Source: Lineus longissimus (taxonomy: Eukaryota > Nemertea > Pilidiophora > Heteronemertea > Lineidae). From it: 64,000 nucleotides of DNA. The notes beneath the pieces are model-generated. The model worked only from the letters and a program-made list of their open reading frames with translations, was not told the origin of the DNA and searched no databases. Made by a program: the position numbers and the translations under genes. Numbering within the stretch: position 1 is the stretch's first letter; every line of letters begins with the position of its first letter. Positions 1 through 64,000 of this stretch are shown in pieces. The stretch lies in assembly GCF_910592395.1 (NCBI RefSeq), contig NC_088319.1, forward strand, positions 5,580,001 to 5,644,000, written 5' to 3'.

Positions 1-471
1 ATTCCTGGCAACACCTATCTAGAAACGCTGGTCGTTGCGTTTCATCTTTTCATTGGGTCGCTGCTTCCACTGAGTATCATTGTCGTCTGTAATATCTGGA
101 TAGTCAGAACACTAAAAAGCTCCATGGTCGAGATGGCGGATCGAAATGGCGGACTTAAATCTCGCGAGAAAGATACGAGATATATAACCCGGATGTTGAA
201 TGTTGTCTGCGTTGCACACGTGATTACGTCAATGCCATACAGGCTAACTTTCGTTGTAATTGACGGAATTCCTGAACTTCGTGAACTTTTTGATTTGAGT
301 TTGCCATATTGGAATCTCCGTTATACCGCCCTAGCTTGGATCATGGTCAATCTCTCGCACTTGAACTACACCATAAACTTCTACCTCTACTGTGTCGCGG
401 GAGGGGCCAGGTACAGAAATGACGTGAGGAGAATATTTCGTAAATACTTGCTGTTGAGGCAAAGACAATAA
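1..471 (+). CDS. Class A GPCR copy A, last exon only (partial)
   Basis: The frame is open from base 1 to the TAA at 469-471 (156 codons). It matches exon 3 of the three complete paralogues downstream, so the window starts about 30 nt inside that exon. It encodes TM5 (near LPLSIIVVCNIWI), a charged third intracellular loop with KSREKDTRYITRM, TM6 with SMPYRL, and TM7 with NFYLYC where NPxxY is expected. By family logic it is a plasma-membrane, G-protein-coupled peptide-type receptor. No ligand can be inferred. It differs from copy B at only a few positions (for example AH for AY before TM6, SH for WH before TM7). Exons 1-2 lie left of the window. The 3' flank (472-534) matches the flank of copy B up to the point where the Gypsy element begins. 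Confidence 0.85.
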   Translation: MPGNTYLETLVVAFHLFIGSLLPLSIIVVCNIWIVRTLKSSMVEMADRNGGLKSREKDTRYITRMLNVVCVAHVITSMPYRLTFVVIDGIPELRELFDLSLPYWNLRYTALAWIMVNLSHLNYTINFYLYCVAGGARYRNDVRRIFRKYLLLRQRQ

Positions 472-534
472 AGGGTGTTATACAGCTTAATGCCATCAAA
501 CTATGCAATAGTATACACTGATGTGCCTGCATTG

Positions 535-770
535 TGTGAAACACAGCTCCTCGGTGTTTCATTAGGAATAACACGGAATGCTCACCTAAATAATAACCAC
601 CTTTATTCGACGCAATTACCAGAGACTCAACATACACAACCTCTTCCTCATCACCTCCGGTCTCTCTATACAGTTTTGGGGAGATGGCACGGTGACCCAC
701 CGGACCACTGACTAGCGGCGCTGCCCGGCCGAAGCTTCGCGCATTGACCTTGGTCCAGCAGATCACCACA
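535..770 (-). repeat. Gypsy-1 left LTR (3' LTR of the minus-strand element)
   Basis: This 236-bp repeat starts TGTGAAACAC and ends ATCACCACA. It aligns with 8930-9289 along its length apart from the 118-bp MITE inserted in that copy. A minus-strand open frame over this LTR (347-811) and a matching one at 9018-9227 are repeat read-through, not genes. Confidence 0.88.
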
Positions 771-1293
771 CTATCCCCACCAAAATTGTTCAACCTCACA
801 GAGTTGAACACATATATACATGTAGTACAAAATAATGGCAGTGGGCCTAGGCCTTAACTCCAAATCATATGGGTTCACACTAATTCAGAACTCTTAATAA
901 AATATACACTATGAGTACAGTTAAGTCCACATCAACATCAATAAAACACAGGTGCAGCCTCCACGGTACCGCAGCAATGCACCACATAAGAATACAAATC
1001 AGGCATAGTGGCCTACACGACATGATATGAATGAACACTCAATATATAATGATAAACACTTAGCAAATTCAAAATATTTAAGTTCAGAAGAGAATAACCA
1101 TATGACTTGGAACAACACAGTCAAGTAATTCCAAGTCAAGTCAGAAAACACAAAATTCAGCAGAACTGTTACATGATTTCCGCCGATGTACATGTAGTGG
1201 ATGGCACAAGAGTGAGTGAGTCGAAAGCAACCATGAACACCAGGTCAGTGCGACATGGTCCCCCCACTCCCTACAGAGCGCTAGGAGAGGGTT

Positions 1294-1935
1294 TCAGTCC
1301 CGGCTGTGGACGAACTCAATCAGCGTCAGCGCAACCTCCTTCTTCGCCTCCACACTATAGTGGAACTCATCCCGATCGAATTCTGGTTGGGCAGTGATGG
1401 CTGGATGGGGAATTGAGATGAACCCAACCCTCTCCATCATTCGGCAGAACCTGTTGACGTTGTTCTGCTAGTGCTGCTTTGCTGCAGGTCGCCGGGATAC
1501 TGGTGGTACCAAGTGATACAGGCGGGACATCGGGCAATGATTGTGAAGCCACCGGTGTACCGCACCCATGTCCTCCTCAGGCTCCCCGTAATAGTTACTC
1601 TGATTTAGCCCGTGGTTCAACACAATATCACTTATCCTTAGACGCGGCCGCACATTTTCGAGCATGACCCGCAACTCCTCGGACCTCTGGCCGGTATAGG
1701 CCGTCGGAAAAAGGTGCGAGGTTGGTTTCAGTCTGAGACACATTGAATCGGAAAGTAAGAGGATTGGCCTCCTGTTCATACCATTTAAACCTCGAATCTT
1801 CACGATCAGCCTTTGCGAAAATCTCCTTATGTCTATGAGCTCCTGACCACCAACATGCAAAGCTCTAACGAATATCTCCAGATCCGACAGCATGGTCAGC
1901 AGGTGGTTTTCACTGATCTCCCATTGTGGCGTCAT
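1294..1935 (-). pseudogene. SGNH/GDSL hydrolase-like extra ORF of Gypsy-1
   Basis: The frame reads from the ATG at 1935 to a TGA at 1294-1296 with one in-frame TAG at 1468-1470, giving about 213 codons. Block I resembles the GDS motif (LLLSDSM). Block III has the G-x-N spacing (ISDIVLNHGLNQ). The C-terminal part has FDRDEFHYS, which fits the D-x-x-H block that supplies catalytic Asp and His in SGNH esterases. Ser, Gly, Asn, Asp and His positions are thus all present, but the block I Gly is Ser. It lies downstream of pol in the same orientation and inside the LTRs, so it was probably a third frame of the retroelement. Another open stretch (1910-2104, different frame) overlaps its start and may be its N-terminal part after a frameshift. 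The alternative is a host fragment captured by, or inserted into, the element. Family assignment is by motif only. Confidence 0.5.
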
Positions 1936-2104
1936 CTGGCGGTGTAAGTGTCGGGATTACCGCTGAAGTCAAGGCAGTCGAAACATCAAACAAGAATTGG
2001 TTGCAGGCCGCAACCACGTCTGCGGCAAAAGAAACGTTGAACCTCTTCCGTTCTTTTAATCGTAGTCTGCTATAACAAACATCAAATAGCGCGTTTTTAT
2101 TGTA

Positions 2105-3257
2105 GGCCGTAGTGGAAATAGATGCCGATTTATGTTCAAGAACATAATTATTTTTTGTTCTGGAACATAATTTGACCAATAGGAGAACAGGAATATTGTT
2201 CTAGACCGTTAATCAACCAATCACTGACCAGGAATAATGGTCTCGGACATAAATCAGTCAATCACAGTACAGGCATTCTGTTCTAGACCATTAATCGACC
2301 AATCGCTGGCCAGGAATAATGGTCTAGACAATTAATCAGGCAATTGCAACCATCGTTTCAAATATTCAAAATTAACGTCATCTTCGCATAGTTTCGACAA
2401 TTTCCGGACGGCCGAAAGATCGTGTCATCAACGGCCAGTTTGGAATTGATCTAGGGGGCTTACCAGTAAAATAGATTTAGTGCTGAATCTGACACCCAAT
2501 ACCCTTACTGTACATTAGTCACATGAGGATGGCCAATTTAACAGCCCTCCCCCTCCTGCCTCCTATAGTCCCCTTTTACTGTTTACAAAGTTTTAGCCAT
2601 CCTGAACCTATTAAACCCAGCTTGGGGTTTAGATCTTGATATAAGATGTAAAAACCTTGGCGGTCAAGATGCTACAGGTCCTGAGAAGCAATAAACAATC
2701 AAAGACATTTGTGAATGACTCTATGATTTGAGGGACTATCTTTTACTTCACACCACCGATGCGCTATGTGCACAATGTGCAGCTAATGTACGCCGTAGTC
2801 ATCCCTATCTATTAATAGACTTCTGCCCCAGTGACGTATTTACGACAAATCCCAAAACGAGGCCGTACCACAGAATTGGTGGACCAAATATGATCAGCCA
2901 ACAAGCGGTATTGATGTGGAATAAAATAGTTGTTAGAGTCGTCGTAAAATAAACTAAGCAACCGCCAAACTTTTCCAGCGGACGGGAAATACAAAATGCT
3001 TGATACGATGGTTGCGATTGGCTGATTTATGTTCTACACCATTATTCCTATTCAGCGATCGGTCGATTAATGGTCTAGAACTGAATTCCTGTATTGTGAT
3101 TGGCTGTTTTATGTTCTAGACCATTATTCCTGGCCAATGACTAGTTGATTAACGGTCTAGAACAATATTCCTGTTCTCCTATTGGTCAAATTATGTTCTA
3201 AAACACAAATAATTATGTTGTAGAACATAAATTGCCATTTATGTGTCCACTACGGCC
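2105..3257. mobile_element. Non-autonomous DNA transposon with about 240-bp TIRs, nested in Gypsy-1
   Basis: Bases 2105-2355 are the imperfect inverted complement of about 3009-3257. The outer ends share GGCCGTAGTGGA. Each arm holds repeated sub-motifs such as TTCTAGACCATTAAT and CCAGGAATAATGGTCTAGA, partly in opposite orientations, so the arms can form several hairpins. The roughly 650-bp core has no convincing coding frame. It sits between the end of Gypsy-1 pol and the SGNH-like frame. I could not define a target duplication, so the exact ends and superfamily are open. Confidence 0.65.
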
Positions 3258-3295
3258 GACGTGTACGCGCATTGTCACCGGACAGCTTGGCTACA

Positions 3296-6200
3296 TCATC
3301 AGAGGATACGACCTCTGGGGCGCCCAGAGCAGCTTCCCCAAATTTTGGGGGAGCTGCATGGGGCAGCATCGCCAGAAGCATCGCTCTCGGTCGCTGTCCT
3401 ATCCTTCAAAGCATCAGCACTGGTGCCACTCTGGTCGATCTCAGCCTCACCAGCTTCTCCAATCATTTCACGTTCATCGCTGGGGGCATTCTCAGCAATC
3501 TCCTGACTCACTGTTGGTGTTTCTACCATCAGTTCCCGGGTGAAGTACTTCTTCAACTTGTTTAAATGAACTACATTCCGTTTTGGTCTTCTCCCTTCCT
3601 CAGGAATTATTTCGTAATTCACCTCTGACAATTATCGCAGTTCATTGAAGGGTCCTTTCCATCGCCTATGTAATTTTGGTACTTCACCTGGTTTGATATG
3701 ATGATTCCGGAGCATCATTAAGTCACCTGACTGGAATGTGGCAATCTTGGTCTTAGTGTCATAGTGATTTCGCTGCCGCCTCTGCGCCATTTTGAGGTTA
3801 TCCCGTGCTCTTCGGTAGACGCCTCCAGTTTTTGTCTGAGGTCAGTCACATTGGTAGTTGATACAGGTTTCTCTAACCCCTCAGTGCTAATCATCACATC
3901 CAACGGGATGGTCATCTCTTCTCCGAAAGTCATGGTAAAGGTGTCTCGTCCGTTGATTCTTGGACACTAGAGCGAAAGGCCATCAAACAGGCAGGAAGAT
4001 GGCAGTCCCAATCACGACCCTCATCATTAACGATTGTGGACAGCATGTCCTATAGCGTGCCATTCATATTCTCAACTTGACCATTACACTGTGGGTGATA
4101 GGCCGTTGTTCGGGTCTTCTGGATATTGAGGAGTTTACACATCTCTTTGAAGACAGCTGATTCAAACTGACTCCTTTGGTCAGTGTGAATATTCTCAGGC
4201 ACGCCAAAATCGGCAAACATAGTCATTCACTAGGATCCGCGCTAAAGTTATGGTCTTTGAACGTTTCATAGCCCAGGCTTCTGGCCACTTCGTGAAGGCA
4301 TCTTGTGCTACAAGGATGAATCGATGACTTCGTCGCGATGGCATTGATGGGGCCAATGAAGTCCAGGTGCAGTCGTTGATTTCTCCGCCCGACAGGAATA
4401 CTTTGCAAGAGTCCACGGTTATACTTGCCCGCTTTGCATTCTTGGCACCTTCGGCAAGAGCGGACGAAATCCCTCATGTGACGCTTGAGTCCTGGTCGCC
4501 AACAAATTCAGTATTCTTGATGCCCAAATGGCCACCGGCGAATCCTTCATGCACATCCATCAAAATCGGTGTAACTGCACCCTTCCGCAATACTACTCGC
4601 TTCTCGTCCCTGTTCCCCAGGGCAGAGGTTGACTTTAGGTACATGATACCGTCATTGATAACTAGCTGCTCGAACTGTGCCCATAAGGCACGCCGTAGTC
4701 TACTGCATCCTTGGAGGGTCCTCTGACTAGGCTTCTCATTAGAAGTTGACAAGTGTTCATACGCAGGTCCTATGTCCTCGTCATCCTGCTGAGCTTTGGT
4801 GATTTCTTCTTTTGACAGCCGGTGAAGGAGCCCGTCTGCAGTTGTTCTCTCGTCTGTTTCGGTTTTGGACGATTCGGTGACTTCCGCGTGGCTGGCCTCG
4901 GAGTAGTGGCATTGACTGTTGCTCCTTTTCTTGGTCCGGCTGTTTGACATCTGTTTGACCACAAAAGGGGCAGTCCCCATGCTTCCGGTTTCGTTTGGGC
5001 CGCCTTGAGAGGGCATCAGCGTTTCCATGTTTGACTCCAGGTCGATGCTCAAATACGTAATCAAACTCAGCGAGCCTCTCTAGCCAACGGGCGACTTGTC
5101 CAGATGGTTCCTTGAAATTTAGGAGCCACCTGACCGTCATATTATCAGTCCTAACTCGAAATTGTCTGCCCAGCAGGAAGTACGGAAATGCTCGGCGAAG
5201 GTGACCAGTGCAAGCATTTCTCTCCGAGTGGTACAGTAGTTGGTTTCCCCGCCTTGAAAGGACTTGCTTCCATAGGCTATGACCCGTTCTGAGCCATCTT
5301 CTTGTTTCTGTGACAGCACAGCTCCCATCGCGATGTCACTGGCTTCGGTGTCAAGGACAAAATCTCCAACTTTTTCACTGAAGTCTGGGTAGGCCAGGAC
5401 CGGCGCGGACACTAACTTTTTCTTCATAAGGTTGAACGCCTGCTCACAATGCTCTGACCAGACGAATGGCACCTCCTTCCGGGTAAGACGATGCAGTGGA
5501 GCGGCAATGTTGGCAAACTCAGGAACAAACCTTTCATAATATGTCGCTAGCCCAATAAAGGAGCGGACCTCTGACATGTTCGGTGGAGTGGGCCAATCGG
5601 CCACCTTTCTGACCTTCTCCTCATCCGCGTTAATCCCGTCTGCCGTCACTTTGTGGCCAAGAAAATTTCACGAGGGATCGAAATAACTTGCACTTTGAAG
5701 GCTTCAGCTTTAGGTTAGCTTGCTCTAGGCGAGTGAATGCCTCCTCCAGCTCAGCGATATGTCCCTCGAACGTCGCAGAATGGACGATTATATCGTCCAG
5801 GTAGACAAGGCAATACTCTAGGCCCCCTAAGACAATATTCATTAGCCTGATGAAGGTAGCAGGAGCTCCGATCAGACCAAAGGGCATTACACGCCATTCA
5901 TACTGCTTGGTGCCTGAAATAAACGACGTCTTGGCTCGATCTTCAGGTGCTACACCCACCTGCCAGTAGCCACTGGCACAATCCAGGCATGAGAAGTACC
6001 TTGGACCTGAAAGCTTGCTGAGGGTTTCGTCAATTCTGGGCAATGGTTGGGCTGACTTGACAGAGCAGGAATTCAGCTTTCGTTATTCAACACACAGACG
6101 GAATGAGCCATCGTGTTTCCGGGCCAGTACTATTGGGGAACCCCAAGGCCCCTGTCCTTCCTGAACTAGGTCGTGATCCATCAGCTTCTTTATCGTCTTG

Positions 6201-6358
6201 TCCAGAAACTGCTGTCGATGGGGCAGCTGACATCTTGGATGTTGTTTTATCGGGCGGGCATCACCAGTTTCATTTGTATGCTGAATCACCTGGGTCTGGC
6301 CGATATCGAAATCGTTCATTGAAAACACATACTGATGTCGTGCAATTAAACCAACCAC
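3296..6358 (-). pseudogene. Gypsy-1 pol (RT, RNase H, integrase), multiply broken
   Basis: Read on the minus strand. 6358-6083 carries the RT N-terminus (GSPIVLARKHDGSFRLCV). 6043-5630 carries the RT core with FSCLDCASGYWQ and the catalytic YLDDI. 5649-5137 carries the RT thumb/connection and RNase H-like region (PPNMSEVRSFIGLATYY, then a TEASD motif). 5064-4474 includes the integrase HHCC part (MDVHEGFAGGHLG), continued by CRRCQEC at 4477-4223. The first catalytic Asp is in LHLDFIGP, and the second lies near 4170 (HTDQRSQFES). The C-terminal tail ends at a TGA at 3296-3298. At least six changes of frame or stops separate these pieces. Protease is not recognisable between 6,400 and 6,900. Confidence 0.85.
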
Positions 6359-6915
6359 TGCAGCCGTTTGTTTCTCTGCAAGATCCAGCTCACTGAGTTC
6401 CAGCTTCTCAAGCAGTGCCGCTCCTTATCTTCTTCGGATCTGTCGTTCCCTGGAGCCGATGGTGGTTCTTGCTCAGACCTGGGTGCACTGCCGCTGAAGA
6501 TGTTCAGACTTGAGTCTCTTGGGTGGTCTCACTCGGGTTCGTGTCTTGCTCTGAGGACAGTGTTCCCTCAGCCGATCCTATCTCAGCAGCAGGATGGAAC
6601 CAACCGATTGTTCTTCCAGGCCTGATAAACACAGGCTTATCCGTAAAGTCAGCCACTCTCACTGGAACTTAGGTTAGGGGTCCAATTTGAAGGTGATGTT
6701 GTTACCTTCTCGGGCTTGTCCAGAGCGGTGAACGACTGAGTACCAGAGATAACTAGAGCAGAGTCTCCAGTACTCTCCCCTCCCTTACTAAAATTGTTGT
6801 CATCCAGCGGGGCCATCGTGGACTCCCCTCACTCCGAGTTACAATATTGGCTCAGCAGGCTGGGGAATGTAACCAAAACTGGGCATGTCTAGAGCAGAGC
6901 CCGTCTCCGTGGTAT

Positions 6916-8458
6916 TTAGAGCAAAATCCCGGAAACCTGGTTGGACATCCCCTTGCCAAACTGAAGCTGGAGCTGCTGACGGTTGTTGAAGAACCGTCTG
7001 TCCCCGCGACGACCACGTCTTTGAGTTTCCCCGGTCCTTGTTCTTGGGGCAAGATCCATATGCATATGCCCTGTGCCTTCACAGGTATAACACGTGATGC
7101 TTGGGCACCGACTAGCCTGGAGCCCGGCCTGCTTACAATTCCAGCAGATCCCTGGTTCACGCAAGTCATGGCCACCTTCAGGGCCACCAGACTTTTCTAA
7201 CTTTCTAATTCGGGTGTCCATTTTCTGTAGAGGATCCGGGACCTGACTCATTTCTAATGACTCGGCAGCAGGTGAGGTGGCCCCAGTGGTTGCACTGGCT
7301 ACATTGGGCTTGGCTGTGCTACTTGATGTCTTGGCATTCTCCTGGTGTCGCACTCCCTGCTTCAGGAGGAGTTGAACCGATTCAAGCTGGCGAATCTTCC
7401 AGATGGCCTCATCAATGGTCTTGGGCGAGCTCATGAGTAGCTGTTGCTTCACTTGGTCAGCGGCTCTCACCCCAGAAAGGAATTGATCAATGGCCATTCC
7501 CCGCTGCAATTCCCAACCACTATCGGGGTAGTCCTTCAAGGCTAGTTGCAATAGAGCATCCGAGAAAGCATCATATATCTCTGACCCACCTTGGGTACGA
7601 GCTCGGAGTTGCAACTTATAATCTTCCTTTCTTGCGTTGTGGAAGCGCCGCTCAAGGGCAGCGCAGAACTCATCAAACGGGAATGTTGGTGAAAGGTGGA
7701 GATTCGCCACGGCAACATAGGCCTGGTGGTCAAACCTTGAAAGTATTTGCAGCATCCGGTCCCCAACTTTGATTTTAGTTAGATCAGCAAAGGTATTGAA
7801 CCTCTCTAACCAAATTATGAAATTTTGATTTACCATGAAGTTCTTAGATGCCTGTGCTTTGGCAGTAGGTTAAGAGTGCGACACAGGTAAGGGGTCCTCT
7901 GCTTCAATGTGTCAATAGAATCCAAGAAGGATGAAATTAGATCAGCGTCCCCTACGCTTTGATTCGCCATTGGTCCAGGTGGGGTCAATACTCAGGTCGA
8001 GGGGTGCTGCTTGCGATGGTGGTTGGCATCCTTGGTGGTGCACCATGCACTACTTGCCCAGTCTTGCTGGTCATAGGGTTGACTTTGGGTCCCGGTCCAG
8101 GATTCCCAACCATTGTAGCCGTACCAGGTGTTACCGGTGACAGGTGCAAGGTTCGGGCACCTCCACCCTGATTCTGACGCACTGGTTGTCTTCGGTATGG
8201 ATTGTGGCCTGAGAGTCCCTGAGGCGCTGTAGAATGATTCAACGGCGGGCGCAGTGGTGTCGCCACTGCTGGGTTTTGTCGGGCCTGTCCCGGAGTCCGT
8301 TCATTTTCAATCTGTATGTTGGCCATATTCACAAGATTCCGATTTTCAGTATACCATAGGCTCCAGAATGCCACTAAAAAACACAACACAGCCCTGTCAC
8401 AGCAATTAGCAATCTTCTGGTAAGGTAATCTTATCCGTACTTTCTGCACATACAGCAC
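6916..8458 (-). pseudogene. Gypsy-1 gag, two frames
   Basis: The N-terminal part (8458-7985) is Pro/Gln/Asn-rich and begins at about MANIQIENER. After a frame change the capsid-like part runs 7836-6916 (WLERFNTFADLTK onward, 306 codons). Near its end there is one degenerate zinc knuckle (CWNCKQAGLQASRC) and a partial second (CYTCEGTGHMH), followed by a basic stretch, as in Gypsy nucleocapsids. The frame change between 7836 and 7985 means no full-length Gag is encoded. Confidence 0.75.
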
Positions 8459-8929
8459 ACTAGGACAGGTTCACTTTATTCCCAACCAGTCAGGCCTCTT
8501 ATTTCATCACAACCATCACAGTACCCATGATACTCTGGAGAAATGTGCTACAGATCATGATACCAGAAATCAAGCATATAGAGCATTAGTACAATCCCTC
8601 TCCACCAAACAAAGATGAGTGCATCAGTGTACTGCAATGCGTGAGACTTGTTTTCACAGAAGTCGAAAATCGCAGGCCTAACAGGTTTGACGTCATAGAC
8701 ACGAGCCTAACACCTCCCAAATACTTACAATTATTACAATTCAGGCCTTTACAGGTTACAAATCCAGTGTAGAAGTGCTGAAGCTCGACTTGGCAGTACC
8801 CAAAACTCGTGGCCAGATTTTGCGTTGCTTGAGACTATACAAAATTTCAGCGGGCATCGTGATATTCTTCGTAAAATCTTGCAATTTTCGGGGCATGAGG
8901 CATCTAATACCCGAAAACGCTGCCACTAA

Positions 8930-9289
8930 TGTGAAGCACGGCTCCTCGGTGTTTAATTAGTAATAGGGAGGTTTCGCAACCGCCCGGTTAGGCCCTTCGA
9001 CGACGTTTATCTATTGTTCAGGTAAACTCACACAATAGATAAACGTCGTCGTAGGGCCTAGACGGGTGGTTGCGAAACCTCACTAATAACTCGGAATGCT
9101 CACCTTCATAATAACCACCTTTATTCAACACAATTACCAGGGACTCTACACACACAGCCTCTTCCTCATCACCTCCGGTCTCTCTATACAATTTTTGGGG
9201 AGATGGCACGGTGACCCACCGGACCACGGATTAGGGGCGCCGCCCAGCCGAAGCTTCGCGCACTGACCTTGGCCAAGCAGATCACCACA
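8930..9289 (-). repeat. Gypsy-1 right LTR (5' LTR of the minus-strand element), interrupted
   Basis: It starts TGTGAAGCACGG and ends ATCACCACA. It matches the left LTR except for the MITE at 8966-9083. Without that insertion and its 5-bp duplication it is about 237 bp, the same length as the left copy. Confidence 0.88.
8966..9083. mobile_element. 118-bp palindromic MITE inside the Gypsy-1 LTR
   Basis: The two halves are inverted copies. Each starts with GAGGTTTCGCAACC and continues through TAGGCCCT and ACGACGTTTATCTATTGT with a few mismatches. It is flanked by TAATA on both sides (8961-8965 and 9084-9088). The other LTR of the same element lacks it, which proves it is an insertion younger than the Gypsy element. 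Confidence 0.85.
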
Positions 9290-10087
9290 CTTGTATAGCT
9301 CTACGAGTATTGCCAGTACCGAAACTTGGCACTACTTAATTGACATAATTATTAGCAGCCCTCTCTAAATATGGTATTGTCAAAAGGATTTCGAAGTTCT
9401 GTATATCGGAAACATAGTCCAAATCATGGAGCTTAGTTAAAACCAAGGCACATTTGCTGTATGAAAAGCGTACCTAATACTTTTCATGTTACACTTTGCT
9501 TATAAAAGAAAATCTCTATTTCATGGACATCGTTCATATTTCGCGCACGAAACATAGTGGGATCCAATGTCAGCAGGCGAGTCAAGTTATGTTAAGTAAT
9601 CACCATTTTCTTCAAATTCATTGATCTTTCGAGACCATTGCGACTATATTAAAGTACTGGCATTCTGGCGGGATACTAGCTTCGTGTTGTGAAATGCGTT
9701 CCGCAGGTACGGTAGTCGATGAATCCAGCAGCTGCAATCAGTCCATCACAATACTGTGCCCACATTTGTCTAACGTTCACTGTCAGACGGTGACTGAAGC
9801 CGGTGTTATCCTGAATTGTTGGTGACTCTCATTGACCTGTGAAAAGTCTGGACAAAGGCTTCGACGAGTCCTCAAGGATTTGCCCAGTTTTCAGACACGT
9901 TTTCTTGTGTCGGCTGATCGAAACCGATCTGTGGGCTGGGCCGAGTTATTGGACTTATCAATGCAGTAAATCACATTCATTGAGTTTGCATAAGTTAACG
10001 TGGTTTCAGCTTCCCGTGTGAATTTAATAGCCAGCTTTGGAAAATTGTAAATTTAATGAACATGATGCAGCGTACAGTCAAGGAGTA
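9290..10087 (+). other. 5' flank of receptor copy B, duplicated upstream of copy C
   Basis: This stretch is nearly collinear with 15,869-16,662, with small indels. The receptor duplication therefore included about 0.8 kb of upstream sequence, presumably with the promoter. I see no convincing TATA box. Short open frames here are not conserved in coding phase between the two copies. Confidence 0.7.
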
Positions 10088-13000
10088 ATGGAAGAATCTA
10101 CATCGACCCCTCTCAGCGACACTGCAGTAACGGCAGAATGGGAAACTGACACAATATTTATTTTCGTTATCGAGGCTTTCACGAAATATGTCTGGATTTT
10201 CTTGATCATATTCGGCATCCCTGGCAATATCCTTGCTTTGGTGATATCTCTACAGAAGTCGAACAGGACGAGTGCTGCATGTCTTTACATGGCCGCCATT
10301 GCTGCTGCAGACTTTCTAGTCCTTGTCAATTTTGTTGTTTGCCACTCGGCCATGTTCTGGATAGTCAAGGAAAGCCTTGGTGAAGTACCACTTCAGTAAG
10401 TTGAACAGTTTCGGAAACTGAACAACTGATTGGTTTGTTTCAGAAAGGTCTACACAGTTTGGCAGAAACGTCAGTATACCTATCTATCGTGGCTATAGCT
10501 GAACTGCTCTTCCTCCCCTGAAAAACTACCGACACCAACAATAACATCAACAACTAGAAAGATGGCTCTACGTCAATGATAAATAAGTTGTCGAAAGGAA
10601 GAATACCGGTGAGGAATGCCGATGAGATACCCTCTACTCTTACATGTGAGGCCAGAGGACAACAGAGAACTCCTGCTCGATCTCAGCGAGCATTTTCTTC
10701 CTTAACTCAACTCCCCTAACCTTATTGATAACATATTGTCTGTCACAAAGTAAAATCCTGAGTACTTGTTTTTGGTACACGATCCTGACATTACCCCCTT
10801 CGTTGTTTTCTCTTCCAGACTTTGTTGGTACAGCGCCTACACATTCGGCCCAATCTCAGGTCTGTGTCTAGCCTTGATGTCTATAGATCGTGTGATTGCG
10901 GTTCGTTTTCCACTTCGTGCTGCCAGGCTGTGCACCACAGGTCGAGCCAAGAGGTCTGTGGTCATCACATACACCGCCATCATGACCGTTAACCTCCATA
11001 TATTCGTTGTTTACAAAAAGGATGGTAAGAACTGCTGGTGTGTTAAGTCTTGTTTAACGTGTGACGTTTGTTTCACCTTGCTCTTATTCTAGTTGTCTGC
11101 TTCTGTAAGGCAGTGTTCCAGGCAGTAGGCCTTAAGTAATCATGGGTTATACAAAAAACAGATTACTTCAGAAAAAACCACTAGCTTAAAAAACATAAAT
11201 ATAGCTTTTCTTTCGTCAGCTGTAGATCAGGCACCAGTCTACCGATTCAGACGATTCTTGTACCACTGAGCTGCATTTGCTCACTACTACCCAATTGCAT
11301 TTACTTCTTAGTGTTTCAGTTAAGCAATTCATCCCCATGTTGCATTGTGCAGCTGAGCCCAATTTTGAGGCAATAGTCCTGTTGTGGTTTTTTATCCCCC
11401 TATAAGTGTTCACAAACAGTGGACACAAACATGAATAAGTGGACACACACATGAATAAGTAATGAGTGTTGCCATAATAGAGATAAGGCCAAGCCAGTGG
11501 GTGGGTAGTAATGTGGAAATTAGCAATAATAGCTCACAGTGTTTAAAAATTGAATCTACTTTGATTACTTTCCTTTTGTACTTCTCAACAACAAGGTTAC
11601 AAGTAATACCTGTGAAAACTTGGTAGTGTTTGCCTGTAGTGTTCGGTCGATAAGACCGCTTTGATGCAGGTGTGTCAGTTTATAATTGATCATGACCGTG
11701 ATCTATCTGTCATGTAATCATTTCAAGCAATGTGATATTAGTTGGAACAGTGACAGAACATTCCTGAATGTCCTTAACAACTAGAGCGACAGTTAGAATT
11801 ATCATGTCGGATGACTGCGCAGCCCGTGGCCAACAAAATTTGGATATTCCTTTTGCCAAACGGCAGACAAACTCGACCAAAATTTTAATTTTTCCTACAA
11901 GATTTCATTGTTTTTCTACAAGATCTAATTGTTTTTCTCTTCAATGTGGATTACTTTGAATTTGTATGCCTATCTTAAACAGCACTGAAAATGATATCTG
12001 CCAATTTCTACCGGAGTGACATAATCAGACATTAAGCTTAAAGGCCATATATCAAGGTTTGAAAACATGCTTGATACTCATGAAATATGTTGAGGGTTAA
12101 AAAAACAAGATCCTAGACATTAAAAAAATTCTAATAATAAAGTCATTATTTAGTTATTTCAATTTTCAATTTTAAACTATTTGAATTTCCCACCACACAC
12201 AACTTTAGATTAGTTCCACATGTGGCCGCTAGGGATTTTTTGATGACGTAGATCAGGTCAGTCAGAACAAAGCAAGATGGCTTCCGCATACAGTTCAGAG
12301 AGTGAGAGCAGTGAATTTGAGGATGTTTTGGTCGATACAGAAGGATATTTAAACGTTGAGCCGTACATGTTCGAGCCATTAATATCACTAGATCATAATG
12401 AAAGTGATCATTCGGACGAAAGTGATTAGAATTTGTGGTTAATCAATTTGCATGGCAGACCTGCCGATATAGCAAAGAAGACATTGATAGACGGTTGCAG
12501 ATGCATAACATGTATGATTTTTGAACAGACTAATGTTGCACAATATTGTTTCGCCTCGTCAGTGTTGTATCGCCAATAATGTCATGACGCTGAACTACTA
12601 TTGAAAAGTGACGGTATTATGCACAATCATCTTGACGTGACGATATAATGCCGTGCAACGTTAGATAGGCCTAGATGTCAGATGACAATAATCTGTCATT
12701 GACAGTGGCTGTCACTGACACTGACCTGTGTCGCTGTCACCTTGCTATGGCTGGAACACGAGAAGACACTATGGGGTATCACAGGCCCCAATAGGGCCTA
12801 CACATTATGTATAACAACCGACCTCAGCAGCTTCGGGCATTAAATGCAATTGACATGGTTGGAACAGCTGTTTTTAACAAGTGGCATTTGATATTCAGTT
12901 GGATGCAGATATCCGGCTTCATGTGATAATCCGTATCGATAAAGTGATCACTGCAAAGTTTGGCCGAAGGCCCAGGCTTCCAACACTCCAAACGTTTGCA

Positions 13001-15809
13001 CTTCCGAATCCACAGCTTCCTCCTCTCTCGTTCAACTGGCTTTGGAAATTCATGAAAATGGGTCCCATCCGTCATTCGATTGTTCTTTGTGCTATCCTTG
13101 ACACAATTCGGAGCCACACAATACACCATAGTGAATGAAACACATTACTTCCAGGTGTGCATAATTAATTAAGGCCCTCCTGCTTTTATGATTGCATGAC
13201 ATGTACAGATAACCTGATCTACATCACAACTTTTGCTGGCTCTAACAAGCCAGTTGCTAGCCTGATTAGGTAATCAAGTTGTCAAACACATAATTGGCTA
13301 TATCTTCAAAATGGATGGAGCTAATTGCATTTGATTTTCTGTATTGTATAAAGTGTTAGGTACACTTTTGAAATCGTCTTACAGCAAAAAATGGCAAAAA
13401 ACCTTGATATCTGGCCTTTAAGCTTTCTTCAAAACGTTCTTCATTATTATGACATACCCTGACCTGGGATTTTAGAATTTTAGAACTGTTCCCTTCAGAT
13501 GACAACTCTACTATGGATGAATGAACCAACGAAACAATTATCAATGTCTTTCAAAAATGAAACGGCCAAGGGCCATTGTGCTCACCGTATAGATGACATA
13601 GGGGTCACGTGTACCAAATTTAAAGTTGATAGCTTTAGCGGTTAAAAAACGTGCCATAGTTACATTCAAACGGCCAATATATGCCATTTGACCTATGCGA
13701 CCTTGAAAATTAGGTTAAATCAAAAACCCTTATGATATGTGATGTATCCTTTTTAGGAGAACCTTCATAAAGATTTTATCGAAAACAAGTCACTCATAAG
13801 ACAAATATCACACTTTTTGGGTTTCAACTTCTGGCCCCCTGGTGGCCAAGTCAAGGGTCAGATCGTACCAAAATGTATTGTCATCAATTTCAGCAACAAG
13901 CATCTCTATGATTTATACTGAAGCATCTGTCAAGGATGGGTTTGAATAGGCAGAGATACTGAGTGAATTTTTCTCACATTTTTTACAAGTCCGAAACCTA
14001 AAATATGAAATAAAATAAAGAATGCTACTTATCTGGGGTCAGTAACAAATATTAAAATAATAAACAGTCGTTCAGGTTGACAAATCTTCCTGATTATGAG
14101 AAACAAAACGAATTTTTGGTGCAAGGAATAAGCAAACTTTTTTACTCTTCTCTTCCCAAAAACCTTATCAATGCGTTAATAAGGGTCATTGCTGGGGAAG
14201 CTAGCATTTTGAAGAAAACATCTCTTACATATAGATACAAAATGTAGTTTATGAGTAACCTGTAATTTTATTTGCAGCTTTTTCATTTGTTTTCCAATGG
14301 GCCTAATAATGAGGTTTTGAAAGGAACCAGTTTTGGACCCACCCTGTACTGAAGGCCAATTTACAGACATGGGCATTGGGGTACAAATTTATATGTTAAG
14401 TATACGAAAAATCTATGGCCTTTCCAGGAATTATATGAGATAATCCTGAAGTATGGCGTTGACTTAAGAGCCAGCATAGCGAAGAACAGCGATGTAGGAG
14501 TTTGGTGAAATGACATGTTATCCATATTACATGACTTTTCCATTCATCGATCGTTTGCAAAGCTTTATGCCACTCGAAGAGCTAATTAGGACTACCATCA
14601 ATGTTGGTGGTGTGAGGCGGGGACAAAACCAAGTTCGTGGGTGGAGTCTTGTGTTGGCTTTAAATGTACATGTATGTGCTAATCAATCTATGCGCGCTCT
14701 ATTGGAATATTTTGGCACTTTCTGCTCCTCATGCCAACACCCACTCACGACAGGCAGTTTTTGGCCAAAAACAGATGTGCATGTCTTCTGGTGATTGGAT
14801 TTCTAATTAAATGTTTAGATTGCCCTGTGTTATTATAAAGGGAAAGCATTAGCGTCATTTTGAGACCCAAACCATTGCAATCCTTCAGGTAGGGGTTGAA
14901 AAGTGGCAATTTCATTCAAAATCTGAGGAAATCCAAGTTAGTGGTTTTTTGGAATTAATCTGTTTTTGGACATACCATTTTACTTGTAGTTTAAGCCCTA
15001 AAGGTTAATGCTGGCTGCCTCGGTGAATTCATTTGTTTACCTTGTTATTAAAGCCTATTGTTAGTCACGCCTGATTACTGATGTTGTATTTTATTGCTGG
15101 TATAGAAGAGGAGGCCTTGTGAGTCCTTCAACGGGACAGGCGTATAGAGAAATACAGCACATCGTATTGTACTACCACCCCAAACGTAGTTGTTGACTTG
15201 TACATCAGTTAAAAGGACCTGAAAGACACTGCCACACACCAACCATTGTTGATAACACTAAGAGTGAAAATAAACTAAATCTATAATGAAACAATGATTT
15301 TCTGGTCCAATTTAGGTCCTCTATTGCTTCGTGTGTTCATTCCTAGCAACACCTATCTAGAAACGCTGGTCGTTGCGTTTCATCTTTTCATTGGGTCGCT
15401 GCTTCCACTGAGTATCATTGTCGTCTGTAATATCTGGATAATCAGCACACTAAAAAGCTCCATGGTCGAGATGGCGGATCGAAATGGCGGACTTAAATCT
15501 CGCGAGAAAGATACCAGATATATAACCCGGATGTTGAATGTTGTCTGCGTTGCATACGTGATTACGTCAATGCCATACAGGCTTACTTTCGTTGTAATTG
15601 ACGGAATTCCTGAACTTCGCGAATTTTATGATTTGAGTTTGCCATATTGGAATCTCCGTTATACCGCCCTAGCTTGGATCATGGTCAATCTCTGGCACTT
15701 GAACTACACCATAAACTTCTACCTCTACTGTGTCGCGGGAGGGGCCAGGTACAGAAATGACGTGAGGAGAATATTTCGTAAAGACTTGCTGGTTAGGCAA
15801 AGACAATAA
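10088..15809 (+). CDS. Class A GPCR copy B (three exons)
   Basis: The exons are 10088-10395, 10819-11024 and 15316-15809. Donors are GTAAGT and GTAAGA, acceptors TTCCAG and TTTAG, and phases 2 and 1. The product is 335 aa. Exon 1 gives a short N-terminus starting MEESTST, TM1 (GIPGNILALVISL) and TM2 with the conserved Asp (AAADFLVLV). Exon 2 gives TM3 with IDRVIAVRFPL in place of DRY, and TM4. Exon 3 gives TM5-TM7. Divergent points: TM6 lacks the usual Trp before Pro (TSMP), TM7 has NFYLY instead of NPxxY, and no Cys is visible in the second extracellular loop to pair with the Cys at the start of TM3. It resembles the broad invertebrate FMRFamide/peptide-receptor-like group, but the ligand is unknown. 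The ATG at 10088 is chosen because copy C shares it. Intron 2 is 4.3 kb, against 152 bp in copy C. Confidence 0.87.
12277..12429 (+). pseudogene. N-terminal remnant of a transposon-borne ballast-type protein
   Basis: This is a 50-codon frame from ATG to TAG. It is Ser/Glu/Asp-rich (SSESESSEFEDVLVDTEG), followed by VEPYMFEPL. The PYMFEP word matches PYMYEP at the same distance after an acidic N-terminus in the spliced gene at 44,092, where the zinc domain follows in the next exon. Here no zinc domain follows. It lies 235 bp inside the left end of the TTAA element. The same N-terminus recurs at 33,543 in the sister element. Confidence 0.6.
12824..13129 (-). pseudogene. THAP-domain first exon of family A Kolobok transposase (remnant)
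   Basis: It starts with ATG at 13,129 (MVYCVAPNC) and has the C2CH layout of THAP zinc fingers: YCVAPNC, then FHEFPKP, a conserved Trp in KLWIRKCKR, and LCSDHF. THAP domains at transposase N-termini bind the transposon ends. After about 90 codons the frame leaves the domain and stops at 12,824. No catalytic exons follow inside the element, so this is a deletion derivative. It is nearly identical to the remnant at 38,737-39,059. Confidence 0.8.
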
Positions 15810-16662
15810 AATGTATTTTACATCTTAATACCATCAGACTATGCAATATTATACACTGATGTGCCTGGCTTGTACAGCTCTAAGAGTATTACCAGTACCG
15901 AGACTTGGCACTAATTAATTGACCTATTAGTAGCCCACCTCTAAATATGGTATTGTCAAAAGGACTTCGAAGTTCTTTATAGCGGGAAATCCAGTCCAAA
16001 TCATACAGCTTAGTTAAAACCAAAGCACATTTGCTGTATGAGAACGTACTTAATACCATTTATGTTACACTTTGTTTATGAAAAGAAAAGCACCATTTCA
16101 TGGACATCGTTCATATTTCGCGCACGAAACAAAGTAGGATCCAATGTCAGCAGGCGAGTCAAGTTCTGTTAAGTAATCACCATTTTCTTCAAATTCATTG
16201 ATCTTTCGAAACCATGGCGACTATACATTCAAGTACTGGCATTCTGGCGGGATACTAGCTTCGTGTTGTGAAATGTGTTCTGCAGCTACGGTAGTCGATG
16301 AATCTAGCAGCTGCGATTTGTCCATCACAATACTGTGCCCACATTTGTCTAACGTTCACTGTCAGACGGTGACTGATGCCGGTGTTATGTAGAATTGTTG
16401 GTGACTCTCAATGACCTGTGCAAAAGCCTGGACAAAGGCTTCGACGAGTCCTCAAGGATTTGGCCAGTTTTCAGACACGTTTTCTTGTGTCGGCTGAAAC
16501 CGATCTGTGGGCTGGGCCGAGTTAATTATTGGACTTATGAATGCAGTAAACCACATTAACTGAGTTTAATTTAACGTGGTTTCAGCTTCCTGTGTGAATG
16601 TAATAGCCAGCTTTGGAAAAATGTTATTTAATGAACATGATGCAGCGTGCAGTCAAGGAGTA

Positions 16663-18971
16663 ATGGAAGAATCTACATCGACCTCTCTCAGCGATACTGC
16701 CGTAACGGCAGAATGGGAAACTGACACAATATTTATATTCGTAATCGAGGCTTTCACAAAATATGTCTGGATTTTCTTGATCATATTCGGCATCCCTGGC
16801 AATATCCTTGCTTTGGTGATATCTCTACAGAAGTCGAACAGGACGAGTGCCGCGTGTATTTACATGGCCGCCATTGCTGCTGCAGACTTTCTAGTCCTTG
16901 TCAATTTTGTTGTTTGCCACTCGGCCATGTTCTGGATAGTCAAGGAAAGCCTTGGTGAGGTACCACTTCAGTAAGTTGAACATTTTCGGAAACTGAACAA
17001 CTGATTGGTTTGTTTCAGAAAGGTCTACACAGTTTGGCAGAAACGTCAGTATACCTATCTATCGTGGCTAGGTTAAACTGCTCTTCCGCCCCTGAAAAAC
17101 AGCTGACACCAACAACAACATCAGCAACTAGAATGACGGTTCTAAGGTCTCATTTGGAATTTTTTTTTGTATTCATGAGCGCCCGAGCCCTAACTGTACT
17201 TCCTAAAGAATCATTGATTTCTTGGTCCTCACAGTATACAGGTGTTGATTTAACAGTTGTTTTGGCAAATACATTTTTTTGGGAGTTTCTTCAGCCTGGA
17301 GCGCTACTCAATAGGCAGCTAACAAGAAACTACGCATTTATACTGTTGTTGCCGACGTATGTGTACACTGAACTTGGGATGTGCGTCGGCCCCGTGTTGA
17401 AATGCCGTCCAGTACCAGTTGGTGCGTTTTTCGCTGATATGTGCAAAATTTAATAAATCTCAAAAGTTCAATTGTTGACCCTCGTTTTTTTATTTTAGTG
17501 TTGTGTAGCGTAAGCAACTGTCTTTCACGGGAGAATGGTCACTGTAAGAATTATCCAGGAAGAAATGTATAATATTTGGGGGTTTTCGTGATTGTCGGGC
17601 CCTATGAGCAATATTGCTATTTGGGATTGTCAACAGAGCTAGGAGAAAATGCGACGTTTATGATTTATTTAAAGAAATAAAATGCCCGATTTAACATCCT
17701 GCAGAATCAGGGGAATCGGGCGTTTCTAGTGATATACGACACAAATGGGTTGTCCTCATGCAATCACATTTGAAATGCATTTTAAAATAGATGTTACGTC
17801 CTGTTAATGGGGCAAGTCATCATCGCGTACATTCGGGAAAAACTCCCTAACGACACCTAAGTCAATGAGAAATTAGTTGTCCAAAGGAAGAGTGCCGATG
17901 AGGAATGCCGACGAGATACCCTTTACTCTTACATGTGAGGGCAGGGGACAACATAGAACTCCTGCTTAATCTCTCAGCGAGCGTTTCCTTCACTAATTCA
18001 AGTCCCTTAACCATATTGATAACATATTATCGGTCACAAAGTAAAGTCATGTGTACGTGTTTTTGGTACTCGATCCTGACATTAACCCCTTTAGGTTAAG
18101 TAATGCTTTCTCTTTTCAGATTTTGTTGGTACAGCGCCTACACGTTCGGCCCAATCTCAGGTCTGTGTCTGGCCTTGATGTCAATAGATCGTGTGATTGC
18201 GGTTCGTTTTCCACTTCTTGCTGCCAGGTTGTGCACCACAAGTCGAGCCAAGAGGTCTGTGGTCATTACATACACCGCCATCATGACCGTTAACCTCCAT
18301 ATATTCGTTGTTTACAAAAAGGATGGTAAGAACTGTTCGTGTGTTGAGTCTTGTTTATCGTTTGTCGGTTTTCCTTGCACTATTCTATAGTTGTCTGCAC
18401 CATACCATTGTTCATAACATAAGGAGTGCAAATAAACTAAATCTATAATAAAACAATGATTTGCCTATTCAATTTAGGTCCTCTATTGCTTCGTGTGTTC
18501 ATTCGAGGCAACACTTATCTAGAAACACTGGTCGTTGCGTTTCATCTTTTCATCGGGACGCTGCTTCCACTGAGTATCATTGTCGTCTGTAATATCTGGA
18601 TAATCAGCACACTAAAAAGCTCCGTGGTCAAAATGTCGGATCAAAATGGCGGACATAAATCTCGCGAGAAAGATACCAGATATATAACCCGGATGTTGAT
18701 AATCGTTTGCCTTGCATACGTGATTACGTCAATGCCATACAGGTTAACTTTCGTTGTAATTGATGGCATTCCTGAACTTGGTGAACTTTATGATTTGAGT
18801 TTGCCATATTGGAATCTCCGTTATACCGCCCTGGCTTGGATCATGTCCAATCTCTGGCACTTGAACTCCGCCATCAACTTCTACCTTTACTGTGTCGCGG
18901 GAGGGGCCAGGTACAGAAACGATGTTGGGAGAATATTTCGTAAAGCCTTGCTGTTTTGGCAAAGGCAATAA
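16663..18971 (+). CDS. Class A GPCR copy C (three exons)
   Basis: The exons are 16663-16970, 18120-18325 and 18478-18971, with the same lengths and phases as copy B and a 335-aa product. TM1 and TM2 are nearly identical to B. Exon 2 begins FCWYSAYTFG and holds IDRVIAVRFPL. Exon 3 differs in the third intracellular loop (VVKMSDQNGGHKSREK) and in TM7 (NSAINFYLYC). It ends ALLFWQRQ. As in B, no Cys is seen in the second extracellular loop and Pro of NPxxY is Phe. Intron 2 is only 152 bp, probably the ancestral length. Intron 1 is longer than in B because of a 712-bp element. No frame damage is visible, so it is likely functional. Confidence 0.88.
17146..17857. mobile_element. Harbinger-like non-autonomous element in intron 1 of copy C
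   Basis: It is flanked by TAA (17,143-17,145 and 17,858-17,860). The ends are GGTCTCATTTGG and, inverted, GGTGTCGTTAGG, agreeing at 9 of 12 positions. Copy B lacks the insert and reads straight through the target (CTACGTCAATG against CTAAGTCAATG). A three-base TWA duplication is the PIF/Harbinger signature. The open frame inside (about 17,010-17,453) starts outside the element and is not a conserved gene. Confidence 0.6.
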
Positions 18972-20212
18972 ACTGGAATTTCACCTGAAATGTCACATGG
19001 TAACTCTGTGAGACTCCACAAGGATCACCTAATGAGACTTTTGTTTTCATTCCTGACAAGCTGCAGAAAATACGAATTTTCTCACAATTCTCTCCCAAAA
19101 AGGCTAAATACTTTTTAGGCGCAATTTTCGTTATCGATATTCAACGACACAGACCAATCAAAACTTGTGAAAGCTGAATGTGCAGCTTTGGTTTCGCTGC
19201 GTAGCCGGGGGGGGGGGGGGTCAAAGTGAAACCCTCCATTGACTGCGCTACAACAAAAGTGTGACCAGTGCTGGAGAAAATAGGACACTGTATTGCTCGT
19301 ACGAAATTTGCCTTAACTTGGAGAATTCATTTTGATAATCTTTTGGAAGGACTGTAATCGGTGTAGTCGTATAGGTAATACTTAGGCAAAGTATCGCCAA
19401 AGAACATATTTACTGGACATGTTATATGCTGTGAGAGAAATGTGTATCATATGATTATGATGCACTTGGTTTATAACAAGCCAATGATCGAGGACCTGCG
19501 AAAAAAATACCATTGTACCTCGGTGTAAACTAGATATTATCGCTGCTACAGGATCTCACATTTCATACATGAAAAAGGTTCGAATCAAATATCAGCTGGC
19601 GCGTCAATTGATACTATCGTCAGTTCCTTCTCAACCACTGTTGAGACCATTGGCGAATACAGTCGAGGACTCTGGCTTCGTGTCACGCACAGCGTTCTGC
19701 ATCGGAAAGTCGCAATCATCTTTAATGATCACGCTGGCCGTATATACTTACACTGTTAACGGAGCCCAAAGGTCTTTTGTAGGGATGTTCCAGTGTTAAC
19801 TGTCGCTTTAAACTTGGACAGAATAGAATCGACAGGTCCATGTCAAATAGACGATGGTGTGGAGAGGACCTTGGTGTGGTCTTTGGCCACTCGGGAACGT
19901 TGCCTGATTATCTAAACTGGTAAAAGGGCGCAGAAACGGACAAGTGGACAGTTGGTTCCAGAGAGATTCACACAGTTCCACTTGGATCTATGCGAAATTT
20001 GCTATTTTGCAGTCGCGTTTTCGTTCAACGACGGAAAAGATCAGTCGATTGAGAAGAATCAGTGCGTGGCCAAATGACGTAATTCATCAATTTAACAAAT
20101 GAAACTGATTGTGTTTGCTCGTACACCTTTAGCATGGTTTGCAGCTTGAAGCTATTACCCGTGCTGAAGTCGTTTATGTGATGGGAAGTTCTTAGAATAT
20201 AATACAGTAGCC
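18972..20212. other. Spacer between receptor copies C and D
   Basis: It contains a 12-base G run near 19,207 and a diverged counterpart of the upstream region seen before B and C. I see no gene. The short frames at 18,744-19,098 (minus) are antisense shadows of exon 3. Confidence 0.6.
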
Positions 20213-23200
20213 ATGAGTAAACCATCATCGACCTCGCTCAACGACAGTGCCATTGCAACAGCATCGGCACCTGACACAGTGTATTTGTTAGTAATCGAGG
20301 TTTGCACAAAATACATGGGAATATTCTTAGCCGCATTCGGCATCCCTGGCAATATCCTTGCTTTTGTGATATCTCTACAAAGGCCGAACAGGACCAGTGC
20401 CGCGTGTCTTTACATGGCCGCCATTGCTGGTGCAGACTTTCTAGTCATTATCAATTTAGCTGTTTGCCAGTATGTCATGTTCTGGATCGTCAAGGGTTAC
20501 ATTGGAGAAATACCACTTCAGTAAGTCGAACCGTAGAGGAAACTGTTAGGGCAAAGGTCCACGTGTGGATCAAGATTCCTTCTATGTTGATGATAATGAA
20601 AATTATAACTCACACAACGTAGTGAGTGTAATGGTTACGTGTGTATAAAGTGTAAACAAAATTCATATATCCATCATGTCCATCGAATCTGAAAAAATTT
20701 GTGCAGACCCATGACAATTCTGGTTCCGGTACAGTTTGTCGCATTCCATACGGGCCGCGCTTGCCGATCCTGCTTTCACGACGCACTGCAACCACAGTTA
20801 CCATGATTCCCATTGTTTCCTTCCTCGTGACGCAATTATTTCATGACGTCATGAGCCATTGACCATTCACGCAAGTAGATTTATTCACACCGGCGCCACT
20901 GTCCTGAAGTGCGGGTGTGGGACATCGTGTATCTAAAAATCGTCTGCTAGAACATACAGGACAACAACGTCGGCGGAGACAGTTGTGACATTTCATTGCA
21001 GACGAAGTAAACGTCCTCTTCTTCTCGATGTACGTACTTTACTTCAAAAAAGTCAGTTTTAACACTACTAAATCCAGATCCAGTCACGTCCGTGATTTCT
21101 AGTAACTGCCAAACTCGACCCAGTGCCGGTGTAACATCTGTGGTTGTTCCCCATGTTTCAGTGTTTCCAAACAATAGGCAGCTAGAGAGACCATGACTTT
21201 TCAAAAGGGGGGATACACAGAAAAACTCGTCAATCTATTTTTGAGCGTTCCCAAACAATGAGGGGAAACACTCAAAAAACAGGAACACTCAAAAACATTA
21301 CACCGGAACTGTGAAGTAATGATGTAGGTCACGTGGTCAGAGTGCAGGAGTTCCCGTATCGCCTGGCTATCCGATTTAGCATCTACCGTTCCGGAACGAC
21401 ATCAGCGCCTCTAGTGTCAAGATCTTAAATTTGCCGTTCTTGATTTTGGCGCCAAACGAATATAAAAAAAACGCGTTAAAACAATTAAGAATATATCAGC
21501 AACAAAAATTCGTTATTAACTAACTGGTGAAGAAACATACACAAATATCTAGGCTAGCAGGTGGAAAATTCAATTATTATTTCACCACAAAGAGCTGCTT
21601 CTGTCACTGTCCGCAGATATGAGACAGCTACCGGGGCGGGGACTACTTCTTTATGGGGCCTTATTGTTCAGCGTCTCCTAGGAATTCTATTTTTAGAGGC
21701 CAATGGGGGGGGGGTTGGGGGGGGGGCCTTCCCCCAATGTACTGACTTAAACCTGTCACTTTCAGAGAACGGGGGAGGGGGTTTGGGGGACTCATCCCCC
21801 AATGTACTGGCTAAATATGTCAGAAGGACGGGGGTTTGGGGGGCTCCCCCATGTCAAACAGTTGTGTGAGTTCACTAGAGATTGCTCTTTACATATTACA
21901 ACTACTTGGGGTATTTTGGGAAGATTTTTACAGTTTGTTAGTAACCTTAATTACTATCGATACATCTGAACTGCTTTTCTGCCTTCTCCTGCTTCACTAC
22001 TGGTGACGACGACAACAACAAAAACAGCAGCAACAACAACACTAAAAAAACAATGGCTGGAAGATAGCCCTGAGCCCATCAGAAATCTCGGAAAGGAACA
22101 GTAAATGAAGAGATCCGACTGAGATTTTTATGCTCTGGGGGGCATTCGATTAGATTAGGAATTACATGGAAGTTCTAGCTACCCTTTTAACACTCTCGTA
22201 AGACTTTGGGCCGACCGATTGGATCGGCGTGGAATTTTTTCCACTGGCTCAGCCTACTCCACCATAATAACTACATTATTCATTATACCCTAAATTTGCT
22301 TTCTCCCTCCAGATTATTTTGGTACAACGCCTTTACTTTCAACACAATATCCGGCCTCTGTCTGACTTTGATGTCCATCGATCGTGTGATCGCGGTTCGA
22401 TTTCCTCTTCAGGCTATCAGGCTGTGCACAACTGGTCGAACTGCCAGAGCAGTTGTCATCACTTACACCACAATCATGGTGTTAAACCTCCACATATTCT
22501 TCGCTTACAAACAGGACGGTAAGTAAGCATTGCAAGGGGGATGCTTTTTGCGCTGCGCCAGCGACGTGTTGAACTCGTTCGGCGAGATTAGCTTTAGGTC
22601 TATTGAATCGTTTGAATTCACAGTTGATTGCGAATTGAAATGATTTATAGGTCGTATGACCGGTGTCACATCTGTCCACGTGTCCCGTATTTCATTGTTT
22701 CCCTTTTGTTCCCCTGTTCAATGCGACCACTAACCGAACTGCAGAATTATCTATTGTTTGGGAAGCGATCAAGCACTTCATAAATACTCACAGATACTAC
22801 ACTTGACCAACTTGGACGCACCATTGATAAGATTTGTGACATTATGCAGCGTAGACTGGTTCCTGTTCTTTGTTTGCACCAGCACATAATATTTTTATTT
22901 AAAAAAAAAAAATTCAATTTAGGCCCTCTGATGCTTCGCGTGCTCATCAGTGAGTACCCTTTCCTGGAAACGCTGGTCGTTGCATTTCATCTTTTCATCG
23001 GGACGCTGCTGCCACTGAGTATCATTGTCGTCTGTAATATCTGGATTATCATTACGATGAATAGCTCCATTATCAAATTGGTGGATCAAAATAGCGGACA
23101 TAAATCTCGCGAGAAAGATACCATATATATAACCCGGATGTTGATAATCGTTTGCGTTGCATACGTGATTACGTCAATGCCATATAGGTTAACTTTTGTT

Positions 23201-23458
23201 GTAATTGATGGAATTCCTGAACTTGGTGAACTTTATGATTTGAGTTCGACATATTGGAATCGTCGTTATACTGCCCTGGCTTGGATCATGTCCAATCTCT
23301 GGCACTTGAACTCCGCCATCAACTTCTACCTCTACTGTGCCTCGGGAGGGGCCAGGTACAGAAACGACGTCGGGAGAATATTTCGTAGGATAGTCTCATT
23401 ATTCGGGCAAGAAAGTAGGCCCGATTGGCAAGCGACTCGCATAGCTTCAAATGATTAA
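20213..23458 (+). CDS. Class A GPCR copy D (three exons), most diverged
   Basis: The exons are 20213-20520, 22313-22518 and 22923-23458, with the same phases as B and C. The product is 349 aa, longer at the C-terminus (RIVSLFGQESRPDWQATR). TM1 is GIPGNILAFVISLQRPN and TM2 carries AGADFLVIINL. Exon 2 begins LFWYNAFTF, so the Cys at the start of TM3 in copies B and C is Phe here. IDRVIAVRFPL is retained. TM7 reads NSAINFYLYC. With no Cys in the second extracellular loop either, the canonical class A disulfide is absent. Intron 1 (1.8 kb) contains G-rich repeats around 21,700-21,850. The start ATG has the same distance to TM1 as in B and C. Confidence 0.87.
21690..21852. repeat. G/C-run repeat cluster in intron 1 of copy D
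   Basis: Long G tracts alternate with repeats of CCCCCAATGTACTG and GGGGGTTTGGGGG (two to three copies). It is probably a degenerate tandem or SINE-tail repeat. Read length over the homopolymers may be unreliable. Confidence 0.5.
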
Positions 23459-24435
23459 GTACGACATATGTTAATGCAATTTCTCGATGAATCGTTATAG
23501 GCAATTTCCCGATACCTCTTTATTTCCAATTTTACATCCGGTTACGCATGCACATGAACAAATATACCCTGAGTTACCTTGGGTACTTATCAGTGCGCAT
23601 GCGCAACCAGATGCAGAATCGGGAAAGTTCGTTCGGCCTTCTGCTAACCGGGTTGTTGATTCGAACTCCTCAAAGGAGATTTCATTACTTTTATTGCCAT
23701 TCGTTACAAGTGGTCATTGTGCACAAGGTGACCAGCCTGACTGTCTGTTTACCTTTTTCCCAGCATGTTTCTTTTCCTCCGGTGATATTTGCCATGGAGA
23801 CAAATACGCCAGAAGGGAGGTTAACTGCTAGAGCGCAACCAAGTTCCGTAGCGGTTTAGAATGACGCATCACAACTATAAGACACAAGAACAATAGAAAG
23901 CCGTATGCATCTAAAACAACGAAGTTTTAAGCAAACCTTTATATTTATAAGCTGATATAAATTCCTACTTTACAGTCATTTATATTATTCACATGTAAAT
24001 ATTCTCCATCACAACCCACTCGGTCTGAGGAGATTCACAATTTGTCCCGAACAGTTTGTTCGTAAGAATCGAAAGAGAGACAAGCCGTAGCAAATGAGTT
24101 GATTTCTGATAACATCAAAGAAAGAAAATCCGTACTTGTTTGAAATATTGTACTTTGGAATACATGAATCTTGAAATTCTACTGAACGTCTCTTCCATTA
24201 TAATCATACATTTGTGTCAAAACCTCCAAAATACACCAGAAGTGTAAACTCACAAATCAAGAAGGGACACAAACGTGGGATGTATTTGGAGGTTAGCGAT
24301 GAAAATGAACACAGATTGAGGCCTGTAGAATTCACAATAAAACGCTAAAAACTATCATGACAATGTTACTATGTCAGTGATACATTTAGAATCGTATACA
24401 TGTACCTATATTCACCTGAGACCAAATCTTCTCCT
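23459..24435. other. 3' flank of copy D and spacer
   Basis: I see no gene or clear repeat. Two overlapping plus-strand frames at 23,487-23,859 have no recognisable domain and no counterpart behind the other receptor copies. Confidence 0.5.
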
Positions 24436-24945
24436 TTAAAGGGGCACCTGGAGTATAAATAGTGTGGGAGGGGATGATAGCATGCAAATGTCTGCCTGTT
24501 ACTATCATGAAGAGAGCTCCTGGGCTTTTCACAATGTTTTAAAAAAATTCTTTGTCACTATCAAACACATTTGAATGAATTTGATATCAGACACTTATGA
24601 ATAACATAGGAACATGATGTATTAAAATCAACCTGAGAAGTCGTCTATGTTATGAGATTATGGTACTTTTTTACACAGCACTGTTGAAAAGCCTTGAAGT
24701 TGAATTTACCAGCTTGAATCTGATTGGTTATAGCCCTGGTGATGCATTATTTACAAACATTGAGCACATGGCTAATAATCATGAGTGAGCATGCAGGAAA
24801 GAACTAGATATGCTGAAGATCATGCATAATAAAGAGTTTCCTACCAAAGTGATTTTGGTCTGTTTTCTGTATCCTTTAGTCCATAAGTATATATCCTTAT
24901 CCTACTGAATTATATATATTTTAATCCTACTGAATAATGTACATT

Positions 24946-25860
24946 GGGTGATTTCAAAGTCAGTTTTTAGATTTAGTTTTAAAACTAAATGGAACACTAA
25001 AACCCTTGATTAAACCAGCATTGAAATGAAGTGGGTTTTAGTTTCATCCTATTTCAAAGTCGATGTTTGTTGGTTTTAGCATTATGTCCGGTTTTAGCTT
25101 AAAACTAAGGGATGGTTTTAGTGTCAAAAACTAACACCGGGACTAAAACTAAAACTCTCCACAACACCAGAAATGAAATCAGTTCTGGTGTTAGTTTTGA
25201 CACTCAGATTTAGCATTATCCTATTTCAAATTAGGTTTTAGTTTCACACTGAAACCAATTGGAACACCAAGGTCTGATCTTAATCCCAGCTCGGTGTTAT
25301 ATTTGGAAGATTTGTAGTGCATTTTGTATTACCAATAAAACTAACACCTTAGGCATTAACACCGAGTGGATTTCAAAGTTGGTGTTGGTGTTAAGAAGGG
25401 AAAAAAATCATGTTGTCCGTACCATTTCAAGGAGTGGTTGCTGGTATTTTGAACGCTGATGGGAATGATGATGGACGTGAAAGAAGACGACCAAATTTGT
25501 ATTTCTGACAAATGTTTTCAATGTTTTGACAATTTTTATTTGAGGCGTTTGCTAAAATTCTTGTCAGGCAAGATTGGAAGCGGTTTCAATAGGGAAACAA
25601 CAGTAACAACGACAACAACATGCATGTTTGGTTTTTCCAAGGTTTTATCTCTGTCCATCTTGGTGTTAGTTTTACCTGCAGAATAAAACTTCTCCTTAGT
25701 TTCAGCCCACGTTTTAGGTGTTTAGATAAAACCAGGTGTTAGTGTTAAACTAAAACCTCGAATTGGTCTTATCCAGACATAGGTTTTTAGGGGTAGAAAT
25801 AAAGAATAAAACTGACACTAACACCCAACACTAAAACCAAAACCAACTTTGAAATCACCC
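24946..25860. mobile_element. 915-bp foldback element with TTTTAGTT-rich arms
   Basis: Its ends are perfect inverted copies of GGGTGATTTCAAAGT, flanked by ATT on both sides (24,943-24,945 and 25,861-25,863). The interior is built from many copies of a short AACTAAAACC/GGTTTTAGTGTTAG motif in both orientations. The open frames inside (25,259-25,686) are low complexity and not convincing genes. Confidence 0.75.
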
Positions 25861-26179
25861 ATTGTATATGATACTAATAATCCAAGTCTATAACTATGTG
25901 ATGTCACAATCCTACTGAATATTGTTTTGTTTAGATGATCCATGTCTATGATAGGGTAGTCTACGCAATTCTATAATTCTAAAGCATATATATTTGCTAA
26001 TCCGCATAAGTATTATGATAGATATCCATGGTATCTATGATTGAAATAAGGAGCAAAATCCTAGAATCCTCGAAAATTAAAACTGTCACAAATTTGTCAA
26101 AGTGCACTGTAAATTTCAAAATCGTCCAAAACACCTTCTCAAAAAAATAATGTAGTCTATCTATCAGTGCTGCTGAAAC

Positions 26180-26796
26180 CTATTGCCACTTATGGCCCAT
26201 GTATGGAATCCCTGGCGGATTTGGATAAAGATTTCTCACAGTCTCCAAAACACAATCTGGCATCACTTCACGACATGTCCAAACTATTGATGGGTCATCT
26301 GCCATATACTGCTGTTGCATCTGCTGTTTTTTGCCAATATAGAGAGGATGGTTCCAGGATCCCCGGTCCTCCATCATTTTCCAAAATTTTTTGTAAAGTT
26401 GTTTCCTGATCACATTATTTCCATTTCTGGGTGCTTGTCCATTTCCCAGCCATCTTTGTGGATGAGTAGTCACACATGGAGAAGAATTGCAATGTTGGCA
26501 CATATCTGTCCCTGGCACAGGAGCAATAACTGGTTCGGATAGTTCATGGTCCTCCTCCTGTGGTTGTGGTGGGGGTGGATCAACTACACCACCAGGCACA
26601 GGCAAAGGTTCCAGCTCATCATTATCTCCTTGAATATTCCCCTCATTCTGTATATCATCTTGCAGTGCTTGATTCTCCTCATTTGGAGGATGGTCTAATT
26701 CAACATAGTCCCAATTATAGAAATTAAAAAAGCATGTATAGCTTCCCTTTGTTCAGTAGTAAGTGCAAGGGAAACAACCTTCAATTCTTCTGCCAT
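26180..26796 (-). pseudogene. Small Cys/His accessory protein of the 24-29 kb transposon, frameshifted
   Basis: The ATG at 26,796 (MAEELKVV) opens a frame that changes register at a six-T run (26,726-26,731), then runs to the stop at 26,180-26,182, about 205 residues in all. The second part has an acidic, Pro-rich linker, a CQHCNSSPC cluster, a conserved-looking block (RKQLYKKFWKMMEDRG), then REVMPDCVLETVR and the C-terminal GHKWQ. It starts 15 nt after the transposase stop on the same strand, so both could sit on one transcript or on alternatively spliced ones. One missing T would explain the break, either a mutation or a homopolymer sequencing error. I cannot assign it a family. A zinc-binding transposition cofactor is an inference. 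Confidence 0.55.
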
Positions 26797-26811
26797 GGTG
26801 TGATCTACAAT

Positions 26812-28650
26812 CTACTGACTTGAACCTGGAACAGGCCCGCCAAATTCACTATGAATGGGACAGTCCAAGCGTGGGGGGTGCATGGATGTGTGCATCCACC
26901 TATCCAGAATCTCATCACGGTAGTCATAAGTTTTTTTCACCAACACTGGCTTCCCCACTTGTCGCCTTGGTGCCTTGGCACCAAACACAAATTTGACGGA
27001 GGTATGGTCACGGTTAACATTCGCGTTCCAGTCGATCAAAGCCAGATTTGTCCTCAGTTTGTAGGACCTCTCTCCAAAGACAATCCTTTTGTCGTGAAAT
27101 TGGAGGAGGGCGTTGTTGAATGATTCTACGTACAGTGTGTCTTTTGATCCAGCATAATTTTGGGGTCTTTTATATATGTCCAATTTGTAGAGATAGTCTT
27201 TTAGCAATTTCTCTGCGACTGTGTCCGTAATCAGTTTCTTCGAGGGCTCGTAATGTTCCTCCTGGCATCGCGAATCTTTGCTGCATTTGCTGTGGTTGCC
27301 TTGATAATGGTCAATGATATTACCAATCCCAGCTCTCAGTTTCTGTTCATCTGCGTCACAGTTTTTAATGCACCAGTACACATGCGTCTTAATCGACGCA
27401 GCTTTGTCAGCTAGCTGTTGATGCCATTTTTCCCCCATGTCCTTTTTTGGGCCTTGCGTTATCTTCCTTACACTCTTGGCAATACCCTTCGTGGTATGCC
27501 AGATGTCTTCGGCGTTTCGTGTTTCTTTTCTCTCCTCGGTAACAAACTTTGTTATGCTGTTGTTGTGATCATGACTGTGATAACGTACAGGAACTTGTTG
27601 GTCATCGAGTACTTTATAAATCTCTTTCACACCGATCAGCTCATGTCTTTGTGTCACAGGATCATCCACCGTCTTCGAAATGGTAGCGATGTGGAGCACC
27701 TTGTGGCTCTGGTCGCCAAGGCAAACAACATCACTAAATTCGGCATTCTTGCGCCAGCAGTGGCGAGCATCTGTCGAAATATCTATCGCTTCTACACCAT
27801 TTGCCATTGAAAGGCTTCTTTCCATGAGGATAGCATCTTGTTTTGACTCTTCAGCCTGTTGCTGCACAATCGGACAATAAGTGTCCATAAATCTGTTCAG
27901 GGTTTCTGATGATAGCACTCCAATATCAGAGCTTTCCACGAATTTGGTGTATTGCACTGGCAGTAGTCCTGATGTAAAAAAGCCATGGGCTAGCCTCGCA
28001 TTGACTAGAAACTTGCCACCATTCTCAACATGTGGGGAAGAGGTCCAGTGGAGATTGTGCTGCTCCGTTCCTTGGCATGCTAAGGTCAAACAAGCTGTGT
28101 GACCATCCCTTCTGAACTCCTTCGTGTGCAGATTGCCCTTGCAATTTAGGGAATGGGTCTGTACCCTGCCAATCAAGTTCCTGATAGAGGACCCGGTACA
28201 GACAAAAAGTGGCTGCTTGATATCTTCTTTTGCACAAAGCTGGTAACTGGGTGTTACTTGAGGCACAGTTGTGCTGGTCATTGCTGGTGATGAAGCGTCA
28301 TCATTTTTATTGTGAGTCGCATTATTTTCCACATAAAAGTCAATCACTTCATTCAGGAATTGATAGTTGGAGACCACTGAACATATCCCTCCACCAAGTT
28401 TTGCCTTTATCCTGTCCATTTTGTTAAAAAAGTTCACCTTTTCTTCATCGTTTGCGCAATAAAATTTCAGTCCTCCTTTCACAAGAGCTTTCTTCGTCTC
28501 AGTTGCCTCATTTCTCGATCGATTGGTACTTTTTCGTTTCCTCGAATGCTGTTGGCGGTTCTCATCACTGAATCTCTCCAGGCCTAGGTCTACATCCCGG
28601 ACCCCTTCACTACTAGCAAGAATGTTCATTTCACTTTCCATTGTTGTCAT
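26812..28650 (-). CDS. Kolobok-type DDE transposase, intact, no THAP domain
   Basis: This is one uninterrupted 612-codon frame. The N-terminus is basic and Ser-rich (SRKRKSTNRSRN near residue 40), suggesting a nuclear signal. The first catalytic Asp lies in ISTDARHCW (about residue 293), the second in YHSHDHNNS (about 359), and the Glu in LYVESFNNAL (about 509). DIWHTTKGIAKS between the second Asp and the Glu corresponds to DIWHVAKG in the spliced THAP transposase at 47 kb. A Cys/His-rich insertion (HSKCSKDSRCQEEH) precedes the Glu. The product would cut and paste the element at TTAA sites. It is intronless, unlike its relative. No frame damage is seen, so the copy may be recent or still active. 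Confidence 0.8.
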   Translation of the reverse strand: MTTMESEMNILASSEGVRDVDLGLERFSDENRQQHSRKRKSTNRSRNEATETKKALVKGGLKFYCANDEEKVNFFNKMDRIKAKLGGGICSVVSNYQFLNEVIDFYVENNATHNKNDDASSPAMTSTTVPQVTPSYQLCAKEDIKQPLFVCTGSSIRNLIGRVQTHSLNCKGNLHTKEFRRDGHTACLTLACQGTEQHNLHWTSSPHVENGGKFLVNARLAHGFFTSGLLPVQYTKFVESSDIGVLSSETLNRFMDTYCPIVQQQAEESKQDAILMERSLSMANGVEAIDISTDARHCWRKNAEFSDVVCLGDQSHKVLHIATISKTVDDPVTQRHELIGVKEIYKVLDDQQVPVRYHSHDHNNSITKFVTEERKETRNAEDIWHTTKGIAKSVRKITQGPKKDMGEKWHQQLADKAASIKTHVYWCIKNCDADEQKLRAGIGNIIDHYQGNHSKCSKDSRCQEEHYEPSKKLITDTVAEKLLKDYLYKLDIYKRPQNYAGSKDTLYVESFNNALLQFHDKRIVFGERSYKLRTNLALIDWNANVNRDHTSVKFVFGAKAPRRQVGKPVLVKKTYDYRDEILDRWMHTSMHPPRLDCPIHSEFGGPVPGSSQ

Positions 28651-29214
28651 TTCAACTTCTACTGCAATTTTGAGGGCTTCAGTATAACAGTTATTTAACC
28701 TATCTTACCCAGAAATGGTACAGTCCGGCTAATTACCAGTGTCCTGGCACAGCCTGGTGCAACAGGATGAGAATAAATAACTTCAGATAGCAAGTTTATA
28801 AGTACCCCCTGGCAACTGACTTCTGTAAATTTGTAATGTGATTTTATTGCTTCTTGTCCAATTTAAGAAAATTAGATTGAACAAAAACAATGAACTTTTA
28901 CATTGATAAACAAGGCAAGAAGCTGACAATTTGCTTGACCTTTCTTTGGCTTATGAGTAAGAAAGTCTGGCCACATGTTCAAACTATTTCAAAAGCTGTT
29001 GAACTAACTGAACATAACCACACTGCTCAAATGCAAAACCACTCAATAAATACTGTAGCCATGTGGAAATTTGGCGGGAGTGACATCACAAGATAGCATG
29101 ACAGATACTCATCAGCTGTGAATGGCCAATCAGGTCAGGTTAGATACCACATGCTGTGTTTATAGAACAACCTCCAGATTGTCCACTAGTCACCAGTACC
29201 ATATGGCCCTTTAA

Positions 29215-29928
29215 ACTATCTAGTGGACTGACACATATTAAAAGGATAATAGCAATTATAGGTTCTTTAATCCATACTTGTTAACAGTAAAAAGTTTTAT
29301 CTGATATATTTTTCAAAAGGATTTGATGATACCGTATTTGTTCATTTGTTGTTTGGTCTTCATCACGCTCGCCTGAAAGTAGAATGAGAATCGTTTTAGC
29401 TATGTCTGGTTTTACTCTCTGAAACATGTTTATAATGTTTACCAAAAATGAAAAACATGAAAATAAATGGAGACATTTCTGATATAGGTGGCTTCCTGGT
29501 GCCCGATGTGAATCACCTTTCGGAGTGTACTAAATCAAATTCTTTGTACTTGTAAAGCTCCATTCCAAACACTCTTTACTGTTCATTCTAAGCTAGCAGT
29601 AGAGATAATGGTTTGGCAGCAGGGGTGAACGAGGGGGTTGGGGTCTGGCCGTAAACGTGTTTTTTTAATTAACTAATCGATATTGAGTTCTCATATAGCG
29701 CTCTTCCAGGTTTCCCTGCTCAAAAACGCTTTTGGGATACCATATTATTACTGGCCTGGTCTCCACAGAAATCAATCAGGGGTTTCAAGGAGCAATCAGA
29801 AGCCGCTCACTTGAACACGACCAGTAGGGTATGCAAAGGAAACTTAGTCTAACATATCCATGATAACTTCAGTGGCCTGGTACATAAACCATGCAAAACA
29901 GAGGCACAGTACCCAGGCACATCCTCAC
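29215..29928. other. Spacer, possible 3' end of a minus-strand gene
   Basis: A CTTTCAG acceptor on the minus strand near 29,373 is followed by a frame that would end at once in TGA TGA if joined to the exon at 29,929-30,200. That would make 29,370 and below its 3' untranslated region. Nothing else is recognised. Confidence 0.3.
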
Positions 29929-30200
29929 CTAAACTGCTTCCCAATCTCTTCACACAACTCGGCTTGCCACTGTGACCCCGCCTTCTCCATCATCTGTACA
30001 GCACTGGACAGCGTGAAGGTGAAGCCCTCATAGTGCGCGCGGCCCTGTAATCCTCCTCCACGTGGTGGCCACAGTTCCACTTCTAATGACATATCTTCCC
30101 TTGATGCAGGCTGCCGCTGGAGCAGCGGATGATACCCTTCTGAGAGATGTAGGCTTGTGTATGGTCCTTCCGGCAGACCCAGGCGTATCCGATGTCATTC
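29929..30200 (-). CDS. Exon of an unrecognised minus-strand gene, with an apparent frame change
   Basis: An acceptor (TTTCAG) precedes base 30,200 and a donor (GTGAGG) follows 29,929. The first part reads NDIGYAWVCRKDHTQ onward with mostly C or G at third codon positions. From about 30,100 the coding signal continues one frame over (REDMSLEVELWPPR, then HYEGFTFTLSSAVQMM, ending EEIGKQF). A single-base indel near the AAGGGAAG word would join them. A tiny intron is less likely because no good GT donor exists there. I do not recognise the protein. Upstream exons should lie at higher coordinates, but none is clear. Confidence 0.4.
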
Positions 30201-33200
30201 CTGAAACGAACAACGACCAGTCTAGTGTGAAATTGAAATTGAAATGGTTTTTGAGGGGGATTTTACATGTTGTGCTCGATAATCGTGATAGTGAGTGAAA
30301 TGCTATAAAAACGAAACGAGGTAAATGTACTGATATAAAGGATACGGAGTGAATGACAAAGGTGAAGGACCATGTTCCACCCAGGCTCCTATCTGTACTG
30401 TGCATACTAAGGCACCTTAAGGCTATTAATTTGACCCTCTAGCTCTTACCTATTATCACACTTTATCAACGTGCCAGTGTTGAAGTGGGCTGAATATCGG
30501 ACCCGACTATCAAACTACGACAAGTTCTTGTCGTCCTCTAGGTCGTTGGAATCCCTATAGCCGACCAATCAGGGAGGAAATAAGTAAAAAGATAAAACGG
30601 GGCTCGGTTCGGTTTAATTTGTTTGCTCACAGGGCATTTGTAGAGATTTAAAAAGATTGATTCGCGGGTGAACACGTCCTTCAGTTGTCCCAGTCAAATC
30701 GAAGAGAGCGTTCAATCCTTAACATGCAACTATGCAGGGCCTTAACCCGACATTTACCAATCACATAGGCCGACGTGCAGGTCAGCTGACTGTATTTAAT
30801 ATAACCTGGATAACAACTGGGCCCAGACCTCAGCAAACCGGCGATCCCTTATCAAACTAAAGTGAAACCATTTTCTAAAGCCTGTTAACACCAGAGATCG
30901 GTAACACCAGTAATGTTTATATCACGTTCATTTGCTGTCGTCGGTTTAGGCCCATCGAACCCCCATGAAAGATCTGTCGAGGGGGCCGATGTTGACGAGG
31001 TTTGCCCTGATAATGCTTTGATTAGATGGTAGAGCAATGGGAATGGAGGCCTGGGTGCGAGCGGGATTTGTTTGAAGACAATATACCGTGTATTAGGCTA
31101 GGCCAGAATTCGTTTTACTGCAAGTTAAGGGGAAATAACGTAACGTATCAACTTACTTTGGACAACTTTCAGCAGACCACTTAAAATCCGTCAAATTGTG
31201 GTACTATTCTCCATATCGAGAACTTGAGTCAGATGAGCTGGAAGAACTACTGCTCTATGCCATATTTTCTAAGTTAAGCTAAGCTGGTTGGGCGTGGCGC
31301 CATATAATACTTATTTTGGGACTGTATGACAAAGAAACGAAATGTACGCCCTCGACGACTCAAATTAAATAACTATAAAACTCACCGATTACTCTCTTCC
31401 TCTTGAATCCTTTTACTCATACTCTAGCCATCCCTGTGACGACTGGCTGGACCCGCTATCTGTCCGTTTACAGCTACGGGTTTGTTTGTTTAATATATAT
31501 ACATAAATCACATCAACCGGCCAGGTTTTTCCAATGAATAAACTCCCACATCCGAATGTTGATTATTGCGGTAGTGGCACTCCATAGACAACTCCGACGT
31601 ACAAAACTAAATCACAAAACCACGCGCATTTAAAGTTGCATTGCGGTTATTCAAACATATAACACGAATGATTATCACGGCATAAACACGACGAAACGAT
31701 AACTCATATATACACACACTAAAAGTCGCCAAGGAATACAGCAAAAACGCGACGAGCTAGCCCGCAAAAATAAACATACACCTGACAGTCTCGGAAAAGA
31801 TCAAAGTCGTACAACGCACGAGGTACGCAAGCAAGCCAACCGCGAAATCGTAAACTTATATATACTGTTCAAACTAGAATCTTGATGACGATTTCCAAAC
31901 GAGTGTTTTGTAGACAACTTCTAAATTCAGGTTCTACGTCTTCTGCACGATATAATCTCCCAACAGAATAACATTGATTCTCGAATCGAACGATATAAAG
32001 TTACAAATTTGGCACTAATCTACGAACAAAGAGCAAACTATTCTGATACTAAAAAACCGCCATTGTCTTTCTTTCCATTGTCTTTCTTCCCATTGTCTTT
32101 CTTCCCATTGTTCTCGTCCCATCCGGGCACTCCCCGGTCTCACTGACAAGTCAGCCGTTCGGTGGGCCGGCGCAAGCCGACGCCTGAACATAAGCATTCT
32201 GCTCAGAATATTGTAAGGATTGAAAAAGTCCGGTTGAAATGATGTAGAAAGGTCGTCCTTGCTCCTCTAGTTTACCCTAAATGATAAACCTGAGTGGATA
32301 GAAAGCACCTCTTGCTATTTAAGTCAAGCTCGGACAATAACCTCGAGAGGATTCGCACTCACTTCATGCAAGATGTATGAAACAAACGACGAACTAGTCT
32401 CGGATTTTCCCGCTTCCCTTCCATTATGAACGATGTTGGTTCTAGGTAGCCTAATACCATTAGGCCCACGAGTGGCGCTGAAGTGGCAGCCATCCGGGGG
32501 CCTCATTCTAAACGATTTTTAATTTTTGTAATCCTTGCCGTGAATATTGGAAAATACGAATCTTCGGCTAGGAATAAGTTTTAGTGTTTACAGTTGGTTT
32601 TTCATATAGATTATCTGTTTCAGTCGTAAGTTACACTGATTTGATTGTTAGTTTTATGGATAAGCAGATTTAATTGAATAAAATATTCGATCAACCAATT
32701 CGACCAACTTCTGTTCAGGTGGCCACTGTGTAACAGTTCATTCCAAAACGAGGCGGGTACTGTTGGTGATTGCATTTAGCATCTACCTTGTGGAACCACT
32801 ATTGGCCAGTTCCGGGCCACTCTATGTAATGTAATCGAGAGATTGGTTGAGTCACTCTAGGTCCTAGGAGAAAACAGCCCACCAGACATCCCAGTTATAT
32901 ATTCCCCGTTGCACACCTTGCGGACCACGTGGGCATTAGGTTTGAATCACGCAATGCAGCCCAAGGGGAAGCCCTGGCTGGATTTCTCGGTATTTTAAAT
33001 ACACTGTCACAGCCGTCGTTCGTTTTCTTTAAGCGCTCAAGTATATTGCAAAATCTACTGGGAAGCTCTAGCTGGATTTTCCATCTCAATGGCACATTGC
33101 ATTCGGCCGACATAGCCATGTTTCGTTTTGGAAAGGATCGCGCCATCTGGTGTTAGCAGAAGCTATGCCAATTTGTAAACCATGTACAGTACATGTAAAC

Positions 33201-33304
33201 AGTTCTTGCAATCAAGGCTGTTCTACCTCAATGTTTTACCTCAACGTTTATTGTTCTGTACGTGTTTCCCTCTATTTATAAGTCATGGTCTTTCTAGCTG
33301 TCTA
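30201..33304. other. Gene-poor stretch
   Basis: No convincing coding exon. Bases 32,054-32,110 hold four tandem copies of a 14-bp CCATTGTCTTTCTT unit. A minus-strand frame starting at 33,146 (MARSFPKRNMAMSAE) looks like a possible first exon but has no clear donor or partner. Low confidence. Confidence 0.4.
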
Positions 33305-33542
33305 TTAAAGGCCATATATCTAGGTTTGAAAACATGCTTGATACTCATGAAATATGTTGAGGGTTAAAAAAACAAGATTCCAGACATTGACAAAATTCAA
33401 TAATAAAGTCATTATTTAGTTATTTCAATTTTCAATTTTAAACTATTTGAATTTCCCACCACACACAACTTTAGATTAGTTCCACATGTGGCCGCTAGGG
33501 ATTTTTTGATGACGTAGATCAGGCTAGTCAGAACAAAGCAAG

Positions 33543-33617
33543 ATGGCTTCCGTATACAGTTCAGAGAGTGAGAGCAGTGAATTTGAGGATGTTTTGGTCG
33601 ATACAGAAGTTGGGTAG
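33543..33617 (+). pseudogene. Ballast-type protein N-terminus, second family A remnant
   Basis: A 24-codon frame (MASVYSSESESSEFEDV onward) corresponds to the first residues at 12,277 with one substitution. The sequence then diverges and a TAG follows at once. It is truncated relative to copy 1, which reaches the PYMFEP motif. Confidence 0.6.
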
Positions 33618-33721
33618 TATGAGTGTTGTGTGCATCAGCAGTGTATAAATCATGAAATAGTGTTCAACTCACTTCTTGATGTTTACGTTTTTTGGCTAAC
33701 GAACGTTCCTTTGGAGGCTGT

Positions 33722-33836
33722 TGTAACGACCTCTGAAGTTAGGACGACGATAAATAATGGCCAACATAAGACACGAGTTGCGACTGACTCCGGAACTACT
33801 TTATTATAATGATGTATCAATACGCAATACACTACA
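33722..33836 (-). repeat. Gypsy-2 left LTR (3' LTR)
   Basis: Starts TGTAACGACC and ends CACTACA. It equals 38,642-38,756 except for C instead of A four bases before the final TACA. The TG...CA ends are intact. Confidence 0.95.
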
Positions 33837-33850
33837 TCTCCCTTTCTTCG
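33837..33850 (-). other. Gypsy-2 polypurine tract
   Basis: On the minus strand GAAGAAAGGGAGA abuts the 3' LTR, the standard position for the plus-strand DNA primer. Confidence 0.7.
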
Positions 33851-34181
33851 AAAAAGAAGAAAAAGTTAGAAGACATACAATAACAATGATACATGAAGAT
33901 GGAATAAAGATAAGACCATTAGAGGATTCAAAGGTCTGAAAGTAGATTCAAGAATAAGTCACTTTAACTACAACAAAGTAACAAATTTAGAAGGGGAAAA
34001 AAACACACCAAATGTGATAAACAAATTTAGAAAATTACTGATTTTGCGTTTTGTAAGTTTCTCTAGTTTCCACACTATTCCAGATTACTCAGTTTTCCAA
34101 TACCACTATTGAGTAGAAGACTCAAAACTTATACCAACATGAACCAGTCTAGTTAGCACAACACTCTACACAAGTACACAT

Positions 34182-37100
34182 TTACTTGACATAGTCTTTC
34201 AGGTGGTTTGGAGCACTTGAGACTCTTCCTGTTCTCAACTGTTCTGGAGGTTTAGAAGCAGGAGTAGGAACTGACCTGACTGGAACTGAACCTGGAGGAC
34301 CAGAAGCAACAGGCCTTGGAGCTGCAATAGCAGGAGTTTCTGGTGGCCTGGGCTGAGTAGCAAGCTCAGTTTCATCATTCATCAACAGATGGCGCCTCAT
34401 GGGCTCATAGACTCCAGATTCTCTCGTTCTCAGAATGTGTCTCCTGTTTCTAACTATGGTCTTGCCAGAGGGTGTGACCAACTTGTATGACCTTGGACCA
34501 TCAGCCTCAGACACAAATTTGGCTGGTGTCCAGGTTTTACCATTTCTGTACCTCACAGTATTATTTCTAGTCAAGTTTGGAAGTGGTTTCACATGCTTGT
34601 CATAGTGTACCTTGTTTCTGGCTTTACATTCTTGCAACCTGCCAGTCACTTGCTTTGGGGACAACAATTTAGGCTTCAGCAGTGACAGATTTGTAGGCAA
34701 TCTAGTCTGTGTCCTTCGTCCCATACACCTTTGTACAGGGGAACCCAAGACATTGTCTCTAGGGGTGTTCCTATAGTCCAACAAAGCCAACTGAAAATCT
34801 GTGCCATCTTGCCTACACTTCTTCAGCATGTTTTTAGCAATCTGAACTGACTTTTCTGCTAGGCCATTTGCCTGTGGATTCTTAGCACTGAATGCCTTGA
34901 TTTCAAACCCCCACTGGGTACTGAAATCTTTCATATCACGACTAGTGTACTCCGAGCCAGGATCAGAATACAAAGTCCTGGGGATGCCATGGGTGGCAAA
35001 GACTCTTTTCAGTTTGGATATGACAACAGGTGCACTATGATCAGGTTTCAGTTCATCCACTTCAAAATACCCAGAATAGTGATCTACAGTCACAAGATAG
35101 AAATCATCATCTAGTACAAACAAGTCTGATGAAACAGACTGCCATGGTAGAGTTGGCACAGGAGTGCTCATCATAGGCTCTTTCTGCTGTTGACTTCTAC
35201 TGGCTTGGCACAATGGACATTTGCTTACAGCTTCTTCAATCTGCTTGTTCATTCCAACCCAAAACAGAACGTCTCTAGCCAGCTGTTTTGATTTGACAAT
35301 CCCTTGATGCGAACTATGTATCAACTCTACCATGTCCTTATGCATCTGCTTGGGTACAATGACTCGCTCTCCTTTGAAAAGGATACCATCATACACAGTG
35401 ATCTCTGCCCTATAGTCCCAGTATGGCTTCAGAACATTTTCTACCTTGGCTCTGTCATCAGGCCAACCTTTGACAACCTGGTTTCGCAACTTCTGCAACT
35501 CAGCATCATTCTCAGTATTTGTCTTCAACAACTTCAGTTTGGAATCAGAGAAAGCATGTACAGTAGGAATATCCATAGCACAGACTTGGTAGTCATGCAT
35601 GTCATCAACTAGGCCTCTGTAGTGACAATCTTTCAATGGAGCTCGGCTCAGACAATCAGCAACAGGAATATCTTTCCCTGACTTTCCTATCAGTTTGAAA
35701 CTGTATGGTTGCAATTTCAACAACATCTTCTGTAATCTCAAGGGAACTTGTCCAAGGGTTTCTCAATGATGTGGACAAGAGGCAAATGGTCTGTCTCTAC
35801 TGTGATGTCATTTCTGCTATACAGTAGGTGGTGAAATTTCCTACAAGCAAACACTATGGCCAGAAGCTCTTTTTCAATCTGTGCATATGCTCGTTCAGTC
35901 TGAGTCAGGGTTTTAGATGCATATACTATAGGGTGGTCATGTTGCATCAAGACCGCACCGAGGCCCCCCAACGAGGCATCGCAAGAAACCACTATCGGCT
36001 CAGTCTTGGAGTAGTAACTCATGACCGGGGCTTGTATCAAAGCCGCTTTGAGCTTCTTAAAAGCTTGTCGCTGTGGCTCATCAAAGTGAAATGGCTCTTC
36101 AGACCCTTTGCCATCTTGTCTCTTTTTGACAACCTCTCTCAAGTCACTTGTCACATCAGAGAAGTTAGGAATATACTTGGACAAGTATGTGGCCATTCCT
36201 AACAATGTACGCACTTCTTCTTTACAAGTAGGCTAAGGAAGTTCAACAATGGCTCGAACCTTCTCTGGCGACACAGTCACACCTTCATCAGTCAAAACAT
36301 GACCAGTGTAATCTACCTCTGGCTGCGCGAACATGCACTTACTCAACCTGAACGTCAAGTCGTTTTCACGTGCTGTCTCTAGTGTTTTCCTCAGTACTCT
36401 ACAATGGTGCTCAATGTCACCTGTGTGCAACAAAATATCATCGAAGATATTGGCGAAGTTTTCCATCCCAGCGAACATTTCTTCTATAGCCCGCTGGTAT
36501 ATCTCTGGAGCAGACTTGACACCCATAGGAAGACGTTTGTACATGTAGCGCCCCCAAGGGGTAGAGAAGCAAGTAAGCAGTTGACTCTCATAGTCCAACT
36601 GTAGCTGGAAGAAACCTTGATTAGCATCAAGTACTGAAAAGTACTTGCTACCCTGAACCTGAGTGAGTACATCTTCAAGTGTTCTAATAGGATGGGTCTC
36701 TCTGAGCAAAGCCTTATTCAAGAACTTTGGATCTATACACACGCGTACTGACTTGCCATCCTTCTTATGCACTACATGCAGTTGACTACACCAGGGTGTT
36801 GGGACACCGGGTGGTACCTTGGAAATAATGTCGTTACTCTCTAGGAAATCTATTTGTTTCTTGGTCATATCTCTCAGAGCTGCTGGTATAGGTCTACTAC
36901 CATATGACACTGGACCATCTTTGTACTCTGGATCAATGGACAGATGAAACTCACCAGGTAGCTTGCCAACCCTTTCATCAGGAAACCTGTCTGGAAAGTC
37001 CCTAAGTACCTTCAAGATAGGTTCTGGTACTTTCTCAACATTTGAAATGCGCTTCAGGAATTTGTCATCAAACAATGGCTGGTCTCTGACATGGAATACA

Positions 37101-37609
37101 CGCTTCACTAGGCCTAACCTTTCACTATCCTTTGCACCAAGAAGATTTGGCACATTGCCAGGTACAACCTCACACTCAATTGAGTGTGTTTCACCCTTCA
37201 TGATGACATCAAATGTTGTTTTGCCAACAGGCACTACAGTAGTGTTACCAAAGGCAGTGATGGTAGATGCTGTGGACTTGAGCTGCAGGTGACCATGCTG
37301 TTGCATTCTGTCAAAAGAGGTTTTGGACATGGTGTTGCAATGAGCCTGTGTATCTATTTTCATTCTAATGGCACCACGTCCATTTTCATAGGGAGTATGC
37401 AGCAGTACAGTCCAAGTATCACCAGCACTGTCTCTAGTAGTTGATCTAGTCTTGATAGAGTATATGTGGAGGGAGTCCATCTCCTCAGTAGGCTCATAAT
37501 CATATGACCATGACTGTTCTTCATCATAGTCACATTCACCATCGATGAAACACACGTTCTTTTTCAAGCACTTTCTCTCGAAATGACCATACATGTGGCA
37601 ATGTCTACA
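34182..37609 (-). pseudogene. Gypsy-2 pol (protease, RT, RNase H, integrase), broken
   Basis: The frame directly follows the gag stop, in the same frame. 37,594-36,233 carries the second zinc knuckle (CRHCHMYGHFERKC straddles the gag stop), a retropepsin-like active site read as DTQA rather than DTGA, and RT with HKKDGKSVRVCIDPKFLNK and the catalytic FDDIL. A TAG at 36,233-36,235 interrupts the end of RT. 36,214-35,738 has the RNase H start (SCDASLGGLGAV). A one-base frameshift near 35,740 leads to the last part (35,741-34,182) with the integrase HHCC (HSSHQG, then CPLC), catalytic SSDLF and YSDPGSEY, and the final Glu in NGLAEKS. The copy cannot make a full Pol. Confidence 0.9.
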
Positions 37610-38440
37610 CTATTGATCATAGGCTGGACACTGTCTAGGGGCATGTTGACGACCACACTTTTGGCATGACCCATGATACTGATTTTGGCTGTGGCTGCGA
37701 CGTCCACGACCATACCCGCGTTGCTGAGCTACTCTTGGGGTTGAGCGTCCACGTCCATGATGTTGACTCGCAGTGGCACCTCCACGGGGATAGTTTGTGT
37801 ACCCGCGACCCCGTGATCTAGATCGACTACCACCACGCCCACGATAGGCTGCGTTCACTTCCTTATCACCAGCAGTGTTGTTATGCTTTTTAAACAACCC
37901 TGCACTTTCAGCACGTAGTTCGAATGTCTGGCACTTTTCAATCGTTTGCTGCAACGTCAGATCCTCGTCCCACAGCTTCTTCCTTAATACTTCGTCTTTG
38001 ACACCGTTAGAAATCTGAACAGACATCATTCGGTCCTCTTTGTCACCGAATTCACACAATTTCGCTAGGCGACGCAGGTCAGTGATATAATCTGAAATTG
38101 TCTCATTGCTGGCCTGCATCCGCTTTTGAAACTTGGTAATGTGGCTTTTAACCAGTTTCTTTGGTTCAAAGTACTTATCAAACGCTGAGCAGACCTTGTC
38201 GTACTTGTCCTTGTCAGCGTCTGCTTCGAACACCAGTTCATTTTGAAACACTTTCATGTACTGCTTCCCCATTTGATACAGCAAGAGGGACACCTTCTGT
38301 TTCTGTGCTGCTGTTCCTTGCCCTCTAGCAAGGAAATATAGATCTAGTTCGTCCTTGTATTCTCTCCATGAAGTGGCGAGCACTCCCATGTCGTGAGAGG
38401 CGGGGGTGAACTTAGGGGGAAGTATTCCCTGAACGGCCAT
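37610..38440 (-). CDS. Gypsy-2 Gag
   Basis: A 276-aa frame starts MAVQGILPPKF. The N-terminal two thirds are capsid-like (YFLARGQGTAAQKQKVSLLLYQMG and QNELVF regions). Then come an RGRG-rich basic stretch typical of nucleic-acid binding, and a first zinc knuckle CQKCGRQHAPRQC. The frame ends at TAG (37,610-37,612) preceded by CAA, just before the second knuckle, which continues in the same frame in pol. Readthrough of this stop would make Gag-Pol. Confidence 0.88.
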   Translation of the reverse strand: MAVQGILPPKFTPASHDMGVLATSWREYKDELDLYFLARGQGTAAQKQKVSLLLYQMGKQYMKVFQNELVFEADADKDKYDKVCSAFDKYFEPKKLVKSHITKFQKRMQASNETISDYITDLRRLAKLCEFGDKEDRMMSVQISNGVKDEVLRKKLWDEDLTLQQTIEKCQTFELRAESAGLFKKHNNTAGDKEVNAAYRGRGGSRSRSRGRGYTNYPRGGATASQHHGRGRSTPRVAQQRGYGRGRRSHSQNQYHGSCQKCGRQHAPRQCPAYDQ

Positions 38441-38618
38441 TTTGGATTCTGCTGTGGTGAATGTTCAAATGCACTACGAATGTACAACGATGTTCTCGGG
38501 CACTGATCTTGCCACGACTAAAATCAGGCGGCACGCATAAATGTCAATAGGGGAAATCGAGTTTCTCACTTCTATTGATTCACCGATACTCTGCCTTTCT
38601 TTTCATGTCCTTGATTTG

Positions 38619-38641
38619 CGAATCCCACTTCTAGGACACCA
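38619..38641 (-). other. Gypsy-2 primer-binding site
   Basis: Adjoining the 5' LTR on the minus strand is TGGTGTCCTAGAAGTGGGAT and three further bases. Its complement ends CCA and includes a GAATCCCAC word like a tRNA T-arm, so it matches a tRNA 3' end over about 23 nt. The tRNA species was not assigned. Confidence 0.75.
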
Positions 38642-38756
38642 TGTAACGACCTCTGAAGTTAGGACGACGATAAATAATGGCCAACATAAGACACGAGTTG
38701 CGACTGACTCCGGAACTACTTTATTATAATGATGTATCAATACGCAATACAATACA
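38642..38756 (-). repeat. Gypsy-2 right LTR (5' LTR)
   Basis: 115 bp, TGTAACGACC to CAATACA, the near-identical partner of 33,722-33,836. On the minus strand ATAATAAAG near 38,720 may supply the polyadenylation signal. Confidence 0.95.
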
Positions 38757-39059
38757 GCTGTCGCATGTAAGTGGGGTTGGTCAAATCGAATACAGATGGA
38801 ACAGCTGTTTTTAACAAGTGGCATTTAATATTCAGTTGGATGCAGATATCCGGCTTCATGTGATAATCCGTATCGATAAAGTGATCACTGCAAAGTTTGG
38901 CTGAAGGCCCAGGCTTCCAACACTCCAAACGTTTGCACTTCCGAATCCACAGCTTCCTCCTCTCTCGTTCAACTGGCTTTGGAAATTCATGAAAATGGGT
39001 CCCCTCCGTCATTCGATTGTTCTATCCTTGACACAATTCGGAGTCACACAATACACCAT
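38737..39059 (-). pseudogene. THAP-domain remnant, family A copy 2, frameshifted
   Basis: ATG at 39,059 gives MVYCVTPNCVKD. A 7-bp deletion relative to copy 1 (CACAAAG missing near 39,024) then shifts the frame. The rest of the THAP domain (FHEFPKP, LWIRKCKR, LCSDHF) is open from 39,012 in another frame. It is non-functional. The frame's far end runs into the Gypsy-2 LTR. Confidence 0.78.
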
Positions 39060-39868
39060 AGTGAATGAAACACATTACTTCCAGGTGTGCATAATTAATT
39101 AAGGCCCTCCTGCTTTTATGATTGCATGACATGTACAGATAGCCTGATCTTCATCACAACTTTTGCTGAACCCGCCGCCTGGCTCTAACAAGCCAGTTGC
39201 TAGCCTGATTAGGTAATCAAGTTGTCAAACACATAATTGGCTATATCTTCAAAATGGATGGAGCCAATTGCATTTGGTTTTCTGTATTGTATAAAGTGTT
39301 AGGTACACTTTTGAAATCGTCTTACAGCAGAAAATGGCAAAAAACCTGGAGTTATGGCCATTAAATGGAACCACTGAAATATGGGGAACAGCCACAGCGG
39401 TGAGAATGCGAATACCTATCAGAGAAATCGGGACGGGTGATGACGGGAAACACATTTCACTCTACTTGGCCTTATGCTCGTCAATCATAATCTATTACTA
39501 GCTCAGGCTGTCCCTATAACAAATACAGATCGATGTCTAAGCTAACCACCTCGAGAGGTCCATTGCTTAGCTTTTAGAGAAACTGGGGAGGGTGGGGACG
39601 GGAAACACTTTTTAATTTTACCCGGCCTTTTACTGCTCTATCAGAATCCATTACTAGCACAAAGCTGTCCTTGCAACATAAACAGATCGATGTCTATGCT
39701 AACCACTTCATAGCTTATGACTGAGGTTATCAAGCAGCCAATGAGAAAAACAACCCACGGCAAGTCTCCTTCTCCTCAATTTTATATCATTGAATGGCCA
39801 CATTGACCTAGGAGCCACCAAGGGCTGATTGCTTCAGCTAATCGGTTACTACCAGGCTCTGAATGATC

Positions 39869-40283
39869 CAGAAGTGATCTAATGTGTGACCTACTCTGGC
39901 ATAGGAAGTGCACGTAGCATATAGAGAGTTGTAAGAAAAGGTAGTGTGGAAAACACTGAGAATCTTTTTCGATTGAGAAAGGATTTCATGACTTTCCTCA
40001 GTATTTTCAACTATTTATAGAGGTGTCGTTGTCTGACTTTTCTCTACAAGATCAGATTTCTCAAAACCTGTGAAAAATACCAGTACTGCCCAAAATTGGA
40101 AAGGTTTTTTGAAAAATCCGACCTTTCAGGAAAAAGTCATACGATGACAGGAAAGTCATAAAATCAATTCCCAAATACTCAAATTCTCAACGTTTTTCAC
40201 ACTATCCTTTTTTTTCTTACCGCTCCCTAAACACTACGTCCACTTCCCATGCCAGATTAGGTCACACATTAGATCAAATTCTG
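39869..40283. mobile_element. About 415-bp foldback/MITE
   Basis: The first about 140 bp are the imperfect inverted complement of the last about 140 bp. They share TGATCTAATGTGTGACCTA, GGAAGTG and GTAAGAAAAGG words. The centre is AT-rich and non-coding. The target duplication is not clear. Confidence 0.65.
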
Positions 40284-40639
40284 CCGTCGGCTGTTTTTCT
40301 CATTGGCATGCACAAATGAAGAAATGTCACAGTGAAGCGAACACCAGGCCATCATGGCCAAAACCCATATAATTTATCATGGTGATATTTCCCTCGGGCA
40401 ATGTAGAGGTTGGTCATTCATTGAACGAAAAGTTTGGAATACACTTTTCCAGTTTGGCATGGGTGTATTCCGCAATACATACTGTGTATCAAACAGTGGT
40501 TACACCAAGGGGCCCAATCAGGCTGATGACCCCCCATTACCGTCTAGTCTCTGGTCACGCAGCATGATTCCCTCTAGTCTGGGGGTAACTTGGCATAAAC
40601 TATTTTTCTTGAAAGCCATGCCGGTTCATTAAGAAATTC

Positions 40640-40722
40640 CATCCTGGGTTCTCTCCGGGATCGAACTCGTGTCCTATTGCGCGGTAGCCAGCAGTGTTAG
40701 CCACTAGGATATGAGGGACTTT
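40640..40722 (-). repeat. tRNA-derived SINE head or tRNA pseudogene
   Basis: On the minus strand an A-box-like TAGTGGCTAACACTGCTGG (40,706-40,688) is followed 19 nt later by a B-box-like GAGTTCGATCC (40,668-40,658). TCCT and AGGA near the two ends could pair as an acceptor stem. This is the pol III promoter layout of a tRNA-type SINE. A normal cloverleaf is not obvious. Confidence 0.45.
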
Positions 40723-41973
40723 GGCGGCGCAATGCCTGAAAGAAGGATTGCTAGATTTTGTGTATAGTTTGAGATTGATAGTTCATAAAAACACACACGC
40801 CATCAGCACCTTCCCTTGGGATCACAGGCATACACTAGCACATGATGCTTGTGCAGTGGTTATAATGACCAAAACCCATATCATTTGTCAGATCTTAAGG
40901 TATTCCTCGACAATTTTTATCGGCGACTGATTGTGCCAATGGGAACTATCAAGCTAACGACATTAGATCATATAAAGTCAGAGCACGACTACCTCGGGAT
41001 AACTCAGTAATCTGTCCAATTCTTTGCATACATGTAAGGGATCACGTCCAAAGTCCTCACGCGAATATTCGCTGCGCGAATCGGGGAGAAAATTTGCCTG
41101 GTCGAATATCGCCACACTCATTCGCCTCCAAATCGCTGCCTGCTTCGGCGATTCTATTGATCAGGCGAAAATTCAGACTGAATAAAAAATCGCAGGCAAA
41201 AATCTATCAATAATCGCGCCTGATTCGCTCTCACCAGCCATCGGAAAGGAGCGAATATTTATAATACATGTGTTGTATGATGCGAATTCGATTTCAGCTG
41301 ATAGCAGACCAAACAAAAAACACAAACTGGATTTCCAGGTCAACCTGACTCCAGTAATCAAATACATCGCATCTATCCACGAGGAACTACACAAATTTGG
41401 CACAGAGGTTTGAAGTTGTAAGTATTATGGTATGCACTCCGAACGATTGCGGCGGAATGTACCGAAACATACAGCTAATCATAGTCAGGCTTATGTTTCC
41501 GAGTCTCAACCAACCAATCAAGATAGTTGTAGTAGCAAACCTTTGGCGAGCAGGCAACCTGTACGAATTCATTAAATTGAAAAAACTGAATTGCTGTAGT
41601 TGAAGACAAAATTGCTGTGGAGAGGTGACATGACATCCTACACAGACAAAAGTGTCCATGCATGGATCATTGAAGGGCCCATAGATGAATCTATGTTGAT
41701 TATCACAAACCACGTTTTACACATCCCATCATAGGTTATTATGATGGCCAATCGGAAGATCCATTGATGGCCCATGGGCTATTCATTGATGGGAGTTCCA
41801 TCATAGACCAAATGTGGGTGGGTCCCATTATACAATGAACATACGCAGCAAGGTCTAACCCCATTTGAATAACATGGACTATTTTACCTGTTTAACTGCC
41901 ATTGTGATATTTTCCAACGGAATGGTAGTGCATTCCATGGCCGAGCGTTATCCCAATTGCCTGGTCTCTTTAA

Positions 41974-42182
41974 AGGGGAAATACAGGCAGAATCAAGGGG
42001 GTGCAAATGGTCGTCTCTAAGCGACTAATATGCACAGTTAATTACGGCACTGCATCTGGTTTTACATACCTCTTAAAAACATCACAAGTACAAAATGGAC
42101 TGCGCCACTGTAGAACAGCAGATTAATCTATCGCCAACTTCGTCAAATCAACCTGCCCCCCCCCCCCGCCTGTAGTCACCCT
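41974..42182. mobile_element. 209-bp TTAA-flanked MITE
   Basis: TTAA lies at both sides (41,970-41,973 and 42,183-42,186). The ends are AGGGGAAATACAGGC and, inverted, AGGGTGACTACAGGC (11 of 15 agree). It resembles a non-autonomous Kolobok-type element. A run of C near 42,155 lies inside. Confidence 0.6.
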
Positions 42183-42186
42183 TTAA

Positions 42187-43829
42187 CGCTTATTAGAATT
42201 CTCTATGAATTCTGAAAATATGCTTTAATAATGACTCCCTTTTGAGAATGGTCACTTGTCAAGTGAGCAGATTTCTACCATCTTCTTACAGATGAGCTTT
42301 CAGTATCGAGGGGTCTAGAATTGATATGGCTTGTGGGGTAGCATGGCCTGGATTAAGATTTCCCAACGGAGAATGATCATTGATTATTTATCAAACAATG
42401 GTGTACCAAGGGACCCCGGCAAGCTAACGAACCTGATTAGTGTCTTTGGTTTCTCCACCAATTATTATAACGAGACTTTGTAGAAAAGGAGACAAGAATA
42501 TCAATTATGGTTAGACGAAGTTTAATTGGTCTCCTGCAACATGATCTGACGATTCCGCCTGGGTCAAGATGTTATAAAGCAGGCCTAGACCACGCCCGGA
42601 GCCAATCAACATGCTCGAACCACAAACGACATCCTGTGACCCTCACTAGAATGACCAATCGACGTCCTCCACGTTTGGACGTTTGGAAAAGGGACATTTT
42701 TGGCTGGACCCTGTCGCGAACTTAAGAATTTATATAACTTGTAAATCGGACGGTCTCGTTAATCTGAAACGTGCCGTTTTTAATAAAATGTTGACCGGTC
42801 CCTAGAGTTTGTTCGAGCACGTAGTATTTAATTAATGATCGTGGCAGTGAGATTTGATTGATCTTTGTCGAAGCGGATGATTAATCCAGAGTTACACCGA
42901 TCTTCGAAATGCTCAAGTACATGACGTGCCATTGTCCAGTCTATGATATTCGTTTGCTTGTACGGACGTTATCAAATTTGGATGAGTGAATGCAATATCT
43001 TGTTCTGAGCGATGGTCAATTTCAAATAGAATTAATTTGTAATCAGGCTTGTGGCGTTTTGTTGTTCTGGTAAGCTTTTGAGTCCAAACTATCACATGAC
43101 TCATGTCATCTGACATCACTGGGCTGCATCTTAAACTATTTATGGTATAGTTCACAGTAACACGAGAGATACAAACCTTCCGCTATAACTGTATAAATAA
43201 ACAGACAACTTACTGCGAGGGGAATGTAAACAGAACACAAGCAGGGATGCTTTAAAGCATAATACATCAGTGACCCGTTCTTGAAGGTTAAAAAGATGTT
43301 TTTGTGTAGGAGTTGGGCCTGGGAAATATGCTATAATGAAAGATGGCCGTTTCATACGTTTGCGAAAGCAACCACATGACTGTAAGAGAAAGAACTGTTG
43401 TTTAGGACAGTAAAGGATACACAGTAAATGCAACGGAGCAGTTTTCTTCATTCGAAACTTTCGTTGTAACCGAAACGTACCGAATCTATTCGGACCTGAG
43501 ATGAAAAGAACGCGAAGTTTGGGTACAAGGGACCTTCAGCACTGTCAAAACTTATCAGTTATCCGTATGGAAAATACGTATGTCGCATGCAGGTAAGTGA
43601 TACTTAAGTCAGATATAAAATGGCTTCGTGCGCAATTTGTGAACAGCTCAATAGATAGGTGGCTATAAAAACGCCTCTTATTTCCACAAACAAAAGCATC
43701 TTCAACGAAATCTACAATATTTCTCAAACCAGATGGAAATATGATAGAAGACTCAATTTAGCTGCAAATGCAAGTTAAATCGTACAATATCACACGTACT
43801 GCTTCCCATTTGGAACGCAGTTCTTGCGT
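42187..43829. other. Gene-poor stretch
   Basis: No exon, domain or repeat that I can support. The short open frames at 42,507 and 43,152 show no recognisable motif. Confidence 0.4.
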
Positions 43830-44091
43830 TTAAAGACCTATGATTATGAAAACAAAAACAACCACAAAACCCCGATCAGTCAGAAGTAATTAGTGTAATA
43901 AATCACAATTAGTCACCTTTTACTATATAAATAAAGCAATTGAAAGGAAAACATACTTTTAATCTCTCGTTCACACGTCTGACCCGAGCACAAAAACTCG
44001 CTTGCGTAAACTAGGCCAATATGATAATTTTTCTGATGACGTAGCCTCCGGAATCCTGAGTCTTGACCTAATTTCAAAAGCAATTATAAAC

Positions 44092-45365
44092 ATGGAAGAC
44101 AATAGTGCCTCGAGTGATACTTCATCGGATTTCTTTGACTTTTCTGACTCCGACAGTGGTGATTTTGACTTTGTATTTGATGAGAATGGATCTCATGGAG
44201 ATGAGGAATTAAATAGGCCTGATGATGAAATTGTTGGGATAGCTCCTTATATGTATGAGCCAGAACCCCTACCAGACGATGTAGTAGAGAGGGATCAGCC
44301 ACTACCAATGGCAATACCAATGGAAGTTGGTGAACATGTGGAAGAGCTTGATTATACAGTTCTTGAAAATTGGTAAGTTACTAAATCCTAGTTTACACTA
44401 TTTCCACAAGTTCACAATCCTAGCCCTTTAGGCCTATAATGGGCTAGGGTAAAGTAGAAATTCCCTTAAACATTAAAGGCGATCTCTGTAAAAAAAGCCA
44501 TTCAACCTCCATCTGTTTACTCTACCGTCTACGGCCTAGGCCATGTATAGTAGGCCTAGGACCATCTTCTATCGTTATGTTGTCGGCCTAGGCCTAGGCT
44601 CTGAGGAGAGAGTAACCTACTTGTTTACTGGCCTAAGGTCAATTAGTTCAGTCCCATAGCCAATATTTTCATTCAATTTAAATCCTGTAAACAGGGTACA
44701 TCTCATTTAAACTGAAAAATGTTGCAATCCCATGAGTGGCCTTCATTGAAGTTCTATTGTATAGCCCTATAGGCCCTTGATGATAAGATGAATCAGTGCT
44801 ACCACATGGTTAGAGGTTGAGGCCTGCACCTGCAAATTAGGAAGGGCTGAAACAAAAAACAGAACAAAGTCACTTTGAAAAAGAAAACAAAATTTAATAT
44901 TATATACAATGTACAGGCAGTAAATAATAAATTTCATCAATATATCTTTACAGGTGCACCTGTGACAATTGCCAGGTACAACATACAAGGGCGAAGTGCG
45001 TCTGCTGTCGGGATATCAACGAATACCGAGCCAAGTTAACAGAAGATGAGAACGCACCAACATGTATCACCGCACAGAAAGGGTTCAATTCAGTATGCAT
45101 TAATGAAGACGTCCTGGAAACAGCTTGGTATCAATATAGACAACAATATGGTAAAAATGCCCACAGCAATGGACCAAGACACCGACGTTTACGCCATATA
45201 GCATATCGACAGTTAGTGCGGTGGTGCTACGGCTACTTGGGAAAAGATATAAGAGTGGTTCTTCCATCATGTGCTGTAAGCAAAATTAGAGCCTTTTTCC
45301 CTCCACCAGGACTTGAAGAAAATTTTCAATTTGTTGGATTCCAAGATGCCATAGACATTGAGTAA
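44092..45365 (+). CDS. Transposon-borne protein with P2X7 ballast-type zinc domain
   Basis: The two exons are 44092-44372 and 44954-45365, with donor GTAAGT, acceptor TTTACAG and phase 2, giving 230 aa. Residues 1-50 are strongly acidic and Ser-rich (SSDTSSDFFDFSDSDSG). Then comes APYMYEPEPLPDD, then across the splice the Cys cluster WCTCDNC and KCVCC, and finally RHRRLRHIAYRQLVRWCYG, VVLPSCAV and IRAFFP followed by FVGF. In vertebrate P2X7 the cytosolic ballast has the same order: Cys cluster, an RHxAYR block, LPSC, IRxxFP and GF. This protein has no ion-channel part and no membrane segment. A TATA-like TATAAATA lies at 43,924, about 170 bp upstream. It sits between the TIRs of the transposon. 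Its role in transposition is unknown; DNA or zinc binding is inferred. Confidence 0.82.
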
Positions 45366-45637
45366 AAGCAATGACCACAATGGGCGAGTTCAGAATTCTG
45401 TGTGTGTTATATAAAAGGGATCTGTTATTTTAAGCATCAGCTTCAGCAGCACATAACACTTAGTTGGCAATTTGTTCAAACAATACTACAAACAATACTT
45501 TGTACATGCATTTTCAAACAGTTTCGTCTATTCCAAACATTGCTTAATATAATATGGATTCAGTCTCTGTCAAATGATGTAACTCGTGCTTGTCATCAAG
45601 AAGGAAATAAGAATGTCACTATCATAATTTGCACTAT

Positions 45638-48600
45638 CTAGTTTTGTGTGTTCTTGAAACGTGCATGTGCTCGATGTTCAGCAATGGCAATGTCTTTTGA
45701 TGCTGGGCGTGCATGTCCTGAACAAAGTGAAGGGGGGTCATCATTGATTTCATATGTTTGCCCACTCCTGACAAGTTGGAAAACTTCTGTTCGGACTGTA
45801 TCGACATATCCTGAAAGTGGAATGCATATAATGATTATGTCTGAAAAAAGTATAGAGCGCCAGTGTAATAGTAAATCTAGTCCACCTGGGAAATGTGTCT
45901 ACAGAATAAGCCTCACTGTCCATTAATGTCCAGTTTTGCTAGATGCAACTGCTTGACACTTTTCCCATAGGACAATCGAACCAGCCTGACCTGTACTGTC
46001 ACCACATTTGACTGACTACAATTTTACTTTAATTTAAGTTAATTTTTGAATTAGTACAATGGTCTCACCATATGTTGGGTTGTTCATAACTGGCACCACA
46101 ATGTACTGGCCTCCACGGCTTTTGGGGTACCTGATGTTGTAGGACAGGTTTCCATCACGAGTTTTCTTCTGATTTTTCCCGCCATTTTCATTGAAGTGGA
46201 TTGCAGCCATTTCTAGCCTACAACATAAGGAAAACAAATATATAATATATAACTTCTTTAAAAGGCATTGTTTTGAAGGGCATAGTACCAAAAAGTGAAA
46301 ACAAGACTACCAATATATATACATGTATGATAAATCCTAAAAATGTCAGTTAGAACCATCAATTCTAAAGTCATGAAAGTTTGTAAAGTCCGGTCTTACC
46401 TGCTTTTCATCCCCTGGTACCCAAAGTGGTACATTTTTGGTGCAAAATGGTTTACTGTACTGTGGAAACCTTCGAGTCCAGATGTTTGACCATCTGAACT
46501 CAACCTTGAAACAGCTTTCAAGATGACCTTGTTCTGTAGAATTTGCCGACATAGTATGTCATATACTTCTGAAGCTGAAATGAGGTAAAGTACAGCTGTA
46601 ATTAAGTATGTTACAATGCAGAGTCTTTGTTTTTCGTGAAATGAACAAATCTACAATTTCACAATGAAAGGTCAATTGGTCAATTAAATGGACAACAAAC
46701 TTCAGGTGAAATAATTGCCATGTGACAGCCAGGCAATGACATTGAAATTATATTTACCTGGATGAAGCCAGCGTCTTGGGGTAATTGCTCCATGAGCACA
46801 CCTTGGAAACAACTCATTTTCGTGATCGTGCTTGTTGACAATGTGGTTTGCCAGTGAGGACCATTTTGCAACTATCAGGCTACCATCATGGTTACTAGTC
46901 ACTGCACTCCAATACAAATGGTTTATTATGCTCCTCTGCCAACATTTCACATCTGGTGTCTTTTTTGCCAAACTCGCGAGCCTTTTCTTTATGCCTGAAA
47001 CAACAATGAAATTAATTGCAGTCACTAATTCTAGCAGTCTGATTAGATGGAGTAGCCCTGTCCTTTCAAGATCAAGTTTGTCTATGAAATTTAACTGTAC
47101 CTTTTGCCACATGCCATATGTCAAGGTAGTGGGTTACCTTGCCAGGCCATTCTTCCCGTACATGTTTGGCTACGCCTGTGTGACCATCGGTAGTCAACTC
47201 AATTTTTAGGTGTGGCAGTGCTGCGTCAAGGAAATCCAGAGCGCGTGAGAGTCCTAAGACTTCCATCGCTGCACTCTTTTTTGTGTCAGGTTCAGTCGAC
47301 TGCAAAAGAAAAAAACAATATGTGTCAATCTACAAAACACAACAGAACGGTCCTGATATGGGAATTTTTTCTGCAAAAATATCATGATCCAACTTACCAC
47401 CACAAGCTCTGTGCACACTATAACATTGTCCGTTGTGTTGTGCAGAGTGTAGCTCCCGTATTTGGCGCAGTGCCCCATGGAGTCGCACCTGGCATCACCA
47501 GAAAGTTGGACACCATCGTCAAGCTTAGACAGTACACGGATGTATTCATCCTCCCAGCAGTTGCGGACAGCCTGGTTTAGGAATTTGCGCTGATGCATGA
47601 TGAATGTCGGAATAGTAAAGCCCTGTACACCCCAAAACTTTAACATTCTGACAGCTTTGCTGGGAATACTGCCAGAACAAAGAAGTGCCGTGGATAGAGA
47701 AATGTTGCCAGAGGGATAAGTCCCAATCATTTCCTGGCTACTCCATCTTGTATTTTCATCACAACTCAGACAATGCTGAGAAATGGTGACAAGAGTGCCA
47801 TTCATTGAAGCAACATTTGCCTCTGCTCCACTATGTCCACACTTCTGGCAGATCTTAAAGAGGTGCAAGAGCTTCTTCTCCGAAACAACATACAACTTCA
47901 CAAACTCACTGTCACCATTATCGGGGCTGTTGTAGGATTCATCACTGGAAAATAAGCGGGAACATTTTGGAATTTTTATATTATTTATTATAGACAATGA
48001 TTACCATTTTCAGGGGCAGTGAAAACTGAAAGGTTGTCTTTTACAACGGGCAGGAAAAGATCCCTACTAAAATCTTACGTATGAACTACTGTGGAAGAGG
48101 GCTAGTATATATACCAGTTATATGATATCATTATTATAATTATCATTACTACTACAGTGAGCAAAAATTCATAAGGTTGGCTTATGAATTTTTGGTATAA
48201 GCCAACCCTAACCCACTTACTGTTCTCCAAAAGACATATTAGGGTTCCAAGTAGGATCCTTCTTCTGGCAGTCAATGAAAGAAAAGGACTGGTCCAAATC
48301 AGCATCAGTGAAACTTTCATTTCGTTTCCTCTTTGGATTTGGTGTTGATGACAATGGTACAGTCGGGCTACTTGGTGTGGGAGGTGGAGTGGTGGGAATT
48401 GGTGCTGGAGGATGGGTTAAAGGCATGGGTGTGGCTTCTGCACTGCTGCTGGTGTCAGTTTGAGTTGGTAGATCAGCAGGCATGTGGACGAACTGGTCAC
48501 CAATAAGCGTACACTGCACCGATTCTGATCTGAAGTATGTCTTTGTCTGGCACCCCATATTATTTGCATCTGGCGACACCTGGCAACTCACATTCCTGAA

Positions 48601-50297
48601 TTGAACTGGGGCAAAACTTTCAATTTGAACTGAAAAAAAGATGAGCATGACACATAACTGCCATGATAACATTCACATAAATCTGATATGAGGCATGATA
48701 CTGAAACCCAAGTCTTAGCCATCCACATGCAAATGGGGGAACTATAGTGGAAGCCAACACCAGTTAGTGAGCCTAGTTGTTCCACAGTTTAGATAAACCG
48801 TTTTAAATAAACAATTGGCAAGAATGTAAAATAAAATCCTTAGACCTACTATCAGAAACTTACCTTTGGTGCGGACAAGCTTCTTCAGTCTCTCAGCAAC
48901 TGGTAGAACAATTTGAATTTGTTCAGGTTGGTGTTCCTGGTCTGATGGCTGAATTTCATCATTGTCGTCAGGGATGCAGACAAGATCGTTGTACTCTTTA
49001 ATTGCGGTTTGAACAATCTGTAAAATAGATAAAATTACTAATATCCTAGCAAGTATAATTGTACAACATCAATTAAAATCATTTTATAACCACCCTGTAG
49101 AATTAGTGATATCCTGAGTTCTGGGCTTCATTGATTGGAGCACCTACAAGCAAGTTCAAATTCAGAAATGGCACCTATAACAGCAACAGTGCTGAGATGA
49201 CAAATTCTCTTACTGCCCCTGTGCATTAAATTTGCCTCCCTACACAAGTAAAGACCATTTTTTCACGAAATGTGCATTATTGCTCCCAGCTGGTTCTTAC
49301 ACTCATTCTCTCTTTTCGTTCTCTATACTGTGATTTTCTGCCAGACCTTGCCAAACCAGTCGGAGGAGGTACCAAATTTGGTTCTTTTGTGTTTGGTGGC
49401 GGTGGAGGCCCACAAGCTTTGTTTGTCTGGGCAGAATCAAAAACTGTTGGCACAGCATCATCACTTTTCATCCATACACTGAAATATATAACATTGTACA
49501 TGAATTTCAATACATGAACCACGATTTAAATCCCACTGCGGCGTGAGAAATTGGGTAAGGCCTTACTTTCCTCACTCTACCCAGGTGTATCAATGGGTAC
49601 CAGTCGGAAATGATCAGGTTGTATCGCTGAATGAATACAATGTACCTCATCTGAGTTCTACTGAAAGGTTTCACTATTTCAGGATTGAGCGGGGTTAGGC
49701 CTAAAGTGTAAAGTCGGATACTCTACCGTTGTTGATATCAGACTAGGCCTATACATCACACAGGCCTGGCTAAGTAGGCCTATTTTGAAATTTTAGTTAG
49801 TTTTTATTCTACAACTATTGAATTAGGCCTATCGGCCTTTGGCTTTGCTAGAATCGGAAGCTAATTCTACAGCCTTCTCAATGTGTGCTAGGCCTACATC
49901 ATGTAGGCCTACGATGTCAATGACAATGGTGACTCTGTCCATACCATGCCCTTACCTTGGTCAACCACGACAAACAAGCCAGACCAATAATCTGAATACC
50001 TCAATCGTTATGCAATACAAATTACAATTCAACATCATGAGCTTACCTTACTGTACGATATCCAGCTTCTTGACTATCGTCAGTTACAAGCGTACTTTTG
50101 GGAAAATAACAATCCCTGTTGAAATGGCCAGAGCAGAGCACAGAGTGTTTCGTTGCCGAAAAGTTCTTCCTTTTAAATGCAACAAAACGCACCCACTGTG
50201 CCCGAATTCGTTCATCCTTGGGAAAACGGTGAATCATAATCCCTTTTCTTTTGTCTGCAACATTGTTGCATCCACCAGCAACACAACGATCTGGCAT
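45638..50297 (-). CDS. THAP-DDE Kolobok transposase (ten exons, frameshift in the last)
   Basis: The exons on the minus strand are 50297-50047, 49478-49301, 49017-48864, 48629-48221, 47944-47398, 47299-47101, 46994-46758, 46574-46400, 46217-46069 and 45811-45638. All have GT-AG borders and matching phases, for about 823 aa. Exon 1 is a THAP finger (CVAGGCNN, FPKDERIRAQW, LCSGHF). Exon 4 is Pro/Ser/Thr-rich with a basic KRKR. Exon 5 has paired CxxC motifs (CQKC, CLSC) and the first catalytic Asp in GDARCDSMGHC. Exon 6 has the second Asp in TTDGHTG and then LDIWHVAKG. Exon 8 has the Glu in GLEGFHSTVN. In exon 10 an extra T in a five-T run (about 45,779-45,783) shifts the frame. The expected tail (ending KNTQN) is open only if one T is ignored. 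Either a recent mutation or an error. Confidence 0.82.
49505..49690 (+). repeat. SINE-like fragment in intron 1 of the THAP transposase
   Basis: A degenerate B-box-like GATTTAAATCCC (49,522) precedes a core with CTCTACCCAGGTGTATC and AATGGGTACCAG, a pattern that recurs in SINE cores of marine invertebrates as I recall it. No tail or target duplication was found. Confidence 0.35.
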
Positions 50298-50625
50298 TTT
50301 GTCCAAAATATCACGGCACAAATCGAAAGACAACACAAATAATGTATCATATGTAGGCCTATAATTGCATGTATTGTGGCCGTGAAACAATGGCAGTCGG
50401 CCAGGTAGATTCCTGACCATACGTCACAGGCCGATGATTACCGATGATTTCCGAAGGCTCTCGTGGGCTTTTTGTTTTATAGCAGACGTTGATTTGTCAC
50501 TTACAAAACAATCAAAAAAATATGTATAGGAGTATTCTTTTAATGAACGAGGTATTGCAACATGTTGAGTTAGTAATCTATTTTAAACTCAATAATAGTT
50601 TTGTTGTATAATCATAGGTCTTTAA

Positions 50626-53600
50626 ACTTTTGCGGTCGTCAAACCACATGTCGTCAAAACAACACAACGCAAAATCGATAGGGATACGTTATACGGGCAG
50701 GATATTTGACGGTGCTGAAAGTCTCTAATATCGTATATGGTTCCCGTGGGTCTTTGGGGTGATTGCTGCTATCCGGAAATCCGGAGACCTATTAGTATTA
50801 GGTGATGGCAGAGTGAGTCGGTATCCTCCCTCCTCCGTCGATAAGACCCCAAGATTGGGAGTCAAGACTGCTGTATGTTGCCCATTTTTGTTTGTTCCCC
50901 ACTCGTCTAGCAAAACGATTACACTTATATCATCCTTCAAAACATGAATATTTGGTCATCATGACTTCAATGGTTTTGTTATAGGAGTCTTGAAAGGTGA
51001 TGTGATACCCGAGAGGGGCACCGATGATAAAATGATAACTATTTGTTACTTACCTCTACCTACTCTTTTCATCCAGATGTACGCTCCTTTTTGTTTACTT
51101 TTGTACCCGTTGCATCCTCATGTTGTGATGAATATATTATGCAAGTGGTTTGCGCTTTCTTTTCAACACTAAAACCCACCACACGTCTTCTGGAAGTGAA
51201 TATAATAGAGCACTGCAGTAGATATCTCGTCAACGATACCTCATTTGTTGCAAGATAGCCTTCCCAATGCACTCGCTCAAAGATTCTCAAAGAATTGACC
51301 ATTTTGAATAAGAGTACAGAATAGATAGCAATGTGTATGTATGATGTGCTGCTGAGCAGTGGAGACACGTGATAAGGCATGGCCTGATAAAAGGACTGTC
51401 ATATGATTTCTCTGATTATTCTTTCATTTCACACCCAGCTAGGTTACTAAAAAATACTGGCCTTGTGATATCTTGGTGACTATTAAAACATCTGCTTTCT
51501 ATTTCCTGTGCCGTTCTACACAAGGCGTATTATTCCTTCTGTTCATTGGAAGGTTTGTCAAATTTTGTTTCGCATCGAACATCGTAGAAAAACGCATTAT
51601 TCGTCATTTTAGCACGCACTACTCGACCCTGGACCAGGTTGTTCAAAAGAAATTTTGTCACTGACGTTTGCGTTTACTTAACTTGGTGTTATCTCTTTCA
51701 GTTAAGCCCTTTGACTCATCGCCAAGTAAGTTACGCCAGCGTTGGGGACAAAACTTGCTTTGAACAACTGGGCCCTGGCCTTCAGACGCGTTCCTTCCAC
51801 GATTTATATCCTCCCAACTGCCAATCTCGTCCCAGCTGACTTTATTGATAGCAATTTGCCAGTTGTTCCAGAATCAACCTTTTTGTGGAGGATGACGTCA
51901 TCATTGAATGCATTGGAAAATCAGTTGTTGTCGTTAAAAAATAAACTTATATTCATGACGGGCCGCCATTTGCAAATATCTAATTATTGCTCTTCGATGA
52001 AAGCAAAAGTAAGCTTTTGTGATTGTTTTGTATTCCATATACTAAAATAAAACGTTTTTATTAGAAGAATCATTTGTATATATAATGCTCTGATAAAGCT
52101 CAGTAGATATGACAAACATGCACACGGGAATCACTAAAAATGTGTCTGTTTAATGAGGTGATATGAAGTAAATTAATTTTGATGTATTTATTTTACCATC
52201 AACCAGCATGGCAATTAGAAATACTAATAGACTCATGCTGGTTGTTATATATATAATATAAAAGTTTAATTTAGAATTGTTATGACGGACACGTTGATTA
52301 AGGGATGACTTTTTGGAAGTGAGGTCGCCACCTCCCAGTGGTCCAAAGGGCAAACACCCTGATATCCATCCAATAGGAATCGAGGTGGCTGATCACATGT
52401 CATCCAATTAGTCTGCCCTTATTAGCGTGGCCATCCAGCCAACGCCTCAGAGACGACCCGACCTGATATGTGAGTGTACGTAAACTACAACCTGAAGTGC
52501 AACAAAGTTCAGAAAGAATACCGGACTTCTTGTTTTTCTTGGTCACTTGATCCTGCCCTCACTCTAGCTAGTTCCCTAGGAGCTTCGAGGGACTCCGCAA
52601 CATGTCCGCTTAGAACTGGTTACATCACGAAAATATCTCTACATCCCTCGATGTGTACATGAATATGTACGAAATCGCTCACAGCGAAGGAATTTATTCA
52701 CATTTTTCATCTCCAAACCCGGCTAAAACCTTCGGTAATAAACCTTCATCTATGTTTCTACGGATAAGTGCCAGCCGGTACTGCATGATGTAGTCAATCT
52801 TCTCTGTATCACCCTGTTTGATCACACCGCTCCGTAGTTCAAATAGGCCCCGTGTGGTGGCGTAGTAAGCGGAGCGCTGATTGGTCCATATTATGGGTGT
52901 GTGGTGGGCGTGTCGTGACGTGCATGCCTATATTTGGGAGATCAGTAATGTACACTGGAGGCGAGGTATGACTGGGTTGTTCTAAAATATAGATTATTGA
53001 ATCGGATATGCGACTGATTTCTAAACTCCCGTCAATTCCGATCTGATCATGTAAATATAAGCTCCAAATATTGATTCGTAACCACCTTAGGTTCAAATGG
53101 CATTATTTCATGTTTTTATGCATTTTTAGGACTGATTCCAAGGTTTATCACTGGTTTCAAGGTTTCACTGGTTCCAAGCTTTATCACCTACCATTCTCAG
53201 CTGGTGTATGTATATGCTAAACAACACAGCACATGCAATAATCTTCACAACTTGGACACATACTTGTAGAAATAGGCACAATTTGTAACCTATTTTAGGC
53301 ATAGGGCTGCCAAAACAATGCATTCTCAACCCATTCAATGCAGCTGCACCGATATGAATCTATTTTAATAAGTTTTATGTTAAAACATATATGCTCAAGT
53401 TATCATCTAGATATCTCTCCCAGCGAATCCACGTAGAGTACTATACCATAGAACAGGAAATAATTATTTGCTTCTGAATCTGCCACCGAATCCGCCTATG
53501 TTGATAAATTTGTTGTTGTCGTGTGACACTGTCCCACTACTCACACCGGGTGTGGTCATTACCATCAACAGAACGAGAACGTTTCGGCCGCAGGACGTTT

Positions 53601-54154
53601 TATTCTATTCTTGGATATTTTGTATCATTTTTGCAGGTCTTTCCTGTGTCACGGCCGCACGTTTGGGTGTCTGAGAGATTTGGCAGCAAGTGGTGATAAT
53701 ACAAAGTAAGGTTGCCACAATCAGTCACTGGGTCTAAGGATTAGATATTGACACCTTATTGAACGAATTAATTGAGAACACGGGCACAGCCAATTTCAAT
53801 GGGGTGTGGCAATTTCCTTAAAATGACAAGTGAGACGGTTGTCAAGTGCAACTAAAGGATCAATAACAAAGAGACACATATTTCAGGCACAACATTATTA
53901 TTGAATCACTCAACATGATCATTTAACTTGATATACACGCTCTATTTAATCACAATAGAGAACTAGTGCATGTGCCTAATGCATTCACTGAAAATGAACT
54001 ACAGCTCCATAATGTAACCATTTCCCTCGCCTAGATCACTCAGGACGGCTTAGGGAAGGTTCTGATGATAGATTTAGGAAGAGTGCATATACATGTATCA
54101 GATTGGAACAACTTTTCCCACTGTACCTGATGAATTTAACTTTTACTGAGGGTC
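50626..54154. other. Gene-poor stretch
   Basis: No supported exon. The short frames (for example 50,725-50,940 minus and 51,742-52,050 plus) lack domains and good splice partners. Confidence 0.4.
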
Positions 54155-54783
54155 ATACCTATGTGTCCCGGTACCTATATGTCCCGGTACCTATGTGTCC
54201 CGGTACCTATATGTCCCAGTACCTATGTGTCCCGGTACCTATGTTTCCCGGTACCTATGTGTCCCGGTCAGTACAAGAAACGTGATTTTAGCTAGGACTA
54301 GGCCTATTGTCATGACATCCTCGGCACCAGTGGTTGTCGATATGTTCCGGCTCTTTGTAAGGACGAAGGGGTATCAAAAGGATATAGTCGTGATAGTCGC
54401 CGTCATAAGTTAAGTGCCCCAGCCCTGACCCCAAAAAATCAAAGGGCCTCAAGGAACAAAACCAAATTCACTTGTCTTCCAAATCTCTCAGACCTACCTT
54501 GAAATTGTGTTGGGTCCAAAATTAGATTGAGGAAAAACCATCGTTTTTATTCAAGTAACCAAAAAGGCCAGTGACATTACTTATGAAGCCGACTATCATG
54601 ACTTTATCATGACTATCGGCCTGATCCTAAAATCGCATTTCTACTGCCCGGGACACATAGGTACTGGGAAACATAGGTACCGGGACACATAGGTACCGGG
54701 ACACATGGATACCGGGACACATAGGTACCCCTTTAATATGGGGAAACATAGGTACCGGGACACATAGGTACCGGGATGCATAG
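54155..54783. mobile_element. Foldback element with tandem-repeat arms
   Basis: The left arm has about seven copies of a 16-bp CCTATGTGTCCCGGTA unit (54,157-54,268). The right arm has about eight copies of its inverse, CCGGGACACATAGGTA (54,648-54,783). Beyond the arrays the inner flanks are still inverted copies of each other (GATTTTAG, then AGGCC and GTCATGA). The whole therefore looks like one inverted-repeat element whose ends expanded as minisatellites. Exact borders are uncertain. Confidence 0.65.
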
Positions 54784-55325
54784 TGCGATACATACACTCG
54801 TTCATATCTTAGTGATCATCTCAATTTTCCTCTGGGGGTTAGACACAGACAGATCACCACAAAAACATCGTGAGGGGGCCCTGCGTACGTGAACAAACTT
54901 TGAAGCCTCTCACGAAAACTTTGCCCACATTACCTTGACGCGCATCAAAAAGTACGCACTACATGTACTTCTCTATATTGCCTCCATATTGCCATCTACC
55001 GAGCGTGCACAAGCACACATTGTAAAATGCCGTAGCCTAAATTTACATTATTACATAATCTAATAATAAAGGAAGACTTAAACAACTCAATAGTCAGAAT
55101 TCGGAACCTTAAACTAGACGAATTGCTGTATATTGCTTCCACATGTCGTCTTTATAACCAATTCTTGATATAATGCAAGCTATAGATATAAAGAAGCTTT
55201 TTCTACTTTTCTCTATTTTGTTTTCAAGAAGCGCCTACTTTACCAGAGAAGGTAACTTGAATACTGATACCACTTACGTTGTTTATTGAATTTCTAACAC
55301 TACAGCTTATCTTGTATTAATTTAA

Positions 55326-55803
55326 AGGCCAGAAGCCGCTATAAAAGGAGCTCCTAATGGCTGACATCCAGTCACGTGACCAATAACCGGGGCATTCAAA
55401 CCTCCGACACTTTCTCCAACAATCTCACAGATATCTCTGGCACCAGTCCAAAGTGTTCCTTCAGACTTGTCTACCAAACTCATGAATATCTAATCTGCAT
55501 GTCTGTCAAAATACAGCCCTCCCTTTGGTATAGTTGATGAGATATTAAAACATTTTTATCTGTAATGACCGTTAGTACATCAGGTTGATGGACAGATGAG
55601 GGAGGAGTCTGCCATATTTGGATAGTCAACTGACAGATGAGTCAGTCACATGATCTCTTACACTGAGGTTATTTCAGTGAGTAATAGGTGTAATGTATTC
55701 ATAGCACAGAGAACTAGGACAAGTGGGACTGGCCTGCTGTGCTACGTCACACCTTGAGATAATTGCCATACCCGGGTAAATCTGAGCGTGGGGCTTCTGG
55801 CCT
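55326..55803. mobile_element. 478-bp TTAA-flanked MITE
   Basis: TTAA lies at 55,322-55,325 and 55,804-55,807. There is a perfect 12-bp TIR, AGGCCAGAAGCC. The interior is non-coding apart from chance frames. The AGGCC start matches family A Kolobok ends (AGGCCATATATC), so it may be mobilised by a related transposase. Confidence 0.75.
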
Positions 55804-55807
55804 TTAA

Positions 55808-56453
55808 GATACAGTGTAATAAAAGAGCGTCTTACACGCCAATTAAAGTGGGGTTTTCCCGATAGATCTGGCCAAAGGTACTGAATGGCTGATCTCGTGT
55901 CATCAGACTCCAATAGTGTGATCACAAATAGTAAACTTACACAGCCCTGTCCAAGTTGACCGGCTTAATATAGCTAACAGTGTGAAAGAGCATTGGTTTG
56001 GCTAATGTGATCTGGTCACATTCCTGTGTTCAACTGTCTGAGTACCTTTGGCCAGAACGCTATGAAAAAAACGTTACCTTGATTACATAAATAATTCGCC
56101 AGTTATACACAAGGGGAATATTGTACCAGATGTTCTTGCAGATAAGGTAATCTGGTGCAAGTAAGAACGACCCCGGCCATGCAGAGACTCGGCGATTTAA
56201 CTGCATCTCCGCTGGCCAAATGCACACGCGCCGAGTTTTATCTCCTCAGATAATATTCCAATAACCGTGCCCTTATCATTGCCAAAACAGATGAGAATCA
56301 AGGGCAAGAACTGACATAGAGCTGTAAATCATTTAATATGTTATTTCATTTCTTTTCCTAACAGTGAAAATAAAACTTACGGAATTTGCAAAAAATGTCC
56401 TAGAAATGGTCTATTCGTATTTTAGGTGCAATTATAAATCAAATCAAATTGGA
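55808..56453. other. 3' flank of the FN3-repeat gene
   Basis: No exon recognised. If the gene below ends at the TAA just under 56,454, this is its 3' untranslated or downstream region. Confidence 0.35.
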
Positions 56454-59400
56454 TTAAGGTTTTTGTTTTATTTCGCTCTTTTGAATGGTGTGTACAAATA
56501 CTGTGTACAGCCCTGCCGAATTAACTGCTGTGATGGCAGTGTAGAATGTGCTTATCGTCTGGAGGTCTGGTTCTAACCTAAATGTCATGTTGGTCGATGT
56601 CGTCTCTTGCCATTTCTTGATGTCTGCACCTCCACGGACCGTTCCAAAGCAGACTACGAAGGAAAAAACAGCTTCCTGTGGGAACACGCTCCGCCAGTCC
56701 ATAGTGAAAGACTTGCCTCGGTCGCTCCACAGCAACTCTGGTACCTTTCCTAAAATGCAGACAATATTGGTTAATTTTTTCACTGCTTTCTATTAACAAT
56801 AAATAAAAGTAATACTCGGCGAAACATGACACCTATGTTGTTCATTAAAGGAATGTGGGTCTGCTAAATGTGCGTGACCAAGGACATACTAGCATAACCA
56901 AGAGATTTTCCCCATGGTGTAATGACGTTTTAAAAACATAATGAAAACGAAATTATGCCCACCATCTATTGAGTTAAACATGTTAAATGGATCTGAAGAA
57001 GGCCAACATGTGTATCAAACTCAATCGGTCTTTAATAAAAACTTAACTATGTGTTTTGCCATACGTTTATATACAAAACCCACCCATGCCAAAATTTCTT
57101 TCTGCCAATGATCAACAATCCTTCGATTGCAGTGACGAAATATCAATATGCATGTACCTTAACTAAGAGTCTTGCAAGTAAATACATATGTATTAAAACA
57201 AGTTGCATTTGTCTAAAAAATGTCCAACGTGTTGACCACCACCTACCTACCGTTATTAACTTTTGGAGGGTCACTCGTGACCATGACCTTTGTGCCAACT
57301 TCCTCGGACCTCTTATCAACAACATTCACAGCGCGTACGGCAACCTTATATGTCCCACCATTCTTCAGGCCGAGGTTGTATGCCCTCATGTAGGTCATAG
57401 TACTGGGGACGTCAATCCACTTATCCCAAATTGGGCCAGTCTTCCCAACGTTACGGATATTCACCTGTCAATATGATAAGAAGATTGCAAGGTTTGACTG
57501 ACCACTGATGCACTTCAGCACTATTCAGCACCACCCTGACGAATCGGCATCTCATTTCTCCTTGGACACTCACATTGTCCGAGGGAAAAATGGTACAGCG
57601 ATCACATTCAAAAACGCCTTAATATTGAGTCTAAATAAATATAATAAGGTGCATACATTTTACACCGTAGCTATCATCATACATTTTGATCGAAATTATT
57701 TGAACACGAAATGTTCAGATTTTTGTGCAAAGAGCGAACACACCTGGAGTCTACATTTTCTTGAACTGTTTATACATACTATTCTAAAAGGCCTTGGTCA
57801 CAGTATATCATTGTTTCTAATACAAAATACATTACGCCTCGTTTTGATCGGAGCGGTCTTGGTATCGTAACCAATGACCGCCTGGGTAGGTATAAAATTC
57901 TGAATTTTAGCAGACGAATTATTTTCACCAAGAAGCAACGACTCAGCCCCACAAAACAATGTCAAGAACACGAGATTTTGAAGTATTCCCCGATATTGGG
58001 ATTTGTGAAGTAGGGAGGATACCCGAGGACTCTTTCGAGGTCGTCAGTCAGGATTCAGAAGAGGTCAAAGACGAGGAAATGGTAGAAATCGAGCTAGCAG
58101 ACTGGGAATTCCCTTGCTGCGTGACGTCATCTTCACAAGCAACAATATGGCGGAGTTCCGGACACCAGGCTGGATCATTCTTTGACGAAAACGGAACATA
58201 TATACCTTTCAAATCGTATTTAATTTGTTTAATTTTGAAACCTTTTAGAATAGAAATTAATACCTCGCTGTCGGTCATTGGTTGTATAATCAAGACCGCT
58301 CGGGTAGACCTCAAATTACGTCCAAAACCCTCGGCGAAGCGCCTCGGGTTTTGGACTGCATTTTCGGTCTACCCGAGCGGTCTTGATTATACAACCAATG
58401 ACCGCCAGCTCGGTATTAATTCCTTAAGCATAATACCCATGGCGCGGGTTGTTTTAGGGTGTTGGCTTACTATGGGGTTGGGGCAATTTGGGTGAAATGA
58501 AATGATATGTCTGGGGGTTGTGATGTTGTCTTGATTTTGATGATTGGGACAATCTCGGTGATATGGGTTAATTGGTCTGAGGGGTGGTGACCGGAAAAAT
58601 CAAACTCCACTCCATTTTGACGAACTATTTCGCGAATGGTGAAGAGGCAATGGCGTGAAGTTACGAACTTAGTACAACGAATGCCGCGAGCATAGTGGGT
58701 GGCAGCATCAGACGGAGGAAGTAGTTCGCCTAGGGTTTTTCGACACCCTCCGCACGGACTCCACTCGTTCCGGAACACTCACTTGCTTGTTAATCTGCAG
58801 TGGCTAGCCTGTTTTTATTGCAGTAAAGAAATGTTAATCGGGATTTTATATCGTATTTTATATTTGCCCTGGGTATTCATATAGGGAACTGTGCGCTACT
58901 TTGCGCCCAGTGCTTGGGTCGGGTGAGGCGGTTTTGTTATTATGTGACGTGTATCACGTGATGAATTCCCATACGGTACTTCGAAAAATTAAGAGCGATT
59001 AACAACGTAAGGTGAAAGAGTACGACCAAAATAAAGGGGGAAAATTGCGGAGATGGATGAATGCTTTAAACATATAGTGGCCCCAATACTTTCCCGGCTT
59101 ATGTTTGTATAATCCCACACTTTTGATATAACAGATGGCCCCATATGCAAATCAGACCTGCTGAAATGGCCCCTTATGTTAATGAGTATGCCCATATATA
59201 GAAAGAACAAATGCTATTTCTCCGAGATCGCTGCAAAGTTTACCCATTTAACCCGGCGAGGACAATCTCCATATCAACCACGACTTTCAGGAAAAGTTTC
59301 GAGGTCATCCGATCTGAACTGACGGAGGAGATGTGTGACAAACTATTTCAGCTCTACGTCCATTATAGTAGTGATGCAGTATCTGACGTCGAACGTTTAT

Positions 59401-62400
59401 TTCGTCTTTTAAAAACAGGTGACCAGAGGATGCACTTGATTCACGATTACCAGAAGGAACTCCTTTCATTTTGATACTACGATAAATTATTTTTTCCAAT
59501 GCAAAACTCAGCAGAGGCTAGTGATACAGCGGGAGGACATGTCAACCGTTGTTCAATGCTAGACGAGGAATGCGGTGATACTGATAAGCTGGGGCGAACA
59601 TGTTTACTTACTGTGAAGTTGAATATGGAGACATTGGACATAGTCACATTCGTTTCAAGAATTCAACTTCAGGGTGTCTCTAAAGGCAATCAATATGCCT
59701 TGGTCACTTTATATGCTTGATGATGAAAATCGCACCTTCTATCTTATGTAACCATCCGAAAATGTCATCAAGCTCATATAATGGGATTTTCTTCATTTAC
59801 AGGCGGACAATCTTCCTCAACCTGTTTAAAATCGTGCCTTCTATCACAAGCTAAAACAAGAGTTGTCATACATGGTGTACACTATGTACTTATTTGTGTT
59901 GAATGTTTCTGGCTGTGGAAGTACACCATCAGGAGATTTGTTGTGTTGTGTGATTTTATGTCCATAGCTGATACCGAAAACATGACCCACCTCATAAGAC
60001 CTTATTCCATTGGGGTCACTAAATCCATCCCAATGGAGAAACATTTCTTCAGTTTGGCTCTGGAATGTTTTAACAGCGCTCCAATGGTTGGGGTAGACTG
60101 TTTCAGAACCGGTCGAAATTCGAACCCAGGCGTTCGTACTGCTCGGCTTGGACTGCACAAAACCAACTCCATTTGTTGTCATTGTTGTAGTACCACCAGC
60201 AAAGTTGTGACATCGGACTGTAGTGTAGATTCGTCCAGGCATCGACGACTGATTTAAAGCATGGGATATTTTCCGATCATCATTTTCAACCGAGGTAAAC
60301 GGTGTGATATCAAGCGCACCTGGGGTTGAGCCTTGTTTACAATAAAGAACGTACATATCAATGTATTTATAAAAGAACAAAATAAATGTTGCTGCTGGCG
60401 CGACATATCTACAGGGTGATGATTAAAACTAAATTTGACTTAAAAGTAGACATCGAAATTTCAAGGTCAATGCAGTTTTAAAGTTATGTCATTTGGACAT
60501 AAGAAGGGCAGACAACCTATGTCATTACATGCATCATGTTGTTTGGCAGTTGGGTGGACTAAATCTTCTTGCTATTGGTAGATATTTAAACGTGTTATAG
60601 AAATAACAAAAAAATTAACATCGTGGCGATGTCAATAGTTTCTGAAGGTTCCATAAGAGCTCTTTAACCATAACCTTAGAGATCGTTACATATTTTGAAA
60701 GTATACATATAGCTTTTCTTCTCAGGCTACTTGTTACATGTAGTTTGGTTATCAGCAGATTTTCATTTTGGGCCGATTCACCTTAACCTTTATGTCTTAA
60801 ATTCAAATAAATTACACAGGTGAATCATGGTATAATGTCGTTCCGGACACTTTGCGAAGTTTCCAAATAAAGTATATGAGCAGATTTCCATTGAGTAGTT
60901 GGACCAAGACCTTGACTCTAGACCTTTACGGTTATCAAATAACATGAAAAGCCAACTTCGATCGTTGGCTTTAGTCATCTAGCTACCCTGGATGGGCAAT
61001 TATTTAATTATTCATTGCATTTCCTCACCTATTGCATACTGACAGTATTGAATGCCGGACTCCGGATCACTCACACTCCACTGGGCTTTGACTGTCGAGG
61101 AATCTTGGAAAAACGCATCTCCATCTAAGGATATAAAATAAGGAAATTCACTCACAATTAATTCACTCACAATTTCCTCACTAAGTTCAAACATTGTTTC
61201 AATGACATATATGTACTCAGAGTATCTTAAATGCGTTTGTGTGTGTGCTGTAACCACTAATTCATTGACACCATAAGTGTTTGTGTTCGAGATAATTGTA
61301 ATCATTATTTCCTATCAAAAGAATCTATATTCAGTGTGCACGTTTTTAGACACTATTTTAATTCACCGCAAATTTATTTGGCACCTATCAGTATACAAAA
61401 GAACATAGGGAATGTGACAAGTTCGCAAAGCATGCTGCACAACACTCTGTTACATGATCGTCAACTTGTACAGTTTTTGATCACCTTCATCTCCATCCCA
61501 TAGGTACTCGAAGACAGGTGGGGTCTTGTCGGCCTTGATTGCATCCGAGAGGAGAATCCTCCGGAGACCTGCAGCATTCCTGGCTATAACCGTGACATAG
61601 ACACTAGTGTCATGGACCAGCTTCACGTAAATCTTGGCAAACTTGTTTTGGCCAACAGTCTCGTAACCATATAGTCGTGCGTCGCCCTTTCGTGTACCTA
61701 AAAGAAAGGAAAACGCAGATATTATATGATTACTTTCAGACCTCGTGAGATGACAAGGTCACAGAATTGACCGCAGAAGCAGAGGAATGTTGAGATCTAA
61801 TGATCTACTAAATGCTGATGCTAATGATAACCACAGCCTATCATATCATTTGAACCTAATTCACTGGCTCCTTACCAGCGCTGGATACACAAAGAGCTCC
61901 CTTGATCATGAGGGCCTCCTTAAAAAATGCCTTGGGAACGACTCCCCCTGTTATGCACCTTTAATATTCTGATGTATTGAAGCTCTCGGGGCTCCATATA
62001 ACCATACCTTAATCCGTCGAAGTATTAGAGAAGAATACTTTTTCTTGGTGGGATGGGTCATTTAAAACTGCTACATCGGCATTCGTGATTGCCATAAGTG
62101 AACATGCGGTGTTAAGGACAGCTAGAAACCATGACGAGTGTGTCGAGTGACAACAAATGTTGCTGAGAATTGCTTAAAAGCTTTTCGAAATCTGAAAATA
62201 TTTATTTAGGCCTACAAACATGACACAGGCGAATATCCATGTCCAGACTGGATGAGAGAATGCATCTATCAACTCACCGAGTGCCAGCTTATACTCAACA
62301 ATCGGACTTTCTTTGTCTTCGAAATCCCAGGCAACTGTTAGAATATCCTCTTCGACAGTAAATAGCATCGGAGTCTTAAAATCCTTCTTAATGTATTCGT

Positions 62401-63057
62401 CTGTCGATGGGGCAGCGCCATCTTGGATTTTTTGTACACTGACGTCATCAATCGCAAATCCGTTTTTGGTGTCATTGGATGATATCACGACGTCACCGGA
62501 TGGAGACTTAGCGTAGAAATAGAAGACTTGTTTATTCCATGATGTCTGATGAGTATTGCCAATAACGTCATGGCGGTGGGTCCTATTTGTCTGGCTGAAG
62601 ACGTACACATTTCCATCAGGTAAGCTGACCTGACCTTTGGTTGGACCTGGCGAATGTGATGGCTGAATATGACTGGTGTAAAACACTAAAATGTACTTTT
62701 CTCCGATAACCAACTCTTGCAGCGTTTGGTAAAGAGATCCATAGAGAAAAAGAAAATGGCGGCCATGCTTTGCAAGCGGTGCGTCATCAACAGTTATCAT
62801 GGCGCTTTTCCCCCTGTTCTTGTTCATCCATCCAGTGGGTGTCGTAAAGTTAATCGGTTTGTTCAACGATGTGGCAGCTGCCATTTTGATGCCGGGACCA
62901 GCCTCGAAGGAGGGGTTGGTGACAATGTTGTCGCCAAATCTGAGCTTGGTAAGAATGGTCGGTGGTGTCGTGTCTAACATGACGCCATTAGACACAACAA
63001 CACCCGATCGATGTCCTACACCATCCACTGCATACACCTTGTTGTAGACCTTACCAC
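56454..63057 (-). CDS. Secreted-type FN3-repeat protein with DUF642-like module (3' part of gene)
   Basis: The exons on the minus strand are 63057-62278, 61697-61485, 61124-61029, 60331-59991, 57464-57251 and 56749-56454 (last). Borders are GT-AG and phases agree throughout (mostly 1-1, one pair at phase 0). The first exon holds the end of an FN3-like domain (KVYAVDGVGHRSG, then DTTPP). It is followed by a beta-jelly-roll-type module with NPSFE, GW, HGRHFLFLYG, LVIGEKYILVFY and the closing AIDDVSVQKI, as in DUF642/NPGFE carbohydrate-binding families. The later exons give at least three FN3-like units with NGIRSYE, KNGGTYKVAVRAVN and TAVNSAGLY motifs. An extracellular adhesion or matrix role is inferred. 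The 5' exons and any signal peptide lie beyond the right edge. The last exon may end at the stop or may read into an intron. Confidence 0.78.
58272..58404. repeat. 133-bp near-perfect palindrome in the FN3-gene intron
   Basis: CGGTCATTGGTTGTATAATC and AAGACCGCTCGGGTAGACC are repeated inverted at the other end, with a CTCGGCGAAGCGCCTCGG centre. A partial direct copy of the right arm lies at 57,852-57,885, so the palindrome may be one end of a larger element (57,852-58,404) that includes an acidic open frame starting at 57,959. Confidence 0.6.
59291..59418 (+). other. Possible isolated exon, alpha-helical, opposite strand to the host gene
   Basis: It lies between an acceptor (CTTTCAG) and a donor (ACAG, then GTGACC). 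The frame reads SFEVIRSELTEEMCDKLF, then VERLFRLLKTG, with heptad-like hydrophobics reminiscent of death-fold helices. It is antisense within the FN3-gene intron, with no partner exon found. It may be a chance frame or part of a mobile or pseudogene copy. Confidence 0.2.
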
Positions 63058-63239
63058 CTGAAAGAACAACAAGTTCCATGTGTTCTATCAACAGAGTGAG
63101 GAATGCAGAAACACAATTAATCATACTGTCCAAATAAAAAAAAGGACATCCATCCTGCTTCGCGTCATTGACGCGCAACGTACGAGCGAGTTGCGCGTAG
63201 CAGTGACACTCTAATCTCGGTGTCTTGCACATTCGCCCA

Positions 63240-63440
63240 AACCACATTCGCCTAAACCTTTTTCACCTAAACCGTTTTCACCTAATCCACATTCGCCAAT
63301 TCCACTTTCGCCTAATTCCTTTTTCGCCTAATTCCTTTTTCGCCTAATCCACATTAGCCTAATTCCCTTTTGCCTAATTTCCATTTTCGCCTAATTCCTT
63401 TCTCGCCTAATCCTTTTTCGCCTATTCCATATTGGCCAAC
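63240..63440. repeat. Degenerate minisatellite of TTCGCCTAATTCC units
   Basis: About twelve to fifteen copies of a 12-15 bp unit, CATTCGCCTAATCC or TTTCGCCTAATTCC, lie head to tail with point changes. It is in the intron upstream of the first visible FN3-gene exon. Confidence 0.75.
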
Positions 63441-64000
63441 GCGAATGCATGTCCCATTGTTCGACATCGTGATCAGAATGTAAAAAAACAGGATAGGCGT
63501 TCGCTTTGGCGTTTCGGGAGTTTCGCGAAAACTCTCTATTGATTCCGACCCCTCGATAGTTTTCTTACAAAAAATGACTCGTCTATGGCATATCTTAATA
63601 TTGTAGTATTACTGAAGCTATATGGAATGATCTGGCAAGGCGTCGGGACGACGTAAAAGATCGTAAAGCAAGCATGGAAAATAAAATATTTTCTCTTATT
63701 GCAGCCTATCGCATTGTACCTTGATTTGAAACTTCAACTATCGTTTTGCCCAAGATCCCCAGATCCGAATGGATACGTTTAATAAGAACTTTATCGTGTC
63801 TTTGAAGCATGGTGTAAAGCAAAGCGCTATTTTCCTAGTCGCACGATCGAGTTACTCGGAATAGGAGATAACGGGAATAAGAGATGTCTCAGAGCCTGTA
63901 TCTGGCAAATATTTCCCGGTGCTCAGGAGAGGGAACTGATTCTAACATAAACAAAAGCAGAGGTTACATCAGAAGTTCCAAAGAAGATAACATTCCAAAA
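63441..64000. other. Intronic or intergenic, right edge
   Basis: No exon recognised on either strand. The phase-1 acceptor at 63,058 implies that the preceding exon of the FN3-repeat gene lies beyond the window. Confidence 0.4.

Follow-up and report, generated by a model that had tools for sequence, protein, structure and literature searches.

The window, by which we mean the whole 64-kb stretch of DNA analyzed here, harbors what is very likely a Kol0-type Kolobok DNA transposon that pairs a gene for a THAP/DDE transposase with a gene for KolX, a protein whose ballast domain is, as judged by profile and chain matches, homologous to the tail of P2X7. The preliminary description of this DNA knew of no account of such a pairing; however, the pairing had already been described in 2022 by Kojima and Bao (PMC9587614), in whose paper Kol0 is a Kolobok lineage, KolX is the name given to its second gene, and the similarity of that gene to ballast is reported. 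New in our analysis are the scale of the pairing, the finding that the two genes keep a convergent layout and diverge in a correlated manner, and another TTAA-flanked family; it also allows the published view that ballast genes belong to transposons to be checked independently with counts from a single animal genome.

Ends and Layout of the Element

The perfect 14-bp TIR and the flanking TTAA noted in the preliminary description were recovered at exactly the coordinates that it gave (table 1), as were its two convergent spliced genes, one for a ballast-type protein of precisely the predicted length and the other for a THAP/DDE transposase. The sequence AGACCTATGATTAT occurs once per strand in the 64-kb window and forms the longest perfect TIR among the 15,935 pairs of TTAA that lie 200–12,000 bp apart in the window; just one further pair reaches 7 bp of perfect TIR, and simple arithmetic gives a chance expectation of approximately 6e-5 for 14-bp matches. 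The element begins with AG and finishes with CT, in agreement with the 5'-RR and YY-3' ends that distinguish Kolobok from piggyBac (Kojima and Bao 2022, PMC9587614). KolX starts 258 bp inside the left end and the transposase 324 bp inside the right end, the stop codons of these convergent genes are 272 bp apart, and both genes are open in the window element.

Table 1. Coordinates of the Kolobok-type element, the second TTAA-flanked transposon, and their parts, in window positions.
Feature	Position	Strand	Description
Kolobok-type element	43834-50621		6,788 bp; perfect 14-bp TIR; TTAA outside both ends
TTAA target-site copy, left	43830-43833	n/a	
Left TIR	43834-43847	+	AGACCTATGATTAT; 14 bp, perfect
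KolX exon 1	44092-44372	+	Acidic N-terminal region
KolX exon 2, stop included	44954-45365	+	Ballast-type domain; PF20478 on residues 89-212
THAP/DDE transposase gene	45638-50297	-	10 exons, 823 aa, open throughout
Transposase exons 1-5	50297-50047, 49478-49301, 49017-48864, 48629-48221, 47944-47398	-	
Transposase exons 6-10	47299-47101, 46994-46758, 46574-46400, 46217-46069, 45810-45638	-	
Right TIR	50608-50621	-	Inverted match of AGACCTATGATTAT
TTAA target-site copy, right	50622-50625	n/a	
Second TTAA-flanked transposon	24436-29214		Ends from comparison with copies
Second-element transposase frame	26812-28704	-	Single exon; PF20700, E 2e-16
190-aa ORF of second element	26180-26752	-	After transposase frame, same strand

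With Kol0 as described by Kojima and Bao (PMC9587614) the element has in common the TTAA, the 5'-RR ends, a DDE transposase, and a ballast-like second protein; the convergent layout, the copy numbers, and the neighbor test reported below are described here for the family in this genome. KolobokP, from the same paper, resembles the window element in that its Kolobok transposase is accompanied by another gene on the opposite strand; there, however, that gene encodes a His-Me nuclease and the element has long terminal direct repeats, of which no trace appeared when the window element was compared with its copies by blastn.

The Transposase

All nine transposase introns have GT..AG ends. The THAP model (PF05485) matches residues 5-97 with an E value of 7.5e-14, a THAP domain being usual, though not universal, in the Kolobok superfamily, and a match to the Mutator model of Pfam is sub-threshold (E 0.0035). 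By eye, we recognized D481, D551, the DxxH motif DIWH at 573-576, an H/C cluster at 629-648, and E693, with the catalytic and DxxH motifs standing in Kolobok order; the roles of D481, D551, DxxH, the H/C cluster, and E693 are those that we presumed for them and then compared with papers. Kolobok DDE transposases have a C/DxxH motif and, placed between the second D and the E, a zinc-finger cluster (Kojima and Bao 2022, PMC9587614). The element thus combines TTAA duplication, 5'-RR ends, a DDE transposase with a C/DxxH motif and zinc-finger cluster, and a THAP domain, which bears out its earlier assignment to Kolobok, and the ballast similarity of its second protein, given by the P2RX7_C match described below, probably places it with Kol0. 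Read leftwards from the right end, the transposase would cut the element out and paste it into TTAA, a chemistry that we infer from the Kolobok family.

KolX and Its Ballast Domain

The two joined exons of KolX, read rightwards from the left end, would yield a product of 230 aa composed of an acidic N-terminal region, with 29 D/E versus 4 K/R/H in residues 1-93, and a cysteine-rich ballast domain. The P2RX7_C model (PF20478) matches residues 89-212 with 58.7 bits (E 9.3e-16) against a cut-off of 23.5 bits, upholding the ballast-type identity first proposed from motif order, and four distinct P2X7 chain sequences in PDB match KolX with E values from 4.9e-5 to 0.0089. The cysteine motifs WCxCxxC, CC, CIT, and PSC fall at positions 95, 97, 100, 111, 112, 131, and 200. 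We aligned 28 rows, consisting of 27 of 30 fetched genome loci and the window exon; this alignment holds the window twice and several of its rows are near-identical, and the three loci left out (L022, L035, and L038) are those from which our ORF rule recovered fewer than 100 residues. C95, C97, C100, C109, C112, C131, and C142 are kept in all 28 rows, C111 in 27, and C200 in 26, and from these conserved cysteines KolX is predicted to bind zinc. Likewise, R174, H175, Y178, and R179 are kept in 28/28 rows, and the RH pair aligns to residues 546-547 of the P2X7 PDB chain, a pair listed for nucleotide binding in rat by Rump et al. (2020, PMC7016195). The same authors report that H547 was not found in invertebrates, whereas here an H is aligned at this position in each of the 28 rows. 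The Ballast/ZCD proteins and Nanor, as they appear in that paper, resemble KolX in being short, in having three cysteine clusters, and in sharing both the RH pair and a C-terminal PSC..IR..FP motif. P2X7 resembles KolX in the ballast domain of its C-terminal tail; unlike the receptor, KolX is without a channel part.

Fold models from single sequences had mean pLDDT values of 51, for the ballast domain, and 37, both being of too low a quality for fold comparison. Two pattern matches were obtained in viral contigs, but kinship with the KolX exon was confirmed for neither. At many KolX loci of lower score, the ballast domain is recovered as two separate matches, to approximately 1-79 and 76-132 of the query, a pattern suggestive of an additional intron in these KolX families.

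Copies of the Element Elsewhere in the Genome

The searched genome comprises 391 Mb in 30 contigs. A copy on contig C10 is 6,957 bp long, is approximately 97.3% identical to the window element in two long pieces, and is bounded by TTAA, with one mismatch in its left TIR; comparison of its locus with the 700-bp window flanks on each side gave just one 15-bp chance match. Because this copy is TTAA-bounded and lies between unrelated flanks, we conclude that the element has moved. A copy on C9 is without the last ~234 bp of the right end, and the stretch read on C15 consists of the left end and KolX only. The C15 transposase core, 97% identical, lies 11 kb from KolX on the same strand and this copy has therefore been rearranged. 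Copies lacking the ballast gene, together with the gene at unrelated fixed loci, would have refuted the proposal made in the preliminary description; KolX is present in all three further copies read, with exon gaps of only 3 or 6 bp.

Between the window and C10 elements we counted 37 differences at 3,138 exon sites and 53 at the other 3,618. For KolX this pair gives dN 0.0074 and dS 0.029 (four silent and four changing codons of 227), a ratio that is low but is based on eight changed codons, and the remaining KolX pairs have dN/dS of approximately 0.25 to 0.6; for the transposase the values are dN 0.0063 and dS 0.033 (17 silent and 12 changing codons of 816), again a low ratio from few changes. 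There is one in-frame stop in the C10 transposase and one in the C9 KolX, and the C15 KolX has lost its start. A genome search with the TIR pattern, allowing up to two mismatches, gave 44 matches versus 36 for a reversed control and is thus near background; ten of the 44 have a KolX or transposase match no more than 8 kb away, and six of those ten belong to the seven matches with one mismatch or less. The seventh, on C1, showed no element by blastn.

Genome-Wide Coupling of KolX and the Transposase

The ballast exon has at least 150 matches in the genome at an E value of 1e-3 or better, merged to at least 141 loci, these counts being lower bounds from 150 scored of 258 candidates, and the catalytic exon of the transposase has at least 131 matches (150 of 164 candidates scored), merged to at least 115 loci. 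A transposase core lies within 10 kb of 71 of the 141 listed KolX loci, and the nearest core is convergent at 70 of these, on the same strand at one, and divergent at none. When transposase positions were shifted 1000 times along each contig, with the contig end set at the last match, KolX loci with a core nearby numbered 1.4 on average and never more than 6. From the opposite direction, KolX was found within 10 kb of 73 of the 115 listed transposase loci. Ballast genes in this genome sit beside Kolobok-type transposases far above chance, the outcome of a test that the preliminary description had suggested. Of the best 59 among the 141 listed KolX loci, 34 are accompanied by a core, in every case convergent, and among the best 30, the window's included, a convergent transposase 3' end lies within 1.5 kb in 25 and none does in five. 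Loci whose KolX is more similar to that of the window element also tend to have a more similar transposase (Spearman 0.72 for 33 hand-picked pairs, and 0.63 for 30 pairs when close copies are removed, the pairs in neither set being independent).

We considered whether a host ballast gene had been caught a single time by a transposon landing around it. The first description of ballast proteins presented them as products of ordinary animal genes (Rump et al. 2020, PMC7016195), and the 70 of 141 listed KolX loci at which a 10-kb search found no transposase core would fit such an event, although they may also reflect decayed or fragmentary copies, a query limited to one exon, or free-standing genes. 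Against it, the same convergent pair recurs at 70 loci versus approximately 1.4 by chance, and the pairing extends to KolX genes of only about 50% identity. We rejected a one-off capture, which is extremely improbable given the excess of listed KolX loci with a core (71 of 141) over the shifted mean. The ballast genes considered by Rump et al. (PMC7016195) are described as host genes, present in fewer than ten per species and with ancestral synteny, unlike those found here, which occupy at least 141 loci and are tied to a transposase. Ballast genes in this genome are numerous, have one fixed layout with the transposase, and, among the loci listed, were not found near P2X genes, and by inference the reported "ancestral synteny" may be the transposon's own gene pair.

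The most likely role of KolX is that of a putative transposition cofactor co-inherited with the transposase, a reading that we favor with some confidence. Rather less likely, KolX would stand outside the transposition reaction and shield the element from the host, for example, via silencing or repair: any selfish benefit of KolX fits the coupling data (both the 71 of 141 listed loci and the 25 of the best 30), and the acidic N-terminal region could serve host-chromatin interaction. Nothing speaks specifically against shielding; however, coupling together with correlated divergence fits a protein working with the transposase slightly better. Because both of its genes are open, the window element lends itself to work on the function of KolX.

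P2X Genes and the Origin of the P2X7 Tail

The P2X model PF00864 gave 11 exon matches in the genome, confined to two places, on C2 at 23.28 Mb and on C7 at 7.18 Mb, which are 8.7 Mb and 3.7 Mb, respectively, from the nearest listed KolX. No P2X-ballast fusion was seen when the listed KolX matches were compared with both P2X places, which agrees with the distribution given by Rump et al. (2020, PMC7016195), in which typical P2X7 is found in bony fish and tetrapods and not in agnathans or cartilaginous fish. Kojima and Bao (2022, PMC9587614) trace P2X7 to a fusion that joined a P2X4-like gene to the KolX gene of a Kol0 element; they conclude that the tail is a captured KolX, and the present data are consistent with this. 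An early host ballast gene might instead have been taken up once by a Kolobok ancestor, so that the P2X7 tail came from the host gene and not from the element. We consider this improbable, as a host link between P2X and ballast was not seen here, the P2X places being megabases from the listed KolX, and as Kojima and Bao (PMC9587614) argue for the element as the source.

A Second TTAA-Flanked Transposon and Other Features of the Window

The window contains a second TTAA-flanked transposon (table 1). All six copies whose left end was read start with TTAA-AGGGGCACCTGG after differing bases, and all four whose right end was read finish with CCCT-TTAA before differing bases. Repeat searches of the window did not recover these ends because they match only partly (13/16 bases, TTAA included). 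The transposase frame of this element is Mutator/Kolobok-like but has no THAP match, and in a two-sequence comparison it is similar to the Kolobok transposase of the window (E 9e-11). The 190-aa ORF that follows it has 99 matches in the genome, ten of which, besides that in the window, are nearly full-length with 97–98% identity.

BLASTP of the 190-aa protein against KolX gave an E value of 3e-4, their local score was reached by 2 of 2000 shuffles, and hhalign aligned the tail of the 190-aa protein with KolX over 21 columns at a probability of 52%. The KolX profile gave this ORF an E value of 1.2, placing it fourth among 751 window ORFs, and P2RX7_C and PDB searches with the 190-aa protein gave no ballast match. 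These comparisons are suggestive of a short C-terminal motif of ~21 residues that the two proteins have in common, and common descent of their tails is possible. We tentatively raise the idea, without favoring it, that the KolX core RHxAYR ... PSCxVxxIRxFFPPP ... G is a general accessory module of TTAA transposons to which the zinc-cysteine part was added, the second element being a THAP-less Kolobok relative that kept only the tail RKxLYK ... PDCVLxxVRxLYPxP ... G. If this were true, the ion channel P2X7 would have a transposition cofactor built into it.

An insertion of ~913 bp in the second element, at about 24947-25859, is absent from most copies compared and has inverted repeats near its edges; it is probably a nested non-autonomous transposon. 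A further 486-bp stretch of the window, at 55322-55807, is bounded by TTAA, carries the perfect 12-bp TIR AGGCCAGAAGCC, and is probably a non-autonomous TTAA transposon. By eye, ORFs on the minus strand at 4474-8470 and 34182-38464 resemble pieces of LTR-retrotransposon gag/pol, and three similar tandem ORFs on the plus strand (15279-15809, 18441-18971, and 22784-23458) resemble pieces of peptide-type G-protein-coupled receptors.
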